From contig NZ_JAFN01000001.1 in NCBI RefSeq assembly GCF_000526155.1, positions 1,430,501 to 1,494,500 of the forward strand: a DNA stretch of 64,000 nucleotides, in the 5' to 3' direction. Source of the stretch: Deferrisoma camini S3R1. GTDB lineage: Bacteria; Desulfobacterota; Deferrisomatia; Deferrisomatales; Deferrisomataceae. Position numbers and translations under genes: made by a program. Below, piece after piece: positions 1-64,000 of the stretch. Within the stretch, counting starts at the first letter, position 1. Each line of letters begins with the position of its first letter. The notes beneath the pieces were generated by a model. That model searched no databases, was not told where the DNA came from, and saw nothing but the letters and a program-made list of their open reading frames with translations.

Positions 1-1357
1 TCTCCCGGGCCGACCGCCCCACCGCGTCTGCGATCTGGCCCACGGCGCCCGAGGTCCCTTCGGACACCTGGGCCACCCGTTGCGAGGCGGTCTTCACCCC
101 CTCGACCACGACCCGGACCTTGTCGAGGAACAGGTTGAACCAGTGGGCCATGCGGTCGAACTCGTCCACCTCGTAGGAGCGGGCCTTGGCGTACACGGGG
201 CACTCCCGGCAGTCGGAGACCTTTCCGTCCAACACCTCCCGGCACCGCACGTTCTCTTCAAGGGGCTGCATGGTGCCCGAGTGGCTCCAGCAGGGGTCGT
301 CCACCCCGTACGAGGGGCAGTCCTCGGCACCGCAGTTCCACACCTCGGAGCACACCGGAACCCGGTAGGGCAGCCGGCGGGTGAGGTCGCCCTCGCCCTG
401 GGCCATGTCCTTCAAGATGTCCACGGTGCGGTTCAAGGCCCGGGTGGTCGCCGTACCGAGCCAAAGCAGTACGCCCAGGAGCACCGCCCCGACCACGACC
501 GAGCCGCCCGCGGTGCTCATGCGGGTGCGCCGGGCCGACGCCTCGGCCTCGGCCCGGGCCGTCGTGACCAGGCTCGCCACGGCTTCCTTGGCATCGCGGG
601 CCCGGCCCTTCACCTCCTCCAGGGACCGGCCGATCGCTTCCTCGGCCCGCCACACCGCCACCGCCTCGTCCGCCATGCGGGTGAAGGCCTCCCGGTACCG
701 CTCCACCGTCTCACCCAGCGTCTCGGAGGCGTTGCCCTTGTAGTCCTCCATTTTCTGGTCCCGGAGCTTGGAGACCAGCACGTCGAGGTCCTCGCCGAAC
801 TTCTGGATGAGCCCGGGGTCACGGTGCAGGAAGAGGTTCTTGGCGTCCTCCCGGCACGGCACCAACGCCTCGCGGAGGTACGAGAACCACCGGACCTTCT
901 CGGCCAGCTCCTCCTCCACGGCCGCGAACTCCTTGCGGGTGCCCTCCTCCGGGCCGAACCCCAGCTGCTCCATTCCGTCGGCCCACCCGCTCAGGTCACC
1001 GGCCAACCGTCCCACGGCCTGGGACAGACCCGACAGGGCCGAGGCCAACGGGCCGGCGGCGCCCTGGGCCACCGAGTCCAGGTCCGCCCGGACCCCGTCC
1101 CGCACCTCGGCCACGTTCGACCGGAAGGCTTCGATCTTGTCGGAGGTCATGTGGGTGACCTCCGAGGCGATCCGCAGGGCCGCGATCTCGGCGTCCGCCA
1201 CCGCCCGGAGGGCCTCGGTGGCCCCCCCCACCTGGCGTACCCGGGCCCCCACCGCCGTGAGCCCCACCGATGCCGCCACCGTGATCCCCGCCATGCCCAC
1301 CACGGCCACCCCCACCGACACCCACACCTTTTGGCGAAACGACAGGCGCCACCTCAT
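1..1357 (-). CDS. Methyl-accepting chemotaxis protein, two-CW type (3' end beyond window)
   Basis: Membrane chemoreceptor feeding the adjacent CheA. The frame is open from the ATG at 1357 to the window edge, so the C-terminus is missing. An N-terminal membrane segment (about residues 10-35) precedes a helical periplasmic domain. A second membrane segment and a HAMP-like stretch (GEGDLTRRLPYR) follow. At about residues 335-395 there is a cysteine-rich insert with CSEVWNC, PCWSHSGTM and DCRECPVY, matching the pattern called a two-CW domain. The start of the methyl-accepting coiled coil comes next. The ATG overlaps the TGA of cheA (ATGA), which implies translational coupling. The insert may bind a metal or Fe-S centre, but that is inference. 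The receptor class is certain and the ligand is unknown. Confidence 0.88.
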   Translation of the reverse strand, partial: MRWRLSFRQKVWVSVGVAVVGMAGITVAASVGLTAVGARVRQVGGATEALRAVADAEIAALRIASEVTHMTSDKIEAFRSNVAEVRDGVRADLDSVAQGAAGPLASALSGLSQAVGRLAGDLSGWADGMEQLGFGPEEGTRKEFAAVEEELAEKVRWFSYLREALVPCREDAKNLFLHRDPGLIQKFGEDLDVLVSKLRDQKMEDYKGNASETLGETVERYREAFTRMADEAVAVWRAEEAIGRSLEEVKGRARDAKEAVASLVTTARAEAEASARRTRMSTAGGSVVVGAVLLGVLLWLGTATTRALNRTVDILKDMAQGEGDLTRRLPYRVPVCSEVWNCGAEDCPSYGVDDPCWSHSGTMQPLEENVRCREVLDGKVSDCRECPVYAKARSYEVDEFDRMAHWFNLFLDKVRVVVEGVKTASQRVAQVSEGTSGAVGQIADAVGRSARE

Positions 1358-4300
1358 GCGTATTCCTCCGTGCGCAGAATGCGGGCCACGCTGGCCAGGA
1401 GCTCGTCCCGGTCCAGCTTCACCTGGTAGTCGGTCACCCCAGCCTCCCGGCCCCTGGCGATGTCCTCGTCCTCCGCCAACGTGGTTAGCGCGACCACCGG
1501 CAGGTGCCGGAACCGCTCGTCGGCCCGGATCTTGCGGGTCAGGGCCAGTCCGTCCATGTTGGGCATCTCGATGTCGGTGACCACGGCATCGATCCTCTCC
1601 CCTTCCCGGCACAGGATGTCCCACGCCTCCTGGCCGTCCTCCGCCTCGAGCACCGCGTAGCCGGCCTCACGGAAGAACCCGGCCACCTGCCCCCGGAAAA
1701 AGGCCGAGTCCTCCGCCACGAGCAGGGTGGCCCCTTCCCGGGCGTCGGTCTCCTCGGCCTCGTACGCCTGGAACCAGTCCGGGTAGGAACGGCGGGCCAC
1801 GTCCACCACGTCCACCACCAAAACCGTCTCGCCTTCGATCACCGTGGATCCCGCGATGCCCGCCTGGACCAGGGTCTCCCGGTCCACCTCGATGCGCCCC
1901 TGGTACGCGTCCACCGGGCCGGTGGCCAGCAGGCCCGCCGATCGGCCCGGCAGCCGCACCACGAGCACCACCGGCTCGGCGTCCTCGTCGGGCACCCCCA
2001 CCTGGGCCACGTCGTCCAGGGCCAGCAGGGGCAGGATGCCCCCCTTGTACTGCAGGACCCGGCGTCCTCCGACCGTGGCGATATCGTCGCGCTTCACCCG
2101 CTCGATCCGCTGCACCACGTCCAGGGGCAGGGCGAAACGCTCGGTCGGGGCGTAGCGGAACAGGAGCAGGTGCTCCTCGCCCACCGCGCCACGCCGGGCC
2201 TGCTGTTTCACCTCAGCGGCCCGGGCCGATCCCTCCACGCTGGTGAGCTGGGCGAGGCGGGCCACCCCCGGCACGTCCAGGATCAGGGCCACCCGCCCGC
2301 TTCCCATGATGGTGGCGCCTGCGTAACACCCGCACCCCTTCAGGTGTCGGCCGAGCGGCTTCACCACGATCTCCTCTGCGTCCAGGAGCTCGTCCACGAC
2401 CAGGCCGTATTGGAACGCGCCGGCGTTGGCCACCACGATGTTCACCGCGCTGGCGGTCCGGCGATCGGGCCCCCCGCGCCGGTCCTCGTGTTGGGACGCC
2501 GCCTCGTCCGGGTCCGTCCCCGGATCGTCCAGCGAGAGACGTCTCCCCCTGCGGTCGGCCAGGGACCGCCGCCGGTCCTCCCGTTCCTCGCCCGTGGCCG
2601 GATCGCGGTACTTGGGAGACAACCCGAGCACGTCCGCCAACCGCACCAGGGGAAGCAGCCGGTCCCGCAGCCGCACCACCTCGGCGTCCCCCACGATCTC
2701 GATGCGCTCCTTCACCTGCGACGCCGGGATACGCAGGAGCTCGTCCATGTTGACCTGGGGGATCGCGAAGGCCTGGCCCCCGGCGGCCACGATCTGGCTG
2801 GGGATGATAGCCAGGGTCAGGGGCAGCTTGATCCGAACCGTGGTCCCCCGGCCCGGCGCCGAGTCGATGTCCACCACCCCCCCCAACTTGTCCAGGTTGG
2901 TCTTCACCACGTCCATGCCCACCCCCCGGCCGGACACGTCCGTGACCTGCTCGGCCGTGGAGAAGCCGGGCAGAAAGATCAGCCCCACCTTCTCCTTCTC
3001 GGACATGGCCCGGGCCTGCTCCGCTCCCACCAGGCCCTTCTCGATCGCCTTGGCGACGATCTTCTCGGCGTCGATCCCCCGGCCGTCGTCCGAGATCTCG
3101 ATGTTCACGTGGCCGGCCTCGTGGAACGCTCGCAGGGAGACCCGGCCCTTGGCCGGCTTTCCGGCGGCCAGCCGCTCGCTGGGGGTCTCCAGCCCGTGAT
3201 CCACCGCGTTTCGCACCAGGTGGGTCAGGGGGTCGTTCAGGCCCTCGATGATGGTTTTGTCCAGCTCGACCTCGTTGCCCTCGACCTCCAGCTCGACCTC
3301 TTTGCCCAGCTTCCGGGCCAGATCGCGCACCACCCGGGGGAACTTGCCGAAGATCTTGCCCACCGGCTGCATCCGGGTGAGCATGATCGTCTCCTGGAGC
3401 TCGGAGGTGATCAGGTCGATGCGCTGGGCGATCCGGTCCACGCCGGCGGCGCCGGTGGTGACGGCCTGCAGGAGCTGGTTGCGGCTCAACACCAGCTCGC
3501 CGGCCAGGGTCATCAGGTTCTCCAGCAGGCTCACGTGAACGCGGATGCTGGTCTCGGCCGGTCTGCCGTGGTCCTTGGAACGCGCGGTTTCCCCCTGGGG
3601 CGCTGGCTTCGGGTCCGGGTGGGAGGGGCCGGGGTCCTGGGGAGCTGCCGGTGCCGGATCGGGCGCGGCCGCGGGGGTGGCCACGAGGGTGGTGGGCTCC
3701 TTCTCGGGCGCCACCGGCTCGGGCGGGGCGTCCTGGAGGTTCGCCTCCCCCAGCACGTGGATCCGTTCCTCGGGCAGGTCGAACACGCCCGAGGCGATGT
3801 CGGTCCCCACGATGGTGGCATAGAGCACCAGGAACGGGAGCGCCCGGGGTAGGGCCTCCGAGTCCAGCCCGCCCACGACCCCCAGGTCCACCTTGGCGTC
3901 GAGGATGACGCCCCCGTCCTCCAGCTCCTGGAGCACCGTGAGAGGGGAGCGCCCCTGGCGCTGCACGTCGTGGATCAGGTCGTACTCGAACACGTAGAGG
4001 TTTTTCCCACCCTTGGTCGCCTGCTCCAGCTCGAACCGGCTCACGGTGAACACCGGGCCGCGGCCGTCGAGCACCACCTGCACCCGCTCGGACACCGTGG
4101 GCTTGCGCTCCTCGGGCACATTGGCCGTGGTCAACCCCTCCAGGGCCACCACCAGCTCCGACACGTCCGCGTCCCGCCCCCCGTCCACGTCCTGCAGCAG
4201 ATCCCTGAGGCGGTCGAACCCCTGGAGGAGCAGGTTGATCACGTCGGGGTTGGGGACCAGCTCCTTGCTCCGGAACAGGCCCAGCACGTTCTCCAGCTTG

Positions 4301-4506
4301 TGGGCCAGCTGGTTGATGGCCGTGAGCCCCAGGAACCCGGCACCGCCCTTGATGGAGTGGGCCGCCCGGAACACCTTGTTCACCAGCTCCTCGTCGGCGC
4401 CGGCACCGGCCTGCTCGATGGCCAGCAGGTCGGACTCGATGTCCTCCAGGTGGTCCAGGGACTCCTCCACGTACATCTGCAAGGTTTCGTCGTCGAGGAT
4501 CGTCAT
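1354..4506 (-). CDS. cheA: Hybrid chemotaxis histidine kinase CheA with two CheW-like domains and C-terminal receiver
   Basis: Cytoplasmic sensor kinase of 1050 residues. The N-terminal Hpt domain carries the phosphoacceptor motif AAHSIKGGAGFLG with His50. A Pro/Ala-rich linker leads to the dimerisation helices at about residue 325 (LLENLMTLAGELVLSRNQLL). The ATPase domain has N-box HLVRNAVDHGLE, DDGRGID and the G-box GRGVGMDV. Two CheW-like regions follow, the first with an Arg/Asp-rich insertion. A C-terminal receiver has phospho-Asp in VVTDIEMPNMDG. CheA-receiver hybrids usually serve alternative chemosensory outputs rather than plain flagellar taxis. Coupling downstream to a chemoreceptor, and a 28 bp gap to the upstream STAS gene, put it in one operon with a partner-switch module. 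Confidence 0.93.
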   Translation of the reverse strand: MTILDDETLQMYVEESLDHLEDIESDLLAIEQAGAGADEELVNKVFRAAHSIKGGAGFLGLTAINQLAHKLENVLGLFRSKELVPNPDVINLLLQGFDRLRDLLQDVDGGRDADVSELVVALEGLTTANVPEERKPTVSERVQVVLDGRGPVFTVSRFELEQATKGGKNLYVFEYDLIHDVQRQGRSPLTVLQELEDGGVILDAKVDLGVVGGLDSEALPRALPFLVLYATIVGTDIASGVFDLPEERIHVLGEANLQDAPPEPVAPEKEPTTLVATPAAAPDPAPAAPQDPGPSHPDPKPAPQGETARSKDHGRPAETSIRVHVSLLENLMTLAGELVLSRNQLLQAVTTGAAGVDRIAQRIDLITSELQETIMLTRMQPVGKIFGKFPRVVRDLARKLGKEVELEVEGNEVELDKTIIEGLNDPLTHLVRNAVDHGLETPSERLAAGKPAKGRVSLRAFHEAGHVNIEISDDGRGIDAEKIVAKAIEKGLVGAEQARAMSEKEKVGLIFLPGFSTAEQVTDVSGRGVGMDVVKTNLDKLGGVVDIDSAPGRGTTVRIKLPLTLAIIPSQIVAAGGQAFAIPQVNMDELLRIPASQVKERIEIVGDAEVVRLRDRLLPLVRLADVLGLSPKYRDPATGEEREDRRRSLADRRGRRLSLDDPGTDPDEAASQHEDRRGGPDRRTASAVNIVVANAGAFQYGLVVDELLDAEEIVVKPLGRHLKGCGCYAGATIMGSGRVALILDVPGVARLAQLTSVEGSARAAEVKQQARRGAVGEEHLLLFRYAPTERFALPLDVVQRIERVKRDDIATVGGRRVLQYKGGILPLLALDDVAQVGVPDEDAEPVVLVVRLPGRSAGLLATGPVDAYQGRIEVDRETLVQAGIAGSTVIEGETVLVVDVVDVARRSYPDWFQAYEAEETDAREGATLLVAEDSAFFRGQVAGFFREAGYAVLEAEDGQEAWDILCREGERIDAVVTDIEMPNMDGLALTRKIRADERFRHLPVVALTTLAEDEDIARGREAGVTDYQVKLDRDELLASVARILRTEEYA

Positions 4507-4534
4507 CGTTCGCTCCCGATGTTGGTGGAATCCC

Positions 4535-4855
4535 TCAACCGGAGCCGTCCGGCCCCGGCTCCAGCGCCAGGTGTCGATCGAGCCGCATCGATCTCAGGAG
4601 CCGAGCCACCTCCGGGCTCGTCCCCACGACCCTCACCCGCCCCCCCTTGGGGGTGACCGTGTTGTGGGTGGCGATCAGCAGCCCGATCCCGAGGGAGTCG
4701 ATCTGGTCGATCCCCGCCAGGTCGAACACCACCTCCACCGCCCCGGCCCGCACGGCCTCGAGCAGGCGGGGCTTCAGGTCCTCGGCCACCGAGGCCACCA
4801 GCCCCGGCTCCGGCCGCACCCGCACCGCGTTCTCCCTTTGCTCGATCACGCTCAT
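4535..4855 (-). CDS. STAS-domain anti-sigma factor antagonist
   Basis: A 106-residue single STAS domain of the SpoIIAA/RsbV type. The phosphorylatable serine lies in GIDQIDSLGIGLL at about residue 54. In known partner switches the unphosphorylated form sequesters a kinase/anti-sigma protein. The gene lies directly after the RsbW-like kinase gene, with the ATG overlapping its TGA, and before cheA. This order suggests the switch output feeds or is fed by the chemosensory kinase. The target sigma factor or effector is not in the window. Family assignment is secure; the partner assignment is inferred from adjacency. Confidence 0.85.
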   Translation of the reverse strand: MSVIEQRENAVRVRPEPGLVASVAEDLKPRLLEAVRAGAVEVVFDLAGIDQIDSLGIGLLIATHNTVTPKGGRVRVVGTSPEVARLLRSMRLDRHLALEPGPDGSG

Positions 4856-5292
4856 TCCCTCACCTCCGTCGCCAGGTCCGCCGGTTCGGGCCGGCAGACG
4901 ATCCGGATCTCGTTTCCCCGCCCGATGAACTCCACCTCGTCCCCGTAGAGTCGAATCAGGGCGATCCCCCGGCCCTCGGATGCGGTCGGGACCGGCACCC
5001 TTTCCAGATGGGGTCTCCAGTCGAAGCCAGGTCCGTCGTCCGCCACCCGGGCCTCCCACCGCTGCGGGCCCACGGTGACCTCCACATCCACCCCCGATCC
5101 TCCCCCCCGCTTGCAGCCGTGGCGCACGGCGTTCACCAAAGCCTCCCGCAGCGCCAACCGGAACCCGAAGCTGGCCCTCCGGCATGCTTCCGGTGGCAAC
5201 AAGGCCCCCACCGCCTCCACGACCCGGTCCACGGCCCGGTAGTCGGGGTCGATGCGCACCCGGAACCGGCGGGTCCCCCCCGGATCGGTCAT
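4852..5292 (-). CDS. RsbW/SpoIIAB-like serine kinase (anti-sigma factor ATPase)
   Basis: A 146-residue GHKL ATPase. The N-box is seen in LALREALVNAVRHGCK, the G1 box in VADDGPGFDW, and a shortened lid/G2 region in SEGRGIALIRLYGDEV. In the family this domain phosphorylates the STAS antagonist and binds a sigma factor or other effector. The start ATG (MTDPGG) is 2 bp after the PP2C phosphatase stop, and the stop overlaps the STAS start by ATGA. Phosphatase, kinase and antagonist are therefore translated as one unit. Confidence 0.85.
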   Translation of the reverse strand: MTDPGGTRRFRVRIDPDYRAVDRVVEAVGALLPPEACRRASFGFRLALREALVNAVRHGCKRGGGSGVDVEVTVGPQRWEARVADDGPGFDWRPHLERVPVPTASEGRGIALIRLYGDEVEFIGRGNEIRIVCRPEPADLATEVRE

Positions 5293-5294
5293 GC

Positions 5295-6341
5295 CTACAC
5301 CTCCACTCCCAACAGCACGATGTCGTCCGTCTGGCCCTCCCCCTCCCCCACCAGCCGCGACGCGATCTCGGCCACGGCCAGCTCCACCGGGTAAGACCGG
5401 ACCTCCTCGGCCACGGATTCGAGGATGCCGGCCACCCTCTGGCGCTCGCCCACGGACCGGGCCACCGCCTCCACGAGCCCGTCGCTGAAGGCGTAGAGCC
5501 GCGACCCGGGGGGGGCCGGTACCCGGAGCTCCGGGGTATCGATCCGGGGGTACACCCCCAATACGTCGCCCCGGGCCTCGAGGAACCGGGGCGACCCGTT
5601 CAGCGGGACCCACAGGGGAGAGGGATGCCCTGCGGAGGCCAGGGTGAGGAGACCCCGCACCACGTCCACCCGGGCAAACAGGGCGGTCACGTACCGCCCG
5701 TCCCCCAAGACCGGCCGCAGCCCCTCGTTCAGGAGCCCCAGAACCGCGGCGGGGTGGGGGTCGCGAGCCACGGCCAGGGCCGTGATGCTCTTCAGCGCGC
5801 CGGTCACGTACGAGGCCCCCAGGTCATGGCCCACGGTGTCCGCCACCAGCACACCGAACGACCCGTGGGCCAACGGGACCACGTCGTAGAAGTCGCCGCC
5901 GGCCTCGAGGGCGGGCGCGTACACCGCGCCGAACCGCACCCCGGGCACCTCGCCGGGGCGGGGAAGGAGTCGCCGTTGGGCCGCCGTGAGGGAACCGGTC
6001 TTGCGGGTCTCACGCCTTCGGTGGGCCGACCACCTGCGGCGATAGGCCACGTGAAGGCGGATCCGGTCCGCCAGGGCGTCCAGGTCCGGGTCGGCCGGCA
6101 CCGCGTCGTCCATGCCGTCGGCCCGGCAGCCCAGGCACACCCACGCCGCTCCGTCCACGTCCTCCGGAGGGTCCGGCAGGGGGGCGGAGGTGAGAACCAC
6201 CTCCACCCCTTCGGACTCCACGAGGTACCGGGCCTCTTCCGGCGCAGCCGTGAGCACCGCGAACCCCCGGGAGGCCAGCTCGCGCCGGATCCGATCCCGG
6301 ACCCCGGCGTCCGGATGGGCCACGAGCACCGTTGCCTCCAT
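5295..6341 (-). CDS. SpoIIE/RsbU-type PP2C phosphatase with degenerate receiver domain
   Basis: Predicted phosphatase for the neighbouring STAS protein. The C-terminal about 230 residues form a PP2C-SpoIIE domain with metal-binding motifs EAGGDFYDV, VADTVGHDLGAS, FSDGLVEA and a terminal QTDDIVLL. The N-terminal about 110 residues look like a CheY receiver (VLVAHPDAGVRDRI), but the phospho-Asp position reads VVLTSAPLPD, so it is probably a pseudo-receiver. The ATG at 6341 lacks a clear ribosome site. An in-frame GTG 18 bp upstream sits just after GGGGAAGGA and is an alternative start. First gene of the chemosensory/partner-switch operon. Confidence 0.84.
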   Translation of the reverse strand: MEATVLVAHPDAGVRDRIRRELASRGFAVLTAAPEEARYLVESEGVEVVLTSAPLPDPPEDVDGAAWVCLGCRADGMDDAVPADPDLDALADRIRLHVAYRRRWSAHRRRETRKTGSLTAAQRRLLPRPGEVPGVRFGAVYAPALEAGGDFYDVVPLAHGSFGVLVADTVGHDLGASYVTGALKSITALAVARDPHPAAVLGLLNEGLRPVLGDGRYVTALFARVDVVRGLLTLASAGHPSPLWVPLNGSPRFLEARGDVLGVYPRIDTPELRVPAPPGSRLYAFSDGLVEAVARSVGERQRVAGILESVAEEVRSYPVELAVAEIASRLVGEGEGQTDDIVLLGVEV

Positions 6342-6387
6342 AGGAGAATCGCTGACCACCGGTCCTTCCCCGCTCTCTTCCCCCGGC

Positions 6388-6424
6388 AAAAAAGAAGGGC
6401 CTCGTCCCCTTCCACGGCCCTTTC
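6388..6424 (-). terminator. Probable Rho-independent terminator after second chemoreceptor gene
   Basis: Read on the minus strand, AAGGGCC and GGCCCTT form a 7 bp stem with a 14-base loop, followed by six T residues. It lies between the end of the second chemoreceptor and the start of the phosphatase gene, so it would separate the two transcripts. Confidence 0.5.
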
Positions 6425-6459
6425 GCGGCATGCCCCCTCTTGCAACAAACATCGGATCG

Positions 6460-6491
6460 GCGCAGGGGGGGAAAACTTGAGCCCCCTGCGC
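6460..6491. repeat. Perfect 10 bp inverted repeat
   Basis: GCGCAGGGGG at 6460-6469 pairs exactly with CCCCCTGCGC at 6482-6491 across a 12-base loop. Seven A residues follow on the plus strand, so this is not a canonical terminator in either direction. It could be a leader structure or protein site in the 5' region of the phosphatase operon. Function is not known. Confidence 0.6.
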
Positions 6492-6864
6492 AAAAAAAGA
6501 AAACTCTCACAAAACAATTGCACCTCTCGGCCCGGGAGGTCCGCATCACGCCGAAGAAAATGGGCCGGGGACGAACCCGGCCCTGCCAGAAAAGACGCCA
6601 AAAACATGACAATCGAAGCCGAATCTTAAGGGAGGCCCCCACGCCGCGGTCGAGAGCAGGGGAGGGCCCGCGGAGGCCCCGACATATACAAACATTGTTT
6701 TGCCCCACTCTTTTCCAATGAAACCTGCCACATCGCCGTTCCCCGAGGGGAAAGAGGCCCGGCCAAGGGTCCGGGAGCCGAGAGTCCGGTCCGCCTCATA
6801 CCAAGTTGCATCCAAAGCCGGCGACTTGGGGGCCGTTGGCCCGGAGCGCTACGGCAACCTGGTA

Positions 6865-8697
6865 TCAGGTGCTGAACCGGTTCGTGAGGTGCCGCAGCTC
6901 GTCGGCCTTCTTCGCCACGGTGTCGGCCGTGCGGGCGATCTCCTCGCCGGCACGGGTGTTCTCTCCCACCCCCTGAGCGATCTGGTCCAGGTTCATGGCC
7001 AGGTGCTGGATCGTGGCCGTCAGCTCCTCGGTGGCCGCCGCGATCTGCTCCACCTGGGCGGCCGCTCCGCTCACCTCACTTTCCACCTCGGCCATGGCAC
7101 CGGCCGCCCTCCGCCCCAGATCCCTCCCCTGGGCCACCGCCGACACGCCCTCTTCCATCGCATCCACCGCCCGGCGGGCCTCGGCCTGGATCCCTTCGAC
7201 GGTCCGGGCGATCTGCTGAGTGGCCTTCACGGTGTCCGCCGCGAGCTTGCGCACCTCGTCCGCCACCACGGCGAAACCGCGACCGTGCTCGCCCGCCCGC
7301 GCTGCCTCGATGGTGGCGTTCAGGGCCAGGAGCTTCGTCTGGTCGGCGATCTCCTTGATCGTCCGGACGACCACGTCCACCTTCTCGGCCTCGGCGCCGA
7401 GCCCTTCCACCACCCGCCCGGCTCCGGCCACCACCTCCGCGATCCGTTCGAGGGACTCCCCGGTCTCCCGCACCATCCGACCCGCCTCCGCAGCCCTGCC
7501 CCGCGCCCGGTCCGCGGCCTGGGCCACACCTGCCGCGTTCTGGCTCACCTCCTGCACCGTGGCTCCCATCTCCTCGCCGCTCGCGGCCAGCACCTGGGTC
7601 TGCTGCGACACCTCCTCGGTGCTCGCCGCGATCTGGGTGGTGGTGGCCGACAGCTCCTCGCTCACCGCGGCCATCTCCCCGGCCGACTCCTTCACCTGCT
7701 CCACCATGTAGCGGATCTTGTTGGTGAAGATGTTCACCCAGTTGGCCAGTTGGTCGAACTCGTCCTGCTCGGCCGCCTGAAACACCTCGCAGGTGGCACA
7801 GTCGGTGACCTTGCCGGAGAGCACCGACGGGCACTGGATCTTTTCCGGGATGAGCTGCATGGACCCCACGTGGCTCCAGCAGGCCTCCTGTCTGCCGAAG
7901 CAGACGCACTCGTCGTGACCGCAGTCCTTGACCCCGGCGCAGTCCACGTATCGCAGGGGGATGCTCTTCGTGAGGTCGCCGTCACCTTCCGCCATCTCCT
8001 TCAGGCTCTTCACGAAACCCCGCATGCGGCGGGTCACGAACCGGTCCTGGAGGAACCAGGTACCGAGAGTGGCGGCCAAAAGCCCTACGAGACCCGCCCC
8101 GACCCCGGTCCACACGCTCGCCCGACGGGCCGAGGTCACGAAGTCTCGGGTCTCCTCCTCCGTCCGAGCCGTGGCGGCCAGCGCGTACCGGACGTACAGG
8201 ATGCCGGCGAGCGTTCCCGGTGCCGCCCCCCCGTGGCACTCTGCACACTCCTGCCGGAACCGATGGGCCCGCGCCACGATGACTTCGTCGCCCCGGGGCA
8301 CCACCACCGGATCCTTCGACCCCACCGCCTGCCGGACCGCGTCCGGGTCGAACCGCACGCCCGCCGAGGCACCCCCGCTCGCATAGACAACCGTGCCGTC
8401 CGGGTCCGTCAGCCCGATCTCGATCAGCCCCTCCACGCTTCCCAGGTCCGTGAGAAGCTCCTGAAACCCCGCCATCTCCCCCTTCTCCAGCGACCCTTTC
8501 GTGCCGATCTCCAGGCTCGAGAACACGGTGCGGGCCTGGCCGATCGCCGACGAGCGCAGCGTTTCGATGCTGCGCTCCCCCAGCTCCTCCAGCGCCGCAG
8601 TGGAGCGGGCGGTGGAGATCCAGGTGCTGCCCCCGAACGCCAGCAGGAGAACCCCCACCAGAAAACCGCAGACCTTCCCTTGGATTCCGACGCGCAT
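6865..8697 (-). CDS. Haem-type methyl-accepting chemotaxis protein with two-CW insert
   Basis: Chemoreceptor of 610 residues. The membrane segments are at about 9-28 and 196-216. The periplasmic part carries CAECH at 151-155, a c-type haem attachment motif as in Geobacter haem-containing sensors. After the HAMP region ([12 protein letters not shown]), a cysteine-rich insert at about 253-303 ([23 protein letters not shown]) parallels the receptor at the left window edge. The conserved signalling hairpin contains [19 protein letters not shown]. The ATG at 8697 follows a strong ribosome site (GGAAAGGAG). A sigma-28-like promoter lies about 340 bp upstream. A redox or gas stimulus is plausible but inferred. 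Confidence 0.92.
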
Positions 8698-8720
8698 GGC
8701 ACACTCCTTTCCAGCAACTT

Positions 8721-8748
8721 CGGTCGACGGTCGTTGGTCGTCGGTGCT
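8721..8748. repeat. Heptamer array (YGGTCNN, 4 units)
   Basis: Four 7-bp units of the YGGTCNN family lie directly upstream of the chemoreceptor ribosome site. This array cuts element A in half: only the distal half of A remains next to it. Confidence 0.8.
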
Positions 8749-8886
8749 CCGTGCCTGCGCGGCGAATCTCAATGCCCGGCTTCGCGCGCGGCCGGAAGCA
8801 GGCCCCATGGCTCCGCCACCAACAATGGCTCCGGGCCCACGCAAGTTACCCTTTCCCGTTGCCCGGCCCCGCAGGGGCCTGGCTGG
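8745..8886 (-). repeat. Half copy of element A plus element D
   Basis: Positions about 8745-8813 match one half of the 186-187 bp element A, including the end GGGGCCTGCTTCCGGCC read on the minus strand. Positions about 8814-8886 match the D segment, which has GGCCCCTGCGGGGCC followed by an AACGGGAAAGGGTAAC-like stretch. Together they lie in the 5' untranslated region of the chemoreceptor gene. Confidence 0.7.
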
Positions 8887-9030
8887 ACTTCCAAAGAACG
8901 GAGGATGGGAACCGATGGACGGTGAAACCAGGGAGAACCGAGGGAGGGAACCCACAGAGGAATTTCCAGAACAGACCTCTCTCCGGCTTGGGGGCTCGGA
9001 TGGCCCAATTCCTGCGAACCTTCCGGGTTA

Positions 9031-9058
9031 TTATCGGAGGGGAAGATTTCGGACTTTA
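9031..9058 (-). promoter_or_regulatory. Sigma-28 (FliA)-like promoter for the haem chemoreceptor
   Basis: On the minus strand TAAAGTCC (9051-9058), a 12 bp spacer and TCCGATAA (9031-9038) closely match the flagellar sigma consensus TAAAGTTT-N11-GCCGATAA. It points toward the chemoreceptor at 6865-8697 and lies in an A/T-rich gap just after the preceding gene's end. This links the receptor to a flagellar regulon. Confidence 0.6.
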
Positions 9059-9140
9059 GAACTCTTTAAAAAAATTTTCCGAGCGGCAGGCGGGTGGAGG
9101 GATGGTGGGGGGGGATCCCCGGCGGAGGGGCCCTTTCCTC

Positions 9141-9698
9141 TCAGGTGGCGACACCCCAAGCCTTCGCCAGGGTCGCCACCCAGGGCGGGCAGGCCCCCCT
9201 TTCCAAGAACCCCTCCCAGGTCGGATACCCCCCGCGCACCACGTACTCGAGGAGCGCCCGGAACTGGGTGGTGGAGAACTCGTACGGGCCGATGGTTGCC
9301 AGGTCCCGAGCGGGAGTCCATGTGATCGGGATCGTCACCCTGCGGGCCCACCGTGCCAGCACCCGCTCCACCTCGGGCCGGGTCCGGTGGCCCTCGAGCC
9401 TCTGACGAAAGGCGGCCTGGTCCTTTGGGAACGGCCACCTGCGGTACACCTCGCCCAAGTACCCCTCGAACCGCTCTCCCCGGATCGCCCCCACCAGGTC
9501 CCCGATCGCCCGACGGGAGGCGAACCGGTATCCGCGCAGGTCGGCCCTCCCGCCCGAGGTTGGGGGGATCTCCGCGAGGGTCCCGCAGAAGTCCGTACAA
9601 AAGAAGCTCAGGTCTTCGAGCAGCAGGCTGTCGGTCTCGATGTTGTAGAAACCGAACACGATCGTGCCGTGGGATCGGGATGGAAACGCAAGCGGCAT
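9141..9698 (-). CDS. Hypothetical protein, last gene of SPFH/zinc-ribbon operon
   Basis: A 185-residue protein of no recognised family. It has no signal peptide, membrane segment or cysteine motif apart from a central FFCTDFCGT. It contains several aromatic-rich stretches (TIVFGFYNIETDSLLLEDL). The start ATG is 2 bp downstream of the stop of the zinc-ribbon protein gene, so the three genes at 9141-12078 form one operon. Its role is presumably tied to the SPFH protein, but nothing in the sequence shows how. Confidence 0.72.
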   Translation of the reverse strand: MPLAFPSRSHGTIVFGFYNIETDSLLLEDLSFFCTDFCGTLAEIPPTSGGRADLRGYRFASRRAIGDLVGAIRGERFEGYLGEVYRRWPFPKDQAAFRQRLEGHRTRPEVERVLARWARRVTIPITWTPARDLATIGPYEFSTTQFRALLEYVVRGGYPTWEGFLERGACPPWVATLAKAWGVAT

Positions 9699-9700
9699 CG

Positions 9701-10978
9701 TCAGATCCCCCTTCCGCGCTCCAGGGCTGCCGCCGGAACGGCGGCTCCGGTCGCCTCTTCCACCCACTCGGCCCCTTGTCGCCGGAACGGCAGGAGCACC
9801 AGGCCCGCCCGGCGCACCCGCAGGCGTGCGGTGAGCACGGCCCGGCGCTTCCGGTACTGGGTTCCGGCCAGCTCGGCCAGCACCGGTTTGAGGCTCTGGG
9901 CGGCTTCGCCGAGGGGCAGCCGGGCCGGCTCCACCTCGACCGCGGCCGGCGGGAGGCGGTCGAGCCCGCCAGCCGGCAGGTCGGCGAGCGTCAGGTTCCG
10001 GCCGATCCGCAGGAACAACCGGGGGTGGGCCTTGAACGCCGGGATCCGCACCACCGCCGGCCGGCCCTCGTCGCCGTCGGAGGGCCTCCAGTACGGAACC
10101 GCCCACCGCACCAGGCCGGCCCGGCTCCGGAACGGCAACCCCCTCGCCGAGATCTCCAACTCCCAGAACGGCAGATACCGCGCCTCCGAGCTCCGGGCCG
10201 GCCGAACCGTGAACGGCAGCGGCGCGAGCCTCGCCCCCCGCGGCCACCACCCCCGGCCGCACCGGCCGCACCAGAACCCCACCGCGTGGGCCACCGTGGG
10301 CAGGTCGTCCCCGCACTCCGGGCACCGCAGGGCCAGGAACCGGTGCCTCCACTCCCGGGGCGGCTCGTCCAGCCCCTTGCGCAGACTAAGCGCCTCGGCT
10401 CGGCCGAGGAGGCCGGACGGTCCGTCCGGAAACAAGGCGGTCAGCCCCCAGTGCTCCCCCGCCCGCTCCAGGGCGAACGGCGCCCACAGCACCGCCGCCA
10501 CCTCCCCCACCAGCCGCCGGACCGGGGCTGGCCCGGCCGAGAGCCCCTCCACCCGCGCCTCGGAGACGGCCACGGCGTCACCAAGGGAGAGGTCGGGCCA
10601 CAGCACACGGCCCGCCTCCGGCACCCCCATGCGAAACGGAACCACCTGGGGTCGGATCCCCAGGCCGGACCCCTCTCTCACCCCCCGGCGGGCGTTCACG
10701 GTGGCGTCCAGGAGGATCCCCTCGGTGCTCCGCTCCCTCACCCGGTACCACAGGCCCCGAAACCGCCAGTAGGGGAACCACACGAGCCCGGGGGGAGGAG
10801 GATCCACGAGGGGCCAGTGGTAGACCAAGGGGCCCGCGGCCCGGACGTAGAGAGCCGTTCGGCAATACAGGCAGGGCACCACTGGATCGCCGACCCCTAG
10901 GACCACGGGGGCCGCGCACCGCGGGCAGGTGGTCTCGGCCCCGGGCCAGGGGCCTACTCCGTCAGACGGGTTCCGCAT
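9701..10978 (-). CDS. Zinc-ribbon protein associated with SPFH protein
   Basis: A 425-residue protein with an N-terminal zinc ribbon (CPRCAAPVV, then CLYC) and a second one near the middle (CPECGDDL, then CGRCGRGW). The rest is rich in Trp and Arg, with repeated W-P-Y-W-R type segments (VWFPYWRFRGLWYRV). No catalytic motif is recognised. The ATG at 10978 overlaps the end of the SPFH gene by 25 bp without a strong ribosome site, which suggests coupling. Bacterial SPFH proteins of the YdjI type are often encoded beside zinc-ribbon proteins of unknown function. Confidence 0.75.
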   Translation of the reverse strand: MRNPSDGVGPWPGAETTCPRCAAPVVLGVGDPVVPCLYCRTALYVRAAGPLVYHWPLVDPPPPGLVWFPYWRFRGLWYRVRERSTEGILLDATVNARRGVREGSGLGIRPQVVPFRMGVPEAGRVLWPDLSLGDAVAVSEARVEGLSAGPAPVRRLVGEVAAVLWAPFALERAGEHWGLTALFPDGPSGLLGRAEALSLRKGLDEPPREWRHRFLALRCPECGDDLPTVAHAVGFWCGRCGRGWWPRGARLAPLPFTVRPARSSEARYLPFWELEISARGLPFRSRAGLVRWAVPYWRPSDGDEGRPAVVRIPAFKAHPRLFLRIGRNLTLADLPAGGLDRLPPAAVEVEPARLPLGEAAQSLKPVLAELAGTQYRKRRAVLTARLRVRRAGLVLLPFRRQGAEWVEEATGAAVPAAALERGRGI

Positions 10979-12078
10979 GCGTTGCAGAACACGGCCTCCG
11001 GCCGGTTCTCGGCGCCGCAGGCCCCGCAGGTCCGGCTGCGCGGCCGGGCGTCGGCCGGGGCGCCGCACGCGGGGCAGAACCGCGCCCGGGCCGTCAGGTT
11101 CTTGCCGCAACCGGCGCACCGGCGCGCCACCAAGAGCTGGTGACCGCAGTGGGGGCAGAACCGGGCGTCATCGCCCACCGGCAGGCCGCACTCCGGGCAT
11201 GGGGCGGACCCGCTGGCCGGCGCCCTGTCGAGGGAACCCATGCCTGAGAGAAGCCCGGGCAGGATCATCCCCAGGCCCAGCCCCATGGCTCCTTCGGCCG
11301 GCCCGCCGGCGTCGGCCGCCCGCTCCAGCGCCTCGGCCACCTTGAGCTTCATGAGCTCGTCCAACCGGTCGCCCACCGCGCCCAGCCGGGTGCGGTCGTC
11401 GATGGCCCGCTGCACCTCGTCCGGCGGGGTGATGGCGTTGATGTACAGGGCGTCCAGGGCCAGCCCGTACCCGGCCAGATCCTGCGCCAGCCGTTCGTGA
11501 AGCCCCCGGGCCAGCTCCTCGTACCGGGTGGGCAGGTCCAGGAGCGAGCCCAGGTTCTCCCCCAGGTGGTCGTTCAACCGGGACACGATCACCTCGCCCA
11601 GGTACGCCTCCAGCGTGTCCACCGTGTAGGAAGCCTCGGTGCCCACCAGGGTGTTCACGAAAAGAACCGGCTGAACCACCCGCACGTTGCACATCCCGTG
11701 CGCCCGGAGCCGGACCAAGCCGAACTCCCGGTCCCGGAACGCCACGGGATCTCGGGTGCCCCACCTCAGGTTCGCGAACACCTTGAGGTTGACGAAGTAC
11801 ACCTCGGCCCGAAACGGGCTGGTGAACCCCCAGGGCAGGGCCAGGGCCTTGGTCAGCAGCGGGACGTTCTTGGTGATGAGGGTGTGGCGGCCCGGGCCCA
11901 GGGCATCACAGGCCACGCCGCCCGAAAAGAACACGGCCGCCTGGCTGTCGCGCACGATCACCTGGGCCCCCACCTTGAACTCACCGGATCCGCGCTCCGG
12001 GATCCGGTGGGCCACCTCCCGGCCGGAGGGGTCGAACCACTCGATGACCTCGAGGAACACCACGTTGTCCTTGCCCAT
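10954..12078 (-). CDS. SPFH/Band-7 domain protein with C-terminal tandem zinc ribbons (YdjI-like)
   Basis: A 374-residue cytoplasmic protein. Residues about 1-250 form an SPFH/virion-core-like domain (start MGKDNVVFLEVIEWFDPSG, later LNDHLGENLGSLLDLPTRYEE). A Gly-rich linker (GAMGLGLGMILPGLLSGMG) follows. The C-terminal third has CPECGLPVG / CPHCG, CAGCGKNL / CPACG and CGACGAEN / CNACG, that is, three zinc ribbons. YdjI relatives form membrane-associated or cytoplasmic scaffolds. It has no transmembrane segment and heads the three-gene operon 12078-9141. Confidence 0.85.
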   Translation of the reverse strand: MGKDNVVFLEVIEWFDPSGREVAHRIPERGSGEFKVGAQVIVRDSQAAVFFSGGVACDALGPGRHTLITKNVPLLTKALALPWGFTSPFRAEVYFVNLKVFANLRWGTRDPVAFRDREFGLVRLRAHGMCNVRVVQPVLFVNTLVGTEASYTVDTLEAYLGEVIVSRLNDHLGENLGSLLDLPTRYEELARGLHERLAQDLAGYGLALDALYINAITPPDEVQRAIDDRTRLGAVGDRLDELMKLKVAEALERAADAGGPAEGAMGLGLGMILPGLLSGMGSLDRAPASGSAPCPECGLPVGDDARFCPHCGHQLLVARRCAGCGKNLTARARFCPACGAPADARPRSRTCGACGAENRPEAVFCNACGTRLTE

Positions 12079-12631
12079 GGCTGCCTTCCATGTAACTTCG
12101 TAACTTCGGTCGTCGGTCTACGGTCAACGGTCGTCGGTCTGGGGCCTCCGGCCCGCTAAGCGGCTGGACATCTGGACGGCCGGGCGGCTCTTGAGCCCCG
12201 ACGCCAGGGCTTCGGGGGGCATGGGTTTCAGGGACCAGGATTCAGCGGGCCGAAGACAGGAAAAGACCACGGGCACGCTCCTGCATCCGACGTTGCAACC
12301 TGTCCTCTGAATTCTGTTTTCTGGTTCCTGAACCGCAGGCCCCATGCCCGCCGCCGACAACGGCCCGAACCAACGCACGTTACCCTTCTCCGTTGTAGGG
12401 TCCCCCAGGGCCAAAGGGGCTTCCCTGTAACCTCGGTCCACGGTCTTCGGTCTCCTGGCCCCCAGGGTGAGGGGCTCTCGCCAACCCGGCGGCGGGGGCC
12501 TGGTGGAGCGCCCGCCCATCTCACGGGCCGAGGCCCCTAAGATTTTCTCTAGTCTCTAGTTTCTAGTCTCCCAAAAAAGACAGCCCGGATCGGGCGATTC
12601 GATCCGGGCCGTGTCTGCCTCGCTCGCGGGG
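12079..12631. repeat. Repeat-filled gap: heptamer arrays and element D-like remnant
   Basis: No gene is seen in these 553 bp apart from the terminator described separately. Five exact 7-bp units of CGGTCNN lie at 12107-12141, three more at 12434-12454, and three CTAGTYT units at 12549-12569. Positions about 12335-12412 resemble the D segment seen at 8.8 and 28.5 kb. Confidence 0.75.
12573..12617 (-). terminator. Rho-independent terminator of the MucR-like gene
   Basis: Read on the minus strand, a long GC-rich stem (AGACACGGCCCGGATCG pairing with CGATCCGGGCTGTCT, one bulge) is followed by TTTTTT. It lies 15 bp after the MucR-type stop codon. Confidence 0.88.
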
Positions 12632-13108
12632 CTACCCCTCCTGTTGCGCCTTGCGCTTGGCCGCCCGGGCGGCCCGGGCCTCGACCAGCTTCTCCGCCAG
12701 CCCCAGCTCGGCAGCCATGCGTTTGCGCTGTTCCGAGTACTCCTGAGACACCAGCGGGGTGTTGGTGGGCAGCCCGAACTTGGTCAGGTAGGCCTTCGGA
12801 TCGAGGCCGTGGGCGGTGTGGAGATGGCGCTTCAGGGTCTTCATCCCCTTGCCGCAGATCATGCAGTAGATCTTGTCCTTGCCGAAGGCCACGTCCGGCG
12901 GCACCACGGGCTGGGCCGGGGCCTCCTCGCCGGACTCCTCGGCTTCCTCGGCCACCTCCTCCTCGGCCACCTCCTCGCCGGCCAGGGTGGCCAGTTTCCG
13001 GTACACCTTGTCGATCTCCGCCAGCAGATCTTCCTGGCCCATTTCGTTCATGGATGCGTGGGAAGCGACGATGTCGGCAGTGAGCTGAAGCAACAAACGT
13101 TTGTCCAT
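12632..13108 (-). CDS. MucR/Ros family zinc-finger transcriptional regulator
   Basis: A 158-residue DNA-binding regulator. The C-terminal half is the Ros/MucR domain, with Cys2His2 ligands in CMICGKGMKTLKRHLHTAH followed by the typical YLTKFGLPTNTPLVSQEYSE. A Glu/Ala-rich acidic linker at about residues 58-76 separates it from an N-terminal helix-rich segment. ATG 13108 is chosen for its strong ribosome site (TTAGGAGG). MucR proteins are global repressors and nucleoid-like proteins that often bind AT-rich sites. It is monocistronic, with its own promoter and terminator. Target genes cannot be read from the window. Confidence 0.9.
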   Translation of the reverse strand: MDKRLLLQLTADIVASHASMNEMGQEDLLAEIDKVYRKLATLAGEEVAEEEVAEEAEESGEEAPAQPVVPPDVAFGKDKIYCMICGKGMKTLKRHLHTAHGLDPKAYLTKFGLPTNTPLVSQEYSEQRKRMAAELGLAEKLVEARAARAAKRKAQQEG

Positions 13109-13148
13109 GGGGGGTCCTCCTAATGTGAGCGTTGCGAACGGCACGGGT

Positions 13149-13177
13149 TATATAACGGACCCACCCAACTTATGCAA
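13149..13177 (-). promoter_or_regulatory. Candidate sigma-70 promoter of the MucR-like gene
   Basis: Minus strand TTGCAT (13172-13177), a 17 bp spacer and TATATA (13149-13154), within an unusually AT-rich patch about 40 bp upstream of the start codon. The -10 box is good and the -35 box is weak. Confidence 0.5.
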
Positions 13178-13425
13178 GCCCTTCAGAAAAAAAATGTCGA
13201 TACGCGCTCAAGACAGTCTTTCAAGACGGTGCGCGACCGCAGAACCTAGCTTGCCCCAGGCAGTTGGAGCGTGGTTCCCGTAGCTGAGATGCGCTGGTAC
13301 ACATTCGCGCAGGTTTTTCGGACACACACCTCCGCTCCGCACGACAACGGCGGTGCGAAGCAGCCACGGGCCGTTCGTGGTTCGTTGTTCGGTTGGGCAG
13401 CATCGGATCCATTCGCGCCGGATCC
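13178..13425. other. Gap without recognisable gene
   Basis: This stretch lies between the MucR promoter and the end of the thioesterase gene. No tRNA-like cloverleaf, tandem repeat or credible reading frame is visible. The base composition is somewhat less GC-rich than in the genes. Confidence 0.5.
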
Positions 13426-13875
13426 TCATCCGGAGGGGTCCAGGAAGGGGACGGGGGTACCCAGCCGGTAGGCTAGGGCCTGGGCCGTGGCCACCACCTC
13501 GCCGCTGTCCCGGGTCACCCGGATGTGGTAGGTGGCCGTGCGGCGGGTCAGGGCAACCTCCCTCGCCTCGGCCACCAGGCGCTCCCCGGGCCTGGCCGAG
13601 CTCACGTAGGTGACCGACAGGTTCAGGGCGAAGGCGGTGACCCCGTGGGAGTTGCAGGCGATCTGGAAGGCCTCGTCCAGCAGGCTGAACAGGGCTCCGC
13701 CGTGGACCGTGCCAAAGAGGTTGGTCATGTCCTCGCCGGGCACCATCTCCACCCGGCAGGCCCCGGGCTCCACCTCCAGGAGGCGCAGCCCCATCCGGTT
13801 GGCGTAGGACTCCCGCTCGGCCGCTTGGGCGATAGCCCGGCACGCGGCGGCTGCGTCCGGCCCCTTATGGCTCAT
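13426..13875 (-). CDS. PaaI-type hotdog-fold acyl-CoA thioesterase
   Basis: A 149-residue single hotdog domain. The motif NLFGTVHGGALFSLLDEAF at about 52-70 is the family signature, with HGG-x-L and the acidic residue (D or E) used in catalysis. Members hydrolyse aryl- or acyl-CoA, for instance phenylacetyl-CoA derivatives that stall a pathway. The ATG overlaps the upstream acyl-CoA synthetase stop (ATGA), so the two are coupled. As last gene of a CoA-ligase/ABC-transporter operon it probably releases trapped CoA. The substrate is not known. Confidence 0.87.
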   Translation of the reverse strand: MSHKGPDAAAACRAIAQAAERESYANRMGLRLLEVEPGACRVEMVPGEDMTNLFGTVHGGALFSLLDEAFQIACNSHGVTAFALNLSVTYVSSARPGERLVAEAREVALTRRTATYHIRVTRDSGEVVATAQALAYRLGTPVPFLDPSG

Positions 13876-15362
13876 GGTTCGATTCCTTTCCACAGATCCC
13901 TGAGGGCGTCCTTGCGGACCTTGCCGAGCTCGGTCCGGGGCAGCCGGGCCACGAAGGTCACGTCCCGGGGGCACTTGAACCGGGCCAGGCGGCGGGAGCA
14001 CCACGCCCGGAGATCCTCTGTCGAGGCCTCCGCACCGGGCCGGAGCTCCACGAAGGCGTGGCCGGCCTCGCCCCACCGGGGATCCGGCACGCCGATCACG
14101 GCCGCGTCGGCCACGGCCGGGTGGGCACGAAGCACCGCCTCCACCTCGGCCGGGTACACGTTCTCCCCGCCCGAGATGAACATTTCCTTGGCCCGCCCTG
14201 CCAGGTACCAGTATCCGCCCTCGTCCACCCGGCCCAGATCCCCCGTGCGGAACCACCCCCGGGCGAAGGACCTCCTCGTGAGCTCCGGGTCGTTCCAGTA
14301 CTCCAGCATGAGGGCGGGGCCCCGAACCCGGATCTCGCCCACCCCCGACCGGATGGGCCCCAGCCGCAGCTCGGCATGGCGCACCGGCCGGCCCACCGTG
14401 CCCGGCCGGTCCCGGAGATCGTCGGCCGAGGCCCACAGCACGATCGAGGTCTCGGTCTGGCCCAGGAGCTGGCGCACCTCCACCCCGGCCTCGAGGCACG
14501 AGGCGATCATCTCCGGCGGCACCGGCTCCCCACCCACCCCGCACACCCGAAGCCCCTGCAGGCACCCTACCCCGCCCGCGTCCAGGACCCGCCGGAGCAC
14601 CGTGGGCACGGCCAGGAAGTGGGTGATCCGGTCCTCCGTGAGGGTGCGGGCCACCCGCTCGGCGTCGAACCGGGGATGCAGCACCACCGTGGCGCCGGCG
14701 TAGAGGGCCGGCACCACCTGGATGAACAGGGCGCCCGAGTGGAACAGCGGCAGCACCACCAGCATCCGATCCCCCACGCCGACCTCGAGGAACTCCTGGG
14801 CGTTCAGGGCGTTGAAGAACCCCTTTCGCACGGGGAGAAGCGCCCCCTTGGGCCGGCCCGTGGTGCCCGAGGTGTAAAGGAGCGCCTGGGGCGCGTCCGG
14901 CCCGCGGCCGGCGCAGGGGGCGGGCGCAGCATCTCCCGCCGGGGCCCCCTGGAGGAACGAGACCACCCGGCCGGACCGCTCCACCTCGGCGGCGAGCCGG
15001 TCGCGCAACCCCGGCTCCACCACCACACACCGGGGATCGGCGTCGCGGAGCCGGTACGCGGTCTCCTCGGGCGCCAGGCGGGCGTTCCAGGGGTTGAACA
15101 CCGCCCCGAGCCGGCTGGCGGCCAGGAACAGGAACACCACGTGGGGATGATTCCGGTGCAGGCATGCCACCCGGTCCCCCGGCCCGACGCCCAGAGACCG
15201 AAGCCATCGGGAGGTCCGGTCCACCTCCTGTTCCAGCCGGGCCCAGGTCCACACCCGGCCCTCGAACTCGAGGCCGGGCTCCTCCGGCCGACGCGCCGCC
15301 CAGGTGGCCACCCACCGGTCGGGAGACATGGCCCGCGCCAGGTCGATCCCACCCCTTCTCAC
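13872..15362 (-). CDS. Class I acyl-CoA synthetase (AMP-forming)
   Basis: A 496-residue ANL-superfamily ligase. The P-loop-like motif LLYTSGTTGRPKGALL is at about 157-172, then GQTETS, GWFRTGDLG, and the C-terminal hinge and catalytic Lys in ELGKVRKDAL. It activates a carboxylic acid with ATP and CoA. The GTG at 15362 is preferred over the internal ATG at 15329, because it overlaps the VOC gene stop (GTGA) and has GGAGG 8 bp upstream. Context with a Liv-type importer and PaaK ligase suggests an aromatic or branched acid, but specificity is not readable. Confidence 0.88.
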   Translation of the reverse strand: MRRGGIDLARAMSPDRWVATWAARRPEEPGLEFEGRVWTWARLEQEVDRTSRWLRSLGVGPGDRVACLHRNHPHVVFLFLAASRLGAVFNPWNARLAPEETAYRLRDADPRCVVVEPGLRDRLAAEVERSGRVVSFLQGAPAGDAAPAPCAGRGPDAPQALLYTSGTTGRPKGALLPVRKGFFNALNAQEFLEVGVGDRMLVVLPLFHSGALFIQVVPALYAGATVVLHPRFDAERVARTLTEDRITHFLAVPTVLRRVLDAGGVGCLQGLRVCGVGGEPVPPEMIASCLEAGVEVRQLLGQTETSIVLWASADDLRDRPGTVGRPVRHAELRLGPIRSGVGEIRVRGPALMLEYWNDPELTRRSFARGWFRTGDLGRVDEGGYWYLAGRAKEMFISGGENVYPAEVEAVLRAHPAVADAAVIGVPDPRWGEAGHAFVELRPGAEASTEDLRAWCSRRLARFKCPRDVTFVARLPRTELGKVRKDALRDLWKGIEP

Positions 15363-15772
15363 GCCCCCGCCTCCACGAGCTCCAGCAACCCGCCGGACAC
15401 CGGGTCCTCCACGAACGCGATCCGGCCGTGGAGCCCCGGCCGGGGGAACCCCTGGAGCACGCCCACCCCGTCCCGCCCGAACGAGGCCAGGCAGCCGTCC
15501 AGGTCCTCGACCCGGACGGCCAGGTGATGGACCCCAGGCCTCGGCCGGATGGCACGGGGGTCGATCCCCTCCACCTCTCCGGCGAACCACAGCACCTCGA
15601 CCCCGCCCCCCAGGTACACCCGGGCCTCGAGCCCGATCTCCGGGATCGAGCGGATCACCGGGGGACCGAGGAGCGCGTCGAAGGCGCAGGCCGCTGCTTC
15701 CAGGTCCTCCACCACGAACCCCACGTGGTCGAACCGGGCGGGGGGAGCCCCCGCCCGGTTCGACGCTGCCAC
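15359..15772 (-). CDS. VOC (glyoxalase/methylmalonyl-CoA epimerase-like) superfamily protein
   Basis: About 137 residues with two beta-alpha-beta-beta-beta modules. FDHVGFVVEDLEAA opens the first and HHLAVRVEDLDG the second. The metal-ligand positions (His in FDHVG, Glu near LLELVE at the C-terminus) resemble methylmalonyl-CoA epimerases. The GTG start lies 5 bp after the livK stop; ribosome-site support is modest. It is embedded in the CoA-ligase/ABC-transporter operon and is the second of two such proteins in the window (the other at 51667). A CoA-ester epimerase or lyase role is possible. Confidence 0.75.
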   Translation of the reverse strand: MAASNRAGAPPARFDHVGFVVEDLEAAACAFDALLGPPVIRSIPEIGLEARVYLGGGVEVLWFAGEVEGIDPRAIRPRPGVHHLAVRVEDLDGCLASFGRDGVGVLQGFPRPGLHGRIAFVEDPVSGGLLELVEAGA

Positions 15773-15777
15773 CGCGC

Positions 15778-16971
15778 TCAGAGCGGGCTCTCCACGAGCT
15801 TGCCGTCGCGGATGCCCAGCCACCCGCTGATCGGAACGAACCGGCCGCCCTGCACCTCCACCATGAACCCCTGGTCCTGGGCCTGGTGGTCACCCGGGCC
15901 GAACGACACCGGCGGGATGATGCCGTTCTCCCAGTTCTGGATCGACTCCAGGGCCTGGATCAGCTTCTCCCGGGTCAGGTCCTTGCCGGCCCGCTTGAGC
16001 CCCTCGCAGAACAGCTTGGTGTAGAAGTAGCCGTACAGGTTGTAACGGTTGGGCTCGTGGCCCGGACGGTACTTCTTGAGGATCTTGCGGTACTCCTGCA
16101 TGGCCGGGGAGTCGTCCCGCACCGGGTCGGGCCACAGGGACAGGCCCCAAACCCCCTCGCCCACGCCGCCCGACAGGATCAGGAACTTCTCGTCGGTGAG
16201 CGGCCCCGACGAGATCAGCTTGGTCTTCTTGAGCCCGATCTTGGCGGCCTCCTTGAGCACCTGGGCCCCGGGGCCCGGCACCAGGGCCAGCAGGCAGGCG
16301 TCCAGGCCGGCCTGGGCGATCTTGGCCACCTGGGGCGCCACGTCGGTGGCCCCGCGCTTCACGGACTCGGCCGCCGCGATCTTCAGCCCCTTGGCCTTAA
16401 GCTCCTTCTTCAGGGTGTTCAGGAAGAACTTCCCGTAGGCGTCGTCCTGGTAGATGATGCCGATCCGCTTGAACCCCTTCTTCTCGACCAGCCACCGGGT
16501 CACGATCTGGGTCTGGGTGTCGTAGTACGTGAACGAGGTGAACACGTACTTCTTGCCGTGGAGCCTCGAGCTTCCCTGGAACGGGAACATCAGGGGGACC
16601 TTCTTCTGCTCCAGGTACGGCACCACCGCCATCACCGGGGACGTGCCCTGGTTGATCAGAATGCAGAAGACCTGGTCCTGCTCCACCAGCCGCTTCATGT
16701 TGGCCACGGCGTCCTGGGGCTTGTACCCGTCGTCGTACCACTTCCACTCGATCTTGCGGCCGTGGATGCCGCCGCTTTGGTTCACGTACTCCAGGTACGC
16801 CTCGATGCCGGCGATCTCCTCGGTGCCCGGGAACACCAGGGGCCCCGAGAACGACTGGGACGTGCCGATCAGGATCCGGTCGGCCGTCACCCCCACCTCG
16901 GCCGCCGCCGGCGCCGCCACGCCCAGGAGAACCGCCGCCAGGGTTGCCAGCCACCACGTCGTTCGCCTCAT
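15778..16971 (-). CDS. livK: Branched-chain-amino-acid-type ABC transporter, periplasmic binding protein
   Basis: A 397-residue periplasmic type I substrate-binding protein. A Sec signal peptide (MRRTTWWLATLAAVLLGVA, cleavage near PAAA-E) precedes ILIGTSQSFSGPLVFPG and the Leu/Ile/Val-binding fold. There is no lipobox Cys. The strong ribosome site AGGAGGT precedes ATG 16971, 40 bp after livM. In aromatic-degrading anaerobes such proteins often bind aromatic or phenylacetate-like acids rather than amino acids. The neighbouring CoA ligases favour that here, as inference. Confidence 0.92.
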   Translation of the reverse strand: MRRTTWWLATLAAVLLGVAAPAAAEVGVTADRILIGTSQSFSGPLVFPGTEEIAGIEAYLEYVNQSGGIHGRKIEWKWYDDGYKPQDAVANMKRLVEQDQVFCILINQGTSPVMAVVPYLEQKKVPLMFPFQGSSRLHGKKYVFTSFTYYDTQTQIVTRWLVEKKGFKRIGIIYQDDAYGKFFLNTLKKELKAKGLKIAAAESVKRGATDVAPQVAKIAQAGLDACLLALVPGPGAQVLKEAAKIGLKKTKLISSGPLTDEKFLILSGGVGEGVWGLSLWPDPVRDDSPAMQEYRKILKKYRPGHEPNRYNLYGYFYTKLFCEGLKRAGKDLTREKLIQALESIQNWENGIIPPVSFGPGDHQAQDQGFMVEVQGGRFVPISGWLGIRDGKLVESPL

Positions 16972-17011
16972 GAGTGCACCTCCTTTTTTCCCCGCCCGCT
17001 TGGTTGAGGGT

Positions 17012-17941
17012 TCAGCCCCGGAACCGCTCCAGGGCCGCTTTCCACGCCGCGCTGACTCCTCCCGGCATCAAGATCATGCAGACCACCACGGCGAGCCCGA
17101 AGATCAGGGCCTTGAAGTCCTGGAGCACCGCCAGGTACTGGTTGAGCACGGTCAGCAGGGCGGCCCCCACGATCGAACCGCCGATGCTCCCCATGCCCCC
17201 CAGGATCACCATGGCCACGAAGTCGATCGATAGCTCGATGGAGAACGCGTCGGGCGAGATGTACGAGACCACGTAGGCGAACAGCCCGCCCGCCACCCCC
17301 GTGTAGAACGCGCTGAGGGCGAAGGCCAGGGTCCGGTAGGCGGCCGTGGAGATGCCCAGCGTCTCGGTCGCCACGTCGCTCTCGCGCAGCGCCAGGAACG
17401 CCCGCCCCACCTTGGACCCCGCCAGGTTCTGGGCGGTCCACACGGCCAGCACCGCCGTCCCCAGAACCAGCCAGAACTTCTGGGTGTCCGAGTCCAGGGG
17501 AAAGCCGAACAGCGAGGGCGCCAGCACGTACATGCCGTCGGCCCCGCCGGTCCAGACGTCCATCTGGAGGATCGCCTCGGTCACCACCACCCCGAACGCC
17601 AGGGTGGCCATGGCGATGTAGAACCCGGCCAGCCGAAGCGCCGGCAACCCGATCGCCACCCCCAACAGGGCGGCCGCCGCGCCCGCCGCGATCAGGGCGC
17701 CCACCGCCCCGACCTGGGGTGCGTGCGTGCCCACCAGGGCCGCCACGTAGGCCCCCACCGCCAGGAACCCGGCGTGGCCGGCGCTGATCTGGCCCGTGAA
17801 CCCCATGAGCAGGTTGAGCCCCACGGCCACGATCACGTAGACCAGGAGCAGGTTCACCACGAACAGCCCCAGGCTCGCCTTCACCACCCAGAGCACGGCC
17901 GCGGCCCCGGCCCACATCGCGATTCTTCGGACCGTCCTCAT
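17012..17941 (-). CDS. livM: ABC transporter permease LivM
   Basis: A 309-residue inner-membrane permease with about 9-10 hydrophobic segments. It shows the family signature GLNLLMGFTGQISAGHAGFL near residue 45 and the EAA-like loop RAFLALRESDVATETLGI. It pairs with LivH to form the membrane channel. The start ATG overlaps the livH stop (ATGA). The C-terminal extension that carries an ATPase in some LivM fusions is absent. Confidence 0.92.
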   Translation of the reverse strand: MRTVRRIAMWAGAAAVLWVVKASLGLFVVNLLLVYVIVAVGLNLLMGFTGQISAGHAGFLAVGAYVAALVGTHAPQVGAVGALIAAGAAAALLGVAIGLPALRLAGFYIAMATLAFGVVVTEAILQMDVWTGGADGMYVLAPSLFGFPLDSDTQKFWLVLGTAVLAVWTAQNLAGSKVGRAFLALRESDVATETLGISTAAYRTLAFALSAFYTGVAGGLFAYVVSYISPDAFSIELSIDFVAMVILGGMGSIGGSIVGAALLTVLNQYLAVLQDFKALIFGLAVVVCMILMPGGVSAAWKAALERFRG

Positions 17942-18804
17942 ACCTTCCGGACCTCCCGCTCCCCCAACAGGCCCTGGGGCCGGGCCACCAGCACGGCCAG
18001 CACCACCAGGAACGGCACCATGTTCTTGATCTGGGCGGCCAGATACCCGCCGGCCAGGTTCTCGATCACCCCCAGAGCCATGCCGCCGGCGATGGCCCCT
18101 GGAAACGATCCCCAGCCCCCCAGGATGGCCGCGGCAAACGCCGGGATCACCACGGCGCCCATGTGGGTCGAGAGGTTCAGCACCGGTGCGATCAGGGCCC
18201 CGGCCAGGGCGCTCAGCCCCGCCGACAGGATCCAGGCGAACGCGTACACCCGCCGCACCTCCACCCCCATGAGCTGGGCCGCCTCCGGGTTCTCGCACAC
18301 CGCCCGCATGGCCACGCCGTGGCGAGTGTATCGGAAGAACGCGAACAGCCCCACCATGATCCCCAGGGCCACGGCGATGGTGCCCAGGTTGAGCGGCGTG
18401 ACCACCACCGAGCCCAGCCGCACCCCTCGGGGCGAGAACAGCGGCGGGAACGGGAACTCGTCGTGGGACCACACCATGCCCGCCAGGCTCTTGAGCACGA
18501 TGCTGAGCCCCAGGGTGATGATGAACACGTTGACGTGGGGCTGGCCCTCCGCGGGTCGGATCACGGCCAGCTCGCACACCCACCCCACCGCCCCACCCAG
18601 CACCGCCCCGCCCAGCACCGCGGCCCACACCGGCAGCTGAAGGTGCACGTGGAGGGTGAACCCCAGGAACGCCCCCACCATGGCCAGCTCACCCTGGGCG
18701 AAGTTCACGTGCTCCGTGGCCCGGTAGATCAGAGTGAGGCCCAGGGCCACCAGGGCGTACACGCACCCCGTGGCCAGCCCGCTCACGACCAGCTGCCAGA
18801 ACAT
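17938..18804 (-). CDS. livH: ABC transporter permease LivH
   Basis: A 288-residue inner-membrane permease. It has the conserved start GLATGCVYALVALGLTLIY and EHVNFAQGELAMVGAF, and the cytoplasmic loop GVAMRAVCENPEAAQLMGV that contacts the ATPases. It lies 185 bp after livF. That gap is unusual for this transporter type and is filled by octamer (GGCGGCTA) and heptamer repeats. Confidence 0.92.
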   Translation of the reverse strand: MFWQLVVSGLATGCVYALVALGLTLIYRATEHVNFAQGELAMVGAFLGFTLHVHLQLPVWAAVLGGAVLGGAVGWVCELAVIRPAEGQPHVNVFIITLGLSIVLKSLAGMVWSHDEFPFPPLFSPRGVRLGSVVVTPLNLGTIAVALGIMVGLFAFFRYTRHGVAMRAVCENPEAAQLMGVEVRRVYAFAWILSAGLSALAGALIAPVLNLSTHMGAVVIPAFAAAILGGWGSFPGAIAGGMALGVIENLAGGYLAAQIKNMVPFLVVLAVLVARPQGLLGEREVRKV

Positions 18805-18810
18805 GGCGGC

Positions 18811-18970
18811 TAGGCCGCTAGGCGGCTAGGCCGCCGGGCAGCGCGGCGGCTGGGCGGCTGGGCCGCCCGCGGAACCGTGACGAGGGGGGGGATACCTACG
18901 GTTTGCAAGGGTCTCATTCTCTCTCCGGCCTCCTGGTCACTTCGGTCGTCGGTCAACGGTCGTCGGTCGG
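18811..18970. repeat. Octamer array (GGCSGCTA) followed by heptamer array
   Basis: From about 18807 to 18865, 8-bp units such as GGCGGCTA, GGCCGCTA and GGCGGCTG repeat in register. At 18943-18970 four 7-bp CGGTCNN units follow. The block separates livF from livH. Confidence 0.75.
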
Positions 18971-18989
18971 GGCCTTCGGCCCGTCCCCC

Positions 18990-19687
<698 letters not shown>

Positions 19688-19694
<7 letters not shown>

Positions 19695-20476
19695 GGCTCT
19701 TCTCCCAGGTACGCCTCGACCACCCGGGGGTTCGAGCGCACCTCGTCCGGCCGACCCTGGGCCAGGATGCTGCCGTAGTTGAGCACGCACACCCGGTCGG
19801 ACAGCCCCATCACGAACCGCATGTTGTGCTCCACCAGGACGACCGTGATGCCGCGCTCGTCTCGGATGCGGCGAACCGTCTCCATCAGGTCCTCGGTCTC
19901 TGCGTCGTTCAGCCCGGCCGCGGGCTCGTCCAGGAGCAGGAGCACCGGGTCCGTGGCCAGGGCCCGGGCCACCTCGACCTTCTTCTGGACCCCGTAGGGC
20001 AGGTCGTCCACGGCCACGTCCGCGAACTCCGCCACCCCCAGGAACCCCAGCAGGTCCCGGGCCCGGCCCATGCCCCGGGCCTCGCGCCGCCGCACGCCCG
20101 GGTCGCCCCAGAGGGCCCGGAAGAACCCGTACCCCAGGTGCCGATGCCCTCCCACCAGCACGTTCTCCGCTGCCGTGAGGCCCTTGAACAGCTCCAGGTT
20201 CTGGAAGCTCCGGGCCATGCCCATGCGGCCCACCCGGTTGGGCCGCATCCGGTCCACCCGCACCCCCCGGAAGTACACCTGCCCCTGGGTGGGCCGGTAC
20301 AGGCCGGTGATCACGTTGAACAGGGTGGACTTGCCGGCCCCGTTGGGGCCGATCACGGCGAAGATCTCGCCCGGCTCCACCACGAATGAACAGTCGTTTA
20401 GCGCGCGGAGCCCGTCGAAATCCATGGTCACGTGCTCCACGCGCAAGATCGGCGTGCTTTCGCTCTGTTCTCTCAT
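19688..20476 (-). CDS. livG: ABC transporter ATP-binding protein LivG
   Basis: A 262-residue ATPase. Walker A is in VIGPNGAGKSTLFNVITG. The LivG-specific region MARSFQNLELFKGLT precedes a degenerate signature in DLPYGVQKKVEVARALA (usually LSxGxQ). Walker B is in LLLLDEPAAGLND. The ATG at 20476 is chosen; an in-frame TTG at 20488 is an alternative. It lies 15 bp after the HyuB-like gene and overlaps livF. The YGVQ signature is also found in other LivG proteins and need not mean loss of activity. Confidence 0.9.
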
Positions 20477-20491
20477 CGTCTCATTCAAACA

Positions 20492-22105
20492 CTATTTGTC
20501 TTCATTGGCAACCGAACCGAACCCTCCGCCGCCCCCGGCCACCTGGCACAGCACCGTGCCCTCGGGCAGCCCTTCGAGCAGATCCAGGGAGCGCGGCCGA
20601 AGCCGCCGGCCGTCGGGCAGGTCCAGGAACAGGTGGTTCCGGGACCCCGGCTGCCCCCCGGCCAGGCCGAACGCCCGGGTCTCCTCGGCCAGGCCGTCGC
20701 CGAACACCACCACCCGGTCCACCGGCGCGCCGAACCGGATGCGGGTCACCACCCCCCGGCCGCCCCGCCAGCGGCCCCGGCCGGCCGTTCCCGGCGCGTA
20801 CTCGTGCCGCTCCAGGCGGTGGGGCACGGCCCTCTCGAACATCTCCGGGTCCTGGGCCAGGATGCCGCCGGCACAGTTGATCAGCCCGATGTGGTCGTAC
20901 CCGTCGCACCCCTCCATGGCCCCGCTCCCGCCCTTGAGGGCGTTGAACAGGATGTCCACGTAGGGCGCGCCGCCGCTGCGGGGATCCCGGCCGGCGAGCA
21001 CCACGGCCAGCATCCGGTTCCACCCGGCCGTGACCCGGTCGGGCCTCGCCTGGAAGAACGCCTTGAACAGGGCGTCGGCGTGGGCGCCGGTCAGGGTGTT
21101 CCCGAACCCGGTGGCGGCCGGGGCCCGGGCCGCGAGGATCGTCCCCTCGGGCAGCCGGATCCGCAGGGGCCGGAGCATGCCCTCGTTGTGGGGGATGTCG
21201 GGCGCCAGGATCATGAGGAGCGTGAGCACCGCCGCGGACAGCGAGGCCGAGGCCGGGGCGTTGAGGAACCCCTCGGTCTGGGCCGAGGTGCCGTCGTACC
21301 GGATGAGCACCTCTCCGTCCCCCACCTCCACCTGGCACCGGATCCACAGGAGGTGCCCCCGTTCCTCGGCACCGGCTCCCACCGGCGCCTCCCCCTCGTA
21401 CCGGCCCGGCGGGAACTCCCGGATCGCGGCCCGCATCCGGCGCTCGGTGGCGTCCATCAGAGCTTCCACGGTCTCCAGGTACGCCGGCAGGCCCATGCGG
21501 TCCACGATCCGGCGCATCCCCCTCTCGCCCACCACGCACGCCCCCATGGCCGCCTCCAGATCCTCGGCCACCACGGGATACCGGATGTTGGCCAGGATCA
21601 GGTCCCACACGTCCCGGAGCCTCCGGCCCCGGCGCACCACCCGCACCGGCGGGATCCGCAGCCCCTCCTGCCACACCTCGGTGGCCCGGGGGTTGTACCC
21701 GCCCCCCACCGCGCCGCCGATGTCGGCCTGGTGGCCCTTGACCGCGGCCCAGGCCACCAGGCGGTTCCCGACGAACACCGGCCGGAACACGCACACATCG
21801 GCGAGCTGGTTGCCGCCCCGGAATACGTCGTTGTGGAGGAACACGTCCCCCGGGCCCACGTCGTCCCCAAAGGTCTCGATCAGGTCCTGGAGAGCCGGCT
21901 GCACCGCGAACGCGAGCACCGGGATGTACTCGGTCTGCTCCAACATCCGGCCCCGGGCGTCGTACAGGCCGGTCACGAAATCCCGGGCCTCGGCCAGGAT
22001 CGGGGACCGGGCCGTGTGCAGCAGCGCCAGACCCATCTCCCGGGTCAGGCTCTTGAGCCGGTGCCGGAGGATGGCCACCTCCGCGGCCGGGGACGCGGGG
22101 CTCAT
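20492..22105 (-). CDS. HyuB-type hydantoinase/oxoprolinase B subunit without adjacent HyuA
   Basis: A 537-residue protein of the N-methylhydantoinase B / acetone carboxylase alpha-like family. It has ARDFVTGLYDARGRMLEQTE, LHNDVFRGGNQLADV, GGSGAMEGCDGYDHIG and the C-terminal CQVAGGGGGFGS. HyuB normally works with an ATP-hydrolysing HyuA that phosphorylates and opens a lactam or imide ring. No HyuA lies next to this copy; the nearest is at 35909. The ATG overlaps the upstream CoA ligase stop. It may pair with the distant HyuA or act on another substrate. Confidence 0.88.
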   Translation of the reverse strand: MSPASPAAEVAILRHRLKSLTREMGLALLHTARSPILAEARDFVTGLYDARGRMLEQTEYIPVLAFAVQPALQDLIETFGDDVGPGDVFLHNDVFRGGNQLADVCVFRPVFVGNRLVAWAAVKGHQADIGGAVGGGYNPRATEVWQEGLRIPPVRVVRRGRRLRDVWDLILANIRYPVVAEDLEAAMGACVVGERGMRRIVDRMGLPAYLETVEALMDATERRMRAAIREFPPGRYEGEAPVGAGAEERGHLLWIRCQVEVGDGEVLIRYDGTSAQTEGFLNAPASASLSAAVLTLLMILAPDIPHNEGMLRPLRIRLPEGTILAARAPAATGFGNTLTGAHADALFKAFFQARPDRVTAGWNRMLAVVLAGRDPRSGGAPYVDILFNALKGGSGAMEGCDGYDHIGLINCAGGILAQDPEMFERAVPHRLERHEYAPGTAGRGRWRGGRGVVTRIRFGAPVDRVVVFGDGLAEETRAFGLAGGQPGSRNHLFLDLPDGRRLRPRSLDLLEGLPEGTVLCQVAGGGGGFGSVANEDK

Positions 22106-23490
22106 CCCCCCTCCTCCACCTCGACCCACCGGGCCTTGTGGGTGGGCCGGGGCAGCGTGCCCGGGTCCACCCACTCCACCGCCGGCCGGACCCGCAGCCG
22201 GTCCCGCATGGCGGACACCAGCTCGGCCTCCAGCCGGGCCAGGGCCTCCCCCTCCACCCCGCTTCCCCGCTCCACCCGGAGCCGCAGGGGCGGCTCCACC
22301 CGGGGGCCGGGCCGGGGCATCACGATGCGGAAGTGGCCCGTGACCCGGGGCACGAACTCCTCCAAGAGCGCCCGCACCGCGCCGGGGAACAGGTTCACGC
22401 CCTTGACGATCAGCATGTCGTCGGCCCGGCCCACGATGCTCAGTCTGAGGCCCGGCAGCCCGCACCCGCACGGGCCCGTCCACACCCGAACCACGTCGCC
22501 GAAGCTCGCCCGCACGAAGGGGGTGCCCTCCCACGCCAGGAACGTCACCACCAGCTCCCCCTCGGCCCCGTCACCCACCGCCACGGGCCGGCCGGTCCCG
22601 GGCTCCACCAGCTCCAGCACGCAGTGGTCGGCCGAGACGAAGTGCATGCCCGCGTGCTCGGGGCAGGTGATGGCGTGGAACGCGTGCCCGCCCCCGGTGT
22701 GGTCGAACACCCGGGCGCCGAACCCCTGCTCCAGCCGGCTGCGGATCGCCGGGTCCGACCCGCCCGGCTCGCCCGCCGCAAAGAACCACCGGATACCCAG
22801 ATCCCGGAGGTCGCATCCCAGCACGGCCGGGCACCGCTCCACCAGGTGCAGCCCGAAGCTGGGGGTGGCCACGATGGCCTGGGGCCGCGTGAGCCGGGCG
22901 AACTCCAGCACCCGCCGGCTGCCGCCGTCCACGCCCACTGGAACCACGGCCGCGCCCAGGTGCATGATGCCCTGGGACAGGGGCAGCCCGCCGGTGAACA
23001 TGGAGAGGCTCAGGGCCTGGAGCATCACGTGGCCCGGCCGTAGCCCTGCGCGCCAGCACTTGCGGGCGTGCATCTCGTTGACCACGGCCACGTCGTGGGC
23101 CGTGAGCAGGTACAGCGTGGGGGTTCCGGTGGTGCCGGAGGTGGCGTTCACCCGGACCACCCGGTCCCGGGGCGCGCAGCAGATGCCGCCGAACGGGTCG
23201 CCCCGCTCGGCCAGGCTCTCGGCCTGGGCCCGGCGCAGGTCGTCCTTGGTCAGGATCGGCAGGCGGGTGAAGGCGTCCCACGAGTCCACGTCCTCCGGCC
23301 TCGCCCCGGCCTCGTCGAACCAACGGCGGTAGAAGGCGGAGCTTTGGTACACGTACACCAACTGCCGCTGCAGCCGCTCCCACTGCAGCCGGCGCATCCG
23401 GTCCGTCGGCAGGGCCTCCACCCCGGGGTTCCAAAGCGCCTCCCCGGGGTCGGGTCGCCCCGTGCGCAGGGTGGAGCGGTCCGCGATCAC
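22102..23490 (-). CDS. Phenylacetate-CoA ligase family protein (PaaK-like), first copy
   Basis: A 462-residue AMP-forming aryl-CoA ligase. The ATP motif is NATSGTTGTPTLY at about 115-127 and the C-terminal signature is SIVGRADDMLIVKGVNLFPG. PaaK relatives activate phenylacetate or indoleacetate to the CoA thioester in the cytoplasm. The GTG at 23490 overlaps the V4R stop (GTGA) and follows GGAGAGAAGAGG. With a Liv importer in the same operon, an arylacetate substrate is a reasonable inference. It is clearly divergent from the second copy at 32542. Confidence 0.88.
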   Translation of the reverse strand: MIADRSTLRTGRPDPGEALWNPGVEALPTDRMRRLQWERLQRQLVYVYQSSAFYRRWFDEAGARPEDVDSWDAFTRLPILTKDDLRRAQAESLAERGDPFGGICCAPRDRVVRVNATSGTTGTPTLYLLTAHDVAVVNEMHARKCWRAGLRPGHVMLQALSLSMFTGGLPLSQGIMHLGAAVVPVGVDGGSRRVLEFARLTRPQAIVATPSFGLHLVERCPAVLGCDLRDLGIRWFFAAGEPGGSDPAIRSRLEQGFGARVFDHTGGGHAFHAITCPEHAGMHFVSADHCVLELVEPGTGRPVAVGDGAEGELVVTFLAWEGTPFVRASFGDVVRVWTGPCGCGLPGLRLSIVGRADDMLIVKGVNLFPGAVRALLEEFVPRVTGHFRIVMPRPGPRVEPPLRLRVERGSGVEGEALARLEAELVSAMRDRLRVRPAVEWVDPGTLPRPTHKARWVEVEEGG

Positions 23491-23963
23491 CCTCTTCTCT
23501 CCTCGAACCGGCACGTGTCGGCCCCACAGGCCACGCATCCGGTCTCGTCGAACGCGACCGTAGGGCCGAACACCTCTTCCCAGATCCCCTCGAGCACCCC
23601 CCTCACCAGGTGGCAGACGGGTCCGGCGGCCCGCCCCGCGGCCTCGGCGAACGGGGAGCCGGCCAGCCGGACCTCGGCCCCCCCCGGGCCCCACACCACG
23701 CGGAACCGGCCCCACCCGATGAGCGCCCCAAACGCCAGAATCTCCTCCACCGCCGCCTCTCCCTGCCGTCCCCGGTCCAGCACCGCCCGGGCCGCCAGCC
23801 GGCCGCCGGCCCGGCCTCCCTCGACCAGGGCCGCCCGGACCTCGTCGGACGCGGACGAGACCACGGGCCCCAGGGTCTCCGGCCGAATCAAGAGGTACCG
23901 GCCGGTGCCGACAAAGAGCGATCCCCGGTCCGGATCCAAGGTGAGAGGAAGCGTTTCGCTCAT
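23487..23963 (-). CDS. V4R (4-vinyl reductase-like) domain protein
   Basis: A 158-residue stand-alone V4R domain, recognised from the C-terminal GCVACGADTCRFEERRG with the usual paired cysteines. V4R domains bind small aromatic or tetrapyrrole-type ligands and are found in XylR/DmpR-like sensors and in bacteriochlorophyll synthesis. It is first in an operon for acid import and CoA activation and has no DNA-binding domain, so a ligand-binding or metallochaperone role is possible. The ribosome site before ATG 23963 is weak. A heptamer array lies just upstream. Confidence 0.78.
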   Translation of the reverse strand: MSETLPLTLDPDRGSLFVGTGRYLLIRPETLGPVVSSASDEVRAALVEGGRAGGRLAARAVLDRGRQGEAAVEEILAFGALIGWGRFRVVWGPGGAEVRLAGSPFAEAAGRAAGPVCHLVRGVLEGIWEEVFGPTVAFDETGCVACGADTCRFEERRG

Positions 23964-23985
23964 GGATCGGTTGCCTCTGGAACTT

Positions 23986-24108
23986 CGGTCGACGGTCTTC
24001 GGTCTACGGTCGACGGTCTTGGGCCTTCGGCCCGGTGGGCGGCTAGGCGGCCGGGAGGCTGAAAGGCCTGATCCTAGTTTCTAGTCTCTAGTTTCTAGCC
24101 TCTAGCCC
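23986..24108. repeat. CGGTCNN heptamers, octamers and CTAGYYY heptamers
   Basis: Five CGGTCNN units at 23986-24020 are followed by an octamer-like GGGCGGCTAGGCGGCC stretch and five CTAGYYY units at 24074-24108. The last array runs into the end of the next gene and supplies its TAG stop. Confidence 0.85.
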
Positions 24109-25192
24109 GCTGGGCCTGTCGTCCGTCCACCGATACCTGTAACGGGCACACTCCCTGGCACAGGCCGCAGCTCTCGCCCCGCTCCACCCAGAACCGCAGG
24201 CAGGCCTCGCCGTCCACGGGCCACTTGAGGGACCCCGGCCGGTTGCACGGGTGGGGAGCCTCCGCCGTGGGCTCGCCCTCGGGGATCGCCCCGACCGGGC
24301 AGGCCCGGGCGCAGATGCCGCAGTCGTGGCAGAGCCCGGCCAGGGGCTCCTCCGGCGGCTCCGCAGGCTCCAGAGGCATGTCGGTCAGCACCTTGGCGAT
24401 CCGCACCGCGGTCCCCCATCCGCGGGCCGCCAGCATGCCGTGGCGACCGGCCGCACCCAGGTCCGCGGCCACGGCCAGGGGCACGGACAGGGCGGTGTCG
24501 TTCATGCACGGGATCGCGGTGAACCCCGCGGCCCGCAGGGCCTCGGCCACCGACACGGCGAGCTCGGCCATGCGCGAGTAGCCCAGGTTCGTCTCGATGC
24601 TCGCCTCGAACGGCCGCTTCGACACCAGGCGCCGCCGGTCCATGGGCGCCAGGAGCACCACGGCCCGGTTCACGGTCTCGGGAAGGACGAACTCGTCCTG
24701 GGTCTCGGCCGGCCCGGCCGCCGGTCGGATCACGATGGGCTTCGTCTCCGGCTCCCCCGGGGCGTAGGGGTTGGTCTGGACCCGGCCGTACACCCACTCC
24801 GGCTCCAATGGGGCCACGCCCGCGTCCAGGGCCCCCAACCGTCGGGCCAGCTCGCAGACCCAGCGGGCGTTCTCGGCCGGGTCCTCCACCGGCCAGGGTA
24901 GCTCGGCCAGGGGGGAGGGCCTGCCCTGGGGGGTCCACGACAGGAGCCCCCGGTTCTCGCGGCCCTCGCCGTAGGGGCCCACGAGAAAGTTCAGGGTCCG
25001 GGCGCCGGAGAGCTCTGCCAGCGCCCTTCGCGCCTCCGGATCGGTGCGCGCCCGGGCCGCGGCCCGCTCCATGTACGCCTCGACCCACGGCCGTCCCAGC
25101 CGCCGGGAGAGGCTGTGAAACGCGATCCGGGACCCGTCGAACCGGTCGGGGCCGGGGGATCTTTGCCCTTGCGAAACCATGTTTTCCGCCAT
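24095..25192 (-). CDS. Reductive-dehalogenase-like 4Fe-4S double-cluster protein
   Basis: A 365-residue cytoplasmic protein without a Tat signal. The C-terminus has two 4Fe-4S motifs: CHDCGICARACP with a later Cys (PHPCNRPG), and CGLCQGVCPL. The central region (NLGYSRMAELAVSVAEALRAAG) resembles the corrinoid-binding fold shared by reductive dehalogenases and epoxyqueuosine reductase. It lacks the usual membrane anchor partner. It could be a soluble corrinoid reductase or a B12-enzyme activator. The stop codon and last residues lie inside a CTAGYYY array. ATG 25192 has GGAGG upstream. Confidence 0.75.
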   Translation of the reverse strand: MAENMVSQGQRSPGPDRFDGSRIAFHSLSRRLGRPWVEAYMERAAARARTDPEARRALAELSGARTLNFLVGPYGEGRENRGLLSWTPQGRPSPLAELPWPVEDPAENARWVCELARRLGALDAGVAPLEPEWVYGRVQTNPYAPGEPETKPIVIRPAAGPAETQDEFVLPETVNRAVVLLAPMDRRRLVSKRPFEASIETNLGYSRMAELAVSVAEALRAAGFTAIPCMNDTALSVPLAVAADLGAAGRHGMLAARGWGTAVRIAKVLTDMPLEPAEPPEEPLAGLCHDCGICARACPVGAIPEGEPTAEAPHPCNRPGSLKWPVDGEACLRFWVERGESCGLCQGVCPLQVSVDGRQAQRARG

Positions 25193-25291
25193 GAACCTTT
25201 TTCCTCCAGCCGAATCCGACGGACCCCGTCCAGGCACCCGGGCATCGTCGAACGGCGTCTCGCCTCTTCTCCGGGGCAAAAAAAAGAAGGT

Positions 25292-25319
25292 CGGTCTTCG
25301 GTCAACGGTCTACGGTCGA
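25292..25319. repeat. Heptamer array (CGGTCNN, 4 units)
   Basis: Four units, of which CGGTCTA provides the TAG stop of the YqeC-like gene on the minus strand. Confidence 0.8.
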
Positions 25320-26143
25320 GGCGGCTCCCGAGCCGCCGCCCCCTCGGGGGGCATGGCCTTCTCCCACGCCTCCCAACACGCCTCGGGCCCGGCCAGCCTG
25401 GCCACCATCACCCTTTCGAACCGTCCTCCGGCCGCCAGCACGGCCCCGGCGATCCCCCGGGCCGCGGCCCACCGCCGGGGGTCGTCGGCCTGGTTCAGCA
25501 CCGCCACGGCCCGGGCCCCGGGCGGGCACCCCTTTGCGGCGCCCTCGGGGTGCACGAACAGCCGTGCCAGGGCCTCGGCCGAGATGGGCTCCCCCCCGCC
25601 CAGGCCCGTGACGGCGGCGAACCGTTCGGTCCGGAAGGCCACGTCCGGCCCCAGGGGGCGCCCCAGGCAGGATAGCCCCGCCACCGCCACGAACACCGTG
25701 GTCTCGGCCGGCACCACCGGCTCCCACGACTCCGGCGCCTTCACGGGTCGGCGGGCCGACCCGTCCCCTTCGAGCACCAGCGCCTCCAGAAAGTCGTCCC
25801 GCAGCAACCCGACGGCCCAGGCCGGGTCGATGCCGTCCACCTTGCCCGGGTGGATCCGGGTCCGGCCGAGCACCGGAAACCCGGGGTCGGCCCAATCCCA
25901 CCGCGCCACCGCCTCCTGCAGGGCCTCCGGGCCCTCCCCCAGGACCAGCCTGCCTCCTCCCTCCGGATCCGGCGGAAAGATCTTGGTGGTGGTGCCGGCC
26001 GCCGCCCGGACCCCCTGCTCCCGAAGCTCCCGGACCAGCCGGTACATCAGGGTGGTCTTGCCCCCGCCCCCCACCACGGTGACCAGGTCGCCCCGGCCCA
26101 CCCCCAGAGCGTCGGCCAGCCGTTGGGGCTTCGTGAACCTCAC
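25310..26143 (-). CDS. yqeC: YqeC-like selenium/molybdenum hydroxylase accessory protein
   Basis: A 277-residue P-loop protein: DLVTVVGGGGKTTLMYRLV holds Walker A, then GTTTKIFPP and LEGDGSARRPVKAP. This matches the YqeC family, encoded with molybdenum hydroxylases that carry a selenium-containing cofactor. The GTG at 26143 overlaps the methyltransferase stop (GTGA). With YqeB and a MocA-like protein it forms a maturation set, presumably for the molybdenum hydroxylase at 28545-32525. Selenium dependence itself is not shown by the sequence. Confidence 0.85.
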   Translation of the reverse strand: MRFTKPQRLADALGVGRGDLVTVVGGGGKTTLMYRLVRELREQGVRAAAGTTTKIFPPDPEGGGRLVLGEGPEALQEAVARWDWADPGFPVLGRTRIHPGKVDGIDPAWAVGLLRDDFLEALVLEGDGSARRPVKAPESWEPVVPAETTVFVAVAGLSCLGRPLGPDVAFRTERFAAVTGLGGGEPISAEALARLFVHPEGAAKGCPPGARAVAVLNQADDPRRWAAARGIAGAVLAAGGRFERVMVARLAGPEACWEAWEKAMPPEGAAAREPPRP

Positions 26144-26739
26144 CCCCGCACCTCGATCCAGAGCCCGCCCCGCTCCACCACCCGGGCCCGGTCCGCCAAC
26201 CCGGCCTCCCGGACGAGCGTTCTCGCCTCGTCCGCCGAGACCCAACGCTTCCCGAGGCGGGCGTTCAACTCCCTGGACACGTCCGCGATCGGCCGGATCA
26301 CCTCCTCGGGCGTGTCGGGGCCGTACCCTCCCCCGACCCAACCGAACCCGCCCTCCGCAAGCACCCGCGCGACCTCCGCGAGGAGCCCCGGGGTGAGGAA
26401 GAAGAACGCGCCCCGCACCACCACCGCGTCGAACGACCGGTCCTCCAGGGCCAGGGGCTCCAGCGGGCCCACCCGCGCCTCCAGGCGGTCGGCCACGCCC
26501 GCCGTTCGAGCCAGGTCGCCGGCCCAGCCGGGCACTGCAGGGGACTCGTCGTACACCACCGCCTCCAGCCCATCGCGCTGCCGCAGGGCCTCCACCGCGA
26601 TGCCCCCGGCGAACGGCCCCAGGTCCAGCAGCCGCCCCGGCCGGCCGCCGCACCGCCCCAGCAGGTACCGGGCCATGTGCGGGTACACTGGGGCCCACAA
26701 CCGGTTGATTTCGAGGATGAGCGTTTCGTCCCGGGTCAT
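26140..26739 (-). CDS. Class I SAM-dependent methyltransferase
   Basis: A 199-residue Rossmann-fold protein. The SAM-binding motif I is LLDLGPFAGGIAVEAL, with an acidic residue at VYDESP and motif IV in FDAVVVRGAFFFL. No substrate motif is recognised. It lies between YqeB and YqeC with a 7 bp gap and a GTGA overlap, so it probably acts in the same process of molybdenum-hydroxylase maturation. A separate metabolite methylation cannot be excluded. Confidence 0.8.
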   Translation of the reverse strand: MTRDETLILEINRLWAPVYPHMARYLLGRCGGRPGRLLDLGPFAGGIAVEALRQRDGLEAVVYDESPAVPGWAGDLARTAGVADRLEARVGPLEPLALEDRSFDAVVVRGAFFFLTPGLLAEVARVLAEGGFGWVGGGYGPDTPEEVIRPIADVSRELNARLGKRWVSADEARTLVREAGLADRARVVERGGLWIEVRG

Positions 26740-26746
26740 GGGGAAA

Positions 26747-27559
26747 TCACCGGTTGAACCGCATCAGGATGGCTTCCAAGGCCGAGCCGCCCAGGGCTCG
26801 GGCCTTCTCCGAGATGGTGAAGCAGTACCTGCGGTCGCCCCGGGGGTCGATGTCCCCGGCCTTCAAGCCCTTCCACACCCGCAGCCCCGGCCGCAGGAGC
26901 CCCCGCACCACCCCGCCGATCCGGGCCCGGACCTCTCGGCCGGCCACCCGGGCCACCACCTGATCCGGCTCCACCGGGTCCCCGATGTCCACCGTGGGCT
27001 CGAACACGCCGTCGCACGGGGCCCGGAGCACCCGCTCCGTGGTGTAGCCCAGGGTGGCGCCGGGAACGCCGGTGTTGGGCTGGGCCTCGCCCTCGAAGAT
27101 CAGGCGGCCCAGGTCGTGGCCGCGGTTCGTCTCGACCACCACGTCCACGTCCTCGCCGGCTCGGAACCCGGGGCCGAACCCGATCACCAGATCGGCCATG
27201 TCCCGGTGGGTGCCCAGGTTGCGCTTGGCAATGGTGGCGTCGATCAGCACCTGGGGCTGCCAGGCCTCCAGGCACTCCAGCTCCGGGTCCACCACCACGG
27301 GGATCGCCCCCGCATCCAGGACCGCGTCGAACTCCCCGGCCGCCTCCACCCGACGGGCCTCCACCCCCTCCACCTCGGTCCGGCCGTCCCACACGGCCTC
27401 GCAGAAGCTGACCTTGCGGCGCACGGCCAACGGCTCGGGCACCTCGGTCAGGGCCACCCGCAGATGGCTCCGGAACAGCCGGTGGGCGATGCCCGAGGCC
27501 ATCTCCCCGGCGCCCCGAACGAGCACCCGAAGGTCGGTCAGGCTGGAATGAAGGCGCAT
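26747..27559 (-). CDS. yqeB: YqeB/EF2563-family selenium-dependent molybdenum hydroxylase system protein
   Basis: A 270-residue protein. It has an N-terminal Rossmann-like LVRGAGEMASGIAHRLF, TIAKRNLGTHRDMADLVIGF in the middle and GRLIFEGEAQPNTGVPG, all characteristic of the EF2563/YqeB family. It is a marker of selenium-dependent molybdenum hydroxylase loci. Its biochemical action is not established. It lies 19 bp after the MocA-like gene in an apparent operon with the methyltransferase and YqeC. Confidence 0.88.
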   Translation of the reverse strand: MRLHSSLTDLRVLVRGAGEMASGIAHRLFRSHLRVALTEVPEPLAVRRKVSFCEAVWDGRTEVEGVEARRVEAAGEFDAVLDAGAIPVVVDPELECLEAWQPQVLIDATIAKRNLGTHRDMADLVIGFGPGFRAGEDVDVVVETNRGHDLGRLIFEGEAQPNTGVPGATLGYTTERVLRAPCDGVFEPTVDIGDPVEPDQVVARVAGREVRARIGGVVRGLLRPGLRVWKGLKAGDIDPRGDRRYCFTISEKARALGGSALEAILMRFNR

Positions 27560-27568
27560 AGGTAACGT

Positions 27569-27624
27569 CGGTTGTTGGTTATTGGTTATTGGTTATTGGT
27601 CGTTGGTCGTCGGTCTTCGGTCGG
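27569..27624. repeat. Heptamer array (YGGTYNT, 8 units)
   Basis: Eight 7-bp units in perfect register, including three consecutive TGGTTAT units grading into TGGTCGT and CGGTCTT. It supplies the last residues and the TAA stop of the MocA-like gene. Confidence 0.9.
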
Positions 27625-28208
27625 GGGGCGCGGGCCCCCTGGCGGATCCGCTCGTACTCCTCCGGGGTGTCCACGTCGGCGATCACCCCGGGGTCCTCCA
27701 CCGCTACTTCCAGCACCTCCTCGGGGTAGCGGCGGAGGATCGATCGGGCGCCCTCGTCTCCGGCAAGGGCCAGGAGCCCACCCCGGTATCGCCGGAGGTC
27801 CAGAAGCACGGGGTGCCCCCTTCGGCCCTCGTGGACCGGAACCACGATGCCTTGGGCGGCATCACGAAACGCCGCCACCAGGCGTCGAACCACCGGGGCC
27901 CCAAGGTCTGGGAGATCCCCCAGCGCGATCGCCACCGCCTCCACGCCGCTCCCGAGGGCTTCGACGCCCTTCCGCAGCGACCCGGCCATGCCCTCCGAGA
28001 AATCCGGGTTCTCGGCAAAGAGGACCGGGAGCCCCTTCAGGGCCTGCCGCACGGCCTCGGCGTCCCGGCCCACCACCACGACCACGGGTCTCAGGCCCGC
28101 CTCCAACAGCGCCCGGGCCGGCCGCCGGACCAGGGGCTCCCCTTCCACCGGCAGGAGGAGCTTGTTGGGGCCTCCCATCCGGGCCGACGCGCCGGCGGCC
28201 AGCAGCAG
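27579..28208 (-). CDS. mocA: MocA-like molybdopterin cytidylyl/nucleotidyltransferase
   Basis: About 210 residues. The NTP-binding signature LLLAAGASARMGGPNKLLLP opens the protein. LGDLPDLGAPVVRRL (metal-binding Asp) and the C-terminal VIADVDTPEEY follow. The family attaches CMP to molybdopterin for hydroxylases. No ATG, GTG or TTG lies in frame between the signature and the upstream repeats; a CTG at 28208 is the best guess. The last dozen codons are read from a heptamer array. The gene is thus bounded by repeats on both sides. Confidence 0.8.
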   Translation of the reverse strand: MLLAAGASARMGGPNKLLLPVEGEPLVRRPARALLEAGLRPVVVVVGRDAEAVRQALKGLPVLFAENPDFSEGMAGSLRKGVEALGSGVEAVAIALGDLPDLGAPVVRRLVAAFRDAAQGIVVPVHEGRRGHPVLLDLRRYRGGLLALAGDEGARSILRRYPEEVLEVAVEDPGVIADVDTPEEYERIRQGARAPRPKTDDQRPITNNQ

Positions 28209-28232
28209 CCCGGCGAGGCTTCCACGTAACTT

Positions 28233-28267
28233 CGGTCGTTGGTCGTCGGTCGTTGGTCGTCGGTCGG
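28233..28267. repeat. Heptamer array (YGGTCGK, 5 units)
   Basis: Five 7-bp units directly upstream of the MocA-like gene. The unit type matches the arrays at 12.1, 18.9 and 33.8 kb. Confidence 0.85.
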
Positions 28268-28326
28268 GGGCCTTCGGCCCGCTGGGCGGCCGGGCCACTC
28301 CCCCGAACCGCCGCCAAACGCCCGGT

Positions 28327-28585
28327 GGGGCATGGGGTCTGCTGGAGAGCCGCGTGCGGCTCCTTAGCTCGCCGCGCAGCGCCTCCCACGCTCGTACTGT
28401 GAATCCGTTCGTGCCCCACCGAACGGTTATGAAACCGCCGACGGTGCCCCGTGCCTGCGCGGCGAATCGCAATGCCCGGCTTCGCACGCGGCCGGAAGCA
28501 GGCCCCGTGCCCCTACGCCGGCAAAGGTTCCGGACCAACGAAAGCTACCCTTCCCGTTGTAGGGCCCCGCAGGGGCCTAATGGGG
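28327..28585 (-). repeat. Element A (full, 187 bp) followed by element D
   Basis: Element A spans 28327-28513. Read on the minus strand it starts GGGGCACGGGGCC and ends CCCCATGCCCC, so its ends pair with one mismatch. Element D (28514-28585) contains GGCCCCTGCGGGGCC and the TAG stop of the upstream molybdenum-hydroxylase large subunit. The unit is in the same orientation as transcription. Confidence 0.82.
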
Positions 28586-30887
28586 CTCCCCGTTCTTTGA
28601 GCGCCCGAAGCACCCGTTCGGGCTTCAGGGGCAGGCGGTTCAGACGCACGCCCACGGCGTCGTAGATGGCGTTGGCGATGGCCGGGGCCGAGGGCACCAG
28701 GCCGGGCTCGCCGATCCCCTTGGCCCCGAACGGGCCGGCCGGGTCCTCGGTCTCCACGATCACCGGCTCCACCTTCACGGCGTCCTTGGCCGTGAGGATC
28801 TTGTAGTCGCGGAAGTTGGGGTTTCGGAGCCGGCCCTGCTCGAAGATCATCTCCTCGGACAGGGCGTACCCGATGCCCATCATCACCGCGCCTTGCACCT
28901 GGCCCCGCAGGAGCATCGGGTTGATCGCCCGGCCCACGTCGTGGGCCGCCACGTACTTGACGATCTCCACGTGGCCGGTGGCGGTGTCCACCTCCACCTC
29001 CACGCCGTGGCAGCCCCAGGCGTAGGTGCACGAGTAATTGCCCTTGAACTCCCCCTCCAGCATGTCGGTGTCGGGCTCGTAAAAGTGGGCCGCCATGAAC
29101 ATGGTGTTGCCGGTCTTGGCGAAGTGGGCCCTCCGGAGCACCTTTGCCAGGGGCAGGTTTTTCGAGGGATCCTCCCGGCACACCACCTGGCCGTTCTCCA
29201 GGGCCAGGATCTCGGGCGGGGCCTCCAGCATCTGGCCCGCGAACTCCAGGATCTGGTCGCGCACCATGCGGGCGGCGTTCAACGCCGAGTTGCCCGCGAT
29301 GAAGGTGGACCGGGACGCGTGCACCCCCACGTCCCAGGGGCACACGTCGGTGTCGCCCACGATCACGTTGACCCGTTCGATCCCCACCCCCAGGGTCTCG
29401 GCCACGATCTGCCTGAGCACCGTGTCCAGGCCCTGGCCGATGTCCATGGACCCGCTGAACACGTCCACGTTCCCGAAGTCGTCCACCTTGATCAGGGTGC
29501 CGCACCCGTCGGACCGGTAGATCTTGGCCCCGCCGCCCACGTGCATCAGGCAGGCCATGCCCACGCCCCGGCGCTTGGACCCCCTCTGGCCGGCCCGGCC
29601 CCGCTTGTTCTCCCAGTCGAGGCGCTTGGCCACCTCCTCGATGCACTCCCGGTGGCCGCAGGTGGTGACCTTGAACCCCTGGGGCGTGACCTCCCCCGGC
29701 TCGTTCGCGTTGCGCAGGCGCATCTCCAGGGGGTCCAGCCCGACCTTTTCGGCCAGCTCGTCCAGGTTGCACTCGATGGCGAAGGTGACCTGGGGCGTGC
29801 CGTACCCGCGCATGGCCTGGCAGTAGGTGTTGTTCGTGTACACGCAGGTGGCCTCGAACCGAACGTTGGGCACCCGGTACAGGCTGGTGGCCGGCATCAT
29901 CATCACCGTGGGGGTGGTGGCCCCCCAGGAGGTGTAGGCCCCGTTGTCCAGGACCATGGAGATCTCCCGGAAGGTGAGCCGACCCTCGGCGTCGCACCCC
30001 TGCCGCACCCGCACATTGACCGGCTGGCGGGGAGAGGTGGCGAAGAACTCCTCCTCCCGGTCGAACACGATCTTCACCGGCCGTCCGGTGCGGTGGGCGA
30101 GCAGGATCGCGATGTACTCGTGGGCATAGGTGTCGAGCTTCGATCCGAACCCGCCGCCGATGGCCGCGTTCACCACCCGCACCCGGCCCCGGAGCCCCAT
30201 GGCCTTCAAGGCCTCCATGTAGTCGGTCCGGGCCAGGCTGGGGATCTGGGTGTTCGAGTACATGGTCAGGTTGCCGTGGGGATCGAACGAGGCGATGCAC
30301 CCCGACGTGCCCAGGCAGCAGTGGGTCACCCACCCCACCTCGTACTCGCCCTCGGCCACGAACGCGCTGGCCTCCTCCCCGGCCTTCACGTCGCCCGCCT
30401 CCACCCGCCAGGGAAGGCGCAACCGGTTGTCCTTGAGGGGCTTGCCCCGGGGGTCGGTCTCGTGCACCCGGGGCGCGTCGGGCTTCAGGGCCTCGTCCGG
30501 GTCGAACACCGCGGGCAGGTCCTCGTACTCCACCCGGATCTTCCGCACCGCCTCCTCGGCCGCCTCGGGCGTGGTGGCGGCCACGGCCGCGATCTCGTCC
30601 CGGTACTGACGCACCCGGTCCTTCTTCAGGGCGGTGTTGTCCTTCAGGAACCCGAACCGGATCTCCGGGGTGTTGTAGGCCGTGATCACCGCCTTCACGC
30701 CCGGCACCTTCTCCGCCTCGGAGGTGTCGATCGAGACGATCCGCGCGCTCACCCGGTCGCTGTACTTGATCTTGCCGTACAGCATGCCCGGGATCTTCAG
30801 GTCGTGGATGTAGACGGTGCGTCCCGTGACCTTCTCGGCGCCGTCCACCTTGGGGACGGCCTTGCCCACCACTGCCGTGGCACTCAT
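28545..30887 (-). CDS. Molybdenum hydroxylase large (molybdopterin) subunit, xanthine dehydrogenase family
   Basis: A 780-residue cytoplasmic enzyme subunit that hydroxylates an N-heterocyclic or aromatic carbon with water. It shows VNAAIGGGFGSKLD at about 240, GSMDIGQGLDTVL near residue 480, and the catalytic Glu in PFGAKGIGEPGLVP near 725. The ATG overlaps the 2Fe-2S gene stop. Beside HyuAB, a B12 mutase and CoA-transferase, the best-fitting role is oxidation of the indole ring at C2 during indoleacetate breakdown. This is inference from pathway knowledge. The C-terminal tail is read from element D. Confidence 0.88.
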   Translation of the reverse strand: MSATAVVGKAVPKVDGAEKVTGRTVYIHDLKIPGMLYGKIKYSDRVSARIVSIDTSEAEKVPGVKAVITAYNTPEIRFGFLKDNTALKKDRVRQYRDEIAAVAATTPEAAEEAVRKIRVEYEDLPAVFDPDEALKPDAPRVHETDPRGKPLKDNRLRLPWRVEAGDVKAGEEASAFVAEGEYEVGWVTHCCLGTSGCIASFDPHGNLTMYSNTQIPSLARTDYMEALKAMGLRGRVRVVNAAIGGGFGSKLDTYAHEYIAILLAHRTGRPVKIVFDREEEFFATSPRQPVNVRVRQGCDAEGRLTFREISMVLDNGAYTSWGATTPTVMMMPATSLYRVPNVRFEATCVYTNNTYCQAMRGYGTPQVTFAIECNLDELAEKVGLDPLEMRLRNANEPGEVTPQGFKVTTCGHRECIEEVAKRLDWENKRGRAGQRGSKRRGVGMACLMHVGGGAKIYRSDGCGTLIKVDDFGNVDVFSGSMDIGQGLDTVLRQIVAETLGVGIERVNVIVGDTDVCPWDVGVHASRSTFIAGNSALNAARMVRDQILEFAGQMLEAPPEILALENGQVVCREDPSKNLPLAKVLRRAHFAKTGNTMFMAAHFYEPDTDMLEGEFKGNYSCTYAWGCHGVEVEVDTATGHVEIVKYVAAHDVGRAINPMLLRGQVQGAVMMGIGYALSEEMIFEQGRLRNPNFRDYKILTAKDAVKVEPVIVETEDPAGPFGAKGIGEPGLVPSAPAIANAIYDAVGVRLNRLPLKPERVLRALKERGAPLGPCGALQREG

Positions 30888-31360
30888 CGGCTCAACTCCT
30901 CGGCCGCCGCCTGCACGGCCTCGATGATCTGGGCGTACCCGGTGCACCGGCACAGATTCCCGGCCAGGGCGGTGCGGATCTCCTCCTCGCTGGGCAGCGG
31001 CACCCGGTCCAGGAGCGCCTTGGCCGACAGCACCATGCCGGGGGTGCAGAACCCGCACTGCACGGCCCCCTTCTCCACGAACGCGCGCTGGATCGGGTGG
31101 AGTTCCCCTCCCGGCCCGGCCAGCCCCTCCACGGTGGTCACCTCGGCGCCGTCGGCCTCCACGGCCGGGTACAGGCAGGCGTTCACCGCCCGGCCGTTCA
31201 CGAGGACCGTGCAGGCCCCGCACTCGCCCGCCCCGCACCCCTCCTTGGCCCCGGTGAGCTCCAACTCCTCCCGGAGCACCCGCAGGAGGTTCCAATGGGG
31301 CGCCACCGCCACGATGGCGTCCTCCCCGTTGACCTTGAACCGAATCGTGATGCGTTCCAT
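30884..31360 (-). CDS. Molybdenum hydroxylase small (2Fe-2S) subunit
   Basis: A 158-residue protein with two 2Fe-2S domains. The plant-type N-terminal cluster is in EGCGAGECGACTVLVNG and the C-terminal one in QCGFCTPGMVLSA ... NLCRCTGYAQI. It passes electrons from the molybdenum site to the FAD subunit. Its stop overlaps the large-subunit ATG. A 292 bp gap holding element A separates it from the FAD subunit gene. Confidence 0.93.
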   Translation of the reverse strand: MERITIRFKVNGEDAIVAVAPHWNLLRVLREELELTGAKEGCGAGECGACTVLVNGRAVNACLYPAVEADGAEVTTVEGLAGPGGELHPIQRAFVEKGAVQCGFCTPGMVLSAKALLDRVPLPSEEEIRTALAGNLCRCTGYAQIIEAVQAAAEELSR

Positions 31361-31652
31361 ATCAGAGCTCTCCTTGAGGGACGCTGGGCGGCTAGGCGGC
31401 CGGGCGGCTCCCGGGCCGTCGCGTCAAGGCTCCGCGGGGCATGGGGGCTGCTGGAGCGCCGCGTGCGGCTCCTCAGCTCGCCGCGCAGCGCCTCCAACGC
31501 TTGTACCGTGAAACCGTTCGTGCCCGGCCGCACCGCCATAAGACCACTGTTGGTGCCCCCTGCCTGCGCGGCGAACCTCATGCCCGGCTTCGCGCGCGGC
31601 CGGAAGCAGGCCCCATGCCCCTCCGCCGAAACTGAGTGGGGACCGGTGCACT
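31361..31652 (-). repeat. Octamers and element A copy between Mo-hydroxylase subunit genes
   Basis: Octamer-like GGGCGGCT/AGGCGGCC units at about 31386-31415 precede a full element A at 31436-31621 (186 bp). Its minus-strand ends GGGGCATGGGGCC and CCCCCATGCCCC pair. A short D-like GGGTAAAG at 31650 gives the stop of the FAD subunit gene. Together these fill the gap between two subunit genes of the same enzyme. Confidence 0.85.
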
Positions 31653-32525
31653 TTACCCCTTTCGTGAGAGGACCGCCTCGTCCAGGATCCGGGGGATCCA
31701 CACCCGGATCATCTCCCGGCGGTACCACGCCTCGCCCCGCCAGGAGTCGCGCACCTTGGCCTCCTGGGCCGCGATCTCGGCGGCCTCGGCCGCGGCCTCG
31801 CGGGTGAGGGGCTCGCCCTCCAGCCGCTCCTCGGCCTTGCGCACCCGCAGGGGGGTGGGACCGGCCACCCCCAGGGCGATCCGGGCCTCGGCCACCCGGC
31901 CGTCGGCCCCGAGGGTGACCCGGGCGCCGATGCCGATCATCGGCAGCTCCACGGCCTTGCGGCGGGTGATCTTCCGGTAGCCCGCAAAGGTCCTGCCCGC
32001 CGGGAGCGGCAATCGGATCTCGGCCAGCACCTCGCCGGGGCCGAGCACGGTCCGGTTCGGGCCGGCGAAAAACTCGGTCAGCGGCACGTCCCGGTGGCCG
32101 GTTCCGGTCTCGATGCGGCACTCGGCGTCGTAGAGCAGGAGCCCCACGGCCGAGTCGGCCGAAGGGGCGGCGTTGCACAGGTTTCCGCCCACCGTGGCCA
32201 CGTTGCGCACCTGCCTCGACCCCACGCCCGAGCAGGCCTGGTGCAGGGCCGGAAAGTGCTCGGCCACCCACAGGTCGTCCTCCACCTCGGCATGGGTGAC
32301 GCATGCCCCCAGCACGAGGCCGTGCTCCGTCTTCCGCAGGCCCGAGAGCTCCGGCACGTTGCGCAACGACACCAGGGCCTCGGGCGCGAGCTTGCCGGCC
32401 CGCAGGTTCACCCAGACGTCCGTGGCCCCCGCCACCGGAACCGCCCCCGGCCCCAGGTCCGCCAGCAGGGACAGGGCCTCGCCCAGGCTGGTGGGGCGGT
32501 GATAGGAAAAGCCTCTTGCGGCCAT
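31653..32525 (-). CDS. Molybdenum hydroxylase FAD-binding subunit (CoxM-type)
   Basis: A 290-residue FAD subunit. It has VPVAGATDVWVNLRAGKLAP and the second FAD motif VATVGGNLCNAAPSADSA. The 4Fe-4S insertion seen in the paralogue at 47528 is missing. It completes the three-subunit enzyme with 28545 and 30884. The first gene of the trio, 16 bp after the PaaK-type ligase gene. Confidence 0.9.
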   Translation of the reverse strand: MAARGFSYHRPTSLGEALSLLADLGPGAVPVAGATDVWVNLRAGKLAPEALVSLRNVPELSGLRKTEHGLVLGACVTHAEVEDDLWVAEHFPALHQACSGVGSRQVRNVATVGGNLCNAAPSADSAVGLLLYDAECRIETGTGHRDVPLTEFFAGPNRTVLGPGEVLAEIRLPLPAGRTFAGYRKITRRKAVELPMIGIGARVTLGADGRVAEARIALGVAGPTPLRVRKAEERLEGEPLTREAAAEAAEIAAQEAKVRDSWRGEAWYRREMIRVWIPRILDEAVLSRKG

Positions 32526-32541
32526 GTCGCGTCCTCCGCGC

Positions 32542-33825
32542 TCAGCGCTTGTCGAACACCCGTTTCGCCTTCTTCTCGCTGCGGGGCAGGCTGGCGTAGT
32601 CCACCACCCTCACCTCGGCCGACACCATGATCTGGCTCTTGATCCGGTGCTCCAGGTCCGCCTCGATGCGCTCGTCCTTGAGGGGATCCCCGGCCGGATC
32701 CCGCTCCACGTAGATGGTCATGTAGTCCCGGCCCTGGCGCCGCTCGAGCACGATGTTGTACTCGCTGGACACCCCCGGCACCTCCGACAGGATCTCGTCG
32801 ATCTGGCCCGGGTAGATGTTCACGGCCCGGTAGATGAACATGTCGTCGTCCCGTCCCAGGATCCGGTCGTGCCGGGGCAGCACCGACCCGCAGGCGCACC
32901 GCCCCGGCAGGGCCCGGGTCAGATCCCGGGTGCGGTACCGGATCAGGGGGCTGGCCTCCTTTCGGAGGGTGGTCACCACCATCTCCCCGATCTCCCCCTC
33001 GGGCACCGGCTTCAGGGTCTGGGGATCGAGGATCTCCAGGATGTACATGTCGGCCCAGTAGTGGATGCCCCGGTGCTCGCGGCAGTCGATGCCGGCACCC
33101 GGCCCGTACAGCTCGGTCATGCCGGTGATGTCGAACACGTGCTCCACCCCGAGCCCCTCCTGGATCCGGCGCCGCATCCGGTCGCTGCACCGCTCCGAGC
33201 CCTGGATCACCGACCTCAGGCGGATGCGGTCCCGCAGGTTCCGGCGCTCCACCTCCTCGGCCAGCAGCAGGGCCATGCTGGCGGTGCAGCACACCACCGT
33301 GGGCTGCAGGTCCACCAGGAACTGACACTGGAGGTCCACGTTACCGGGCCCCACGGGCACCGCCATGGCGCCGACGGCCTCGCACCCGGCCTGGAAGCTC
33401 ACCCCCGCGGTCCACAGCCCGTACCCCACGGCGATCTGGACCCGGTCGCCCGGGCCCACCCCGGCCATCTCGTAGCACCGGGCGAAGAACGCGGTCCAGT
33501 CCTCGATGTCCTTGCGGGTGTAGGCGAGGATCTTGCGCTTGCCCGTGGTTCCCGAGGACGAGTGGATCCGCACCACCCGATCCGTGGGCACGCTCAGGAG
33601 CGGGAACGGGTATCCTTCGCGCAGGTCGTTGGCCGTGGTGAACGGCAGGCGTTGGATGTCCTCGAGGGTCTTGATCTGGTCGGGCCGCACCCCGGCCTCG
33701 TCGAACCGGCGGCGGTAGAACTCCGACCCCTCGTACGCGTGCCGAACGGTCCAGCGGAGCCCCTCGAGCTGGATACGGGCCAGCTCCTCCTCGTCCCGGA
33801 TGGATGGCATGAAGGTTTGGCTCAT
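32542..33825 (-). CDS. Phenylacetate-CoA ligase family protein (PaaK-like), second copy
   Basis: A 427-residue AMP-forming arylacetate-CoA ligase. It has HSSSGTTGKRKILAYT near 93, DITGMTELYGPG and RILGRDDDMFIYRAVNIYPG. The length and motifs match PaaK and the indoleacetate-CoA ligase of Aromatoleum. It would activate an arylacetate, with indoleacetate the favoured guess from the neighbours. The ATG 33825 follows a repeat-filled 5' region, and the molybdenum hydroxylase genes follow 16 bp later. Confidence 0.9.
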   Translation of the reverse strand: MSQTFMPSIRDEEELARIQLEGLRWTVRHAYEGSEFYRRRFDEAGVRPDQIKTLEDIQRLPFTTANDLREGYPFPLLSVPTDRVVRIHSSSGTTGKRKILAYTRKDIEDWTAFFARCYEMAGVGPGDRVQIAVGYGLWTAGVSFQAGCEAVGAMAVPVGPGNVDLQCQFLVDLQPTVVCCTASMALLLAEEVERRNLRDRIRLRSVIQGSERCSDRMRRRIQEGLGVEHVFDITGMTELYGPGAGIDCREHRGIHYWADMYILEILDPQTLKPVPEGEIGEMVVTTLRKEASPLIRYRTRDLTRALPGRCACGSVLPRHDRILGRDDDMFIYRAVNIYPGQIDEILSEVPGVSSEYNIVLERRQGRDYMTIYVERDPAGDPLKDERIEADLEHRIKSQIMVSAEVRVVDYASLPRSEKKAKRVFDKR

Positions 33826-34154
33826 GGTGAATGGCTCCCGGCAACTTCGGTCGTCGGTCTTTGGTCGTCGGTCGGGTCGGCTCCCGGGCTGCTCGGCCGT
33901 CACGCTTCGTCGGAGCCCCCAGCCCCACCGCCGCAATCCGCATACTTTTTTGCGAAACGGAACGCCGGGTTAATAGTCCCCGGGGGATAAACAGGCGCTA
34001 TCGCTCCCTGCTCGGAGGGGCAAGGGACCTGTCGGAGAGCCGGGCGCGGCCCCTTAGCTCGCCGCGCAACGCCTCTGACGCTTGCCCCGCCCTCCGAGGT
34101 GACGCGCCTGTCTTGTCGCCGGGTTAATAGTCTCTAGTTTCCAGTCTCTAGTCT
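33826..34154. repeat. Gap with heptamers and partial elements B and A
   Basis: YGGTCNN units lie at 33848-33875. Positions 33884-33962 match one end of element B and its AT-rich flank (CGCATAC then TTTTTTGCGAAACGG). Positions 34017-34115 match one half of element A. CTAGTYT heptamers lie at 34127-34168 and run into the next gene's end. No gene is seen. Confidence 0.8.
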
Positions 34155-35912
34155 CTAGTCTCTGGTTTCTGCCTCTCCGGAGCGCAGCCTCTCCGTCTCG
34201 GCCTCGTCCACGGTCCAGGTGGCCGGGTCGATGGCCACGCCGTAGTCCTCCCGGGCCTTCTCCAGGGAGACCACGCCGTTTCGCACGTCCCGGAGCACCT
34301 TGGCCGGGTCCCGCTCCCTGGGGTCGCCCCAGCCCCCGCCGCCCCCGGCCTGCTGGAAGTACACGGTGCCGGCCGGCACGTTCTCCACCAGGTCCTTGCT
34401 GGTGCAGGTGTACCACCGGCCGTCCGGGTACCGGAGCTTGATCACGTTCAGGGTGCCGTCCTTGCCCCCCACCGCGCCCCTGGCGGGCTCCACGTCGCCG
34501 TCGCCGAAGGTCACCACCTTCACGTTCTCGCCGCCCATGACGAACTCGGTCTCCACCCCCAGGCCGCCCCGCCACCGGCCGGCCCCTGCCGAGTCGCACC
34601 AGTACTCGTGGCGGACGAGGCGGTGTGGGGTCTGTTGCTCGAACATCTCGTAGTCCTGGTCGAGCACCCCGCCCGAGGCGTCGATCATGCCGATGTGGTC
34701 GTACCCGTCGCACCCGTAGATGCCGCCGGACCCTCCTTTCATGCCCATGAAGAAGATGTCCACGAACGGCTCGCCGCCCTTGCGGGGATCGCTGCCGGTG
34801 GACAAGCTGCACAGCAGCTCGTTCCACTCGGCCGTGACCCGCTCGGGGATCACCGGGCCCAGGGCCCGCATGATGGCGTCGGCGTTGTTGGGGCACAGGT
34901 GGTTCCCGTAGGTGGTGGCCGCGGGGTAGGCCGCGTTCAGGATCGTGCCGCCCGGGATCGTGATCTGGATCGGCCGGACCATGCCCTCGTTGTGGGGCAT
35001 GTTGGGGTTCACCATCTGCAGGAACGTCAGGATCGTGGCCGAGGCGCTCGAGGTGAACGTGCCGTTCACGAACCCGGGGGTCTGGGGGTCGGTTCCGGTG
35101 TAGTCGAAGTGGATCTCCCCGTCCTTGACCGTGATCGTGACCCGGATCGTGTACTCGGACCCGGGGTTCTTCCCGTCGTAGTAGGCCGTGGCCTCGCCCC
35201 GGTACACGCCGTCGGGGATGGTGCGGATCTCCTGGCGCATCATCTGCTCGGTGGCGTCGAACAGGTACTCCTTGTGGGCCTCGAACACCTCGCGGCCGTA
35301 CCGCTCCAGGATCTTCAAAACCCCCCGCTCGCCCACCACGCACGAGCCGATCTCGGCCCGCATGTCCTCCTCGACGATGTCGAGCCGGATGTTGGCGAAA
35401 ATGAGGTCCCACACGTCCTTTCGCAGCTTGCCCCGCTCGATCACCTTGACCGGCGGGATCCGCAGGGCCTCCTGCCACACCTCGGTGGCCTGGGGGTTGT
35501 ACCCGCCCTGCACGGCGCCGCCGATGTCGGCCTGGTGGCCCTTGCACGCGGCCCACGCCACCAGCTCGCCCTCGAAGAAGATGGGCTTGTACACGGCCAC
35601 GTCGTTGTTCTGGTTGCCCATGCTGAACACGTCGTTGTGGAAGATGACGTCGCCCGGATGGATGTCGTCGCCGAAGTACTCGATGATGTACTTGCACACC
35701 GGCGCCAGGCTGAAGGCCAGGATGGGCAGGTTCTCGGTCTGCTCCAGCATGTTGCCCTTGGCGTCGTACAGCCCGGTGACGAAGTCCTTGGCCTCGCACA
35801 GGATCGGACTCCGGGTGGTCCGGGTCATCGCGATGCTCATCTCTTCCGTGATGCTCTTCAGGCGCCGCTGCAGGATCGACACCAGCACCTTGTCGATTCG
35901 GATCTCGCTCAT
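34155..35912 (-). CDS. hyuB: HyuB-type hydantoinase B subunit
   Basis: A 585-residue protein of the N-methylhydantoinase B family: AKDFVTGLYDAKGNMLEQTE, FHNDVFSMGNQNNDV, GGSGGIYGCDGYDHIG and QQAGGGGGWGDPRERDP. With HyuA it catalyses ATP-driven hydrolysis of a cyclic amide. Beside a Mo hydroxylase and B12 mutase the fitting substrate is 2-oxoindoleacetate, opened to (2-aminophenyl)succinate. This is inferred from the Aromatoleum pathway. The ATG overlaps the hyuA stop. The final codons and TAG are read from a CTAGTCT array. Confidence 0.9.
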   Translation of the reverse strand: MSEIRIDKVLVSILQRRLKSITEEMSIAMTRTTRSPILCEAKDFVTGLYDAKGNMLEQTENLPILAFSLAPVCKYIIEYFGDDIHPGDVIFHNDVFSMGNQNNDVAVYKPIFFEGELVAWAACKGHQADIGGAVQGGYNPQATEVWQEALRIPPVKVIERGKLRKDVWDLIFANIRLDIVEEDMRAEIGSCVVGERGVLKILERYGREVFEAHKEYLFDATEQMMRQEIRTIPDGVYRGEATAYYDGKNPGSEYTIRVTITVKDGEIHFDYTGTDPQTPGFVNGTFTSSASATILTFLQMVNPNMPHNEGMVRPIQITIPGGTILNAAYPAATTYGNHLCPNNADAIMRALGPVIPERVTAEWNELLCSLSTGSDPRKGGEPFVDIFFMGMKGGSGGIYGCDGYDHIGMIDASGGVLDQDYEMFEQQTPHRLVRHEYWCDSAGAGRWRGGLGVETEFVMGGENVKVVTFGDGDVEPARGAVGGKDGTLNVIKLRYPDGRWYTCTSKDLVENVPAGTVYFQQAGGGGGWGDPRERDPAKVLRDVRNGVVSLEKAREDYGVAIDPATWTVDEAETERLRSGEAETRD

Positions 35913-38014
35913 CCCAGAACCCTCCGGAGGATCTCGTCTTCCCGTTCCTTGAGGTACAGGGTGTAGGTGCCCAGGGGGTCCACCACCACCGAGAACTCGG
36001 GGGTCACGAAGGTGGTGGTGTTCACCTGCTCGATGATGGCCGGGCCGGCGATGCGGTTGCCGTGCCGCAGCTTCATGCCGTCGTACACCGGTACGTCGGC
36101 GAACCGCTTTTCCCGGGGCAGGTACGCCGACCGGCTGCGTTTGAACGCGGGGGACGGGTCCTCCCCGGCCAGGGGCTCGGGGGCCAGCCGGGGCTTGTCG
36201 GTGCGGCCCACGGTGGTGACGCGCACGTTGATCAGCTCCACCGGGGTGCCCTTCTCGGCCAGGTTGTACCCGTACAGGGCGTCGTGCTGGGGGTGGAACC
36301 GCGCCGCGAACGCCTCGGGGTCGGCGGCCAACGCCTCGTCCCACGGCACCTCCACGCTCACCTCGTGGTACTGGCGCACGTAGCGCAGGTCCAGCACCAC
36401 GTGGGTCTCCACCCGGTCCTCGGGGATGCCCTCCGCGGCGAGCTGCCGGACTCCCTCGTCGCGCATCTCCCGGCACAGGGCCCGGAACCGGTCGCGGTCG
36501 AACTCGTCGAGCCGGGCGGGGTAGCTGCGCACGAAGTCGTGCTTGAGGTCCGAGCGCAGCATGCCGGCCGCGCAGAAGATCGAGCTCTCCCGGGGCACCA
36601 GGATCACCGGGATCCCCAACTCCAGGGCGATCATGCAGGCGTGGTTGGGCCCGGCCCCGCCGGCCGTGACCAGGGGGAAGTCGCGCGGGTCGTACCCGTT
36701 GTTCACCGCGATCTCCCGTACGGCCGCGGCCATGCTCACGTTGATCACGTCGTACATGCCCGCGGCCGCCTCCTCCACCGTGTACCCCAGCTTCCGGGCC
36801 ACGTGCTCGTCGATGGCCCGCCGGGCCGCCTCCAGGTCCAGGGGCATCCGCCCCCCGGCGAAGAACGCCGGATCCAGATAGCCCAGCACCAGGTCCGCGT
36901 CGGTACAGGTGGGAAGCTCCCCCCCCCGGCCGTAACACGCAGGCCCCGGGTCGGCGCCGGCGCTCTGGGGCCCCATCCGCAGCAGCCCCCCCTCGTCGAT
37001 CCAGCCGATGGACCCGCCGCCCGCCCCGATGGTCACCACGTTGAGCATGGGCAGGCTGATCCGAAGCCGGTTGATCGAGCCCTCGGTGGTGGTCAGGGGC
37101 TTGCCGTCCTTGACCAGGGCCACGTCGAAGCTGGTGCCGCCCATGTCGCAGGTGATGCAGTCCTCGTACCCCTGGCCCCGGACGAAAGCGAGCCCGGCCA
37201 CCGGCCCGCCCGCCGGGCCGGAGAGCAGCGTGGTGGCGGGCTTGTCCATGGCCGCCTCGGGGGAGATCACCCCGCCGTTCGACGCCATGATCAGGAGGAT
37301 GCCCTGGTACCTAAGGCCCTCCAGCTTGCGGATCAGGCTTTGGAGATACCGGGTGAGCACCGGGCCCACGTAGGCGTTCAGCGCCGTGGTGGAGACCCGG
37401 TCGTAGAACCGGATCGCCGGGACCACCTCGGTGGACACCGACAGGAACGCCCCGGGCAGCTCGTCGCGCACGATCTCGGCCGCGCGCCGCTCGTGGGCCG
37501 GGTTGGCGAACGCGTTCATGAAGCAGATCGCCACCGCCTCGACCCCCTCGTTGCGGAACTCGGCCAGGGCGGCCCGCACCGACCCCTCGTCCAGGGGCTC
37601 GACCACGTCCCCCTTGTAGTCCACCCGCTCGGCCACCGGCAGCCGCAGGTACCGCTCCACCACGGGCCGGGCGTTGGGGAAGCGGTTGTTGTACTGCTCC
37701 TCCCGGATGCCCCGGCGCATCTCCAGGGCGTCCCGGAACCCCTTGGTGGTGAGGAGCCCGGTCTTGGCCCCGGTGTAGGTGAGGGTGGCGTTGGTGGTGA
37801 CCGTGGTGCCGTGGACGATGGTGCTCACCTGGCCCAGGAACTCCTCGGTCGTGAGCCCCCGGTCCCGGGCCATCTCCTCGATCCCCTGGATCGTGGCGAT
37901 GGACGGGTCCTTGGGCGTGGACAGCACCTTGTAGATGTGGCTGGTCCCGTCCTCCTCGGTGAGCAGGAAGTCGGTGAACGTCCCTCCCACGTCGATCCCG
38001 ATCTTGTACGTCAT
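35909..38014 (-). CDS. hyuA: HyuA-type hydantoinase A subunit (ATP-dependent)
   Basis: A 701-residue ASKHA-fold ATPase subunit. It has the phosphate-binding IGIDVGGTFTDFLLTEEDG at the N-terminus, CDMGGTSFDVALV in the middle and TAGGAGPNHACMIALELG. The family phosphorylates a lactam oxygen so that HyuB can hydrolyse the ring. ATG 38014 has a good ribosome site (AAGGAGC). It is the only HyuA in the window, so it may serve both HyuB copies. A 95 bp ACGATTY heptamer gap separates it from the mutase gene. Confidence 0.92.
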   Translation of the reverse strand: MTYKIGIDVGGTFTDFLLTEEDGTSHIYKVLSTPKDPSIATIQGIEEMARDRGLTTEEFLGQVSTIVHGTTVTTNATLTYTGAKTGLLTTKGFRDALEMRRGIREEQYNNRFPNARPVVERYLRLPVAERVDYKGDVVEPLDEGSVRAALAEFRNEGVEAVAICFMNAFANPAHERRAAEIVRDELPGAFLSVSTEVVPAIRFYDRVSTTALNAYVGPVLTRYLQSLIRKLEGLRYQGILLIMASNGGVISPEAAMDKPATTLLSGPAGGPVAGLAFVRGQGYEDCITCDMGGTSFDVALVKDGKPLTTTEGSINRLRISLPMLNVVTIGAGGGSIGWIDEGGLLRMGPQSAGADPGPACYGRGGELPTCTDADLVLGYLDPAFFAGGRMPLDLEAARRAIDEHVARKLGYTVEEAAAGMYDVINVSMAAAVREIAVNNGYDPRDFPLVTAGGAGPNHACMIALELGIPVILVPRESSIFCAAGMLRSDLKHDFVRSYPARLDEFDRDRFRALCREMRDEGVRQLAAEGIPEDRVETHVVLDLRYVRQYHEVSVEVPWDEALAADPEAFAARFHPQHDALYGYNLAEKGTPVELINVRVTTVGRTDKPRLAPEPLAGEDPSPAFKRSRSAYLPREKRFADVPVYDGMKLRHGNRIAGPAIIEQVNTTTFVTPEFSVVVDPLGTYTLYLKEREDEILRRVLG

Positions 38015-38072
38015 GAGAAAAGCTCCTTGACGGCTGGACAGCCGGAAGGCCGTAGCGGTTCGTCGGCCGGGA

Positions 38073-38107
38073 ACGATCAACGATTCACGATTTACGATTC
38101 ACGGCCC
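38073..38107. repeat. Heptamer array (ACGATTY, 4-5 units)
   Basis: Units ACGATCA, ACGATTC, ACGATTT and ACGATTC follow without interruption. A second array of the same family lies at about 51.61 kb on the other side of the catabolic region. Confidence 0.85.
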
Positions 38108-38109
38108 CT

Positions 38110-39738
38110 TCAAAAGATCCTCGGCTCCTGGAAGGTGCCGAACACCTCGCGGAACACGTCGGCCATCTCGCCCACGGTGCAGTAGGCCCGGCAGCACTCC
38201 ACCAGGGCGGGCATCACGTTCTCGCCCGACCGGGCCACCCGCTCCAGCTCCCGGAGGCTCTGGAGCACCGGATCGGCCGGCCGGGAGCGCTTGAGCTCCT
38301 TGAGCTCCCGGATCTTCTCCTCGGCCCAGGCCTCGTTGTACTCGTGGAGCTCGACCTCCTGCTCCTCCTCGGTGGCGTACTTGTTCACCCCCACCTTCAC
38401 GATCTCGCCGCGCTCCAGGGCGCGCTCGAACTCGTAGGCCTGGCGGGCCAGCTTGCGGTGCACGTAGCCGTTGCTCACGCACTCCACGATCCCGCCCTTG
38501 GACTCGATCTCCTCCATCTCCTCCCAGATCTTCTCCTCCATCTGCTTGGTGAGGGTCTCGACGAAGTACGATCCGGCCAGGGGGTCCACCGTGTCGCGCA
38601 GCCCCACCTCCTCCATCAGGATCTGGCAGGTCCGGAGGCTCAGCAGTGCGGCCCGGGGCGTGGGGATGGTGAACGCCTCGTCGAACGAGCACAGGGCCGT
38701 GGTCTGGGCCCCCGACAGGGCGGCGGCGAGGGCGTAGTAGGCGCCCCGGATGATGTTGTTCTCGGGCTCGGCCTTGGTGAGCCCCGACCCGCCGCCGGCG
38801 AACAGGCCCCGCAGCCACAGGTTCCGGGGGTTCTTGACCTTGTACTTCTCCTTCAGGTTCGTGGCCCACACCTTCCGCCCCGCCCGGAACTTTGCGACCT
38901 GCTCCCAGAGGTTGCCGAAGATGTTGAAGTTGAAGCTGAACCGGCCCACGAACTCGTCGGGCTCGTACCCCCGCCGCACCACCTCGTCGATGTAGGCGTT
39001 GGCGATCAGGAAGGCGTAGGCCATCTCCTGGGCCGGGGTGGCTCCCGACTCCCGGATGTGGTAGCCGCACACGCTCACCGGGTTGGTGCGGGGCATCGCC
39101 TTGATCGAGTACTCGATGGTGTCCCCGATCAGCCGGATCGCCGGCTCCAGGGGGTAGATCCAGGCGCCCCGGCCGATCACCTCCTTGAGGATGTCGTTCT
39201 GGGGGGTGGCCGAGATCTTGGTGCGGTCGAACCCCAGCTTCTCGCCCACCGCCTGGTACATGGCCAGCATCACCGAGGCCACGGCGTTGATCGTGAGCCC
39301 CGCGCCCACCCGGTGCAGGTCGATGCCGTCGAAGGCGATCTCGAAGTCCCGCAGGCTGTCCACGGCCATGCCCACCCGGCCCACCTCGCCCTCGGCCATG
39401 GGGTGATCCGAGTCGAGGCCCATCTGGGTGGGCAGATCGAAGGCCACGTTCAGGCCCGTCTGGCCGTGGGAGATCATCAGCTTGAACCGCTCGTTGGTCT
39501 CCCTGGGCGTGCCGAACCCCGTGTACTGGCGGGTCGTCCACTCGCGGGTCCGGTACCCCTGGGGGAAGATGTTCCGGGTGAACGGGAACTGCCCGGGCTC
39601 CCCCAGGTCCTTCTGGTAGTCGAACCCGATCGCCTCCAGGTCCTCGGGCCCGTACTTGGGCTTCACGTGGATCCCGGAGGGCAGGATCACGTCCAGGATC
39701 ACGTCCTTTTCGTCTCGGATGTACTTCGCAACGTCCAT
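38110..39738 (-). CDS. Adenosylcobalamin-dependent acyl-CoA mutase, large (catalytic) subunit
   Basis: A 542-residue TIM-barrel mutase without the C-terminal B12 domain, which is encoded separately at 40061. It has GQTGLNVAFDLPTQMGLDSD and SFNFNIFGNLWEQ. At the two positions that distinguish mutase types it keeps Tyr (RQYTGFGT) and Arg (KEVIGRGAW), as in methylmalonyl-CoA mutase, so the substrate should carry a free carboxylate. In this cluster the fitting reaction is (2-aminophenyl)succinyl-CoA to (2-aminobenzyl)malonyl-CoA. Ordinary methylmalonyl-CoA mutation remains possible. Confidence 0.9.
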   Translation of the reverse strand: MDVAKYIRDEKDVILDVILPSGIHVKPKYGPEDLEAIGFDYQKDLGEPGQFPFTRNIFPQGYRTREWTTRQYTGFGTPRETNERFKLMISHGQTGLNVAFDLPTQMGLDSDHPMAEGEVGRVGMAVDSLRDFEIAFDGIDLHRVGAGLTINAVASVMLAMYQAVGEKLGFDRTKISATPQNDILKEVIGRGAWIYPLEPAIRLIGDTIEYSIKAMPRTNPVSVCGYHIRESGATPAQEMAYAFLIANAYIDEVVRRGYEPDEFVGRFSFNFNIFGNLWEQVAKFRAGRKVWATNLKEKYKVKNPRNLWLRGLFAGGGSGLTKAEPENNIIRGAYYALAAALSGAQTTALCSFDEAFTIPTPRAALLSLRTCQILMEEVGLRDTVDPLAGSYFVETLTKQMEEKIWEEMEEIESKGGIVECVSNGYVHRKLARQAYEFERALERGEIVKVGVNKYATEEEQEVELHEYNEAWAEEKIRELKELKRSRPADPVLQSLRELERVARSGENVMPALVECCRAYCTVGEMADVFREVFGTFQEPRIF

Positions 39739-40060
39739 GGGGCCTCCGTTTGGTAGGCTGGAAAGCTGGAAGGCTGGAAGGCTAGGAAGCCCTTTGTCTC
39801 CGGCCTGCTGCCGGACCTTCACATGTGGCGGCTGGTGTCATGCTCAGCAAGTTCGTGCATTCCCCGAGGGGGTGGGGCTAGGGGCCCCTCCTTCGCTGAA
39901 CGGCCTCGCAGGGGCCGCCTCGGCGCGGTCCGCTGCGGCGCGTGAGAGCACGCGCCGCGGCCGCTCCCCTGGCGCCGGGCGGCCCTGGCTGCTCGGCCGT
40001 CGCGCTTCGTCGGAGCCCCCAGCCCCCCTGGGAACCCCGCGAAATTTCCGAAACACCACA
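39739..40060. repeat. Octamer array and element B copy
   Basis: GGCTGGAA-type octamers lie at about 39758-39795. Element B (161 bp) lies at 39868-40028, with ends GGGGGTGGGGCTAGGGGC and GCCCCCAGCCCCCC that pair. It splits the two mutase subunit genes. An inverted copy lies at 44351-44513. Confidence 0.87.
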
Positions 40061-40456
40061 CTACGCACCGCACCGCTCCTGGATGAACCGCACGGTCTCG
40101 TCCAGGGGGGTGCCCCCGGGGAAGATGCCCTCCACTCCCAGCGCCCGAAGGGCTTCGAAGTCCTTCTTGGGGATCACGCCTCCCACGATCACCACCTTGT
40201 CCTGAGCGCCCTTCTCCTTGAGCAGAGCGGTCAGCTTGCGGCAGATCGGCAGGTGGCCGCCGGTCATGACGGACAGCCCGATCACGTCCACGTCCTCCTG
40301 GATGGCGGTCTGCACGATCGCCTCCACGCTTTGGTGGAGCCCCGTGTAGATCACCTCCATCCCGGCCTCCTGGAGCGCGTGGGCCACCACCTTGGCCCCC
40401 CGGTCGTGGCCGTCCAGCCCGGGCTTCGCAACCAGCACCTTGATCTTTCGCGCCAT
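40061..40456 (-). CDS. Cobalamin-binding mutase small subunit
   Basis: A 131-residue stand-alone B12-binding domain. The signature DGHDRGAK (DxHxxG, His ligand to cobalt) is at about 15-22, followed by GLSVMTGGHLP and VVIVGGVIPKKD. It completes the mutase with the 38110 gene. The two genes are separated by element B rather than adjacent, which is unusual. Good Gly-rich base-off cobalamin motifs leave little doubt on family. Confidence 0.94.
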   Translation of the reverse strand: MARKIKVLVAKPGLDGHDRGAKVVAHALQEAGMEVIYTGLHQSVEAIVQTAIQEDVDVIGLSVMTGGHLPICRKLTALLKEKGAQDKVVIVGGVIPKKDFEALRALGVEGIFPGGTPLDETVRFIQERCGA

Positions 40457-40481
40457 GGTCGGGTCTCCTACAGAGCGGTTT

Positions 40482-40600
40482 TTGGTCTTTCGTCGTTCGT
40501 CGCAGGTCGCTGGTCGTTCGTCGTTCTCCGTCCAGACCGTGGGTGTGTCTTCGCGTCGCGACGTCCGCGCGTTCGCACGTCCGAACGTCCTAACCGTACC
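40482..40600. repeat. Heptamer (TTCGTCG) and octamer (AACGTCCT) arrays
   Basis: Seven-bp units TTGGTCT, TTCGTCG, TTCGTCG, CAGGTCG, CTGGTCG and TTCGTCG span 40482-40523. Eight-bp units of the CACGTCCG/AACGTCCT type span about 40560-40600 and supply the TAG stop of the ferredoxin gene. Confidence 0.82.
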
Positions 40601-40868
40601 GGTACCTCACCCCGTATCCCCCCCGGGGGTACCGCCAGGTGAGAGCCCCTTCGCGGCACGCCACGAGGCAGGTGCCGCACTCCAGGCACCCCGCGAACTC
40701 CACCGTCATCCGGTCCGACTCCTCGTTCCACTCGTACAGGGCGGCCGGGCAGACCCGCACGCAGTAGCGCTCGCGGCACCGGGCCCGGCACACCTCGGCG
40801 TCGATCTGAATGTGGCTCTGCTCGTCGTGCCGGAACGCGTTCTTCGTGAGCTTTTCGTCGACGGTCAT
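40590..40868 (-). CDS. fixX: FixX-like ferredoxin
   Basis: A 92-residue ferredoxin. The C-terminal CLECGTCLVACREGAL holds one 4Fe-4S motif with a CP in VCPAALYEW; further Cys in CRARCRERYC are typical of FixX. It transfers electrons to or from the FixC flavoprotein in the EtfAB-FixCX complex. The stop is read from an octamer array. Confidence 0.9.
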   Translation of the reverse strand: MTVDEKLTKNAFRHDEQSHIQIDAEVCRARCRERYCVRVCPAALYEWNEESDRMTVEFAGCLECGTCLVACREGALTWRYPRGGYGVRYRYG

Positions 40869-40876
40869 GGGGGGCT

Positions 40877-41005
40877 CGTGAATCGTGAATCGTCAATCGT
40901 GAATGGTTGGGTCGTCGGTCTCCGGTCTTCGGTCTCCGGTCGTCGGTGGCACCAAACGTCCTCCCGTCCTAACGTCCTAACGTCCCAACGTCCCAACGTC
41001 CCAGC
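40877..41005. repeat. Compound array: CGTGAAT heptamers, TCTTCGG heptamers, AACGTCCY octamers
   Basis: About 130 bp of three tandem families in sequence: CGTGAAT x4, TCKYCGG x5-6, then AACGTCCT/AACGTCCC x6. The last family codes the final residues (GRWDVGTLGR) and TAG stop of fixC. Confidence 0.9.
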
Positions 41006-42282
41006 CCCCGTGCCTTCCACCAGAACCGGGCGTCCCGGCGGTTGAGGGCGGTTCGCCGGAGGAATCCCCATACCAGGGAACCGAGGGGCTCGGGCGCGTC
41101 CTTTCCCAGCCGGACCAGCCGGCCCACCAGCTCGGCCACCTCCCTGGGGTACCGGTCGAACAGGTCGGGGTTGGACAGGAGCGCCGGCATGTCCCGGTAG
41201 GCCTCCAGGTACCTCCACACGAAGCTCTGGCGCAGCCGCCGCAGGTACCCCGACAGCCCCACCGCCGAGTAGTCGTCCGCCTCCCGGGCCTCCAGCACGG
41301 CCTCGGCCGCCATGCGGCCGCTCGCCACGGCAAACTCCATGCCCCGCACCGTGTACCCCATGTTCAGGGCCAGCCCCGCGGCGTCGCCCGCCAGCAGGAT
41401 GCCGTCGTCCAGGATCCGCCCCACCCCCCCCAGGCCGGTCTCGGGGATCAGGTGGGCCGAGTACTCCAGGAGCTCCCCACCTTGGAGGAGCCTTCGGACC
41501 CGCGGGTGGCGCTTGAACGCCTCGAGGATCTCGGGGGCCTTTTCCCGACCGCCGTCCTCCATGAGATCGTGCACCCCCATCACCACGCCCACCGACACCG
41601 AGTCGCGGTTCGTGTACACGAACCCCCCGCCCATCCGGCCGCCCGTGAACGAGCCCACGAACAGCTCCGCCGCCCCTTCGCCCGGCTCCAGGTTGAACCG
41701 GTCCTCGATGGTGCCCGGCGGAAGCCCGATCACCTCCTTCACGCCCACGGCCACGGCCTTGGGCTCGGGCACCTGCCGGAGGCCGGCGGCCTGGCCCACG
41801 AACGAGAGCACGCCGTCGCACCCGATCACCACGTGGGCCGGGATCTCCTCGCCGTCCACCCGGACCCCGGCCACCCGTCCGTCCTCGCGCAGCAGCTCGG
41901 CCACGGGCTTCTCCGGGATCACGAACGCCCCCATGCCCATGACCCGCTCGCCAAGCCAGGCGTCGAGCCGGCCCCGGAGCACGGTGTAGCTCTGGGGCAC
42001 CTCACCGCCGAGGGCCGGGTCGATGTACTCCATCCGCACGGCCCGGTCGCCGTCCACCAGGGTCCAGGCCTCGCGGGTCACGGCCCGCTCCCACGGGGCG
42101 TCCTGCCACCGCTCCACCACGTCGCGGATGGGCCCCACGTACATCCGGCCGCCGGTCACGTTCTTGGTGCCGGGCCCGTCGCCCCGCTCCAGCACCACCA
42201 CCTGGAGCCCGGCCTCGGCCAGCCGTTCGGCCGCGGCCAGCCCGGCCAAGCCCGCGCCCACGATCACGGCATCCATCTTCAT
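40969..42282 (-). CDS. fixC: FixC-like electron-transfer flavoprotein:quinone oxidoreductase
   Basis: A 437-residue FAD oxidoreductase. The dinucleotide motif is DAVIVGAGLAGLAAAERLAE and a second FAD motif is GILLAGDAAGLALNMGYTVR. FixC accepts electrons from EtfAB and passes them to FixX/quinone; FixABCX complexes can bifurcate electrons between NADH, quinone and ferredoxin. ATG 42282 is used because GGAGG lies 7 bp upstream. The C-terminus runs into an octamer array and may be lengthened by it. Confidence 0.9.
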   Translation of the reverse strand: MKMDAVIVGAGLAGLAAAERLAEAGLQVVVLERGDGPGTKNVTGGRMYVGPIRDVVERWQDAPWERAVTREAWTLVDGDRAVRMEYIDPALGGEVPQSYTVLRGRLDAWLGERVMGMGAFVIPEKPVAELLREDGRVAGVRVDGEEIPAHVVIGCDGVLSFVGQAAGLRQVPEPKAVAVGVKEVIGLPPGTIEDRFNLEPGEGAAELFVGSFTGGRMGGGFVYTNRDSVSVGVVMGVHDLMEDGGREKAPEILEAFKRHPRVRRLLQGGELLEYSAHLIPETGLGGVGRILDDGILLAGDAAGLALNMGYTVRGMEFAVASGRMAAEAVLEAREADDYSAVGLSGYLRRLRQSFVWRYLEAYRDMPALLSNPDLFDRYPREVAELVGRLVRLGKDAPEPLGSLVWGFLRRTALNRRDARFWWKARGLGRWDVGTLGR

Positions 42283-42358
42283 GGGCACGCCTCCTGCGGC
42301 TGGAAGGCTGGAAGGCGAGAAAGCCGGAAAGGGGAGCGCGCCCGGTTGAGGGGTGCTG

Positions 42359-43312
42359 TCACGTCCGGGCCTCCCGGATCGCCCGGGTCAGGGCGGGCAG
42401 CACTTGGAGCGCGTCGCCCACGATGCCGTAGTCCGCGTAGCGGAAGATCGGGGCGTTGGGGTCGCTGTTGATGGCCACCACCACCTTGGAGGTGTCCATG
42501 CCCATGGTGTGGTGCACCGCGCCGGAGATGCCGGCAGCCACGTACAGGGCCGGCGACACGGTCTTGCCCGATTTGCCCACCTGGATCGCGTGGTCGGCCC
42601 AGCCGGCGTCCACCACGGCCCGGCTCACTCCCACGGCCCCACCCAGGGCGTCGGCGAGCTCCTCCAGGAGCCTCAGGTTCTCCGGCCCCTTCAGGCCCCG
42701 GCCTCCGCTCACCACCACCTGGGCCTCGGTCAGGGGCACCCGTTCCGACTCCCGGCCGGTCCGCTCCAGCACCTCGGCCCTCTGAGCCGCCGGCTCCACG
42801 GACACGGTCTCCACCCGGGTCGTCAGGTCGGCCGGCGTTTCCGGATCGAAGCTGTTGGGCCGAAACGCCGCCAGTACCCGGCGGCCGGTCAGGCCGAGCC
42901 ACTGGTAGGCCTTGCCCCCGCACACCGGCCGCAGGAGCCGCAGCCCTCCGTCTCCGGCCTCCAGCGCCAGGGCGTTGGTGACCGCGTTCCATCCGAGCCG
43001 GGCCGCCACCCGGGGCAGCACGTCACGGGTGCGCGGCCCCTCAGGCCACAGGACCAGGTCCGGGGCCTGGTCGCCCAGCACCCGGGCCAGGGCGTCCACC
43101 CAGGGATCTGCGGCGTAGCCGGCAGGCCCCTCCACCTTGAGCAGCCGGTGTACCGTTCCCTGTAGGGCCTCGGCCGGCCCTGCCTCGTCGCCCACGGCCA
43201 CGGCCGTGACCTCTGCACCTTCGCCCCCCACCCGCCGGGCCTGGGCCGCGAGCTCGCGGACCGCCCGCCGCAGCCCCTCGCCTTCTGCCTCGCACACCAC
43301 CCAGATCTGCAT
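42359..43312 (-). CDS. fixB: Electron transfer flavoprotein alpha subunit (FixB)
   Basis: A 317-residue ETF alpha subunit. The C-terminal FAD domain has GRGLKGPENLRLLEEL, QVGKSGKTVSPALY and AINSDPNAPIFRYADYGIVG. It forms a heterodimer with EtfB (17 bp upstream). It may take electrons from the acyl-CoA dehydrogenase next door or form a FixABCX complex. The N-terminal half lacks an extra ferredoxin domain. Octamer-type GGCTGGAA repeats lie before fixC. Confidence 0.92.
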   Translation of the reverse strand: MQIWVVCEAEGEGLRRAVRELAAQARRVGGEGAEVTAVAVGDEAGPAEALQGTVHRLLKVEGPAGYAADPWVDALARVLGDQAPDLVLWPEGPRTRDVLPRVAARLGWNAVTNALALEAGDGGLRLLRPVCGGKAYQWLGLTGRRVLAAFRPNSFDPETPADLTTRVETVSVEPAAQRAEVLERTGRESERVPLTEAQVVVSGGRGLKGPENLRLLEELADALGGAVGVSRAVVDAGWADHAIQVGKSGKTVSPALYVAAGISGAVHHTMGMDTSKVVVAINSDPNAPIFRYADYGIVGDALQVLPALTRAIREART

Positions 43313-43329
43313 GGGAACCTCCTCCCAGC

Positions 43330-44079
43330 CTAAATCACCCTCGCCTCGTCCCTCAGGAGCCGCACCAACTCGGCCGCGGCCTCCTCGGGCTCGCCCTGGA
43401 TCATGCGGACCTCGGGCCGGCTGCGCGGCCCCTGGAAGCCCTGGGACGGCAAAGGTTCCACCGCCTCCACCCCCAGATCGGCCAGGGACACGGCCGGGAT
43501 CTGGGCCCGCATCGCCTTCATCAGGCCCATCACCTGGGGCACCCGGGGCTCGTACCACCCCTTCTCCGCGGTGAGCAGGGCGGGCAGGGGCACCCGGAGG
43601 GTCTCCCGGCCGTCGGCCTCCCGCGTCACCACCAGGCTCCCGTCCTCCGCCTGGCATCCCACCACCCCGGTCACGCAGGGCACGCCCAGCACCTCGGCCA
43701 CCATCGGCCCGACCAGGCCGGCCTCGGTGTCGGTGCCCTGCTTTCCGGCCAGGACCAGGTCGAACCCCTCCTTGGCCACGGCCGCCGCAAGGGCCCGGGC
43801 CACGGTAAGGGGATCCGCCCCTTCGAGGGCCGGGTCCTCCAGCCGCACGGCCGCGTCCGCGCCCATGGCCAGGGCCCGGCGCAGGGCCTCGAGCCCCGTG
43901 CCCACCGCCACCACCCGCCCGCCGGCGGCCTGCTTGAGCTGCAGGGCGGCCTCGACCGCGATCTCGTCGAAGAAGTTCAGGACCCGCTTGGGCTCCACCT
44001 CGAGCCCCGAGCCGTCGCCGGTCACCTGGACCCGCGCCTCCAGATCGGGGACCTCTTTCACGAGCACGGCGATGTTCAT
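43330..44079 (-). CDS. fixA: Electron transfer flavoprotein beta subunit (FixA)
   Basis: A 249-residue ETF beta subunit. It has NFFDEIAVEAALQLK and LVLAGKQGTDTEAGLVGPMV, the AMP/FAD-binding segment of bifurcating FixA proteins. First gene of the fix block, preceded by repeat elements C and B. With FixB, FixC and FixX it forms a four-subunit electron-transfer system, most likely serving the acyl-CoA dehydrogenation or molybdenum-enzyme electrons. Confidence 0.93.
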   Translation of the reverse strand: MNIAVLVKEVPDLEARVQVTGDGSGLEVEPKRVLNFFDEIAVEAALQLKQAAGGRVVAVGTGLEALRRALAMGADAAVRLEDPALEGADPLTVARALAAAVAKEGFDLVLAGKQGTDTEAGLVGPMVAEVLGVPCVTGVVGCQAEDGSLVVTREADGRETLRVPLPALLTAEKGWYEPRVPQVMGLMKAMRAQIPAVSLADLGVEAVEPLPSQGFQGPRSRPEVRMIQGEPEEAAAELVRLLRDEARVI

Positions 44080-44571
44080 GACGACTCCTTTTTCGTAGCT
44101 CGGCGGCCGGGCTGCTAGGCGGCCGGGCGGCTTCGTCTGCCGGGGCCCTCGCTCCCCCTTACCTGTGGAAGCGGCCTCCAGCTCCTCGACGGGCCTTCCG
44201 GCCCGGGATCGCGACCGGGAGGTCGCTCCTACTCACGGCGGCCCCGGGCAAGCCGCCGGCCCCGGCGCCCTCCAGCCTCCCGGCCTCCCAGCTTTCTAGC
44301 CTTCCAGCCTTCTAGTGCTCCGTTTCGCAAAAACGTATGCGGATTGCGTCGGTGGGGCTGGGGGCTCCGACGAAGCGCGACGGCCGAGCAGCCCGGGCCG
44401 CCCGGCGCCAGGGGAGCGGCCGCGGCGCGTGCCCTCACGCGCCGCAGCGGACCGCGCCGAGGCGGCCCCTGCGAGGCCGTTCAGCGAAGGAGGGGCCCCC
44501 AGCCCCACCCCCTGGGAAAACCACGGGATTTCGGAAACGCTACACTAGCGGGCCGAAGGCCCCAGCCCCGA
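44080..44571. repeat. Octamers, REP-like element C and inverted element B
   Basis: GGGCGGCT octamers lie at about 44100-44135. Element C is at 44162-44238 (inverted relative to the copy at 53.08 kb). GGCCTCCC/AGCTTTCT octamer-type repeats are at about 44265-44315. Element B (163 bp, 44351-44513) has paired ends GGTGGGGCTGGGGGC and GCCCCCAGCCCCACC. No gene is seen in these 492 bp. Confidence 0.87.
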
Positions 44572-45720
44572 TCACCGTCCCTTCACGATCTCCCGGCCGA
44601 TGAAGTTCTTAAGCACCTCGTGGGTGCCGCCGCCGTAGAGCAGGAACCGGGCGTCCCGGAAGTAGCGCTGGGGCCCGTACTCCGTGGCGAACCCGTTGCC
44701 ACCGTAGATGCGGGTCACCTCGTCCACCACCTTCAGGCAGGTCTCGGTGGCGAACATCTTGGCCATGGCGGCCTCCTTGCGGGGGTTCAGGCCCTCGCCG
44801 ATCATCCAGGCCGCGTAGTAGACCAGCAGCCGGGCCGCCTCCATCTCGGTGGCCATCTCCGCGAACTTGGCCCGGATCAGCTGGTAGTCGCCGATCGGCC
44901 GGCCGAACGCCTCGCGCTTGCGGGCGTACTCCAAGCCGTCCGCAAACGCGGTGCGCGCGATCCCCAGGGCCATGGCCCCGGTCATGCACCGCACCTCGTT
45001 CAGGATCTCGCCCAGGTACGCCACGCCCTTGCCCTCCTCCTCGCCCAGGAGGTTCTCGTCGGGCACGAACACGTCCTCGAACACCAGCTCCCCGGTCACC
45101 GGGCCCCGGGCCCCCAGCTTGTGGAGCACCTGGCCCGACCGGAACCCCGGGGTTCCCTTCTCCACCAGGAAGAAGTTCAGGCCCTTCATCCCCTTGGCCG
45201 GGTCGGTGGTGGCCAGCACCGTGGCGAAGTCGGCCGTGGGCCCGTTGGTGATCCAGTTCTTGGTTCCGTTGAGCACCCAGCCGCCGTCCACCTTTTTCGC
45301 GGTGGTGCGGGTGGCGGCCAGGTCCGACCCGGACTGGTCCTCGGTGAAGCAGATGGTGGCGATCTTCTCGCCCCGGAGCGCGGGCAGCAGGCACCGCTCG
45401 CGGATCGCCTCGGACCCGAACCGGTACAGGAAGTGGGTGCCCATCAGCATGTTCATGATCACGGCCTGGGCGAACCCCACCGACCCCCGGGTGATCTCCT
45501 CGTAGAAGATCATGCAGGTCACCGGGTCGGCGTTCATGCCCCCCAGCTCCTCGGGGTAGCGCAGGCCCAGGTACCCGAGCGAGGTGAACTCCCGCCACAG
45601 GTCCTCCGGGATCCGGTCCTCCTGGTCGATCTCCTCCACCCGCGGGAGGATCAGCCGATCCACGGTGTCGGCCACGGCCTGTCGGAAAAACTGCTGTTCC
45701 TCGGTGAGTCGGAAATCCAT
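44572..45720 (-). CDS. Acyl-CoA dehydrogenase lacking the canonical catalytic Glu (benzylmalonyl-CoA dehydrogenase-like)
   Basis: A 382-residue FAD flavoprotein. It has ICFTEDQSGSDLAATRTT, WITNGP and RIYGGNGFATEYGPQRYFRD. The usual catalytic Glu motif (YEGT) reads LLYGGGTHEVLKN, so Gly replaces Glu. The other known position (usual LNxERL) reads LNEVRC. Loss of the base fits an oxidative decarboxylase, as known for benzylmalonyl-CoA dehydrogenase of the Aromatoleum indoleacetate pathway, where loss of CO2 replaces proton removal. The substrate is inferred. ATG 45720 has a GAGG ribosome site 7 bp upstream. Confidence 0.87.
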   Translation of the reverse strand: MDFRLTEEQQFFRQAVADTVDRLILPRVEEIDQEDRIPEDLWREFTSLGYLGLRYPEELGGMNADPVTCMIFYEEITRGSVGFAQAVIMNMLMGTHFLYRFGSEAIRERCLLPALRGEKIATICFTEDQSGSDLAATRTTAKKVDGGWVLNGTKNWITNGPTADFATVLATTDPAKGMKGLNFFLVEKGTPGFRSGQVLHKLGARGPVTGELVFEDVFVPDENLLGEEEGKGVAYLGEILNEVRCMTGAMALGIARTAFADGLEYARKREAFGRPIGDYQLIRAKFAEMATEMEAARLLVYYAAWMIGEGLNPRKEAAMAKMFATETCLKVVDEVTRIYGGNGFATEYGPQRYFRDARFLLYGGGTHEVLKNFIGREIVKGR

Positions 45721-46048
45721 GGGCATGCCTCGTTCGGCTGGAAAGCTAGAAAGCTGGGAAGCTACCTGAGACCAGCGACGCGCTCATTCCCCTGGTCGGG
45801 AGCAAGGGGCCTGCCGGAGAGCCGGGCGCGGCCCCTTAGCTCGCCGCGCAGCGCCTCCGGTATCCGGGCCACGAAATGGTATGGATTCCACCGAGCTGTA
45901 ACGGAACCAACTCTCCTGTCTTGTGCCTGCGCGGCGAATCTCAACGCCCGGCTTCGCGCCCGGCCGGAGGCGGGCCCCTTGCCCCTCCTCCGAGACGGAA
46001 CCCGCGGATCCACCCCTAGGCCCCCGTGGGAGCTCGCGTGGCACGGCT
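45721..46048 (-). repeat. Octamers and element A copy
   Basis: GGCTGGAAAGCTAGAAAGCTGGGAAGC octamer-like repeats lie at about 45736-45765. A full element A (187 bp) lies at 45799-45985. Its minus-strand ends GGGGCAAGGGGCC and GGCCCCTTGCTCC pair perfectly except one position, although the sequence differs from other copies. Confidence 0.83.
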
Positions 46049-47242
46049 CTACACCACCCCCTCGTCCGTGAGCCGGGCGAGCGCGTCCTCGGACAACCCG
46101 AGGGCCTCGCCGTAGACCTTGGCGTTGTGCTCGCCCAGGCGGGGCGGGAACGACAGCTCCCCCCCCCTCTCCCTCAGGAACTCGGTGGGCACCGGCGGCG
46201 GCGCCAGGCAGACCTCGAACCCGGTCTGGGGGTCCCGGGTGCGCAGGAGCTTCGGCTTCACCGCGGGGTCCTCGCACACCTCCGGCACGGTCTGGACCCT
46301 CGACCCCGGGATCCGGGCCTGCCGCAGCAGGCCCAGGAGATCTTCGGTGCCGAGGGCTCTCGTGACCTCGGCGATCCGCTCGTTCAGCCGGCCCACGTCC
46401 GCGATCCGGCCGGCGTTGGTCTCGTACGCAGGGTCGGCCAGCCCCTCGAACCCCGGCAGGGCCACCAGCCGCTGCCACTGCAGGTCGTTGCCCACCGCCA
46501 GGTACACGTACCCGTCCCGGGTGGGGTACACGCTGACCGGGGCGAAGAACTCGTGGGTGTTGCCCCGGCGGGTCATCACCTTCCCAAAGGTCTTGGCCAT
46601 GGTGATCGGCTGGGTCAGCCAGCTCACGGTGGAGTCGATCATGGCCACGTCGATCCGGGCCCCTTCGCCGGTCACGGCCCGGCGGTACAGGGCCTTCATG
46701 ATCTGGCCGTAGGCGTGCTCGCTCGTGCCCATGTCGGGCAGGGGGATCCCCACCACCTCGGGGGGGCCGTCCGGCTCGCCGGTCAGGTCCATCAGCCCCC
46801 CCCGGGCCTGAAGGATGGGGTCGTAGGCCGCCTCGTTGGAGTCGGGCCCGAACCCGGTGATCCCCACCCAGATCAGATCGGGCCGGATCTTCCGGAGGGT
46901 GTCGTAGTCGATGCCCAGGGGCTCGTAGTTCTTGGGCAGCTGGTTCGTGGCGAACACGTCCACCGGCAGCTCCGCGATCAGGTCGTGGAGCAGCTTCTGC
47001 CCCTTGGGGTCCTTCAGGTTCAGAGTGATCGCCTCCTTGCCCGCGTTGATGGCGAAGAAGTAGCTCGACATCAGGGGCTCCTCCGGGCGGAACGGGTCCC
47101 CCACCCGCCGGTTCGGGTCGCCGCGGCCCGGGGGCTCCACCCGGATCACCCGAAGCCCGTCCATGGCGAGCCGGTAGGTGAGGTAGGGCAGCACGGTGGC
47201 CTGCTCCAGGCTCAGAACGGTCAGGTCTTGCAAGGGGTTCAT
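46049..47242 (-). CDS. Family III CoA-transferase (CaiB/Frc type)
   Basis: A 397-residue CoA-transferase. It has VIRVEPPGRGDPNRR, ITLNLKDPKGQKLL and the catalytic Asp in IPLPDMGTSEHAYGQIM. These enzymes transfer CoA between acids, such as succinyl-CoA and benzylsuccinate or phenylsuccinate. In this cluster it would load CoA on the dicarboxylic acid from HyuAB, as the phenylsuccinyl-CoA transferase of the Aromatoleum pathway does; this is inference. ATG 47242 follows GGGAGGAG. First gene on the minus side of a divergent control region. Confidence 0.88.
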   Translation of the reverse strand: MNPLQDLTVLSLEQATVLPYLTYRLAMDGLRVIRVEPPGRGDPNRRVGDPFRPEEPLMSSYFFAINAGKEAITLNLKDPKGQKLLHDLIAELPVDVFATNQLPKNYEPLGIDYDTLRKIRPDLIWVGITGFGPDSNEAAYDPILQARGGLMDLTGEPDGPPEVVGIPLPDMGTSEHAYGQIMKALYRRAVTGEGARIDVAMIDSTVSWLTQPITMAKTFGKVMTRRGNTHEFFAPVSVYPTRDGYVYLAVGNDLQWQRLVALPGFEGLADPAYETNAGRIADVGRLNERIAEVTRALGTEDLLGLLRQARIPGSRVQTVPEVCEDPAVKPKLLRTRDPQTGFEVCLAPPPVPTEFLRERGGELSFPPRLGEHNAKVYGEALGLSEDALARLTDEGVV

Positions 47243-47311
47243 CGGCTCCTCCCGGAATCGCGACTCGCAGCCGGAACAGTTGGCGGGGTCGTTTGATTTT
47301 TGCACCGGCAT

Positions 47312-47329
47312 GTTTGAAAATTATCAAAC
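47312..47329. promoter_or_regulatory. Palindromic operator candidate in the divergent control region
   Basis: GTTTGA-N6-TCAAAC is a perfect 6+6 palindrome. An extra GTTTGA half-site lies at 47291-47296. On the minus strand the palindrome contains GATAAT, a good -10 box for the CoA-transferase operon, so a bound repressor would block it. The region is AT-rich against the GC-rich background. Confidence 0.6.
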
Positions 47330-47431
47330 CGCCGTTTGCGATATGCGCTGTGTGCGCGCACATTACTCCGGAACCTCCCGCCTGTCAACCCCGCCGGCGC
47401 CTCCAGACGGCAGAATTCGCCCGCCCCGACC

Positions 47432-47461
47432 TTGACACTCACGATTCCGTCCTGCTAAGTT
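47432..47461 (+). promoter_or_regulatory. Candidate sigma-70 promoter of the plus-strand operon
   Basis: TTGACA (47432-47437) is a perfect -35 box. With an 18 bp spacer, TAAGTT preceded by TG is a weak extended -10. It lies about 65 bp upstream of the 47528 start codon. Confidence 0.55.
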
Positions 47462-47527
47462 GCGCCGCACCGGGTTTCAACTCGGTGTTCTGTTTTTCTG
47501 CTAGATCGTTTTATTTTGGAGCGTACG

Positions 47528-48520
47528 ATGCTTCGCCTGCCCCATTTCGCCGTTCACCGCCCCGGTTCCGTGGCCGAGGCGCTCCAGATCCTGGCGACCG
47601 CTCCCCACGCCCGGCCGCTGGCCGGGGGCACCGATCTGCTGGTGGCCATGAAGCACGGCCACCACAAGGAGGCCGACCTCGTGAGCCTGGCCGGGCTCGG
47701 CCTCTCCGGCATCGAGCGATCGGACTCCGCGATCACGGTGGGCGCGGGAACCTCCCTGTGGGATCTGATGCGGTGGGCCTGGCCCGGCGCATTGGGCGTG
47801 GTGGCCGAAGCGGTCCGGGCCGTGGCCGCCCCGCCCCTCCAGAGCCGCGCCACGGTGGGCGGGAACGTCTGCCTGGACACCCGGTGCTGGTTCTTCAACC
47901 AGTCCGCGTTCTGGCGAAGCGGCCGGCCGGCCTGCCTCAAGGCCGGGGGCGACCGGTGCCACGTGGTGCCCGGGGGGAGCGACTGCCACGCCGTGAGCCA
48001 GGCCGATCTGCCCCCGGTCCTGATCGCCTGCGGGGCCCAGGCGGAGATCGCCGGGCCCGACGGAAGCCGGGAGGTGCCGGTGGAGGGGCTGTTCTCGGGC
48101 GACGGAAGGCGGCCCCACACCCTGAGCTCCGCAGAGCTCCTGCTGCGGCTCCGCGTTCCCCTGCCCCCCCCCGGGGCGGGCGCGGCCTACGAGAAGCTGA
48201 GGATGCGCCGCGCCTTGGACTTTGCAGCCGCCTCGGCCGCGGTGTACCTGGAGCGCCGGGACGGAGGCTGCGCCCGGGCCCGGGTGGTGCTGGGGGGCCT
48301 GGGCACCAGCCCCCTACGGGTGCCCGAGGCCGAGGCCGCGCTGGAGGGCACGGAGCTGGATCCCCGCGCCCTGGCCGAGGCTGCGGAGGCGGCCGTGGCC
48401 GCGGCCCGGCCCGTGAAGAACACCGACCTGACCCCGGCCTACCGCCGGAAGATGGCAGGGGTGCTGGTTCGGCGGGCCGCCCTGCGGGCGTGGACCCGGG
48501 CGGCCGGGGAGGAGTCCTGA
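47528..48520 (+). CDS. 4-Hydroxybenzoyl-CoA reductase-like FAD/4Fe-4S (beta) subunit
   Basis: A 330-residue FAD subunit of a molybdenum hydroxylase. It has the FAD motif RPLAGGTDLLVAM and SRATVGGNVCLDTRCWFFNQ. The insertion with CLDTRC, PACLKAGGDRC supplies four Cys for an extra 4Fe-4S cluster, the hallmark of 4-hydroxybenzoyl-CoA reductase beta subunits (HcrB). This enzyme reductively removes a phenolic hydroxyl from benzoyl-CoA derivatives. ATG 47528 has GGAG 7 bp upstream. The stop overlaps the next start (TGATG). Confidence 0.88.
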   Translation: MLRLPHFAVHRPGSVAEALQILATAPHARPLAGGTDLLVAMKHGHHKEADLVSLAGLGLSGIERSDSAITVGAGTSLWDLMRWAWPGALGVVAEAVRAVAAPPLQSRATVGGNVCLDTRCWFFNQSAFWRSGRPACLKAGGDRCHVVPGGSDCHAVSQADLPPVLIACGAQAEIAGPDGSREVPVEGLFSGDGRRPHTLSSAELLLRLRVPLPPPGAGAAYEKLRMRRALDFAAASAAVYLERRDGGCARARVVLGGLGTSPLRVPEAEAALEGTELDPRALAEAAEAAVAAARPVKNTDLTPAYRRKMAGVLVRRAALRAWTRAAGEES

Positions 48521-49050
48521 TGAGCGAAGCGCGGAAGAGTGCGCCAAAAAAGATGGTGGTCGAGCTCGAGGTCAACGGAACCCGTCACGAGCTCCTGGTG
48601 GAGCCCCGCCGGACCCTGCTGGAGGTCCTGCGGGAGGAGCTGGGGCTCACGGGCGCCAAGGAGGGGTGCGGCCTGGGCGCCTGCGGCACCTGCACCGTGC
48701 TCATGGACGGCCGGCCCGTGCGCGCGTGCCTCACCCTGGCGGTGGAGGCCCAGGGGGCGAGCATCCTCACCGTGGAGGGGCTGGCCGACACCGTGGCCGA
48801 CCGGGAGCCCGGGGCCCTGCACCCGATCCAGGAGGCGTTCGTGGACGCCCACGGGGTCCAGTGCGGGTTCTGCACCCCCGGCATGATCCTCGCGGCCAAG
48901 GCGCTGCTGGACGAGGAGCCCGACCCGGACGAGGCCCGGATCCGCGAGGCGCTGGGCGGCCAGGTGTGCCGGTGCACCGGCTACACCAAGATCGTGGAGG
49001 CCGTGAAGCTGGCCGCCCACCGGCTCTCTGGCGAGGAGGTGGAGGCGTGA
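48520..49050 (+). CDS. 4-Hydroxybenzoyl-CoA reductase-like 2Fe-2S (gamma) subunit
   Basis: A 176-residue subunit. The two 2Fe-2S motifs are EGCGLGACGTCTVLMDG and QCGFCTPGMILAA ... QVCRCTGYTKI. It links the molybdenum and FAD subunits. The start ATG shares one base with the preceding stop, and the following GTG overlaps its TGA, so all three subunit genes are translationally coupled, unlike the repeat-split paralogue at 28-32 kb. Confidence 0.92.
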   Translation: MSEARKSAPKKMVVELEVNGTRHELLVEPRRTLLEVLREELGLTGAKEGCGLGACGTCTVLMDGRPVRACLTLAVEAQGASILTVEGLADTVADREPGALHPIQEAFVDAHGVQCGFCTPGMILAAKALLDEEPDPDEARIREALGGQVCRCTGYTKIVEAVKLAAHRLSGEEVEA

Positions 49051-51326
49051 GTCGCTACATCGGACAGAGCCTTCCGAGGAGGGACGCGCGGCTCAAGGCC
49101 ACCGGCGAGGCCCGGTTCACCGCAGACCTCTCCCTGCCGTTCATGCTCCACGCGGCCGTGCTGCGAAGTCCCTACCCCCATGCGCGCATCGTCCGGCTCG
49201 ACACCAGCCGGGCCGAGCGGCTGCCCGGGGTCAAGGCGGTGCTCACCGCCCGGGACACCTCCGGGGTCAAGTGGGGCGTGTTCCGCTACACCCGGGACCA
49301 GGAGTTCCTGGCCCGTGAGAAGGTGCGGTACGTGGGCGAGGAGGTGGCGGCCGTGGCCGCCGAGTCCGAGGACATCGCCCGGGAGGCCCTGGAGCTCATC
49401 GAGGTGGAGTACGAGATCCTGCCGGCCGTGTTCGACCCGCTGTCGGCCGTTGCGGACGACGCCCCCCGGATCCACGACCACGCCGAGCGCAACATCAACA
49501 TCCACGTGCCGATCCACGTGGGCGACGTGGACCGGGCCTTCGACGAGTGCGACTACGTCCACACCGAGCGCACGGTCTCGGAGGAAGAGAGCTACTTCAT
49601 GACCGAGCCCTACGCGGTGCTGGCCCACTGCGACCGCCAGGGCACAGTGGAGGTGTGGATGCCCAACGCGAGCCCCCACACCAAGGCCAAGGGGCTCGCC
49701 AACGCGCTGGGGCTGCCGGTGTCCAAGGTGCACGTGCGCCACGTGTTCGTGGGTGGCGCCTTCGGGGGCCGCAGCGACATGTTCCCCGGGGAGTACATCG
49801 CGGCGCGGCTCTCCCAGATGACCCAGCGGCCGGTGAAGCTCGTGTACACCCGCGAGGAGAACTCCATCGCGGTGCGCCAGGGCCACTCCATGGTGGTGGA
49901 GAGCACCTTTGGGTTCAAGCGGGACGGCACCCTTCACGCCGTGGACGTCACCGCCTACATGGACGGCGGGGCGTACTCGTCCACCGGCCCCATCGCCACG
50001 AGCGTGCCGTTCCTGTGCTTCGAGCAGACCTACCGGGTGCCCAACGTGCGGTACAACGGGTACCGGGTGTACACCAACAAGCCGATCCGGGGCATGATCC
50101 GGACCCACGGCCGGGCCTGGGCCTGCAACGTGGACATGCAGCTCGACCTGGCGGCCGCCGCCCTGGGGCTGGACCCGGTGGAGATCCGCCGGCGCAACGC
50201 GGTGCGCACCGGCGACACCACCCCGACCCAGAGCAAGATCTTCAAGATGGACAGCCTGGCCACCATCGAGGCCGTGGCCGAGGCCAGCCGGTTCCGGGAG
50301 AAGTGGGGGAAGCTGCCCAAGTGGCGCGGCATCGGGATCGGCTGCGTGAGCGTGATGAGCGGGTTCCCCATGGGCATCCGGGGCGGATCCGCGGCCATGG
50401 TGAAGTTCGACGAGGACGCGGGGGTGACCGTGATCTCCGGGGTGGTGGACAACGGCCAGGGCAACGAGAACGTGGTGCTGCAGATCGCGGCCGAGGCCCT
50501 GGGCGTGGCCCCCGACGCGATCCAGCTGGTGGCCTCGGACACCGAGGTCACCCCCATCGACCAGGGCGCCTACTCCCAGGCCACCACGTTGTGCAGCGGC
50601 AACGCCGTGCGCCTGGCCTGCGAGGACGCCCGGCGCCAGATCTTCGAGATCGCCTCGGACATGCTGGAGGCGGCCGCGGAGGACCTGGAGCTGGAGGACG
50701 GCAAGGTGTACGTGCGGGGCTCCCCGTCCCGGGCCGTGCCGCTGCGCAACGTGATCCGCATGGGGCTGCTCAAAGGCAAGAACGTCATCGGCCACGGCAG
50801 CTTCGGCCCCAACGTGGACCAGACCCGCGAGTGGATCAAGAACCCCACGGGGCAGCTCGCGGCCGCGTTCAGCTACGGCAGCGCCGTGGTGGAGGTGGAG
50901 GTGGACCCGGAGACCGGGTTCGTCCGGGTGCTCGACGCCTGGGTGGCCCACGACTGCGGGAAGGCCATCAACCCCAAGGAGGTGGAGGGCCAAATGGAGG
51001 GCGGCCTCGCCATGGGGGGCCACGGCGGCATCCTGCTGGAGGCCTGCAAGTGGCACGAGGGAGCCAACCTGAACCCCGACTTCCTGGGGTACAAGGTGCC
51101 GCTCGCGCCCGACATGCCGCCCATCCACCCCTTCATCGTCGAGTCCGAGGATCCGTTCGGGCCGTTCGGGGCCAAGGAGGGCGGGTTGTCCATCTCCATG
51201 TGCACGGCCCAGGCCTACTCCAACGCCATTGCCAACGCCATCGGCACCCACATCCGGGAGTTCCCCCACACCCCCGACCGGGTGCTCGAGGCGATCGAGA
51301 AAAGGGCCGTGACGGGTGATCCGTGA
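49047..51326 (+). CDS. 4-Hydroxybenzoyl-CoA reductase-like molybdopterin (alpha) subunit
   Basis: A 759-residue molybdenum subunit. It has HVFVGGAFGGRSDMFPGEY near 235 and VVDNGQGNENVVLQIAAEAL near 465. At the usual catalytic Glu site (GAKxxGE) it reads PFGAKEGGLSISM: in an ungapped comparison Leu stands at the Glu position and a Glu lies three residues earlier. It may still be active through this shifted Glu. The GTG start overlaps the 2Fe-2S stop. The TGA stop is read from a GTGACGG tandem repeat. With CoxDE downstream it forms a complete operon. Confidence 0.85.
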   Translation: MSRYIGQSLPRRDARLKATGEARFTADLSLPFMLHAAVLRSPYPHARIVRLDTSRAERLPGVKAVLTARDTSGVKWGVFRYTRDQEFLAREKVRYVGEEVAAVAAESEDIAREALELIEVEYEILPAVFDPLSAVADDAPRIHDHAERNINIHVPIHVGDVDRAFDECDYVHTERTVSEEESYFMTEPYAVLAHCDRQGTVEVWMPNASPHTKAKGLANALGLPVSKVHVRHVFVGGAFGGRSDMFPGEYIAARLSQMTQRPVKLVYTREENSIAVRQGHSMVVESTFGFKRDGTLHAVDVTAYMDGGAYSSTGPIATSVPFLCFEQTYRVPNVRYNGYRVYTNKPIRGMIRTHGRAWACNVDMQLDLAAAALGLDPVEIRRRNAVRTGDTTPTQSKIFKMDSLATIEAVAEASRFREKWGKLPKWRGIGIGCVSVMSGFPMGIRGGSAAMVKFDEDAGVTVISGVVDNGQGNENVVLQIAAEALGVAPDAIQLVASDTEVTPIDQGAYSQATTLCSGNAVRLACEDARRQIFEIASDMLEAAAEDLELEDGKVYVRGSPSRAVPLRNVIRMGLLKGKNVIGHGSFGPNVDQTREWIKNPTGQLAAAFSYGSAVVEVEVDPETGFVRVLDAWVAHDCGKAINPKEVEGQMEGGLAMGGHGGILLEACKWHEGANLNPDFLGYKVPLAPDMPPIHPFIVESEDPFGPFGAKEGGLSISMCTAQAYSNAIANAIGTHIREFPHTPDRVLEAIEKRAVTGDP

Positions 51327-51666
51327 CGGGTGACGAGGTCACTAAGACGTGCAAACGTATTGCCAGGGTACGGGGTGGGGGCCTGGTTCCGGCCGGGCGC
51401 GAGTGCGGCATCCGATCGCCGCGCCTTCTCATGCCGCCGCTTGCCCGTCGGTCCAGGCCACGATAGCGGAACTCTTGGGATGCGGAGGCGATCCGGACGT
51501 TCGGAGGGCGCGGCGAGCTAAGGGGCCGCACCCGGCGCTCCACCAGACCCCCACCCCGCCGACGAAAATGGGACAGTGATCCGTGACGGGTGACGGGCCG
51601 GCCGCCCCGCTACGATTCACGATTTACGATTTACGGCTTCTTAGCCTTCCATCCAAAAGGACCGAC
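51327..51666. repeat. Heptamers and inverted element A copy
   Basis: GTGACGG/GTGATCC heptamers lie at 51318-51345 and again at 51577-51600. ACGATTY heptamers lie at 51612-51640. Between them is element A (186 bp, 51372-51557) on the plus strand, with ends GGGGTGGGGGCCTGG and CCAGACCCCCACCCC, again in the direction of transcription. Confidence 0.85.
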
Positions 51667-52092
51667 ATGAAAGCGAAGTCCATCGACCACATCTGTTTCG
51701 CGGTGCGCAACCTGGACGAGGCCGTGGCCCGGTACCGGGACGTGCTGGGCCTGGAGCCCGACGGCGTGTACACCGCCGAGTCCGAGAAGATCCGGGTGGC
51801 CCGGTACTACCTGGGCGAGGTGGCCGTGGAGCTGATGGAGCCCACCGATCCGGACAGCGACGTGGGGCGGTTCCTCGAGAAGCGCGGCGAGGGGTTCTTC
51901 CTGATCTCGTACCGGGTGGACGACGTGGAGGAGGGCCTCCGGGAGCTCGAGTCCAAGGGGTACCCCCTGATCGACCGCAAGCCCCGGGAGCTCATGGGCA
52001 ACCGCTACGCCTTCATCCTGCCCCCGGCCCGGATGAACGGCACCCTGGTCGAGATCCTGGATGGGGAGTTCGAAGGGTATCCGGAACGCTGA
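51667..52092 (+). CDS. Methylmalonyl-CoA epimerase-like VOC protein
   Basis: A 141-residue VOC-fold protein. It has IDHICFAVRNLDEAVARYRD, VAVELMEPTD and a C-terminal LVEILDGEFEGYPER with the Glu metal ligand. This matches methylmalonyl-CoA epimerases, which interconvert the 2R/2S forms of malonyl-type CoA esters. It could serve the B12 mutase product, as the mutase and the dehydrogenase may need opposite stereochemistry; inferred. It lies 2 bp before the MoxR gene. Confidence 0.85.
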   Translation: MKAKSIDHICFAVRNLDEAVARYRDVLGLEPDGVYTAESEKIRVARYYLGEVAVELMEPTDPDSDVGRFLEKRGEGFFLISYRVDDVEEGLRELESKGYPLIDRKPRELMGNRYAFILPPARMNGTLVEILDGEFEGYPER

Positions 52093-52094
52093 AC

Positions 52095-53003
52095 ATGTTC
52101 TCGTCTGTCGATTCCATCGTCGAGCGTCTGGGTCGGGAGCAGTACGTGGCCGACCGGGCCCTGGGCACCATCCTGTACCTGAGCCAGGCGCTGGGGAAGC
52201 CCCTGTTCCTGGAGGGGGAGCCCGGCGTGGGCAAGACCCGGCTCGCCGTGGTCCTGGCCCGGGCCCTCGACACGCCCCTGATCCGGCTCCAGTGCTACGA
52301 GGGGCTCGACGCCTCCACGGCCCTGTACGAGTGGAACTACCCGCGCCAGATCCTGGAGATCAAGCTGCAGGAGACCTGCGGCGAGCGGTCCCAGATCGCC
52401 CGCACCATCTTCAGCGAGGAGTTCCTGATCCAACGGCCCATCCTCCAGGCCCTGCGCCACCCCGGCCCCCGGCCGGCCGTGCTCCTGATCGACGAGCTGG
52501 ACCGGGCCGACGAGGAGTTCGAGGCGTTTCTGCTGGAGGTGCTCGACGAGTTTCAGGTGACGATCCCCGAGCTGGGCACGATCCGGGCGGCGGTGAAGCC
52601 GCTGGTGATCTTGACCTCCAACCGCACCCGCGAGGTGCACGACGCCCTGAAGCGCCGGTGCCTGTACCACTGGATCGACTACCCGGACTTCGACAAGGAG
52701 TACGCCATCGTCAAGGCCCACCTGCCGGACATCGAGGACGATCTCGCGGCCCAGGTGTGCCGGTTCGTGGAGAGGATCCGCACCGAGGAGTTCCTGAAGC
52801 GGCCCGGGGTGGCCGAGACCCTGGACTGGGCCGCGGCCCTGCTGGCCCTGAACCGCCACGCCCTCGACGAGGAGGTGGTGGAGGCCACGATGGGGTGCAT
52901 CTTCAAGAACCAGCAGGACATCCTGCTGTTCCGCAACGCGGTGTGGGGCGACCACGAGAAACGGGCCGAGTACCTGCGCCAGGTCAAGGCGGCGATGTGT
53001 TAG
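52095..53003 (+). CDS. MoxR/CoxD-type AAA+ ATPase
   Basis: A 302-residue ATPase. Walker A is in FLEGEPGVGKTRLAVVLA, Walker B in AVLLIDELDRADEEFEAFLL, and the sensor in VILTSNRTREVHDALKRR. CoxD-type MoxR proteins mature the molybdenum centre of carbon monoxide dehydrogenase and related hydroxylases, with a VWA partner. The partner is present at 53311. It probably matures the adjacent 4-hydroxybenzoyl-CoA reductase-like enzyme. Confidence 0.9.
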   Translation: MFSSVDSIVERLGREQYVADRALGTILYLSQALGKPLFLEGEPGVGKTRLAVVLARALDTPLIRLQCYEGLDASTALYEWNYPRQILEIKLQETCGERSQIARTIFSEEFLIQRPILQALRHPGPRPAVLLIDELDRADEEFEAFLLEVLDEFQVTIPELGTIRAAVKPLVILTSNRTREVHDALKRRCLYHWIDYPDFDKEYAIVKAHLPDIEDDLAAQVCRFVERIRTEEFLKRPGVAETLDWAAALLALNRHALDEEVVEATMGCIFKNQQDILLFRNAVWGDHEKRAEYLRQVKAAMC

Positions 53004-53310
53004 GGAAGGCGAGAAAGCTAGGAGGCTGGGAAGCTGTGAGGCTGGAGGGCGCCGGGCCCGGCAGATTGCCCAGGGCCACCGTGGGTAGGAGCGACCTCCC
53101 GGTCGCGATCCCGGGCCGCGAGGCCCGTCGGGGAGTTGTCGCGGCCTGGAGGCCGCTCCCACAGGCGAGGGGGAGCGAGTACGCTGGGAACCGAAGCCGC
53201 CCGCCGCCTAGCTGCCTAGCGGGCCGAAGGCCCAAAGTTGTTTCCATTTTTTGAGTTCGTGGATCATTGGGAGGAGAACGAGACGATGAGACGAACACCC
53301 TCTTGACTCC
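53004..53310. repeat. Octamers and REP-like element C
   Basis: GAAAGCTAGGAGGCTGGGAAGCTG octamer-like units lie at about 53012-53050. Element C (53081-53165), starting GGTAGGAGCGACCTCC and ending GGCCTGGAGGCCGCTCC, could fold into two hairpins. A GCCGCCTAGCTGCCTAG repeat lies at about 53199-53220. No gene is seen. Confidence 0.78.
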
Positions 53311-54441
53311 ATGACCCGACCCCACAGCCCACCTCCTGACGCCGGCATGGCAGGCCACGTCCTCGCCTTTGCCCGGCTGTGCAAGCGCTCCGGCCTGCCG
53401 GCCCACCCGGCCGCGGCCGTGGACGCGTGCCGCGCCCTCAGCCTGCTGGGGGTGGGCGATCCCCGCAGCGTGTACTGGGCCCTGCGGGCCCTGCTCGTCT
53501 CCTCCCCCGACCAGATCCCGGTCTTCGACCGCCTGTTCCACGCCTACTGGGAGTCCGGCTCCCTGCCGGAGGAGCCCCCCCCGCAACCGCCGTGCGAACG
53601 TCCGTCGGCCCGCCCGGGCCAGGGCTCGGCCGGCGGCGAGGGCGAGTCTTCCCTCCTCTCCGACGCCGAGGGCGGAGCCTCGGACCGGGAGATGCTGCTG
53701 CGCAAGGACCTGCGGCACGTCACCCCCGAGGAGGAGCCCCGGGTTCGGGCCGCGTTCCTGGCCCTGCTGCACAAGCTCGCGAGCCGCCCCGGGCGACGGC
53801 ACCGGCCGGCGTACCGGGGCCGGTCCATCGAGTTCCGCAGGGTGTTCCGGCAGAGCCTGCGCTACGGCGGCGAGATCGTCCGGCTCACCCGGCGGGAGCC
53901 CCGGCTGCGCAAGCGCAACCTGGTGCTCCTGGGCGACGTGTCCGGGTCCATGGACGTGTACAACCGGTTTTTCCTGCTGATGGCCCACGGGCTGGCCCGG
54001 CGGGATCGGGGGGTGCGGGTGTTCGGGTTCTCGACCCGACTGTTCGACCTGACCGATGCCCTGCGCGACCGGGATGCCACCCGGGCCGTGGCCCGGGTGG
54101 GGGAGCAGACCCGGGGCTGGTCGGGCGGCACCCTGATCGGCAGGAGCCTGGCCGAGCTCAACCGCTCCCTGGACGCGGCCGGCCCCCGCCGGGGCCTGGT
54201 GGTCGTGGTGTTCAGCGACGGGTGGGACCGGGGCGATCCGGACCTGCTCACCCGGGAGCTGGGGCGGCTACGGTCCCGGGCATGGCGGATCCTGTGGCTC
54301 AACCCCCTGAAGGGCGACCCCGACTACCAGCCCCTGTGCCGGGGCATGGCCGCGGCCCTGCCGTTCCTGGACGGATTCTACCCGGCTCACACCGCCGAGA
54401 GCCTGCTACGGGTGGCCCAGCAGCTCCAGCGGCTTCGTTGA
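53311..54441 (+). CDS. VWA domain protein, CoxE-type
   Basis: A 376-residue protein. The metal-ion-dependent adhesion site motif is [18 protein letters not shown] near 210, with [10 protein letters not shown] and [11 protein letters not shown] completing it. An acidic/Gly linker lies at about 100-125. CoxE partners CoxD in inserting the active-site sulfur or copper in molybdenum hydroxylases. No membrane segment or signal peptide is seen. Confidence 0.87.
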
Positions 54442-54469
54442 CCCTCACCCCAAGAAAGGAGGTAGGAGC

Positions 54470-55840
54470 ATGTCGCAGATCAAGTACACGCTTCCCGAGT
54501 CGGAGATCCCCAAGCAGTGGTACAACATCGCAGCGGACATGCCGAACCCCATGAAGCCGCCCCTGCACCCGGGCACCGGGCAGCCGGTCGGGCCGGACGA
54601 CCTGGCCCCCCTGTTCCCCATGGCCCTGATCGAGCAGGAGGTGAGCACCCAGCGGTGGATCGACATCCCGGAGGAGGTGCTCCAGATCCTCCGGCTGTGG
54701 CGGCCCACCCCCCTGTTCCGGGCCCGGCGGCTGGAGGAGGCCCTGGGGACCCCGGCCAAGATCTACTACAAGTACGAGGGCACCAGCCCGGCCGGCAGCC
54801 ACAAGCCCAACACCAGCGTGGCCCAGGCCTACTACAACAAGAAGGAGGGCGTGAAGCGCATCGCCACCGAGACCGGCGCCGGCCAGTGGGGCAGCGCCTT
54901 GTCCCTGGCCTGCAACTTCTTCGGCATCGAGGCCAAGGTGTACATGGTGAGGATCTCCTACGAGCAGAAGCCCTACCGGCGCGTGCTCATGGAGACCTGG
55001 GGCGCCAGCGTGATCCCCAGCCCCTCGAACGAGACCGAGGCCGGCCGGAAGATCCTGGCCGAGGACCCGAACAGCACCGGATCCCTGGGCATCGCCATCT
55101 CCGAGGCCGTGGAGGACGCGGCCAGCCGCGAGGACACCAAGTACGCCCTGGGCTCGGTGCTCAACCACGTGCTGCTGCACCAGACCGTGGTGGGGCTCGA
55201 GGCCAAGAAGCAGATGGAGCTGGCCGGCGACTACCCGGACGTGATCCTGGGTTGCTGCGGAGGCGGCTCCAACTTCGCGGGCCTGACGTTCCCGTTCCTG
55301 TACGACAAGATCCACGGCCGTGAGATCGACGTGGTGGGCTGCGAGCCCACGGCCTGCCCCACCATGACCCGGGGCCACTTCCACTACGACTTCGGCGACA
55401 CGGTGGGCATGACCCCGCTGCTGCCCATGCACACCCTCGGCCACACCTTCGTGCCCCCGGGCATCCACGCCGGCGGGCTGCGCTACCACGGCATGGCCCC
55501 CCTGGTCAGCCAGCTCTTGAACGACGAGCTCATCCGGGCCGAGGCGTTCCACCAGGTGGAGTGCTTCGACGCGGCGGTCATGTTCGCCCGGGCCGAGGGC
55601 ATCGTGCCGGCGCCCGAGTCGAGCCACGCCATCCGGGGCGCCATCAACGAGGCCCTGAAGGCCAAGGAGGAGGGCAAGGAGAAGACGATCCTGTTCCTGC
55701 TCTCCGGCCACGGCCACTTCGATATGTCGGCCTACGACGCCTACTTCGGGAAGAAGCTCGAGGAGTACGAGCTGCCGCCCGAGGAGCTGGACAAGGCCTG
55801 GGAGGCCATCAAGGGCCTGCCCTCGCCCCAGGCGGCGTAG
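54470..55840 (+). CDS. trpB: TrpB2-type tryptophan synthase beta chain
   Basis: A 456-residue PLP enzyme of the long TrpB2 class (ordinary TrpB is about 400). The PLP Lys is in [13 protein letters not shown] (Lys112), phosphate loop in [14 protein letters not shown], and ETGAGQWG. It joins indole to serine; TrpB2 works without a TrpA partner and can salvage indole. Its adjacency to IorA connects it to indole and tryptophan metabolism. It has a strong ribosome site (AAGGAGG). A perfect terminator follows. Confidence 0.93.
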
Positions 55841-55847
55841 CACCTGC

Positions 55848-55886
55848 CACACCGGTGCCGGGGGACGTGCCCCCGGCACCGGTGTG
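55848..55886 (+). terminator. Strong hairpin terminator after trpB
   Basis: A 17 bp perfect stem (CACACCGGTGCCGGGGG with CCCCCGGCACCGGTGTG) closes a 5-base loop and is followed by TTTCGTT. It lies 7 bp after the trpB stop and would end the transcript of the molybdenum-enzyme/TrpB operon. Confidence 0.85.
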
Positions 55887-55929
55887 TTTCGTTCCAGCTT
55901 CCCAGCCTTCTAGCCTTTCAGGAGCCCCC

Positions 55930-58900
55930 ATGCACGCTACCGAGTACCGGTTCCTTCTCGGAAACGAGGCCATTGCCCGCGGCATCGTCGAGGCGGGGTG
56001 CCAGTTCGCCACCTCCTACCCCGGCACCCCCAGCTCGGAGATCCTGCCCGCCGTGGTGCGGTTCAAGGAGGAGATGGGCCTGGACCTGTACGCCGAGTGG
56101 TCCACCAACGAGAAGGTGGCCCTGGAGACGGCCCTGGCCGCCGCCTACTCGGGCAAGCGGGTCATGGTGGCCATGAAGCAGGTGGGGCTCAACGTGGCGG
56201 CCGACCCGGCCCTGTCGGCCGCGTACATCGGGGTGAAGGGCGGGCTGGTGCTGGTGGTGGCCGACGACCCCGGCCCCCACAGCTCCCAGACCGAGCAGGA
56301 CACCCGGCTGTTCGCCCGGTTCGCCAAGCTGCCGGTGCTCGACCCGGCCGACGCCCAGGAGGCCAAGGACCTGTGCGCCCGGGCGTTCGAGCTGTCGGAG
56401 CGCCACGAGATCCCGGTGATCCTGCGGCCGACGCTCCGGATCTGCCACTCCAGCCAGCGCATCGCGTGCGGGCCGGTCACCGGCCCGGGCCAGGAGGCCC
56501 GGTTCGACAAGAACCCCCGGCGGTGGGCGGCCACCCCCCGGGCGCGGTTCGAGCTTCACCGGCTGCTGAACCAGAAGCTCGCGGCCATCGCCGACGAGGC
56601 GGCCTCGTGGCCCGAGAACCGGCTCCACCTGCCCGAGGGCACGGCGCCCCTGGGCATCGTGGCCTCGGGCATCGCCTACGCCTACGTGATGGACCTGCTG
56701 GAGTCCCTGGGGCTCTCGGACCGGGTGGCCGTGCTGAAGCTGGCATTGGCCCACCCCCTGCCCCCCGCGCCCCTGGAGGGGCTGGCGGGCCGGTGCGAGC
56801 GGGTCCTGGTGATCGAGGAGCCCGACGCCGCGGTGGAGACCCAGCTGCGGCTCGACGTGCCCGTGTGGGGCCGGCTCACCGGCCACGTGCCCCGGGCCGG
56901 GGAGCTCACCCCCGAGCGGCTCCGCGAGGTGCTCGGCCGGGCGGCCGAGGAGGCCGGTCTGACCGTGCCCGAGCCCCAAACCGGGACCCCGGGGGCGGCC
57001 CAGGGGCTGCCGATCCGCCGGCCCACCCTGTGCCCGGGGTGTGGCCACCGGGCCTCGTTCTACGGCATCCGACGGGCGTTCCCCCGGGGGATCTTCCCAG
57101 GGGACATCGGGTGCTACACCCTCGGGCTCAACCTGGGCGCCGTGGACACGGTCCACTGCATGGGCGCCTCGGTATCCATGGCGGCCGGCTTCTTCCATGC
57201 CCACGCCCAGGACGGCGACCCGCCCCCCATCGTGGCCACCATCGGCGACAGCACCTTCTACCACTCGGGCGTGCCGGCCCTGGAGAACGCCGTGTACAAC
57301 GGCGCCCGGTTCGTGCTCGTGGTCCTCGACAACGAGATCACGGGCATGACCGGCATGCAGCCCACCCCGGAGTTCGGCACCACGGCCGACGGCCACCCCG
57401 GCCGGGCGATCTCCCTCGAGGGCCTGATCCGGGGGTGCGGGGTGGAGTACGTGGACCACGCCGACCCGTTCGATGCCGACGGCTTCCAGCGCCGGCTGTT
57501 CCGGGCCTGGGAGCACGCCCGCTCCCCGGACGGCGGGGTGGCCGTGCTGGTGGTGCGCTACCCCTGCGTGACCCGGTTCGGGGCCACCCTGCCGGGCCGG
57601 CCCCGGATCCCGGTCGAGGTGGTCCACGGGCCCCTGCCCCGACTCGAGGACGGCTCCTGGAAGCCCGCCTGGAGGCCCCGACACCAGGACAAGGTGAGCC
57701 CCTGTGTGGAGGCGTGCCCGGCCGGGAACGACGTGGAGCGGCTGCTGGCCTTTGCCGCCGAGGGTAGGTGGGACGAGGCCGCGGACCTGGTGCTGACCGA
57801 GCACCCCTTCCCCGCGACCCTGGGCCGGGTGTGCCCCCACTTCTGCGAGGAGGCCTGCAACCGGGCCGGAGCGGACGGGGCCCTGGGCGTCCACTGGATC
57901 GAACGGGCCGCGGGCGACGCCGCCCGGGGCCGGCCCGCCCCGGCGAGGGCCGCCACCCCCACCGGCCGGAGCGTGGCCGTGGTGGGGGCGGGGCCGGCCG
58001 GGCTCACGGCCGCGTACCACCTGGCCCGGCTGGGGCACCGGGTGGAGGTGTTCGAAGCCCTTCCCGAACCCGGAGGCATGCTGCGGTGGGCCATCCCCGA
58101 CTACCGACTGCCCCGGGACGTGATCGAGGCCGAGGTCTCCCGCATCCTGGAGGCCGGCGTGGTGCTGCACACCGGGGTGGCCGTGGGCCGCGATCGGCCC
58201 CTGGCCGACCTGCTGGCCCACGACGCCGTGCTCCTGGCCACCGGCGGGGGACGGGAGCGGCGGCTCGGGATTCCGGGGGAGGATCGCGAGGGGGTCTGGA
58301 CCGGGCTCGGGTTCCTGCGGGCCCTGAAGGCCGGGGGGGACGCCCCCGGCGTGGGCCGGCGGGTGGCCGTGATCGGCGGGGGCAACACGGCCATCGACGC
58401 GGCCCGCTCGGCCCGGCGGCTGGGCGCCGAGGTCACCGTGTACTACCGCCGGGGGCCGGATCGGCTCCGGGCCATCCCCGAGGAGGTGGAGGCGGCCCGG
58501 GCCGAGGGGATCTTCTTCCGGTTCCACGCCGCCCCCGAGGAGGTCTCGGCCGGCCGGAGCCGGCGACTGTCGGTGCGGTTCCGCAACACCCGAGCCGCCC
58601 AAGAGCATCCCTTCGGGCTCTCCCCCCAGGTGGAGGGCCAGCCGACCGAGTTCTGGGCCGAGGTGGACACCGTGGTGGTGGCCGTGGGGCTCCAGCCCGA
58701 CCTGCCCGAGGGCGCGCCCTCAGACCTTACGCCCGACGAATGGGGCCGCACGGGCGTGCCCCGGGTGTACGTGGCGGGCGACGCGGCGCCCGACGCCGCC
58801 GGCACGGTGGCCCATGCCGTGAACGCGGGCAAGCGCGCCGCGCTCGCGATCCACGCGGACCTCACCGGCGAGGGGCTCGAGCCCCGGGCCCTGCGGATCG

Positions 58901-59475
58901 CCCGGGGCCCGGGCATCAGCCTCCAGGCCTGGGCCGAGCCCGGGGGCGGCCGGGCCGGCCGGGTCCAGGCGGTGCCCCCCCTGCGCACCATCCAGCGCCG
59001 GTACTTTCCCGACGTGCCGAGGGCGAACGCCCGGGCCCTCCCCCCGGACGACGCGATCTGGAGCTTTGCCGAGGTGGACCGGGGGCTCCCCCTGGAGAAG
59101 GCGGCCCGCGAGGCCCGGGACCGGTGCTTCCACTGCGGGGTGTGCACCCGGTGCGACCGGTGCCTGGAGGTGTGCCCAACCGGCGCCATCTCCCGGGAGG
59201 GCGACACCTACCGGGTGGACGAGGACAAGTGCACCCTGTGCCGGCTGTGCCAGGTGGAGTGCCCCCGCAACGCCATCACCATGCCCCGCACCGAGTCGTG
59301 CGTGGCCTGCGGGTACTGCACCACCTGGTTCGAGTGCCCGGCGCTGGTGCGGGGCCCCGACGGCCGGGCCGTGGTGGACGAGGGGCTGTGCATCGAGTGC
59401 GGGCTGTGCATCCAGGTGTGCCCCCAGGGCGCCATTCGGCCCAGGGTGTCCGAGGCGGAGCTCGCTTCTGGTTGA
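55930..59475 (+). CDS. iorA: Fused indolepyruvate:ferredoxin oxidoreductase alpha / GltD-like flavoprotein / polyferredoxin
   Basis: An 1181-residue fusion. Residues about 1-560 are an IorA: pyrimidine-side start NEAIARGIVEAGCQFATSYPG, TPP-binding GDSTFYHSGVPALENAVYNG near 438, zinc/Fe-S-like CPGCGHRAS. Residues about 590-1010 are a GltD-type NAD(P)H oxidoreductase, with PCVEACPAGNDV, FAD motif GAGPAGLTAAYHLARLG near 687 and NAD motif GGGNTAIDAARSARRLG near 816. The last about 110 residues have four Cys clusters (CFHCGVC, CTLCRLCQVECP, CVACGYC, CIECGLCIQVCP). It oxidatively decarboxylates aryl pyruvates to aryl-acetyl-CoA. IorB is not adjacent. The GltD part would move electrons to NAD(P). 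Confidence 0.9.
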   Translation: MHATEYRFLLGNEAIARGIVEAGCQFATSYPGTPSSEILPAVVRFKEEMGLDLYAEWSTNEKVALETALAAAYSGKRVMVAMKQVGLNVAADPALSAAYIGVKGGLVLVVADDPGPHSSQTEQDTRLFARFAKLPVLDPADAQEAKDLCARAFELSERHEIPVILRPTLRICHSSQRIACGPVTGPGQEARFDKNPRRWAATPRARFELHRLLNQKLAAIADEAASWPENRLHLPEGTAPLGIVASGIAYAYVMDLLESLGLSDRVAVLKLALAHPLPPAPLEGLAGRCERVLVIEEPDAAVETQLRLDVPVWGRLTGHVPRAGELTPERLREVLGRAAEEAGLTVPEPQTGTPGAAQGLPIRRPTLCPGCGHRASFYGIRRAFPRGIFPGDIGCYTLGLNLGAVDTVHCMGASVSMAAGFFHAHAQDGDPPPIVATIGDSTFYHSGVPALENAVYNGARFVLVVLDNEITGMTGMQPTPEFGTTADGHPGRAISLEGLIRGCGVEYVDHADPFDADGFQRRLFRAWEHARSPDGGVAVLVVRYPCVTRFGATLPGRPRIPVEVVHGPLPRLEDGSWKPAWRPRHQDKVSPCVEACPAGNDVERLLAFAAEGRWDEAADLVLTEHPFPATLGRVCPHFCEEACNRAGADGALGVHWIERAAGDAARGRPAPARAATPTGRSVAVVGAGPAGLTAAYHLARLGHRVEVFEALPEPGGMLRWAIPDYRLPRDVIEAEVSRILEAGVVLHTGVAVGRDRPLADLLAHDAVLLATGGGRERRLGIPGEDREGVWTGLGFLRALKAGGDAPGVGRRVAVIGGGNTAIDAARSARRLGAEVTVYYRRGPDRLRAIPEEVEAARAEGIFFRFHAAPEEVSAGRSRRLSVRFRNTRAAQEHPFGLSPQVEGQPTEFWAEVDTVVVAVGLQPDLPEGAPSDLTPDEWGRTGVPRVYVAGDAAPDAAGTVAHAVNAGKRAALAIHADLTGEGLEPRALRIARGPGISLQAWAEPGGGRAGRVQAVPPLRTIQRRYFPDVPRANARALPPDDAIWSFAEVDRGLPLEKAAREARDRCFHCGVCTRCDRCLEVCPTGAISREGDTYRVDEDKCTLCRLCQVECPRNAITMPRTESCVACGYCTTWFECPALVRGPDGRAVVDEGLCIECGLCIQVCPQGAIRPRVSEAELASG

Positions 59476-59574
59476 GCCTGGACGCGGGTGCCGTGCGACG
59501 GCGGGGCAGGGGCGCGGATCCCCTTTCGGACCCATCGCAGCCGGGTTTCGGCAGGGGGTCGGTGCGGGTCAGCG

Positions 59575-60882
59575 CTAGGAAGGGGCGCGGGTCTTGCCCG
59601 AGAGCCGGGCCTCCTGGATCAGAATGGGCCCCAGCGTGCGGTCCAGGAAGCGGCGCTGGCACTCCACCCCCATCCGCCCCTCCCGTTGGTACTTCATGTA
59701 GCGGCAACCGCCCAGGCACAGGGGCAGATACTCGCACTCCCGGCACGCGGCAGCGGTGCGCAGGCGGTCCAGGGCGAACCGTTCCCGGTAGTCCTGGAAC
59801 CCCTCCCACAGGTCCCCCGCCACGAACTGTTCGTGCCCCACCAACGCCGGGCACTTGGTCAGGGTGCCGTCGTAGTGAACCGTGAAGGCGTACTCCAGAT
59901 CCACCATGCACGCGATGGGTGCGATCTTGGGGGGGCGGTAGCCCCGCTTGAGAACCTCCTCCCGGAGGAACACAGTGGCCTCGGCCACCCAGTCCTCGTT
60001 TATCGAGGCGCATCCCACACACGACTCCGGCGGCGCAAACTCGTCCGTGGTGTGCATCACCGGGCTGAACTGGATCGGCCCCACCGCTTCCGGCCCGAGC
60101 CCCCGGTCCGACAGGTCGTCGAGGAGCTCTGGGAAGCGACGGTAGTTGTCCCGCGTATAGGTGCCGGCAAGGCCGATCCGGGTTCGGCCCGCACACCTCT
60201 TCAGGTTCGCCACGATCGCCTCGTAACTCCCCCGGCCCGAGCGAAACGGCCGGAACCGATCGTGGACGTCCCCGGGGCCGTCCAGGGTCACCCGCACGCC
60301 CATCAGCCCCAAGGGGTTCAGCTCGTCCACGATCTCGGGGGTCAGGAGGGATCCGTTCGTGACCAGGGTGCAGTGGAAGCGGCCTCCCCGCTCCTCCACG
60401 AGCCGCTTCAGGCTCCCCGAGATCCGGACGATCGCGTCCCGATACAGGAGAGGCTCGCCCCCGTAGAAGTCCACCACCACCGTGTCCATGCCCGGGAGAA
60501 ACCTCTGATCCACGAACTCCACCAGGCGATCCTCGGTGGCCCGGTCCATGCGGGCGGGTCCTTTGAGGCTCCCTTCATAGCAGTAGGAGCACCGAAAGTT
60601 GCACTCCATGCCCAGGATGACGGCGATGGTGAGCCCGGTGGTCTCTCGGTTGGCTCGGTCCAGAAATCCGAACGCCTCCCGGACCTCGGCCTCCCGGTCG
60701 CGAACCAGGATCCCCAGCCGGAGGAGCGGCTCCTCCGCCTCGGGCGGGATCTCCCCCGCCTCCAGCCGCCGGTACAGATCCTCCGGGAGCAAAAGCATGG
60801 AGGTCTTCCGGGTGGAGAACACCAGGAGCGTTCCGGGCCGTCCCGGGAAAGGGTAGGCTTTCACGTACGCGGACAGAACCAC
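59575..60882 (-). CDS. Radical SAM/SPASM peptide maturase (geopeptide-maturase-like)
   Basis: A 435-residue enzyme. The SAM 4Fe-4S motif CNFRCSYC is at 94-101 and GGEPLL at 141. The C-terminal SPASM region has Cys288, 291, 325, 344 and a C-x2-C-x5-C-x3-C motif at 380-393, with Cys408, so two auxiliary clusters are likely. The N-terminal about 80 residues resemble those of peptide maturases. Such enzymes install thioether or C-C links in RiPPs. GTG 60882 has a near-perfect ribosome site (GGAGGTGATCC). The substrate is probably the 36-residue peptide at 62543. Confidence 0.88.
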   Translation of the reverse strand: MVLSAYVKAYPFPGRPGTLLVFSTRKTSMLLLPEDLYRRLEAGEIPPEAEEPLLRLGILVRDREAEVREAFGFLDRANRETTGLTIAVILGMECNFRCSYCYEGSLKGPARMDRATEDRLVEFVDQRFLPGMDTVVVDFYGGEPLLYRDAIVRISGSLKRLVEERGGRFHCTLVTNGSLLTPEIVDELNPLGLMGVRVTLDGPGDVHDRFRPFRSGRGSYEAIVANLKRCAGRTRIGLAGTYTRDNYRRFPELLDDLSDRGLGPEAVGPIQFSPVMHTTDEFAPPESCVGCASINEDWVAEATVFLREEVLKRGYRPPKIAPIACMVDLEYAFTVHYDGTLTKCPALVGHEQFVAGDLWEGFQDYRERFALDRLRTAAACRECEYLPLCLGGCRYMKYQREGRMGVECQRRFLDRTLGPILIQEARLSGKTRAPS

Positions 60883-61229
60883 GGATCACCTCCGGCGGTG
60901 GCACCCCTCCCGTGGGCCAGGCCGAGCCCTTCCGGATCGGCCCGCGCACCAACGGAAATGGGCGATTCCGTCAAGCAGCCGGGCGATCATACCCAGCTCC
61001 GACGGGATTGTCACGCCGCCCTGGATCGACCTCCTCCTTGTATCTTCCCGTGGCTCCACGGAATATGGTGGCCTCCGCCGCCGGGATATACCGCCCCTTC
61101 TGTGGGGGCGCCGCAGGCCGCGGCACACGGCCGCCGCTCGGCCCCCGCGACGGAGGAGACCGGGCCTGCCCCCCCCCGGGGAGGACAGCCGCCTCGGTGC
61201 CGCTCGCCCCGCCTCGAACGGAAAAGCGC
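60883..61229. promoter_or_regulatory. Divergent control region between maturase and exporter
   Basis: 347 bp separate the divergently transcribed maturase and MFS genes. A palindrome CCGTGG-CT-CCACGG lies at 61048-61061 and could be an operator. No consensus promoter is clear. Base composition here and in the exporter gene is less GC-rich than in the catabolic genes. Confidence 0.5.
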
Positions 61230-62495
61230 ATGTGTGAGCCCAGTGGCCTGTGGAACCGAAACTTCCTGTTGTTCTGGCAGGGTCAAGCCGTCAGCCTGGC
61301 CGGATCGTCACTAAGCACGATGGCCGTGGCCCTGTGGATCGTGGACGCCACGGGCTCTGCTGCCCTGTTGGGAGCGGTGATGATGGTGGGATCCCTCGCC
61401 GGACTTTTGGCCACCCCAATTGCGGGAGCCGTGGCCGACCGGTACCCCCGAGTGAGGGTCATCGTGTGGTGCGATGCGTTCCAAGGGTTGTCGGCCTTGA
61501 CCATGGCTGGAGCGGTTTGGGCCTTTCCGACAGCCCCATCCCTTGCTTTGGCTGCCCTGTTCCTTTTCTACGCGGCCGGCATGGCGACCTCCGCCGTGTT
61601 CGCTGCCGCCGCCCGGGCACTGGTTCCCGACCTCGTGCCCCCCGACCTGGTGCCCTCGGCCAACACGGCCACGCTGGCGGTCGTGCAAACCGCGGGGCTT
61701 GCGGGCAAGGGCTTTGGGGGCACGGCCTACCGCCTGCTGGGCGCCCCGTTTCTGCTGGCCGTCGACGGCATCACGTACTTGATCAGCTCGGCCACCGAGG
61801 CGTTCATCCGACTCCCCCAGGCCCCTTCTCGGCCCTCCGCCGGCTGGGGCGAGGCGGTTCGCGGCCTGGCAACGGAGGCAAAGGAAGGCTTCCGGTACGT
61901 GTGGGGCGATCCCGGCCTTCGGGCCGCCGTGCTAGCGACCGCCTGCACCACGTTTTGCCTGGAGCCCTTGGTGGTGCTCCTGCCGTTCCTGGTGAAGGAC
62001 ACGAGGTTTCTCGGGCTCCCGGCCGACTGGTACGGATACCTCCTGGCCGGGTACGGGGCCGCCAACATTGCAGGATACTGGCTGGCCGGCCACACGTCCC
62101 TTCGAGGGGGGGGCCTGGCGGCGGGAACCATGGGGGTGGCCGGCGTTGGCTTTGTGGGGCTGGGATTGGCCCGGAGCCCCGGGGCGGCTCTCGGGTGGAT
62201 CGCGGCCAGCGGTCTGGCTCTGGGGTTCTACAACAACTCTCTCCTCTCCCAGGTCCAGACCCGGGTTCCCGCCCATCTGCGGGCCCGGGCCCTGACGGCC
62301 TTCCAGACCCTTACCATGGTGTTGGTGCCGCTGGGCATCGGCCTGGCCGGGGCGGCAGCGGAGCTGCCAGGGCGAAGGGTGGACCTGGTGTTTACGGGCG
62401 CGGGACTGGCGACGGCGCTCGCGGCGCTGCTCGCGTCCTCACGCGCAGGGTACCGGGAGCTTCTCTCGCCCCGCTCGTCCGTTCGCCGCCAATAA
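61230..62495 (+). CDS. MFS efflux transporter (peptide/drug exporter type)
   Basis: A 421-residue membrane protein with 12 hydrophobic segments. It begins NRNFLLFWQGQAVSLAGSSL and has loop motif A-like GAVADRYPRVRVIVWCD between helices 2 and 3, typical of MFS exporters of the enterobactin/macrolide type. Codon use is visibly less GC-biased than in the catabolic operons (many TTT, TTG, CCT codons), suggesting a transferred gene. ATG 61230 has GGAAAAG upstream. It lies between the maturase and precursor genes, so export of the modified peptide is the likely job. Confidence 0.87.
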   Translation: MCEPSGLWNRNFLLFWQGQAVSLAGSSLSTMAVALWIVDATGSAALLGAVMMVGSLAGLLATPIAGAVADRYPRVRVIVWCDAFQGLSALTMAGAVWAFPTAPSLALAALFLFYAAGMATSAVFAAAARALVPDLVPPDLVPSANTATLAVVQTAGLAGKGFGGTAYRLLGAPFLLAVDGITYLISSATEAFIRLPQAPSRPSAGWGEAVRGLATEAKEGFRYVWGDPGLRAAVLATACTTFCLEPLVVLLPFLVKDTRFLGLPADWYGYLLAGYGAANIAGYWLAGHTSLRGGGLAAGTMGVAGVGFVGLGLARSPGAALGWIAASGLALGFYNNSLLSQVQTRVPAHLRARALTAFQTLTMVLVPLGIGLAGAAAELPGRRVDLVFTGAGLATALAALLASSRAGYRELLSPRSSVRRQ

Positions 62496-62519
62496 AAAAG
62501 CGGGAGCCGAAGCTCCCGC
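62494..62519 (-). terminator. Rho-independent terminator of the precursor peptide gene
   Basis: On the minus strand GCGGGAGC-TTCG-GCTCCCGC is an 8 bp perfect stem with a stable UUCG tetraloop, followed by TTTTTT. It begins 23 bp after the precursor stop codon. Confidence 0.93.
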
Positions 62520-62542
62520 CGACAATCTTACTCAAAGGCACC

Positions 62543-62653
62543 TTAGCCGCTCCACCGAAAAATCGCCACAGAAGTGAAGCAACACGTGGTCATCGGCCCG
62601 AAAGCCTCCCCGTCGATCCCCTCGTCCAGAACCAGAATGCCGAGCTCTTCCAT
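62543..62653 (-). CDS. RiPP precursor peptide (36 residues)
   Basis: A short gene with ATG at 62653, a perfect ribosome site AAAGGAGG 7 bp upstream and TAA at 62543. The leader begins MEELGILVLDEGIDGEAFG, acidic and hydrophobic. The end is TTCCFTSVAIFRWSG, with adjacent Cys residues 24 and 25 and no others. Two Cys beside Thr, Ser and aromatic residues suit thioether or C-C crosslinking by the SPASM maturase at 59575. Its own terminator lies right downstream, implying strong separate expression. The layout resembles Geobacter geopeptide systems. Confidence 0.85.
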   Translation of the reverse strand: MEELGILVLDEGIDGEAFGPMTTCCFTSVAIFRWSG

Positions 62654-62745
62654 CGTCTGACCTCCTTTCTCCGGGTGGTCGGGAACGGACGTCCAGCGCC
62701 CTGCCAAAACGACGTTTTTAGTCTAGCTCGGACCGGAACCGGAAA

Positions 62746-64000
62746 TCAAAAGGAAAATCGCAGCCCCACCTCCACCCACCGGTCCGGGTTGGGCCGGTCC
62801 GGGTCGGTGTACTGCCGCCCTTGGAACAGGTTGTGGGCCGTGAGGAACGCTTCCATGCCCACACCTGCCCCCACCCGAAACCGCTTCCACAGGTTCAGGT
62901 CCCATATGGGGTCGTTGCGATCCCCCTCGTCCGGGCCCTGGTCCCACCACACGAAGTGACCGGCCAGCTCCCCGTGGAACGAGCCGGGCCAGCGGTGGAC
63001 CAAGGCCACGTCGAAGGTATACTGCTCCCGGTCGTCCCCATCCCCTTCCTGGTCGTGGTCCACGTAGCCCAGGCCCCACCGCAGCGAGGTACGGAGCACC
63101 GGCGCGGTCTCCAGCTCCAGCTCCATCCCGGCCCGGGTGGCCCCCTCGCCGTTCACCTTGCGCACGTTCCCTTCGGTGTCTGGGGACGGCTCGGCTACCC
63201 GTTGGTCCACCAACCGGTGCCAGAACCCCGTGGCCTTTACCCACAGGAACGGGATCGCCTTGGTCTCCACCCCGGCCTGGATCGACCAGATCTTCTCCGG
63301 CTCCAGATCCGGGTTCGGGTCGGTGCTTGCGCCCCCGCCCGAGAGCTCGGACAGCGGGGGGCTCGAGAACCCCCGAGCGGCCGTGGCCCGGACCACGGTC
63401 TGCCGCCCCACCCGCCGCACCGCACCGAAGCTGGGGCTGACGATCGGGCCGGTCACCGAGTGCTCGTCGTACCGCAACCCAGGGGTCAGGCTCCAGCCGG
63501 CCACCGAGAAAGTGTCGTTGAGGTAGACCCCCCACCGATCCAGCTCGGGGCTGGAGGTGAACCGGGCTGGGGTCCCCCGCGACTGGAAGACCGGCCCGGA
63601 CTCCACGGTCTGATCCAACCGGCCGTGGTCGTAATCCACCCCCAGCACCACCACGTGGCCCTCGGGACTCCACACCAACCGTGCCCGGAGACCCTCCGAA
63701 ACCTCGTCGAACCGCACCTCCCGAACCAGGGACCCCGTAGGCCCCCGCGTCCCGTCTTCATAGCCGGTCCCACGAAGACGGTGATCGTAACGGTACGCAG
63801 CGAAGTGAGCCCCCAACCGTTCCCCGAGGTCCATGTCCGCCATGATCGTGCCGAAAGCCGCGTGAAGGTCGTCTTCGGATCTGACCCCTTGCCCCACCAG
63901 GTGGCCAGATTCTGGCTCCGCCTCTGCATATCCGCCCATGAAGCCGACTCGCAGCCCTGGTCGTACAGGCAGTGAGAACTTGGCATAAGCCGCCCGGTTC
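62746..64000 (-). CDS. TonB-dependent outer-membrane receptor, C-terminal part
   Basis: The frame is open to the window edge, so about 418 C-terminal residues are present and the N-terminus is missing. Amphipathic beta strands alternate throughout. SPSFGAVRRVGRQTVVRATAARGFSSPPL and NPDLEPEKIWSIQAGVE match the TonB-receptor barrel, and it ends WVEVGLRFSF with the required terminal Phe. These receptors import siderophores, cobalamin or metal-peptide complexes. It lies 92 bp before the precursor peptide in the same direction and may share its transcript. Confidence 0.88.
   Translation of the reverse strand, partial: NRAAYAKFSLPVRPGLRVGFMGGYAEAEPESGHLVGQGVRSEDDLHAAFGTIMADMDLGERLGAHFAAYRYDHRLRGTGYEDGTRGPTGSLVREVRFDEVSEGLRARLVWSPEGHVVVLGVDYDHGRLDQTVESGPVFQSRGTPARFTSSPELDRWGVYLNDTFSVAGWSLTPGLRYDEHSVTGPIVSPSFGAVRRVGRQTVVRATAARGFSSPPLSELSGGGASTDPNPDLEPEKIWSIQAGVETKAIPFLWVKATGFWHRLVDQRVAEPSPDTEGNVRKVNGEGATRAGMELELETAPVLRTSLRWGLGYVDHDQEGDGDDREQYTFDVALVHRWPGSFHGELAGHFVWWDQGPDEGDRNDPIWDLNLWKRFRVGAGVGMEAFLTAHNLFQGRQYTDPDRPNPDRWVEVGLRFSF

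Follow-up and report, generated by a model that had tools for sequence, protein, structure and literature searches.

An acyl-CoA dehydrogenase with a triple-glycine motif and its putative electron-transfer partners in an iaa-type gene cluster of Deferrisoma camini

Which reaction is catalyzed by an acyl-CoA dehydrogenase without its catalytic glutamate, and which proteins take up its electrons? This question is raised by a gene in a 64,000-nucleotide stretch of the Deferrisoma camini S3R1 genome, referred to here as the window. A precedent is IaaF of Aromatoleum aromaticum, an enzyme of the bacterial degradation of the plant hormone indoleacetate (PMC8360864). IaaF converts benzylmalonyl-CoA to cinnamoyl-CoA and CO2 and is inactive on phenylpropionyl-CoA; benzylmalonyl-CoA is an analogue, and (2-aminobenzyl)malonyl-CoA is the expected natural substrate (PMC8360864). 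IaaF orthologues carry the triplet GGG, and the authors proposed that CO2 loss takes the place of proton loss and that GGG leaves room for the carboxylate (PMC8360864). In vitro, Aromatoleum IaaF used O2 only as an acceptor and rejected the ETF of its own organism, and its re-oxidant under anoxia is left open in that paper (PMC8360864). A sequence-only reading of the window had explained the missing base by the departure of CO2, as for benzylmalonyl-CoA dehydrogenase; this is the mechanism published for IaaF, with its GGG orthologues. Since base loss is already explained there, the motif as such brings nothing new. The apparent novelty lies in dedicated electron-carrier genes that travel with the dehydrogenase.

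The gene is located at 44572..45720 on the minus strand, the only strand on which this frame translates. It encodes an IaaF-type acyl-CoA dehydrogenase of 382 amino acids, in a frame that remains open as far as an ATG at 45726. The three Pfam domains typical of this family are all present and span the whole protein. By alignment and family comparison, Gly363-Gly364-Gly365 (44626..44634, minus strand) replaces Tyr-Glu-Gly; GGGT aligns on YEGT of PDB 4l1f, with Gly363 at the Tyr site and Gly364 at the catalytic Glu site. The YEGT motif had been read as YGGGTHEV. The string LLYGGGTHEV is indeed present and the catalytic Glu is Gly364, but the printed Tyr precedes the motif by one residue, and the Tyr of the motif is Gly363. 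The alternative Glu position, read as LNEVRC, needs a similar correction: the string occurs, but the site itself is Val243, just ahead of the invariant Arg244, and is distinct from Glu242, which precedes it by one residue (Glu242-Val243-Arg244, 44989..44997, minus strand). We take the alternative-base position to be that of Glu254 in IVD and Thr255 in MCAD. The ranges of the structure matches fit a C-terminal offset of 12 between the window dehydrogenase and MCAD. Arg337 aligns with MCAD Gln349, which is presumably a FAD-contact residue; a role of Arg337 as the carboxylate binder is not claimed.

In the source genome, 12 PF00441 rows correspond to 11 genes, two rows being one gene, and the window dehydrogenase is the only one of these 11 acyl-CoA dehydrogenases with GGG. 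Two in-genome controls, L181 (FAG) and L183 (WTG), have lost the YEG Glu and carry a Glu directly before the helix Arg.

The AlphaFold2 model of the window dehydrogenase (pLDDT 92.9) has the usual acyl-CoA dehydrogenase fold. It matched human SCAD (Z 51.0, rmsd 1.8, 377 aligned), human IVD (1ivh; Z 49.1, rmsd 2.1, 379 aligned), the MCAD T255E/E376G mutant (Z 48.3, rmsd 2.1, 379 aligned), and 5ahs (Z 45.9, rmsd 2.4, 375 aligned). The glutaryl-CoA dehydrogenase model NF045552 gave 254 bits, below its cut-off of 470, and the 3-sulfinopropionyl-CoA desulfinase model NF042439 gave 228 bits, far under the curated cut-off of 600.

The dehydrogenase belongs to a run of minus-strand genes. A class III CoA-transferase (IaaL-like; 46049..47242; PF02515, 281.6 bits) comes before it, and EtfB (43330..44079), EtfA (42359..43312), a FixC-like ETF:quinone oxidoreductase flavoprotein (40969..42282; best PDB match 7koe_C, 225 bits), and a FixX-like ferredoxin (40590..40868; PF05187 Fer4_ETF_QO, 42 bits) come after it. 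The run continues with the B12-binding small subunit (40061..40456; TIGR00640 above cut-off) and the large subunit (38110..39738; PF01642, 588.7 bits; TIGR00641 above cut-off) of a mutase. HyuA-type (35909..38014) and HyuB-type (34155..35912) subunits follow, with the caprolactamase alpha and beta models, respectively, as the nearest NCBIfam models, each below its cut-off. The run closes with a PaaK-like CoA ligase (IaaB-like; 32542..33825) and the FAD subunit (31653..32525) and large subunit (28545..31295; domains from about residue 135 of the frame) of a Mo-hydroxylase. A second Mo-hydroxylase is divergently encoded on the plus strand (47516..51323); its FAD subunit (47516-48520) was identified by Pfam and NCBIfam, and for its Fe-S and large subunits, up to 51323, the call was made from the frames only. 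We assume that HyuAB-type genes are part of the iaa set. The published iaa gene set, with CoA-transferase, mutase, and CoA ligase, is the same as that of the window (PMC8360864). The earlier view that the missing base supports the pathway assignment is borne out by the neighboring genes, which supply an anaerobic indoleacetate pathway.

Several other features were noted in the window. A VOC-family protein is encoded at 51661-52092 (plus strand), and its homologues occur near the CoA-transferase in related loci. It is perhaps a malonyl-CoA-type epimerase; the characterized IaaF accepts one enantiomer only as its substrate (PMC8360864). At 54470-59472 (plus strand), a TrpB-like enzyme (TIGR01415 above cut-off) is followed by a fusion of an indolepyruvate:ferredoxin oxidoreductase alpha part (TIGR03336, 637 bits; cut-off 651) with a GltD-like part. 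With these genes, indoleacetyl-CoA might be made directly from indole or tryptophan. A 163-nt intergenic repeat is present at 39864-40026 and 44354-44516 as inverted copies that are 98% alike and partly self-complementary. Genome-wide, all 40 scored copies, the first 40 of 208 candidates, matched it at 94% or more.

Judged from its sequence and surroundings, the window protein is very probably an IaaF-type oxidative decarboxylase of indoleacetate degradation, with electrons passing via the adjacent EtfAB and FixC/FixX to quinone. The motif, the gene set, and the shape of the tree described below suggest its orthology to IaaF. The CoA ligase, the Mo-hydroxylase, and the lactamase-like HyuAB would convert indoleacetate to (2-aminophenyl)succinyl-CoA; the order of these early breakdown steps is background that goes beyond what the IaaF paper states. 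The CoA-transferase and the B12 mutase would then convert (2-aminophenyl)succinyl-CoA to (2-aminobenzyl)malonyl-CoA. On the flavoenzyme, CO2 would be lost from C2 and hydride transferred from C3 to FAD, to yield 2-aminocinnamoyl-CoA. A base would not be required, and the three glycines would give the carboxylate room, as in the published proposal. The electrons would be taken up by EtfAB, the product of the adjacent genes, and handed on through FixC/FixX to quinone. Observed here are the residues, the gene content, the linkage, and the co-occurrence. The reaction and mechanism come from the literature on the Aromatoleum enzyme, and we infer the substrate, the electron route, and the sequence in which the early steps take place.

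With the window dehydrogenase as the query and a threshold of 1e-100, 69 of the 395 phylum genomes gave matches, at 74 places in all. GGG was present in 64/64 places inspected among these 74, the window included, and also in both copies of locus L005 and in L006, which is the same locus as L122. With this count and the Glu kept by most other dehydrogenases (below), chance is not the explanation of the motif. For the residue comparison, 66 distinct GGG rows (one protein being represented twice, at different lengths) were set against 92 other dehydrogenases, which are mostly close butyryl-type enzymes, so the whole superfamily is not sampled. Gly364, Arg337, and Met246 were found in 66/66 GGG rows; the other dehydrogenases have Glu (90/92), Gln (90/92), and Gly (84/92) at these positions, respectively. 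Arg54 occurred in 65/66 GGG rows. Position 242 carries an acid in all 66 (62 Glu and 4 Asp) and Gly in 82/92 of the others; the acidic residue is hence specific to the family among these rows, and it could be a candidate base. In the tree, 65 GGG rows formed one group (support 100/99), with few, long-branched outgroup rows and a sample that contained no characterized IaaF sequence.

In some genomes the GGG dehydrogenase is present twice, the copies lying in tandem or apart, so they may have divided functions between them. In L123, L124, and L005, GGG dehydrogenases with identities to the window enzyme of about 53-56% and 73-74% stand in tandem within one cluster, possibly for two substrates or two electron partners. 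In L136 (4540-14854), a run of CoA-transferase, GGG dehydrogenase, EtfBA, and FixCX extends into two further dehydrogenases and an HdrA-like iron-sulfur flavoprotein; the mutase of this genome is on a separate contig.

The motif has limits as a marker. An enzyme on a plasmid of Massilia putida (L214, 14971-16116) is 41.7% identical to the window enzyme and has GGG, with an Asp directly before the helix Arg, at the alternative-base position. Arg54, Met246, and Arg337 are missing from it, and its gene adjoins canonical ETF genes and is not part of an iaa cluster. No mutase of the window type was found on this plasmid. A search of plasmids with the mutase query gave nothing above 60% identity. 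GGG as a sufficient marker is ruled out by this enzyme, which combines GGG with Asp on a plasmid without the mutase, so GGG alone cannot name the reaction. GGG alone is thus a weak annotation rule, and the iaa enzymes are better told apart from the Massilia enzyme by the residues at positions 54, 242, 246, and 337.

Co-occurrence with the mutase was assessed in the same 395 genomes, with the large subunit of the window as the query; relatives at 61% identity or more were present in 76 genomes. Both genes were present in 63 genomes, the dehydrogenase only in 6, the mutase only in 13, and neither in 313 (Fisher p 1.4e-52, with the genomes taken as independent and uncorrected for relatedness). 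The 19 exceptions include incomplete genomes; G045 (98% complete) and G200 (97%) are not among these. G200, which belongs to the source genus, has the mutase and no dehydrogenase at the threshold.

Which proteins accept the electrons was approached through gene linkage. In 48/65 rows (L006 and L122 being the same locus), both EtfB and EtfA are encoded no more than 2.5 kb from the dehydrogenase. A single ETF gene is nearby in 3/65, and none in 14/65, some of which are at contig ends. FixC and FixX are found within 9 kb in 28/65 rows. Two arrangements were distinguished. In the downstream arrangement, which includes the window, the dehydrogenase is followed by EtfB and EtfA, often with FixC/FixX; in the window, FixC and FixX come after EtfB and EtfA, as in the FixABCX layout. 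In the upstream arrangement, the order is CoA-transferase-EtfB-EtfA-dehydrogenase-mutase; this class is below 50% identity and comprises 13 rows, none with FixCX.

EtfB proteins were typed by score ratios with thresholds of 1.2 and 1.05 that we chose, and the type is not certain proof of bifurcation. EtfB is present in 10/13 rows of the upstream class, and all 10 are of the bifurcating type, scoring 216-249 bits with bifurcating references and 75-99 bits with canonical ones; one of them was also checked against PDB. Among the 38 other EtfB beside GGG enzymes (the duplicate L006 excluded), none is of the bifurcating type; 20 lean toward the canonical type, and the other 18 are equivocal. The window EtfB scored 115 bits against canonical references and 92 bits against bifurcating ones, and the window EtfA is nearest to CarE (175 bits).

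Linkage of the dehydrogenase to ETF persists even at loci that lack the other pathway genes. At 13 split loci (L120-L122, L125, L126, L128-L135), the dehydrogenase comes after yqeY-mutS2-dnaG-rpoD (identified by Pfam in L122). EtfB and EtfA are directly downstream in 12 of the 13, and EtfB alone is present at a contig end in L134; FixC and FixX occur in 11. Within 9 kb, no CoA-transferase, mutase, or HyuA was found on the dehydrogenase strand at these 13 loci. The mutase is nevertheless present in all 13 genomes, which rules out that the rpoD-side copies serve a mutase-free pathway. Of 11 mutase regions in these genomes, 8 contain the full set (CoA-transferase, both mutase subunits, HyuA, HyuB, ligase, and Mo-hydroxylase), 2 are on short contigs, and 1 has the mutase only (L208); the remaining 2 genomes have a GGG paralogue inside an iaa cluster (L156, L157). 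The 13 loci, from two families, may derive from one ancestral event. Because the dehydrogenase keeps its ETF neighbors at a distance from the other pathway genes, we regard these loci as the best sequence evidence for ETF as the partner. The gene order, that of the rpoD-side loci included, names testable electron partners for IaaF. Aromatoleum IaaF rejects its own ETF, so ETF as the acceptor may not hold throughout.

We tentatively consider, as a possibility short of an even chance, that one base-less dehydrogenase has two electron outlets: a canonical-like ETF with FixC/FixX to quinone in the window lineage, and a bifurcating-type ETF within the iaa cluster, operating by confurcation, in other families of the phylum. 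If so, an irreversible oxidative decarboxylation would feed an electron-confurcation step, and the question of what re-oxidizes IaaF would be answered. This view departs from a published note that the iaa operons of strict anaerobes carry non-bifurcating ETF. No report of the FixCX-linked ETF, the bifurcating-type ETF, the split loci, or the acid at position 242 was found in a literature search that left out the 2012/2016 indoleacetate and 2019 ETF papers.

Other readings of the window enzyme were weighed against that of an IaaF-type decarboxylase. The GGG enzyme may decarboxylate a different 2-carboxyacyl-CoA, in another lactam or arylsuccinate pathway with the same mutase and CoA-transferase. 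This would suit the caprolactamase models nearest to HyuAB, even though the scores are below cut-off, as well as the flanking second Mo-hydroxylase and VOC protein, with homologues by the CoA-transferase in related loci, and the presence of the gene in genomes down to 1.5 Mb, beside housekeeping genes. We consider it unlikely, given that the gene set of the window is the published iaa set (PMC8360864) and that the nearby TrpB-like enzyme and fused indolepyruvate oxidoreductase fit indole chemistry.

The conserved acid at position 242 (66/66 GGG rows vs Gly in 82/92 others) invites the view that the protein is an ordinary or variant dehydrogenase with Glu242 as the base, in which a proton, not CO2, leaves first. 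However, the known alternative base occupies the next position, as seen in L181, L183, and the Massilia enzyme, and a shift of one residue along a helix rotates the side chain by about 100 degrees. The characterized IaaF is, moreover, inactive on phenylpropionyl-CoA (PMC8360864), and a base at 242 thus appears improbable. An enzyme that eliminates without a redox reaction, like sulfinopropionyl-CoA desulfinase, in which the Glu is likewise missing, would account for the 228 bits against the NCBIfam desulfinase model and the match to 5ahs. That score is far under the curated cut-off, the desulfinase motif is AGG instead of GGG (PMC8360864), and redox partner genes adjoin the dehydrogenase; we therefore give this reading almost no weight. 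As the desulfinase also has no base (PMC8360864) and the Massilia enzyme has GGG with Asp, a missing base alone is no proof of decarboxylation.

The window enzyme, as a probable IaaF-type decarboxylase, can be compared with known systems. It shares with Aromatoleum IaaF the family, GGG for YEG, and the genes for CoA-transferase, mutase, and CoA ligase (PMC8360864). Distinct from the Aromatoleum enzyme, which in vitro used O2 only and rejected the ETF of its organism, it has ETF, FixC, and FixX genes directly after it. Isovaleryl- and long-chain acyl-CoA dehydrogenases have also lost the YEG Glu, but carry a Glu directly before the helix Arg, where the window enzyme has Val243. Glutaryl-CoA dehydrogenase, like the proposed window enzyme, couples oxidation with CO2 loss, but it keeps the YEG Glu, Gly364 in the window enzyme, and loses its gamma-carboxylate in a second step (PMC8360864). 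3-Sulfinopropionyl-CoA desulfinase has the same fold and no Glu, with elimination in place of deprotonation; it differs in its AGG motif (PMC8360864), its non-redox reaction, and the low score of its model on the window protein. The FixABCX/EtfABCX complex (7koe) resembles the window in the order EtfB, EtfA, FixC, FixX and in FixC, which is nearest to 7koe_C, whereas the window EtfB scores higher against non-bifurcating ETFs.

What the first reader, a model, noticed from the sequence alone, without database searches (positions are those of the whole stretch)
59575..64000. RiPP locus: 36-residue Cys-Cys precursor, SPASM maturase, MFS exporter and TonB receptor
The peptide at 62543-62653 is too small for routine calling but has a perfect ribosome site, a terminator with a UUCG loop, an acidic leader and a short core with adjacent cysteines (TTCCFTSVAIFRWSG). 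A radical SAM/SPASM enzyme and an MFS exporter are adjacent. The TonB receptor next to the precursor raises the idea that the peptide is a metal-binding compound that is exported and taken up again. Existing geopeptide annotations cover similar maturases; the combination with a TonB receptor is, as far as I know, not described.
Basis: partly seen in the sequence, partly recalled or inferred. Interest (0 to 1): 0.88.

Follow-up and report, generated by a model that had tools for sequence, protein, structure and literature searches.

The report
Modified peptide with its own receptor-sensor
A tiny gene in this bacterium encodes a 36-residue peptide that an adjacent enzyme probably crosslinks, and in some 25 comparable loci the same peptide gene travels with its own outer-membrane receptor, a periplasmic binding protein and a sensor kinase, which suggests that bacteria release this peptide and then take it back in to read it.

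Summary
Window 62543-62653(-) encodes a 36-aa peptide and 59575-60882(-) a radical SAM/SPASM maturase that passes NCBI's geopeptide maturase model TIGR04280 (496 bits, cut-off 400), with an MFS gene between them and a TonB receptor next to the peptide. The peptide scores below the TIGR04229 geopeptide cut-off (17.3 against 30) but shares an invariant Gly and Cys-Cys with 28 precursors beside related maturases, so it is a divergent geopeptide. In 148 relatives, 17 of 18 genomes with the maturase carry the same TonB subfamily and 0 of 130 without it do; every such TonB gene sits at a maturase locus. Two genes just beyond the window, a PF04392 periplasmic binding protein and a sensor histidine kinase, complete a conserved five-gene cassette. 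The MFS gene is not conserved outside the window's order. I favour a secreted, modified Cys-Cys peptide that re-enters through a dedicated receptor and is read by binding protein and kinase (self-sensing or metallophore-like). Metal binding, crosslink chemistry and export are untested. Maturase and precursor are known in silico families without a paper in the open library searched; I found no description of the cassette.

The parts
59575..60882 (-). Geopeptide-type radical SAM/SPASM maturase (435 aa, GTG start); N-terminal domain shaped like a RiPP recognition element, then radical SAM core (CNFRCSYC) and SPASM domain
   Evidence: TIGR04280 496 bits, cut-off 400; PF04055; invariant Cys columns; model pLDDT 88.9, best solved match CteB 5why/5wgg over model residues 4-428, Z about 28, rmsd about 4, 381-391 aligned
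61230..62495 (+). MFS transporter (421 aa), probable exporter in this lineage; accessory, not part of the conserved core
   Evidence: PF07690 and PF05977; TIGR00900 and EntS matches below cut-offs; found beside the cassette only in G000, G001, G002, G004, G007
62499..62520 (-). Intrinsic terminator of the precursor gene, TTCG tetraloop
   Evidence: Scan; hairpin kept in the two congeners, with CTCG for TTCG in one
62543..62653 (-). Geopeptide precursor, 36 aa: leader with ILVLDEG, core CC-x7-R
   Evidence: 29-member precursor alignment, invariant G12, C24, C25; TIGR04229 17.3 bits, below cut-off 30; pattern unique in the window
62660..62668 (-). Ribosome-binding site AAAGGAGGT of the precursor
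   Evidence: Read directly; identical in G001 and G002
62706..62718 (-). 13-bp palindrome AAAACGTCGTTTT just downstream of the -10 box, candidate operator
   Evidence: Perfect copy once in G000, once in G002, twice in G001; conserved in the three orthologous promoters. No regulator identified
62720..62749 (-). Candidate precursor promoter TTGATT-N18-TAGACT
   Evidence: Hexamers conserved in three congeners with spacing 17-18; below the threshold of the generic scan; inference
62746..64000 (-). TonB-dependent receptor, C-terminal 417 aa; gene continues past the window (complete: L008:5247-7205)
   Evidence: PF07715 plug and PF00593 barrel; same subfamily at maturase loci. Next genes, outside the window: histidine kinase L008:7202-8941(-) and PF04392 binding protein L008:8950-about 9885(-)

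Best explanation
The locus makes a small ribosomal peptide whose maturase, guided by the leader, modifies the C-terminal CC-x7-R core (most likely thioether formation by the Cys pair; inferred). The mature peptide leaves the cell (through the MFS protein here, by an unknown route elsewhere; inferred), and the cell or its neighbours recapture it with a dedicated TonB receptor (association shown, ligand inferred). In the periplasm the PF04392 protein binds the cargo and reports to the Cache-like input domain of the sensor kinase (inferred), which drives different outputs in different hosts (domain architecture shown). So it is a self-recognised peptide: a signal, or a metallophore whose return is monitored.
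For: Co-occurrence: 17 of 18 maturase genomes have the TonB subfamily, 0 of 130 others, Fisher p 2e-21, not corrected for phylogeny. All 22 TonB hits at E<=1e-45 are at maturase loci, two of them on broken contigs that still carry the precursor. In 10 further genomes 14 of 17 TonB hits are beside a maturase, 2 lie on a contig that ends just after the second of them, and 1 is a frameshifted orphan without maturase. Binding protein and kinase recur in nearly every neighbourhood long enough to judge, in several gene orders and orientations, while flanking genes differ and are mostly housekeeping genes, so general synteny does not explain it. Distances of the maturase correlate with those of TonB 0.77, binding protein 0.83, sensor half of the kinase 0.85; binding protein with sensor half 0.91 but with kinase half 0.43. 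Kinase outputs vary: hybrid, sigma-54 regulator, LuxR-type regulator. TonB distance tracks core-peptide distance beyond maturase distance (partial r 0.29, p 0.0004; 0.22 to 0.37 in subsets), binding-protein distance does not (0.05). No ABC permease or ATPase is in the conserved set. The maturase fold is closest to CteB, a thioether-forming maturase, including the N-terminal part.
Against: No exporter and no leader peptidase is conserved across the loci. TonB fold and sequence point only broadly to BtuB and siderophore receptors, so the ligand could be something else. Maturase distance also correlates with the core given TonB (0.21), and partial Mantel tests on 25 related loci overstate significance. 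Binding proteins of this type also occur in genomes without the cassette. The Cache-like match of the kinase input domain is just below Pfam's gathering score (21.0 against 22.1). No experiment exists.
Confidence: 0.5

Rival explanations
1. Metallophore in the strict sense: the modified Cys-Cys peptide binds a soft or transition metal outside the cell and its main purpose is to carry the metal back through the TonB receptor, as methanobactin does for copper; the kinase merely regulates it.
For: Invariant adjacent cysteines; TonB receptor of the BtuB/siderophore-receptor kind; MFS protein with weak EntS similarity in this lineage; methanobactin shows a RiPP with exporter, TonB transporter and regulators in one operon (PMC3621798).
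Against: No inner-membrane metal or peptide importer is in the conserved set. The cysteines may be consumed in thioethers. No metal-related gene was found in the conserved set.
Confidence: 0.25
2. The peptide is not the cargo. The TonB receptor, binding protein and kinase sense an external compound, and the geopeptide is an intracellular or envelope product made in response (for instance a redox cofactor or metal buffer).
For: No conserved exporter. PF04392 proteins and membrane sensor kinases are broad families with many ligands.
Against: One TonB subfamily is confined to maturase genomes and its divergence tracks the core sequence; the one orphan receptor found without a maturase is frameshifted.
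Confidence: 0.18
3. The peptide is an antibacterial that enters competitors through their TonB receptor, and the linked receptor and kinase serve self-detection.
For: Some antimicrobial peptides enter Gram-negative cells by TonB receptors (general knowledge). The core sequence is variable.
Against: No candidate immunity gene is conserved at the loci; receptor and maturase are inherited as a unit.
Confidence: 0.05

Closest known systems
NCBIfam geopeptide system: TIGR04280 maturase and TIGR04229 precursor
   Same: Maturase passes the model; precursors beside it share the VLxEG leader and the Cys-Cys core
   Different: The window precursor is below the TIGR04229 cut-off; an opposite-strand MFS gene separates it from the maturase; receptor, binding protein and kinase are not part of those two models
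Methanobactin operons (mbn)
   Same: RiPP precursor with cysteines, exporter, TonB transporter and regulation in one locus; periplasmic binding proteins in some (PMC3621798)
   Different: Different chemistry: mbn uses MbnB/MbnC, this uses a radical SAM/SPASM enzyme; here a histidine kinase with a PF04392 protein rather than a sigma factor pair; metal binding unknown
CteB (SCIFF) and other thioether-forming radical SAM maturases
   Same: Best solved-structure match over nearly the full length, including the N-terminal domain
   Different: About 20% identity; scores far below the SCIFF and PapB model cut-offs; substrate has a Cys-Cys pair rather than six spaced cysteines
PeuRS-PeuA of Vibrio parahaemolyticus (two-component system next to a TonB enterobactin receptor)
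   Same: Two-component pair adjacent to a TonB receptor, responding to its ligand (PMC4141801, abstract)
   Different: No RiPP and, from the abstract, no PF04392 protein mentioned; ligand is a non-ribosomal siderophore

Membership tests
Geopeptide maturase TIGR04280 | Whole-protein score at or above 400 bits | tested here: met
   496.2 bits, residues 1-426 of 435 on profile 1-426 of 428
Geopeptide maturase TIGR04280 | Radical SAM CxxxCxxC and SPASM Cys pattern | tested here: met
   C94, C98, C101 and C325, C344, C380, C383, C389, C393, C408 invariant in 18 relatives
Geopeptide precursor TIGR04229 | Score at or above 30 bits | tested here: not met
   17.3 bits; 12 of 29 precursors match the model at E<=1. 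The model looks narrow rather than the peptide foreign, but by the curated rule it is not a member
Geopeptide precursor (wider sense) | Small ORF at a TIGR04280 locus with conserved leader Gly and core Cys-Cys | tested here: met
   Alignment of 29 precursors, three invariant columns; pattern specificity
SCIFF maturase TIGR03974 | Score at or above 425 bits | tested here: not met
   104.3 bits
PapB ranthipeptide maturase NF047865 | Score at or above 340 bits | tested here: not met
   121.2 bits
Sactipeptide or ranthipeptide | Cys-to-carbon thioether in the product | not testable with these tools
   Needs co-expression and mass spectrometry
Methanobactin | MbnB (DUF692, PF05114) maturation enzyme | tested here: not met
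   The peptide-modifying enzyme in the cassette is radical SAM PF04055; no PF05114 among scanned neighbours
Methanobactin | Copper binding | not testable with these tools
   No biochemical data
TonB-dependent receptor | Plug PF07715 and barrel PF00593 above gathering scores | tested here: met
   78.4 and 104.4 bits; a relative's barrel folds closest to BtuB

The most novel reading that the evidence does not exclude
A previously undescribed class of Gram-negative peptide communication: a radical-SAM-modified ribosomal peptide that re-enters through its own co-inherited TonB receptor and is read by a dedicated periplasmic binding protein and sensor kinase, with interchangeable kinase outputs, spread across Geobacter-type Deltaproteobacteria, Nitrospirae and relatives.
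Probability: 0.35. Interest if true: 0.88.

Novelty: new variant of a known kind. Interest (0 to 1): 0.64.

Why it matters
RiPPs with a dedicated TonB receptor are known mainly from methanobactin. Here the receptor, a binding protein and a kinase are tied to one maturase family across at least two phyla, which gives a ready prediction of ligand, receptor and sensor for a peptide family that has had a name but, in the open literature searched, no function. It would make peptide sensing across an outer membrane directly testable, and it occurs in lineages that include Geobacter-type organisms.

Tried and rejected
Aromatic amino acid link: the window cassette lies between trpB2-like/indolepyruvate oxidoreductase-like genes and trpA/trpB-like genes, the PF04392 protein is distantly TrpX-like, and one relative has chorismate synthase and prephenate dehydratase downstream; tblastn showed that this is not repeated at other loci. 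Rfam: no RNA family in the window. Palindrome as a regulon operator: perfect copies are confined to the precursor promoter except one extra in G001, so no regulon was found. Conserved exporter elsewhere: the downstream neighbours scanned were housekeeping genes, regulators or a methyltransferase. A phylum-wide search around a Nitrospirae locus failed on a handle error and was replaced. No paper in the library holds 'geopeptide', TIGR04280 or TIGR04229; searches combining TonB with RiPP, SPASM or ranthipeptide gave nothing on this system. Only open-licence papers were searchable. The VIA-align list is a second look at Foldseek matches; families absent there are not excluded.

Full report
OBSERVATION. 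The precursor at 62543-62653(-) is MEELGILVLDEGIDGEAFGPMTTCCFTSVAIFRWSG with ribosome site AAAGGAGGT. The TTCG-loop terminator is at 62499-62520. The maturase at 59575-60882(-) passes the NCBIfam geopeptide maturase model TIGR04280, 496 bits against a cut-off of 400, and carries the radical SAM and SPASM cysteines. The MFS gene lies between them on the other strand. The TonB receptor runs off the window; its full gene is L008:5247-7205.

THE PEPTIDE IS REAL. Its score to the geopeptide precursor model TIGR04229 is 17.3, below the cut-off of 30, so by that rule alone it would be left unnamed. Next to relatives of the maturase I found matching small ORFs. Aligned with the window's, 29 precursors share an invariant glycine and adjacent cysteines, a leader like VLxEG, and in most an Arg or Lys about eight residues after the cysteines. 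Over 550 kb of these neighbourhoods plus the window, a pattern of these features hit the precursors at maturase loci and three stray places, two of them interrupted by stops. Two congeners keep the peptide at 92% and 97% identity with the same ribosome site, promoter hexamers and a 13-bp palindrome at the presumed start of transcription. Codon changes were 7 synonymous to 1 non-synonymous against one congener and 1 to 3 against the other, too few to settle selection.

A FIVE-GENE CASSETTE. The genome has a second maturase locus. The genes beyond the window edge are a sensor histidine kinase and a PF04392 periplasmic binding protein, in line with the TonB gene. Mapping these onto the maturase neighbourhoods showed binding protein, kinase, TonB receptor, precursor and maturase together nearly everywhere the contig is long enough, in several orders and orientations. 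Genes outside this set differ between loci: chorismate synthase, DNA polymerase I, elongation factor P, ATP synthase and others. The MFS gene is present in 6 of 33 neighbourhoods, all in the window's order.

CO-OCCURRENCE. Among 148 relatives, 18 have the maturase at E<=1e-60 and 17 have the TonB subfamily at E<=1e-45; all 17 are among the 18. Fisher p is 2e-21, not corrected for relatedness. The one exception, G041, has a divergent maturase (35% identity). All 22 TonB genes lie at maturase loci, two of them on contigs that break before the maturase but still carry the precursor. In ten further genomes reached through named contigs (Nitrospirae, Deltaproteobacteria, Geotalea and others), 14 of 17 TonB hits are beside a maturase, two sit on a contig that ends just after the second of them, and one is a frameshifted orphan with kinase and binding protein but no maturase.

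CO-INHERITANCE. Distances between loci correlate for maturase with TonB 0.77, binding protein 0.83, sensor half of the kinase 0.85, kinase half 0.60. Binding protein with sensor half is 0.91, with kinase half 0.43. Kinases are hybrids with receiver domains, neighbours of sigma-54 activators, or HisKA_3 kinases with LuxR-type regulators. The input co-evolves with the cassette while the output is exchanged, which suggests that what is sensed is the constant. TonB distance predicts core-peptide distance beyond maturase distance (partial r 0.29; 0.22 to 0.37 in subsets), binding-protein distance does not. Two loci illustrate this: L117 and L115, with QGP/TGP cores, have TonB receptors closest to L009's (TGP core), while their maturases are closest to L116's (different core). 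These tests treat related loci as independent and are supportive only.

STRUCTURE. The maturase model (pLDDT 88.9) starts with three strands and three helices, the shape of a RiPP recognition element (family knowledge), and matches CteB over nearly its full length, Z about 28; CteB is also the best sequence match among solved structures. A TonB receptor from a relative folds closest to BtuB, with siderophore and haem receptors close behind (model pLDDT 72), so the fold does not name the ligand.

MECHANISM. Shown: the genes, their conservation and co-inheritance, maturase family and fold, variable kinase outputs. Inferred: leader-guided thioether formation at the Cys pair, export, re-entry through TonB, hand-over to the binding protein and kinase. 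I put about one half on a self-recognised, re-imported and sensed peptide, a quarter on a strict metallophore, and less on the peptide not being the cargo or being an antibacterial.

KNOWN OR NEW. Maturase and precursor families exist as NCBIfam models; no open paper found mentions them. Methanobactin is the closest functional analogue (PMC3621798) and differs in enzyme and regulator. TonB receptors next to two-component systems are known, for example PeuRS-PeuA (PMC4141801, abstract). The combination with a radical SAM RiPP and a PF04392 protein was not found described, within the limits of an open-licence library. I rate it a new variant of a known kind.

Noticed in passing
L009 (genome C1:1892000-1906000): Second geopeptide cassette in the same genome, with precursor MGEQEIQILEEGKDVREVAASGDCCKTGPQNLRT, its own TonB receptor, response regulator, kinase and binding protein; maturase 50% identical to the window's.
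   Followed up: yes
L129 (G001:C114:56000-75999), 8245-8567: Two tandem precursors between an MFS gene and the maturase, with near-identical cores KTGPEALR and KTGPENLR.
   Followed up: partly
L178 (G153:C28:1-13941), 3999-8531: Orphan kinase, binding protein and TonB receptor without maturase or recognisable precursor; the TonB frame is broken near residue 500, as if decaying.
   Followed up: partly
L040 (Geotalea toluenoxydans draft), 7857-11209: Both TonB receptor and maturase appear frame-disrupted; decay or draft-assembly errors.
   Followed up: no
L180 (G104:C21:5000-11400); peptide in L025:1279-1476(+): Divergent maturase (31% identity) with the TonB subfamily nearby but no canonical precursor; an ORF just upstream contains AAAGCCPSVGKLRSSGAPEGKAKNAAQQTAKKG after a basic stretch, perhaps a different precursor type.
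   Followed up: partly
window 62706-62718: Perfect palindrome AAAACGACGTTTT in the precursor promoter, found once in this genome and once in G002; regulator unknown.
   Followed up: partly
L034:11324-11995: SAM-dependent methyltransferase gene directly after the maturase in a Nitrospirae locus; possibly a second modification there.
   Followed up: no
window 54470-59475 and L008:12266-13947: The cassette is flanked by trpB2-like and indolepyruvate oxidoreductase-like genes on one side and trpA/trpB-like genes on the other; not conserved at other cassettes.
   Followed up: yes
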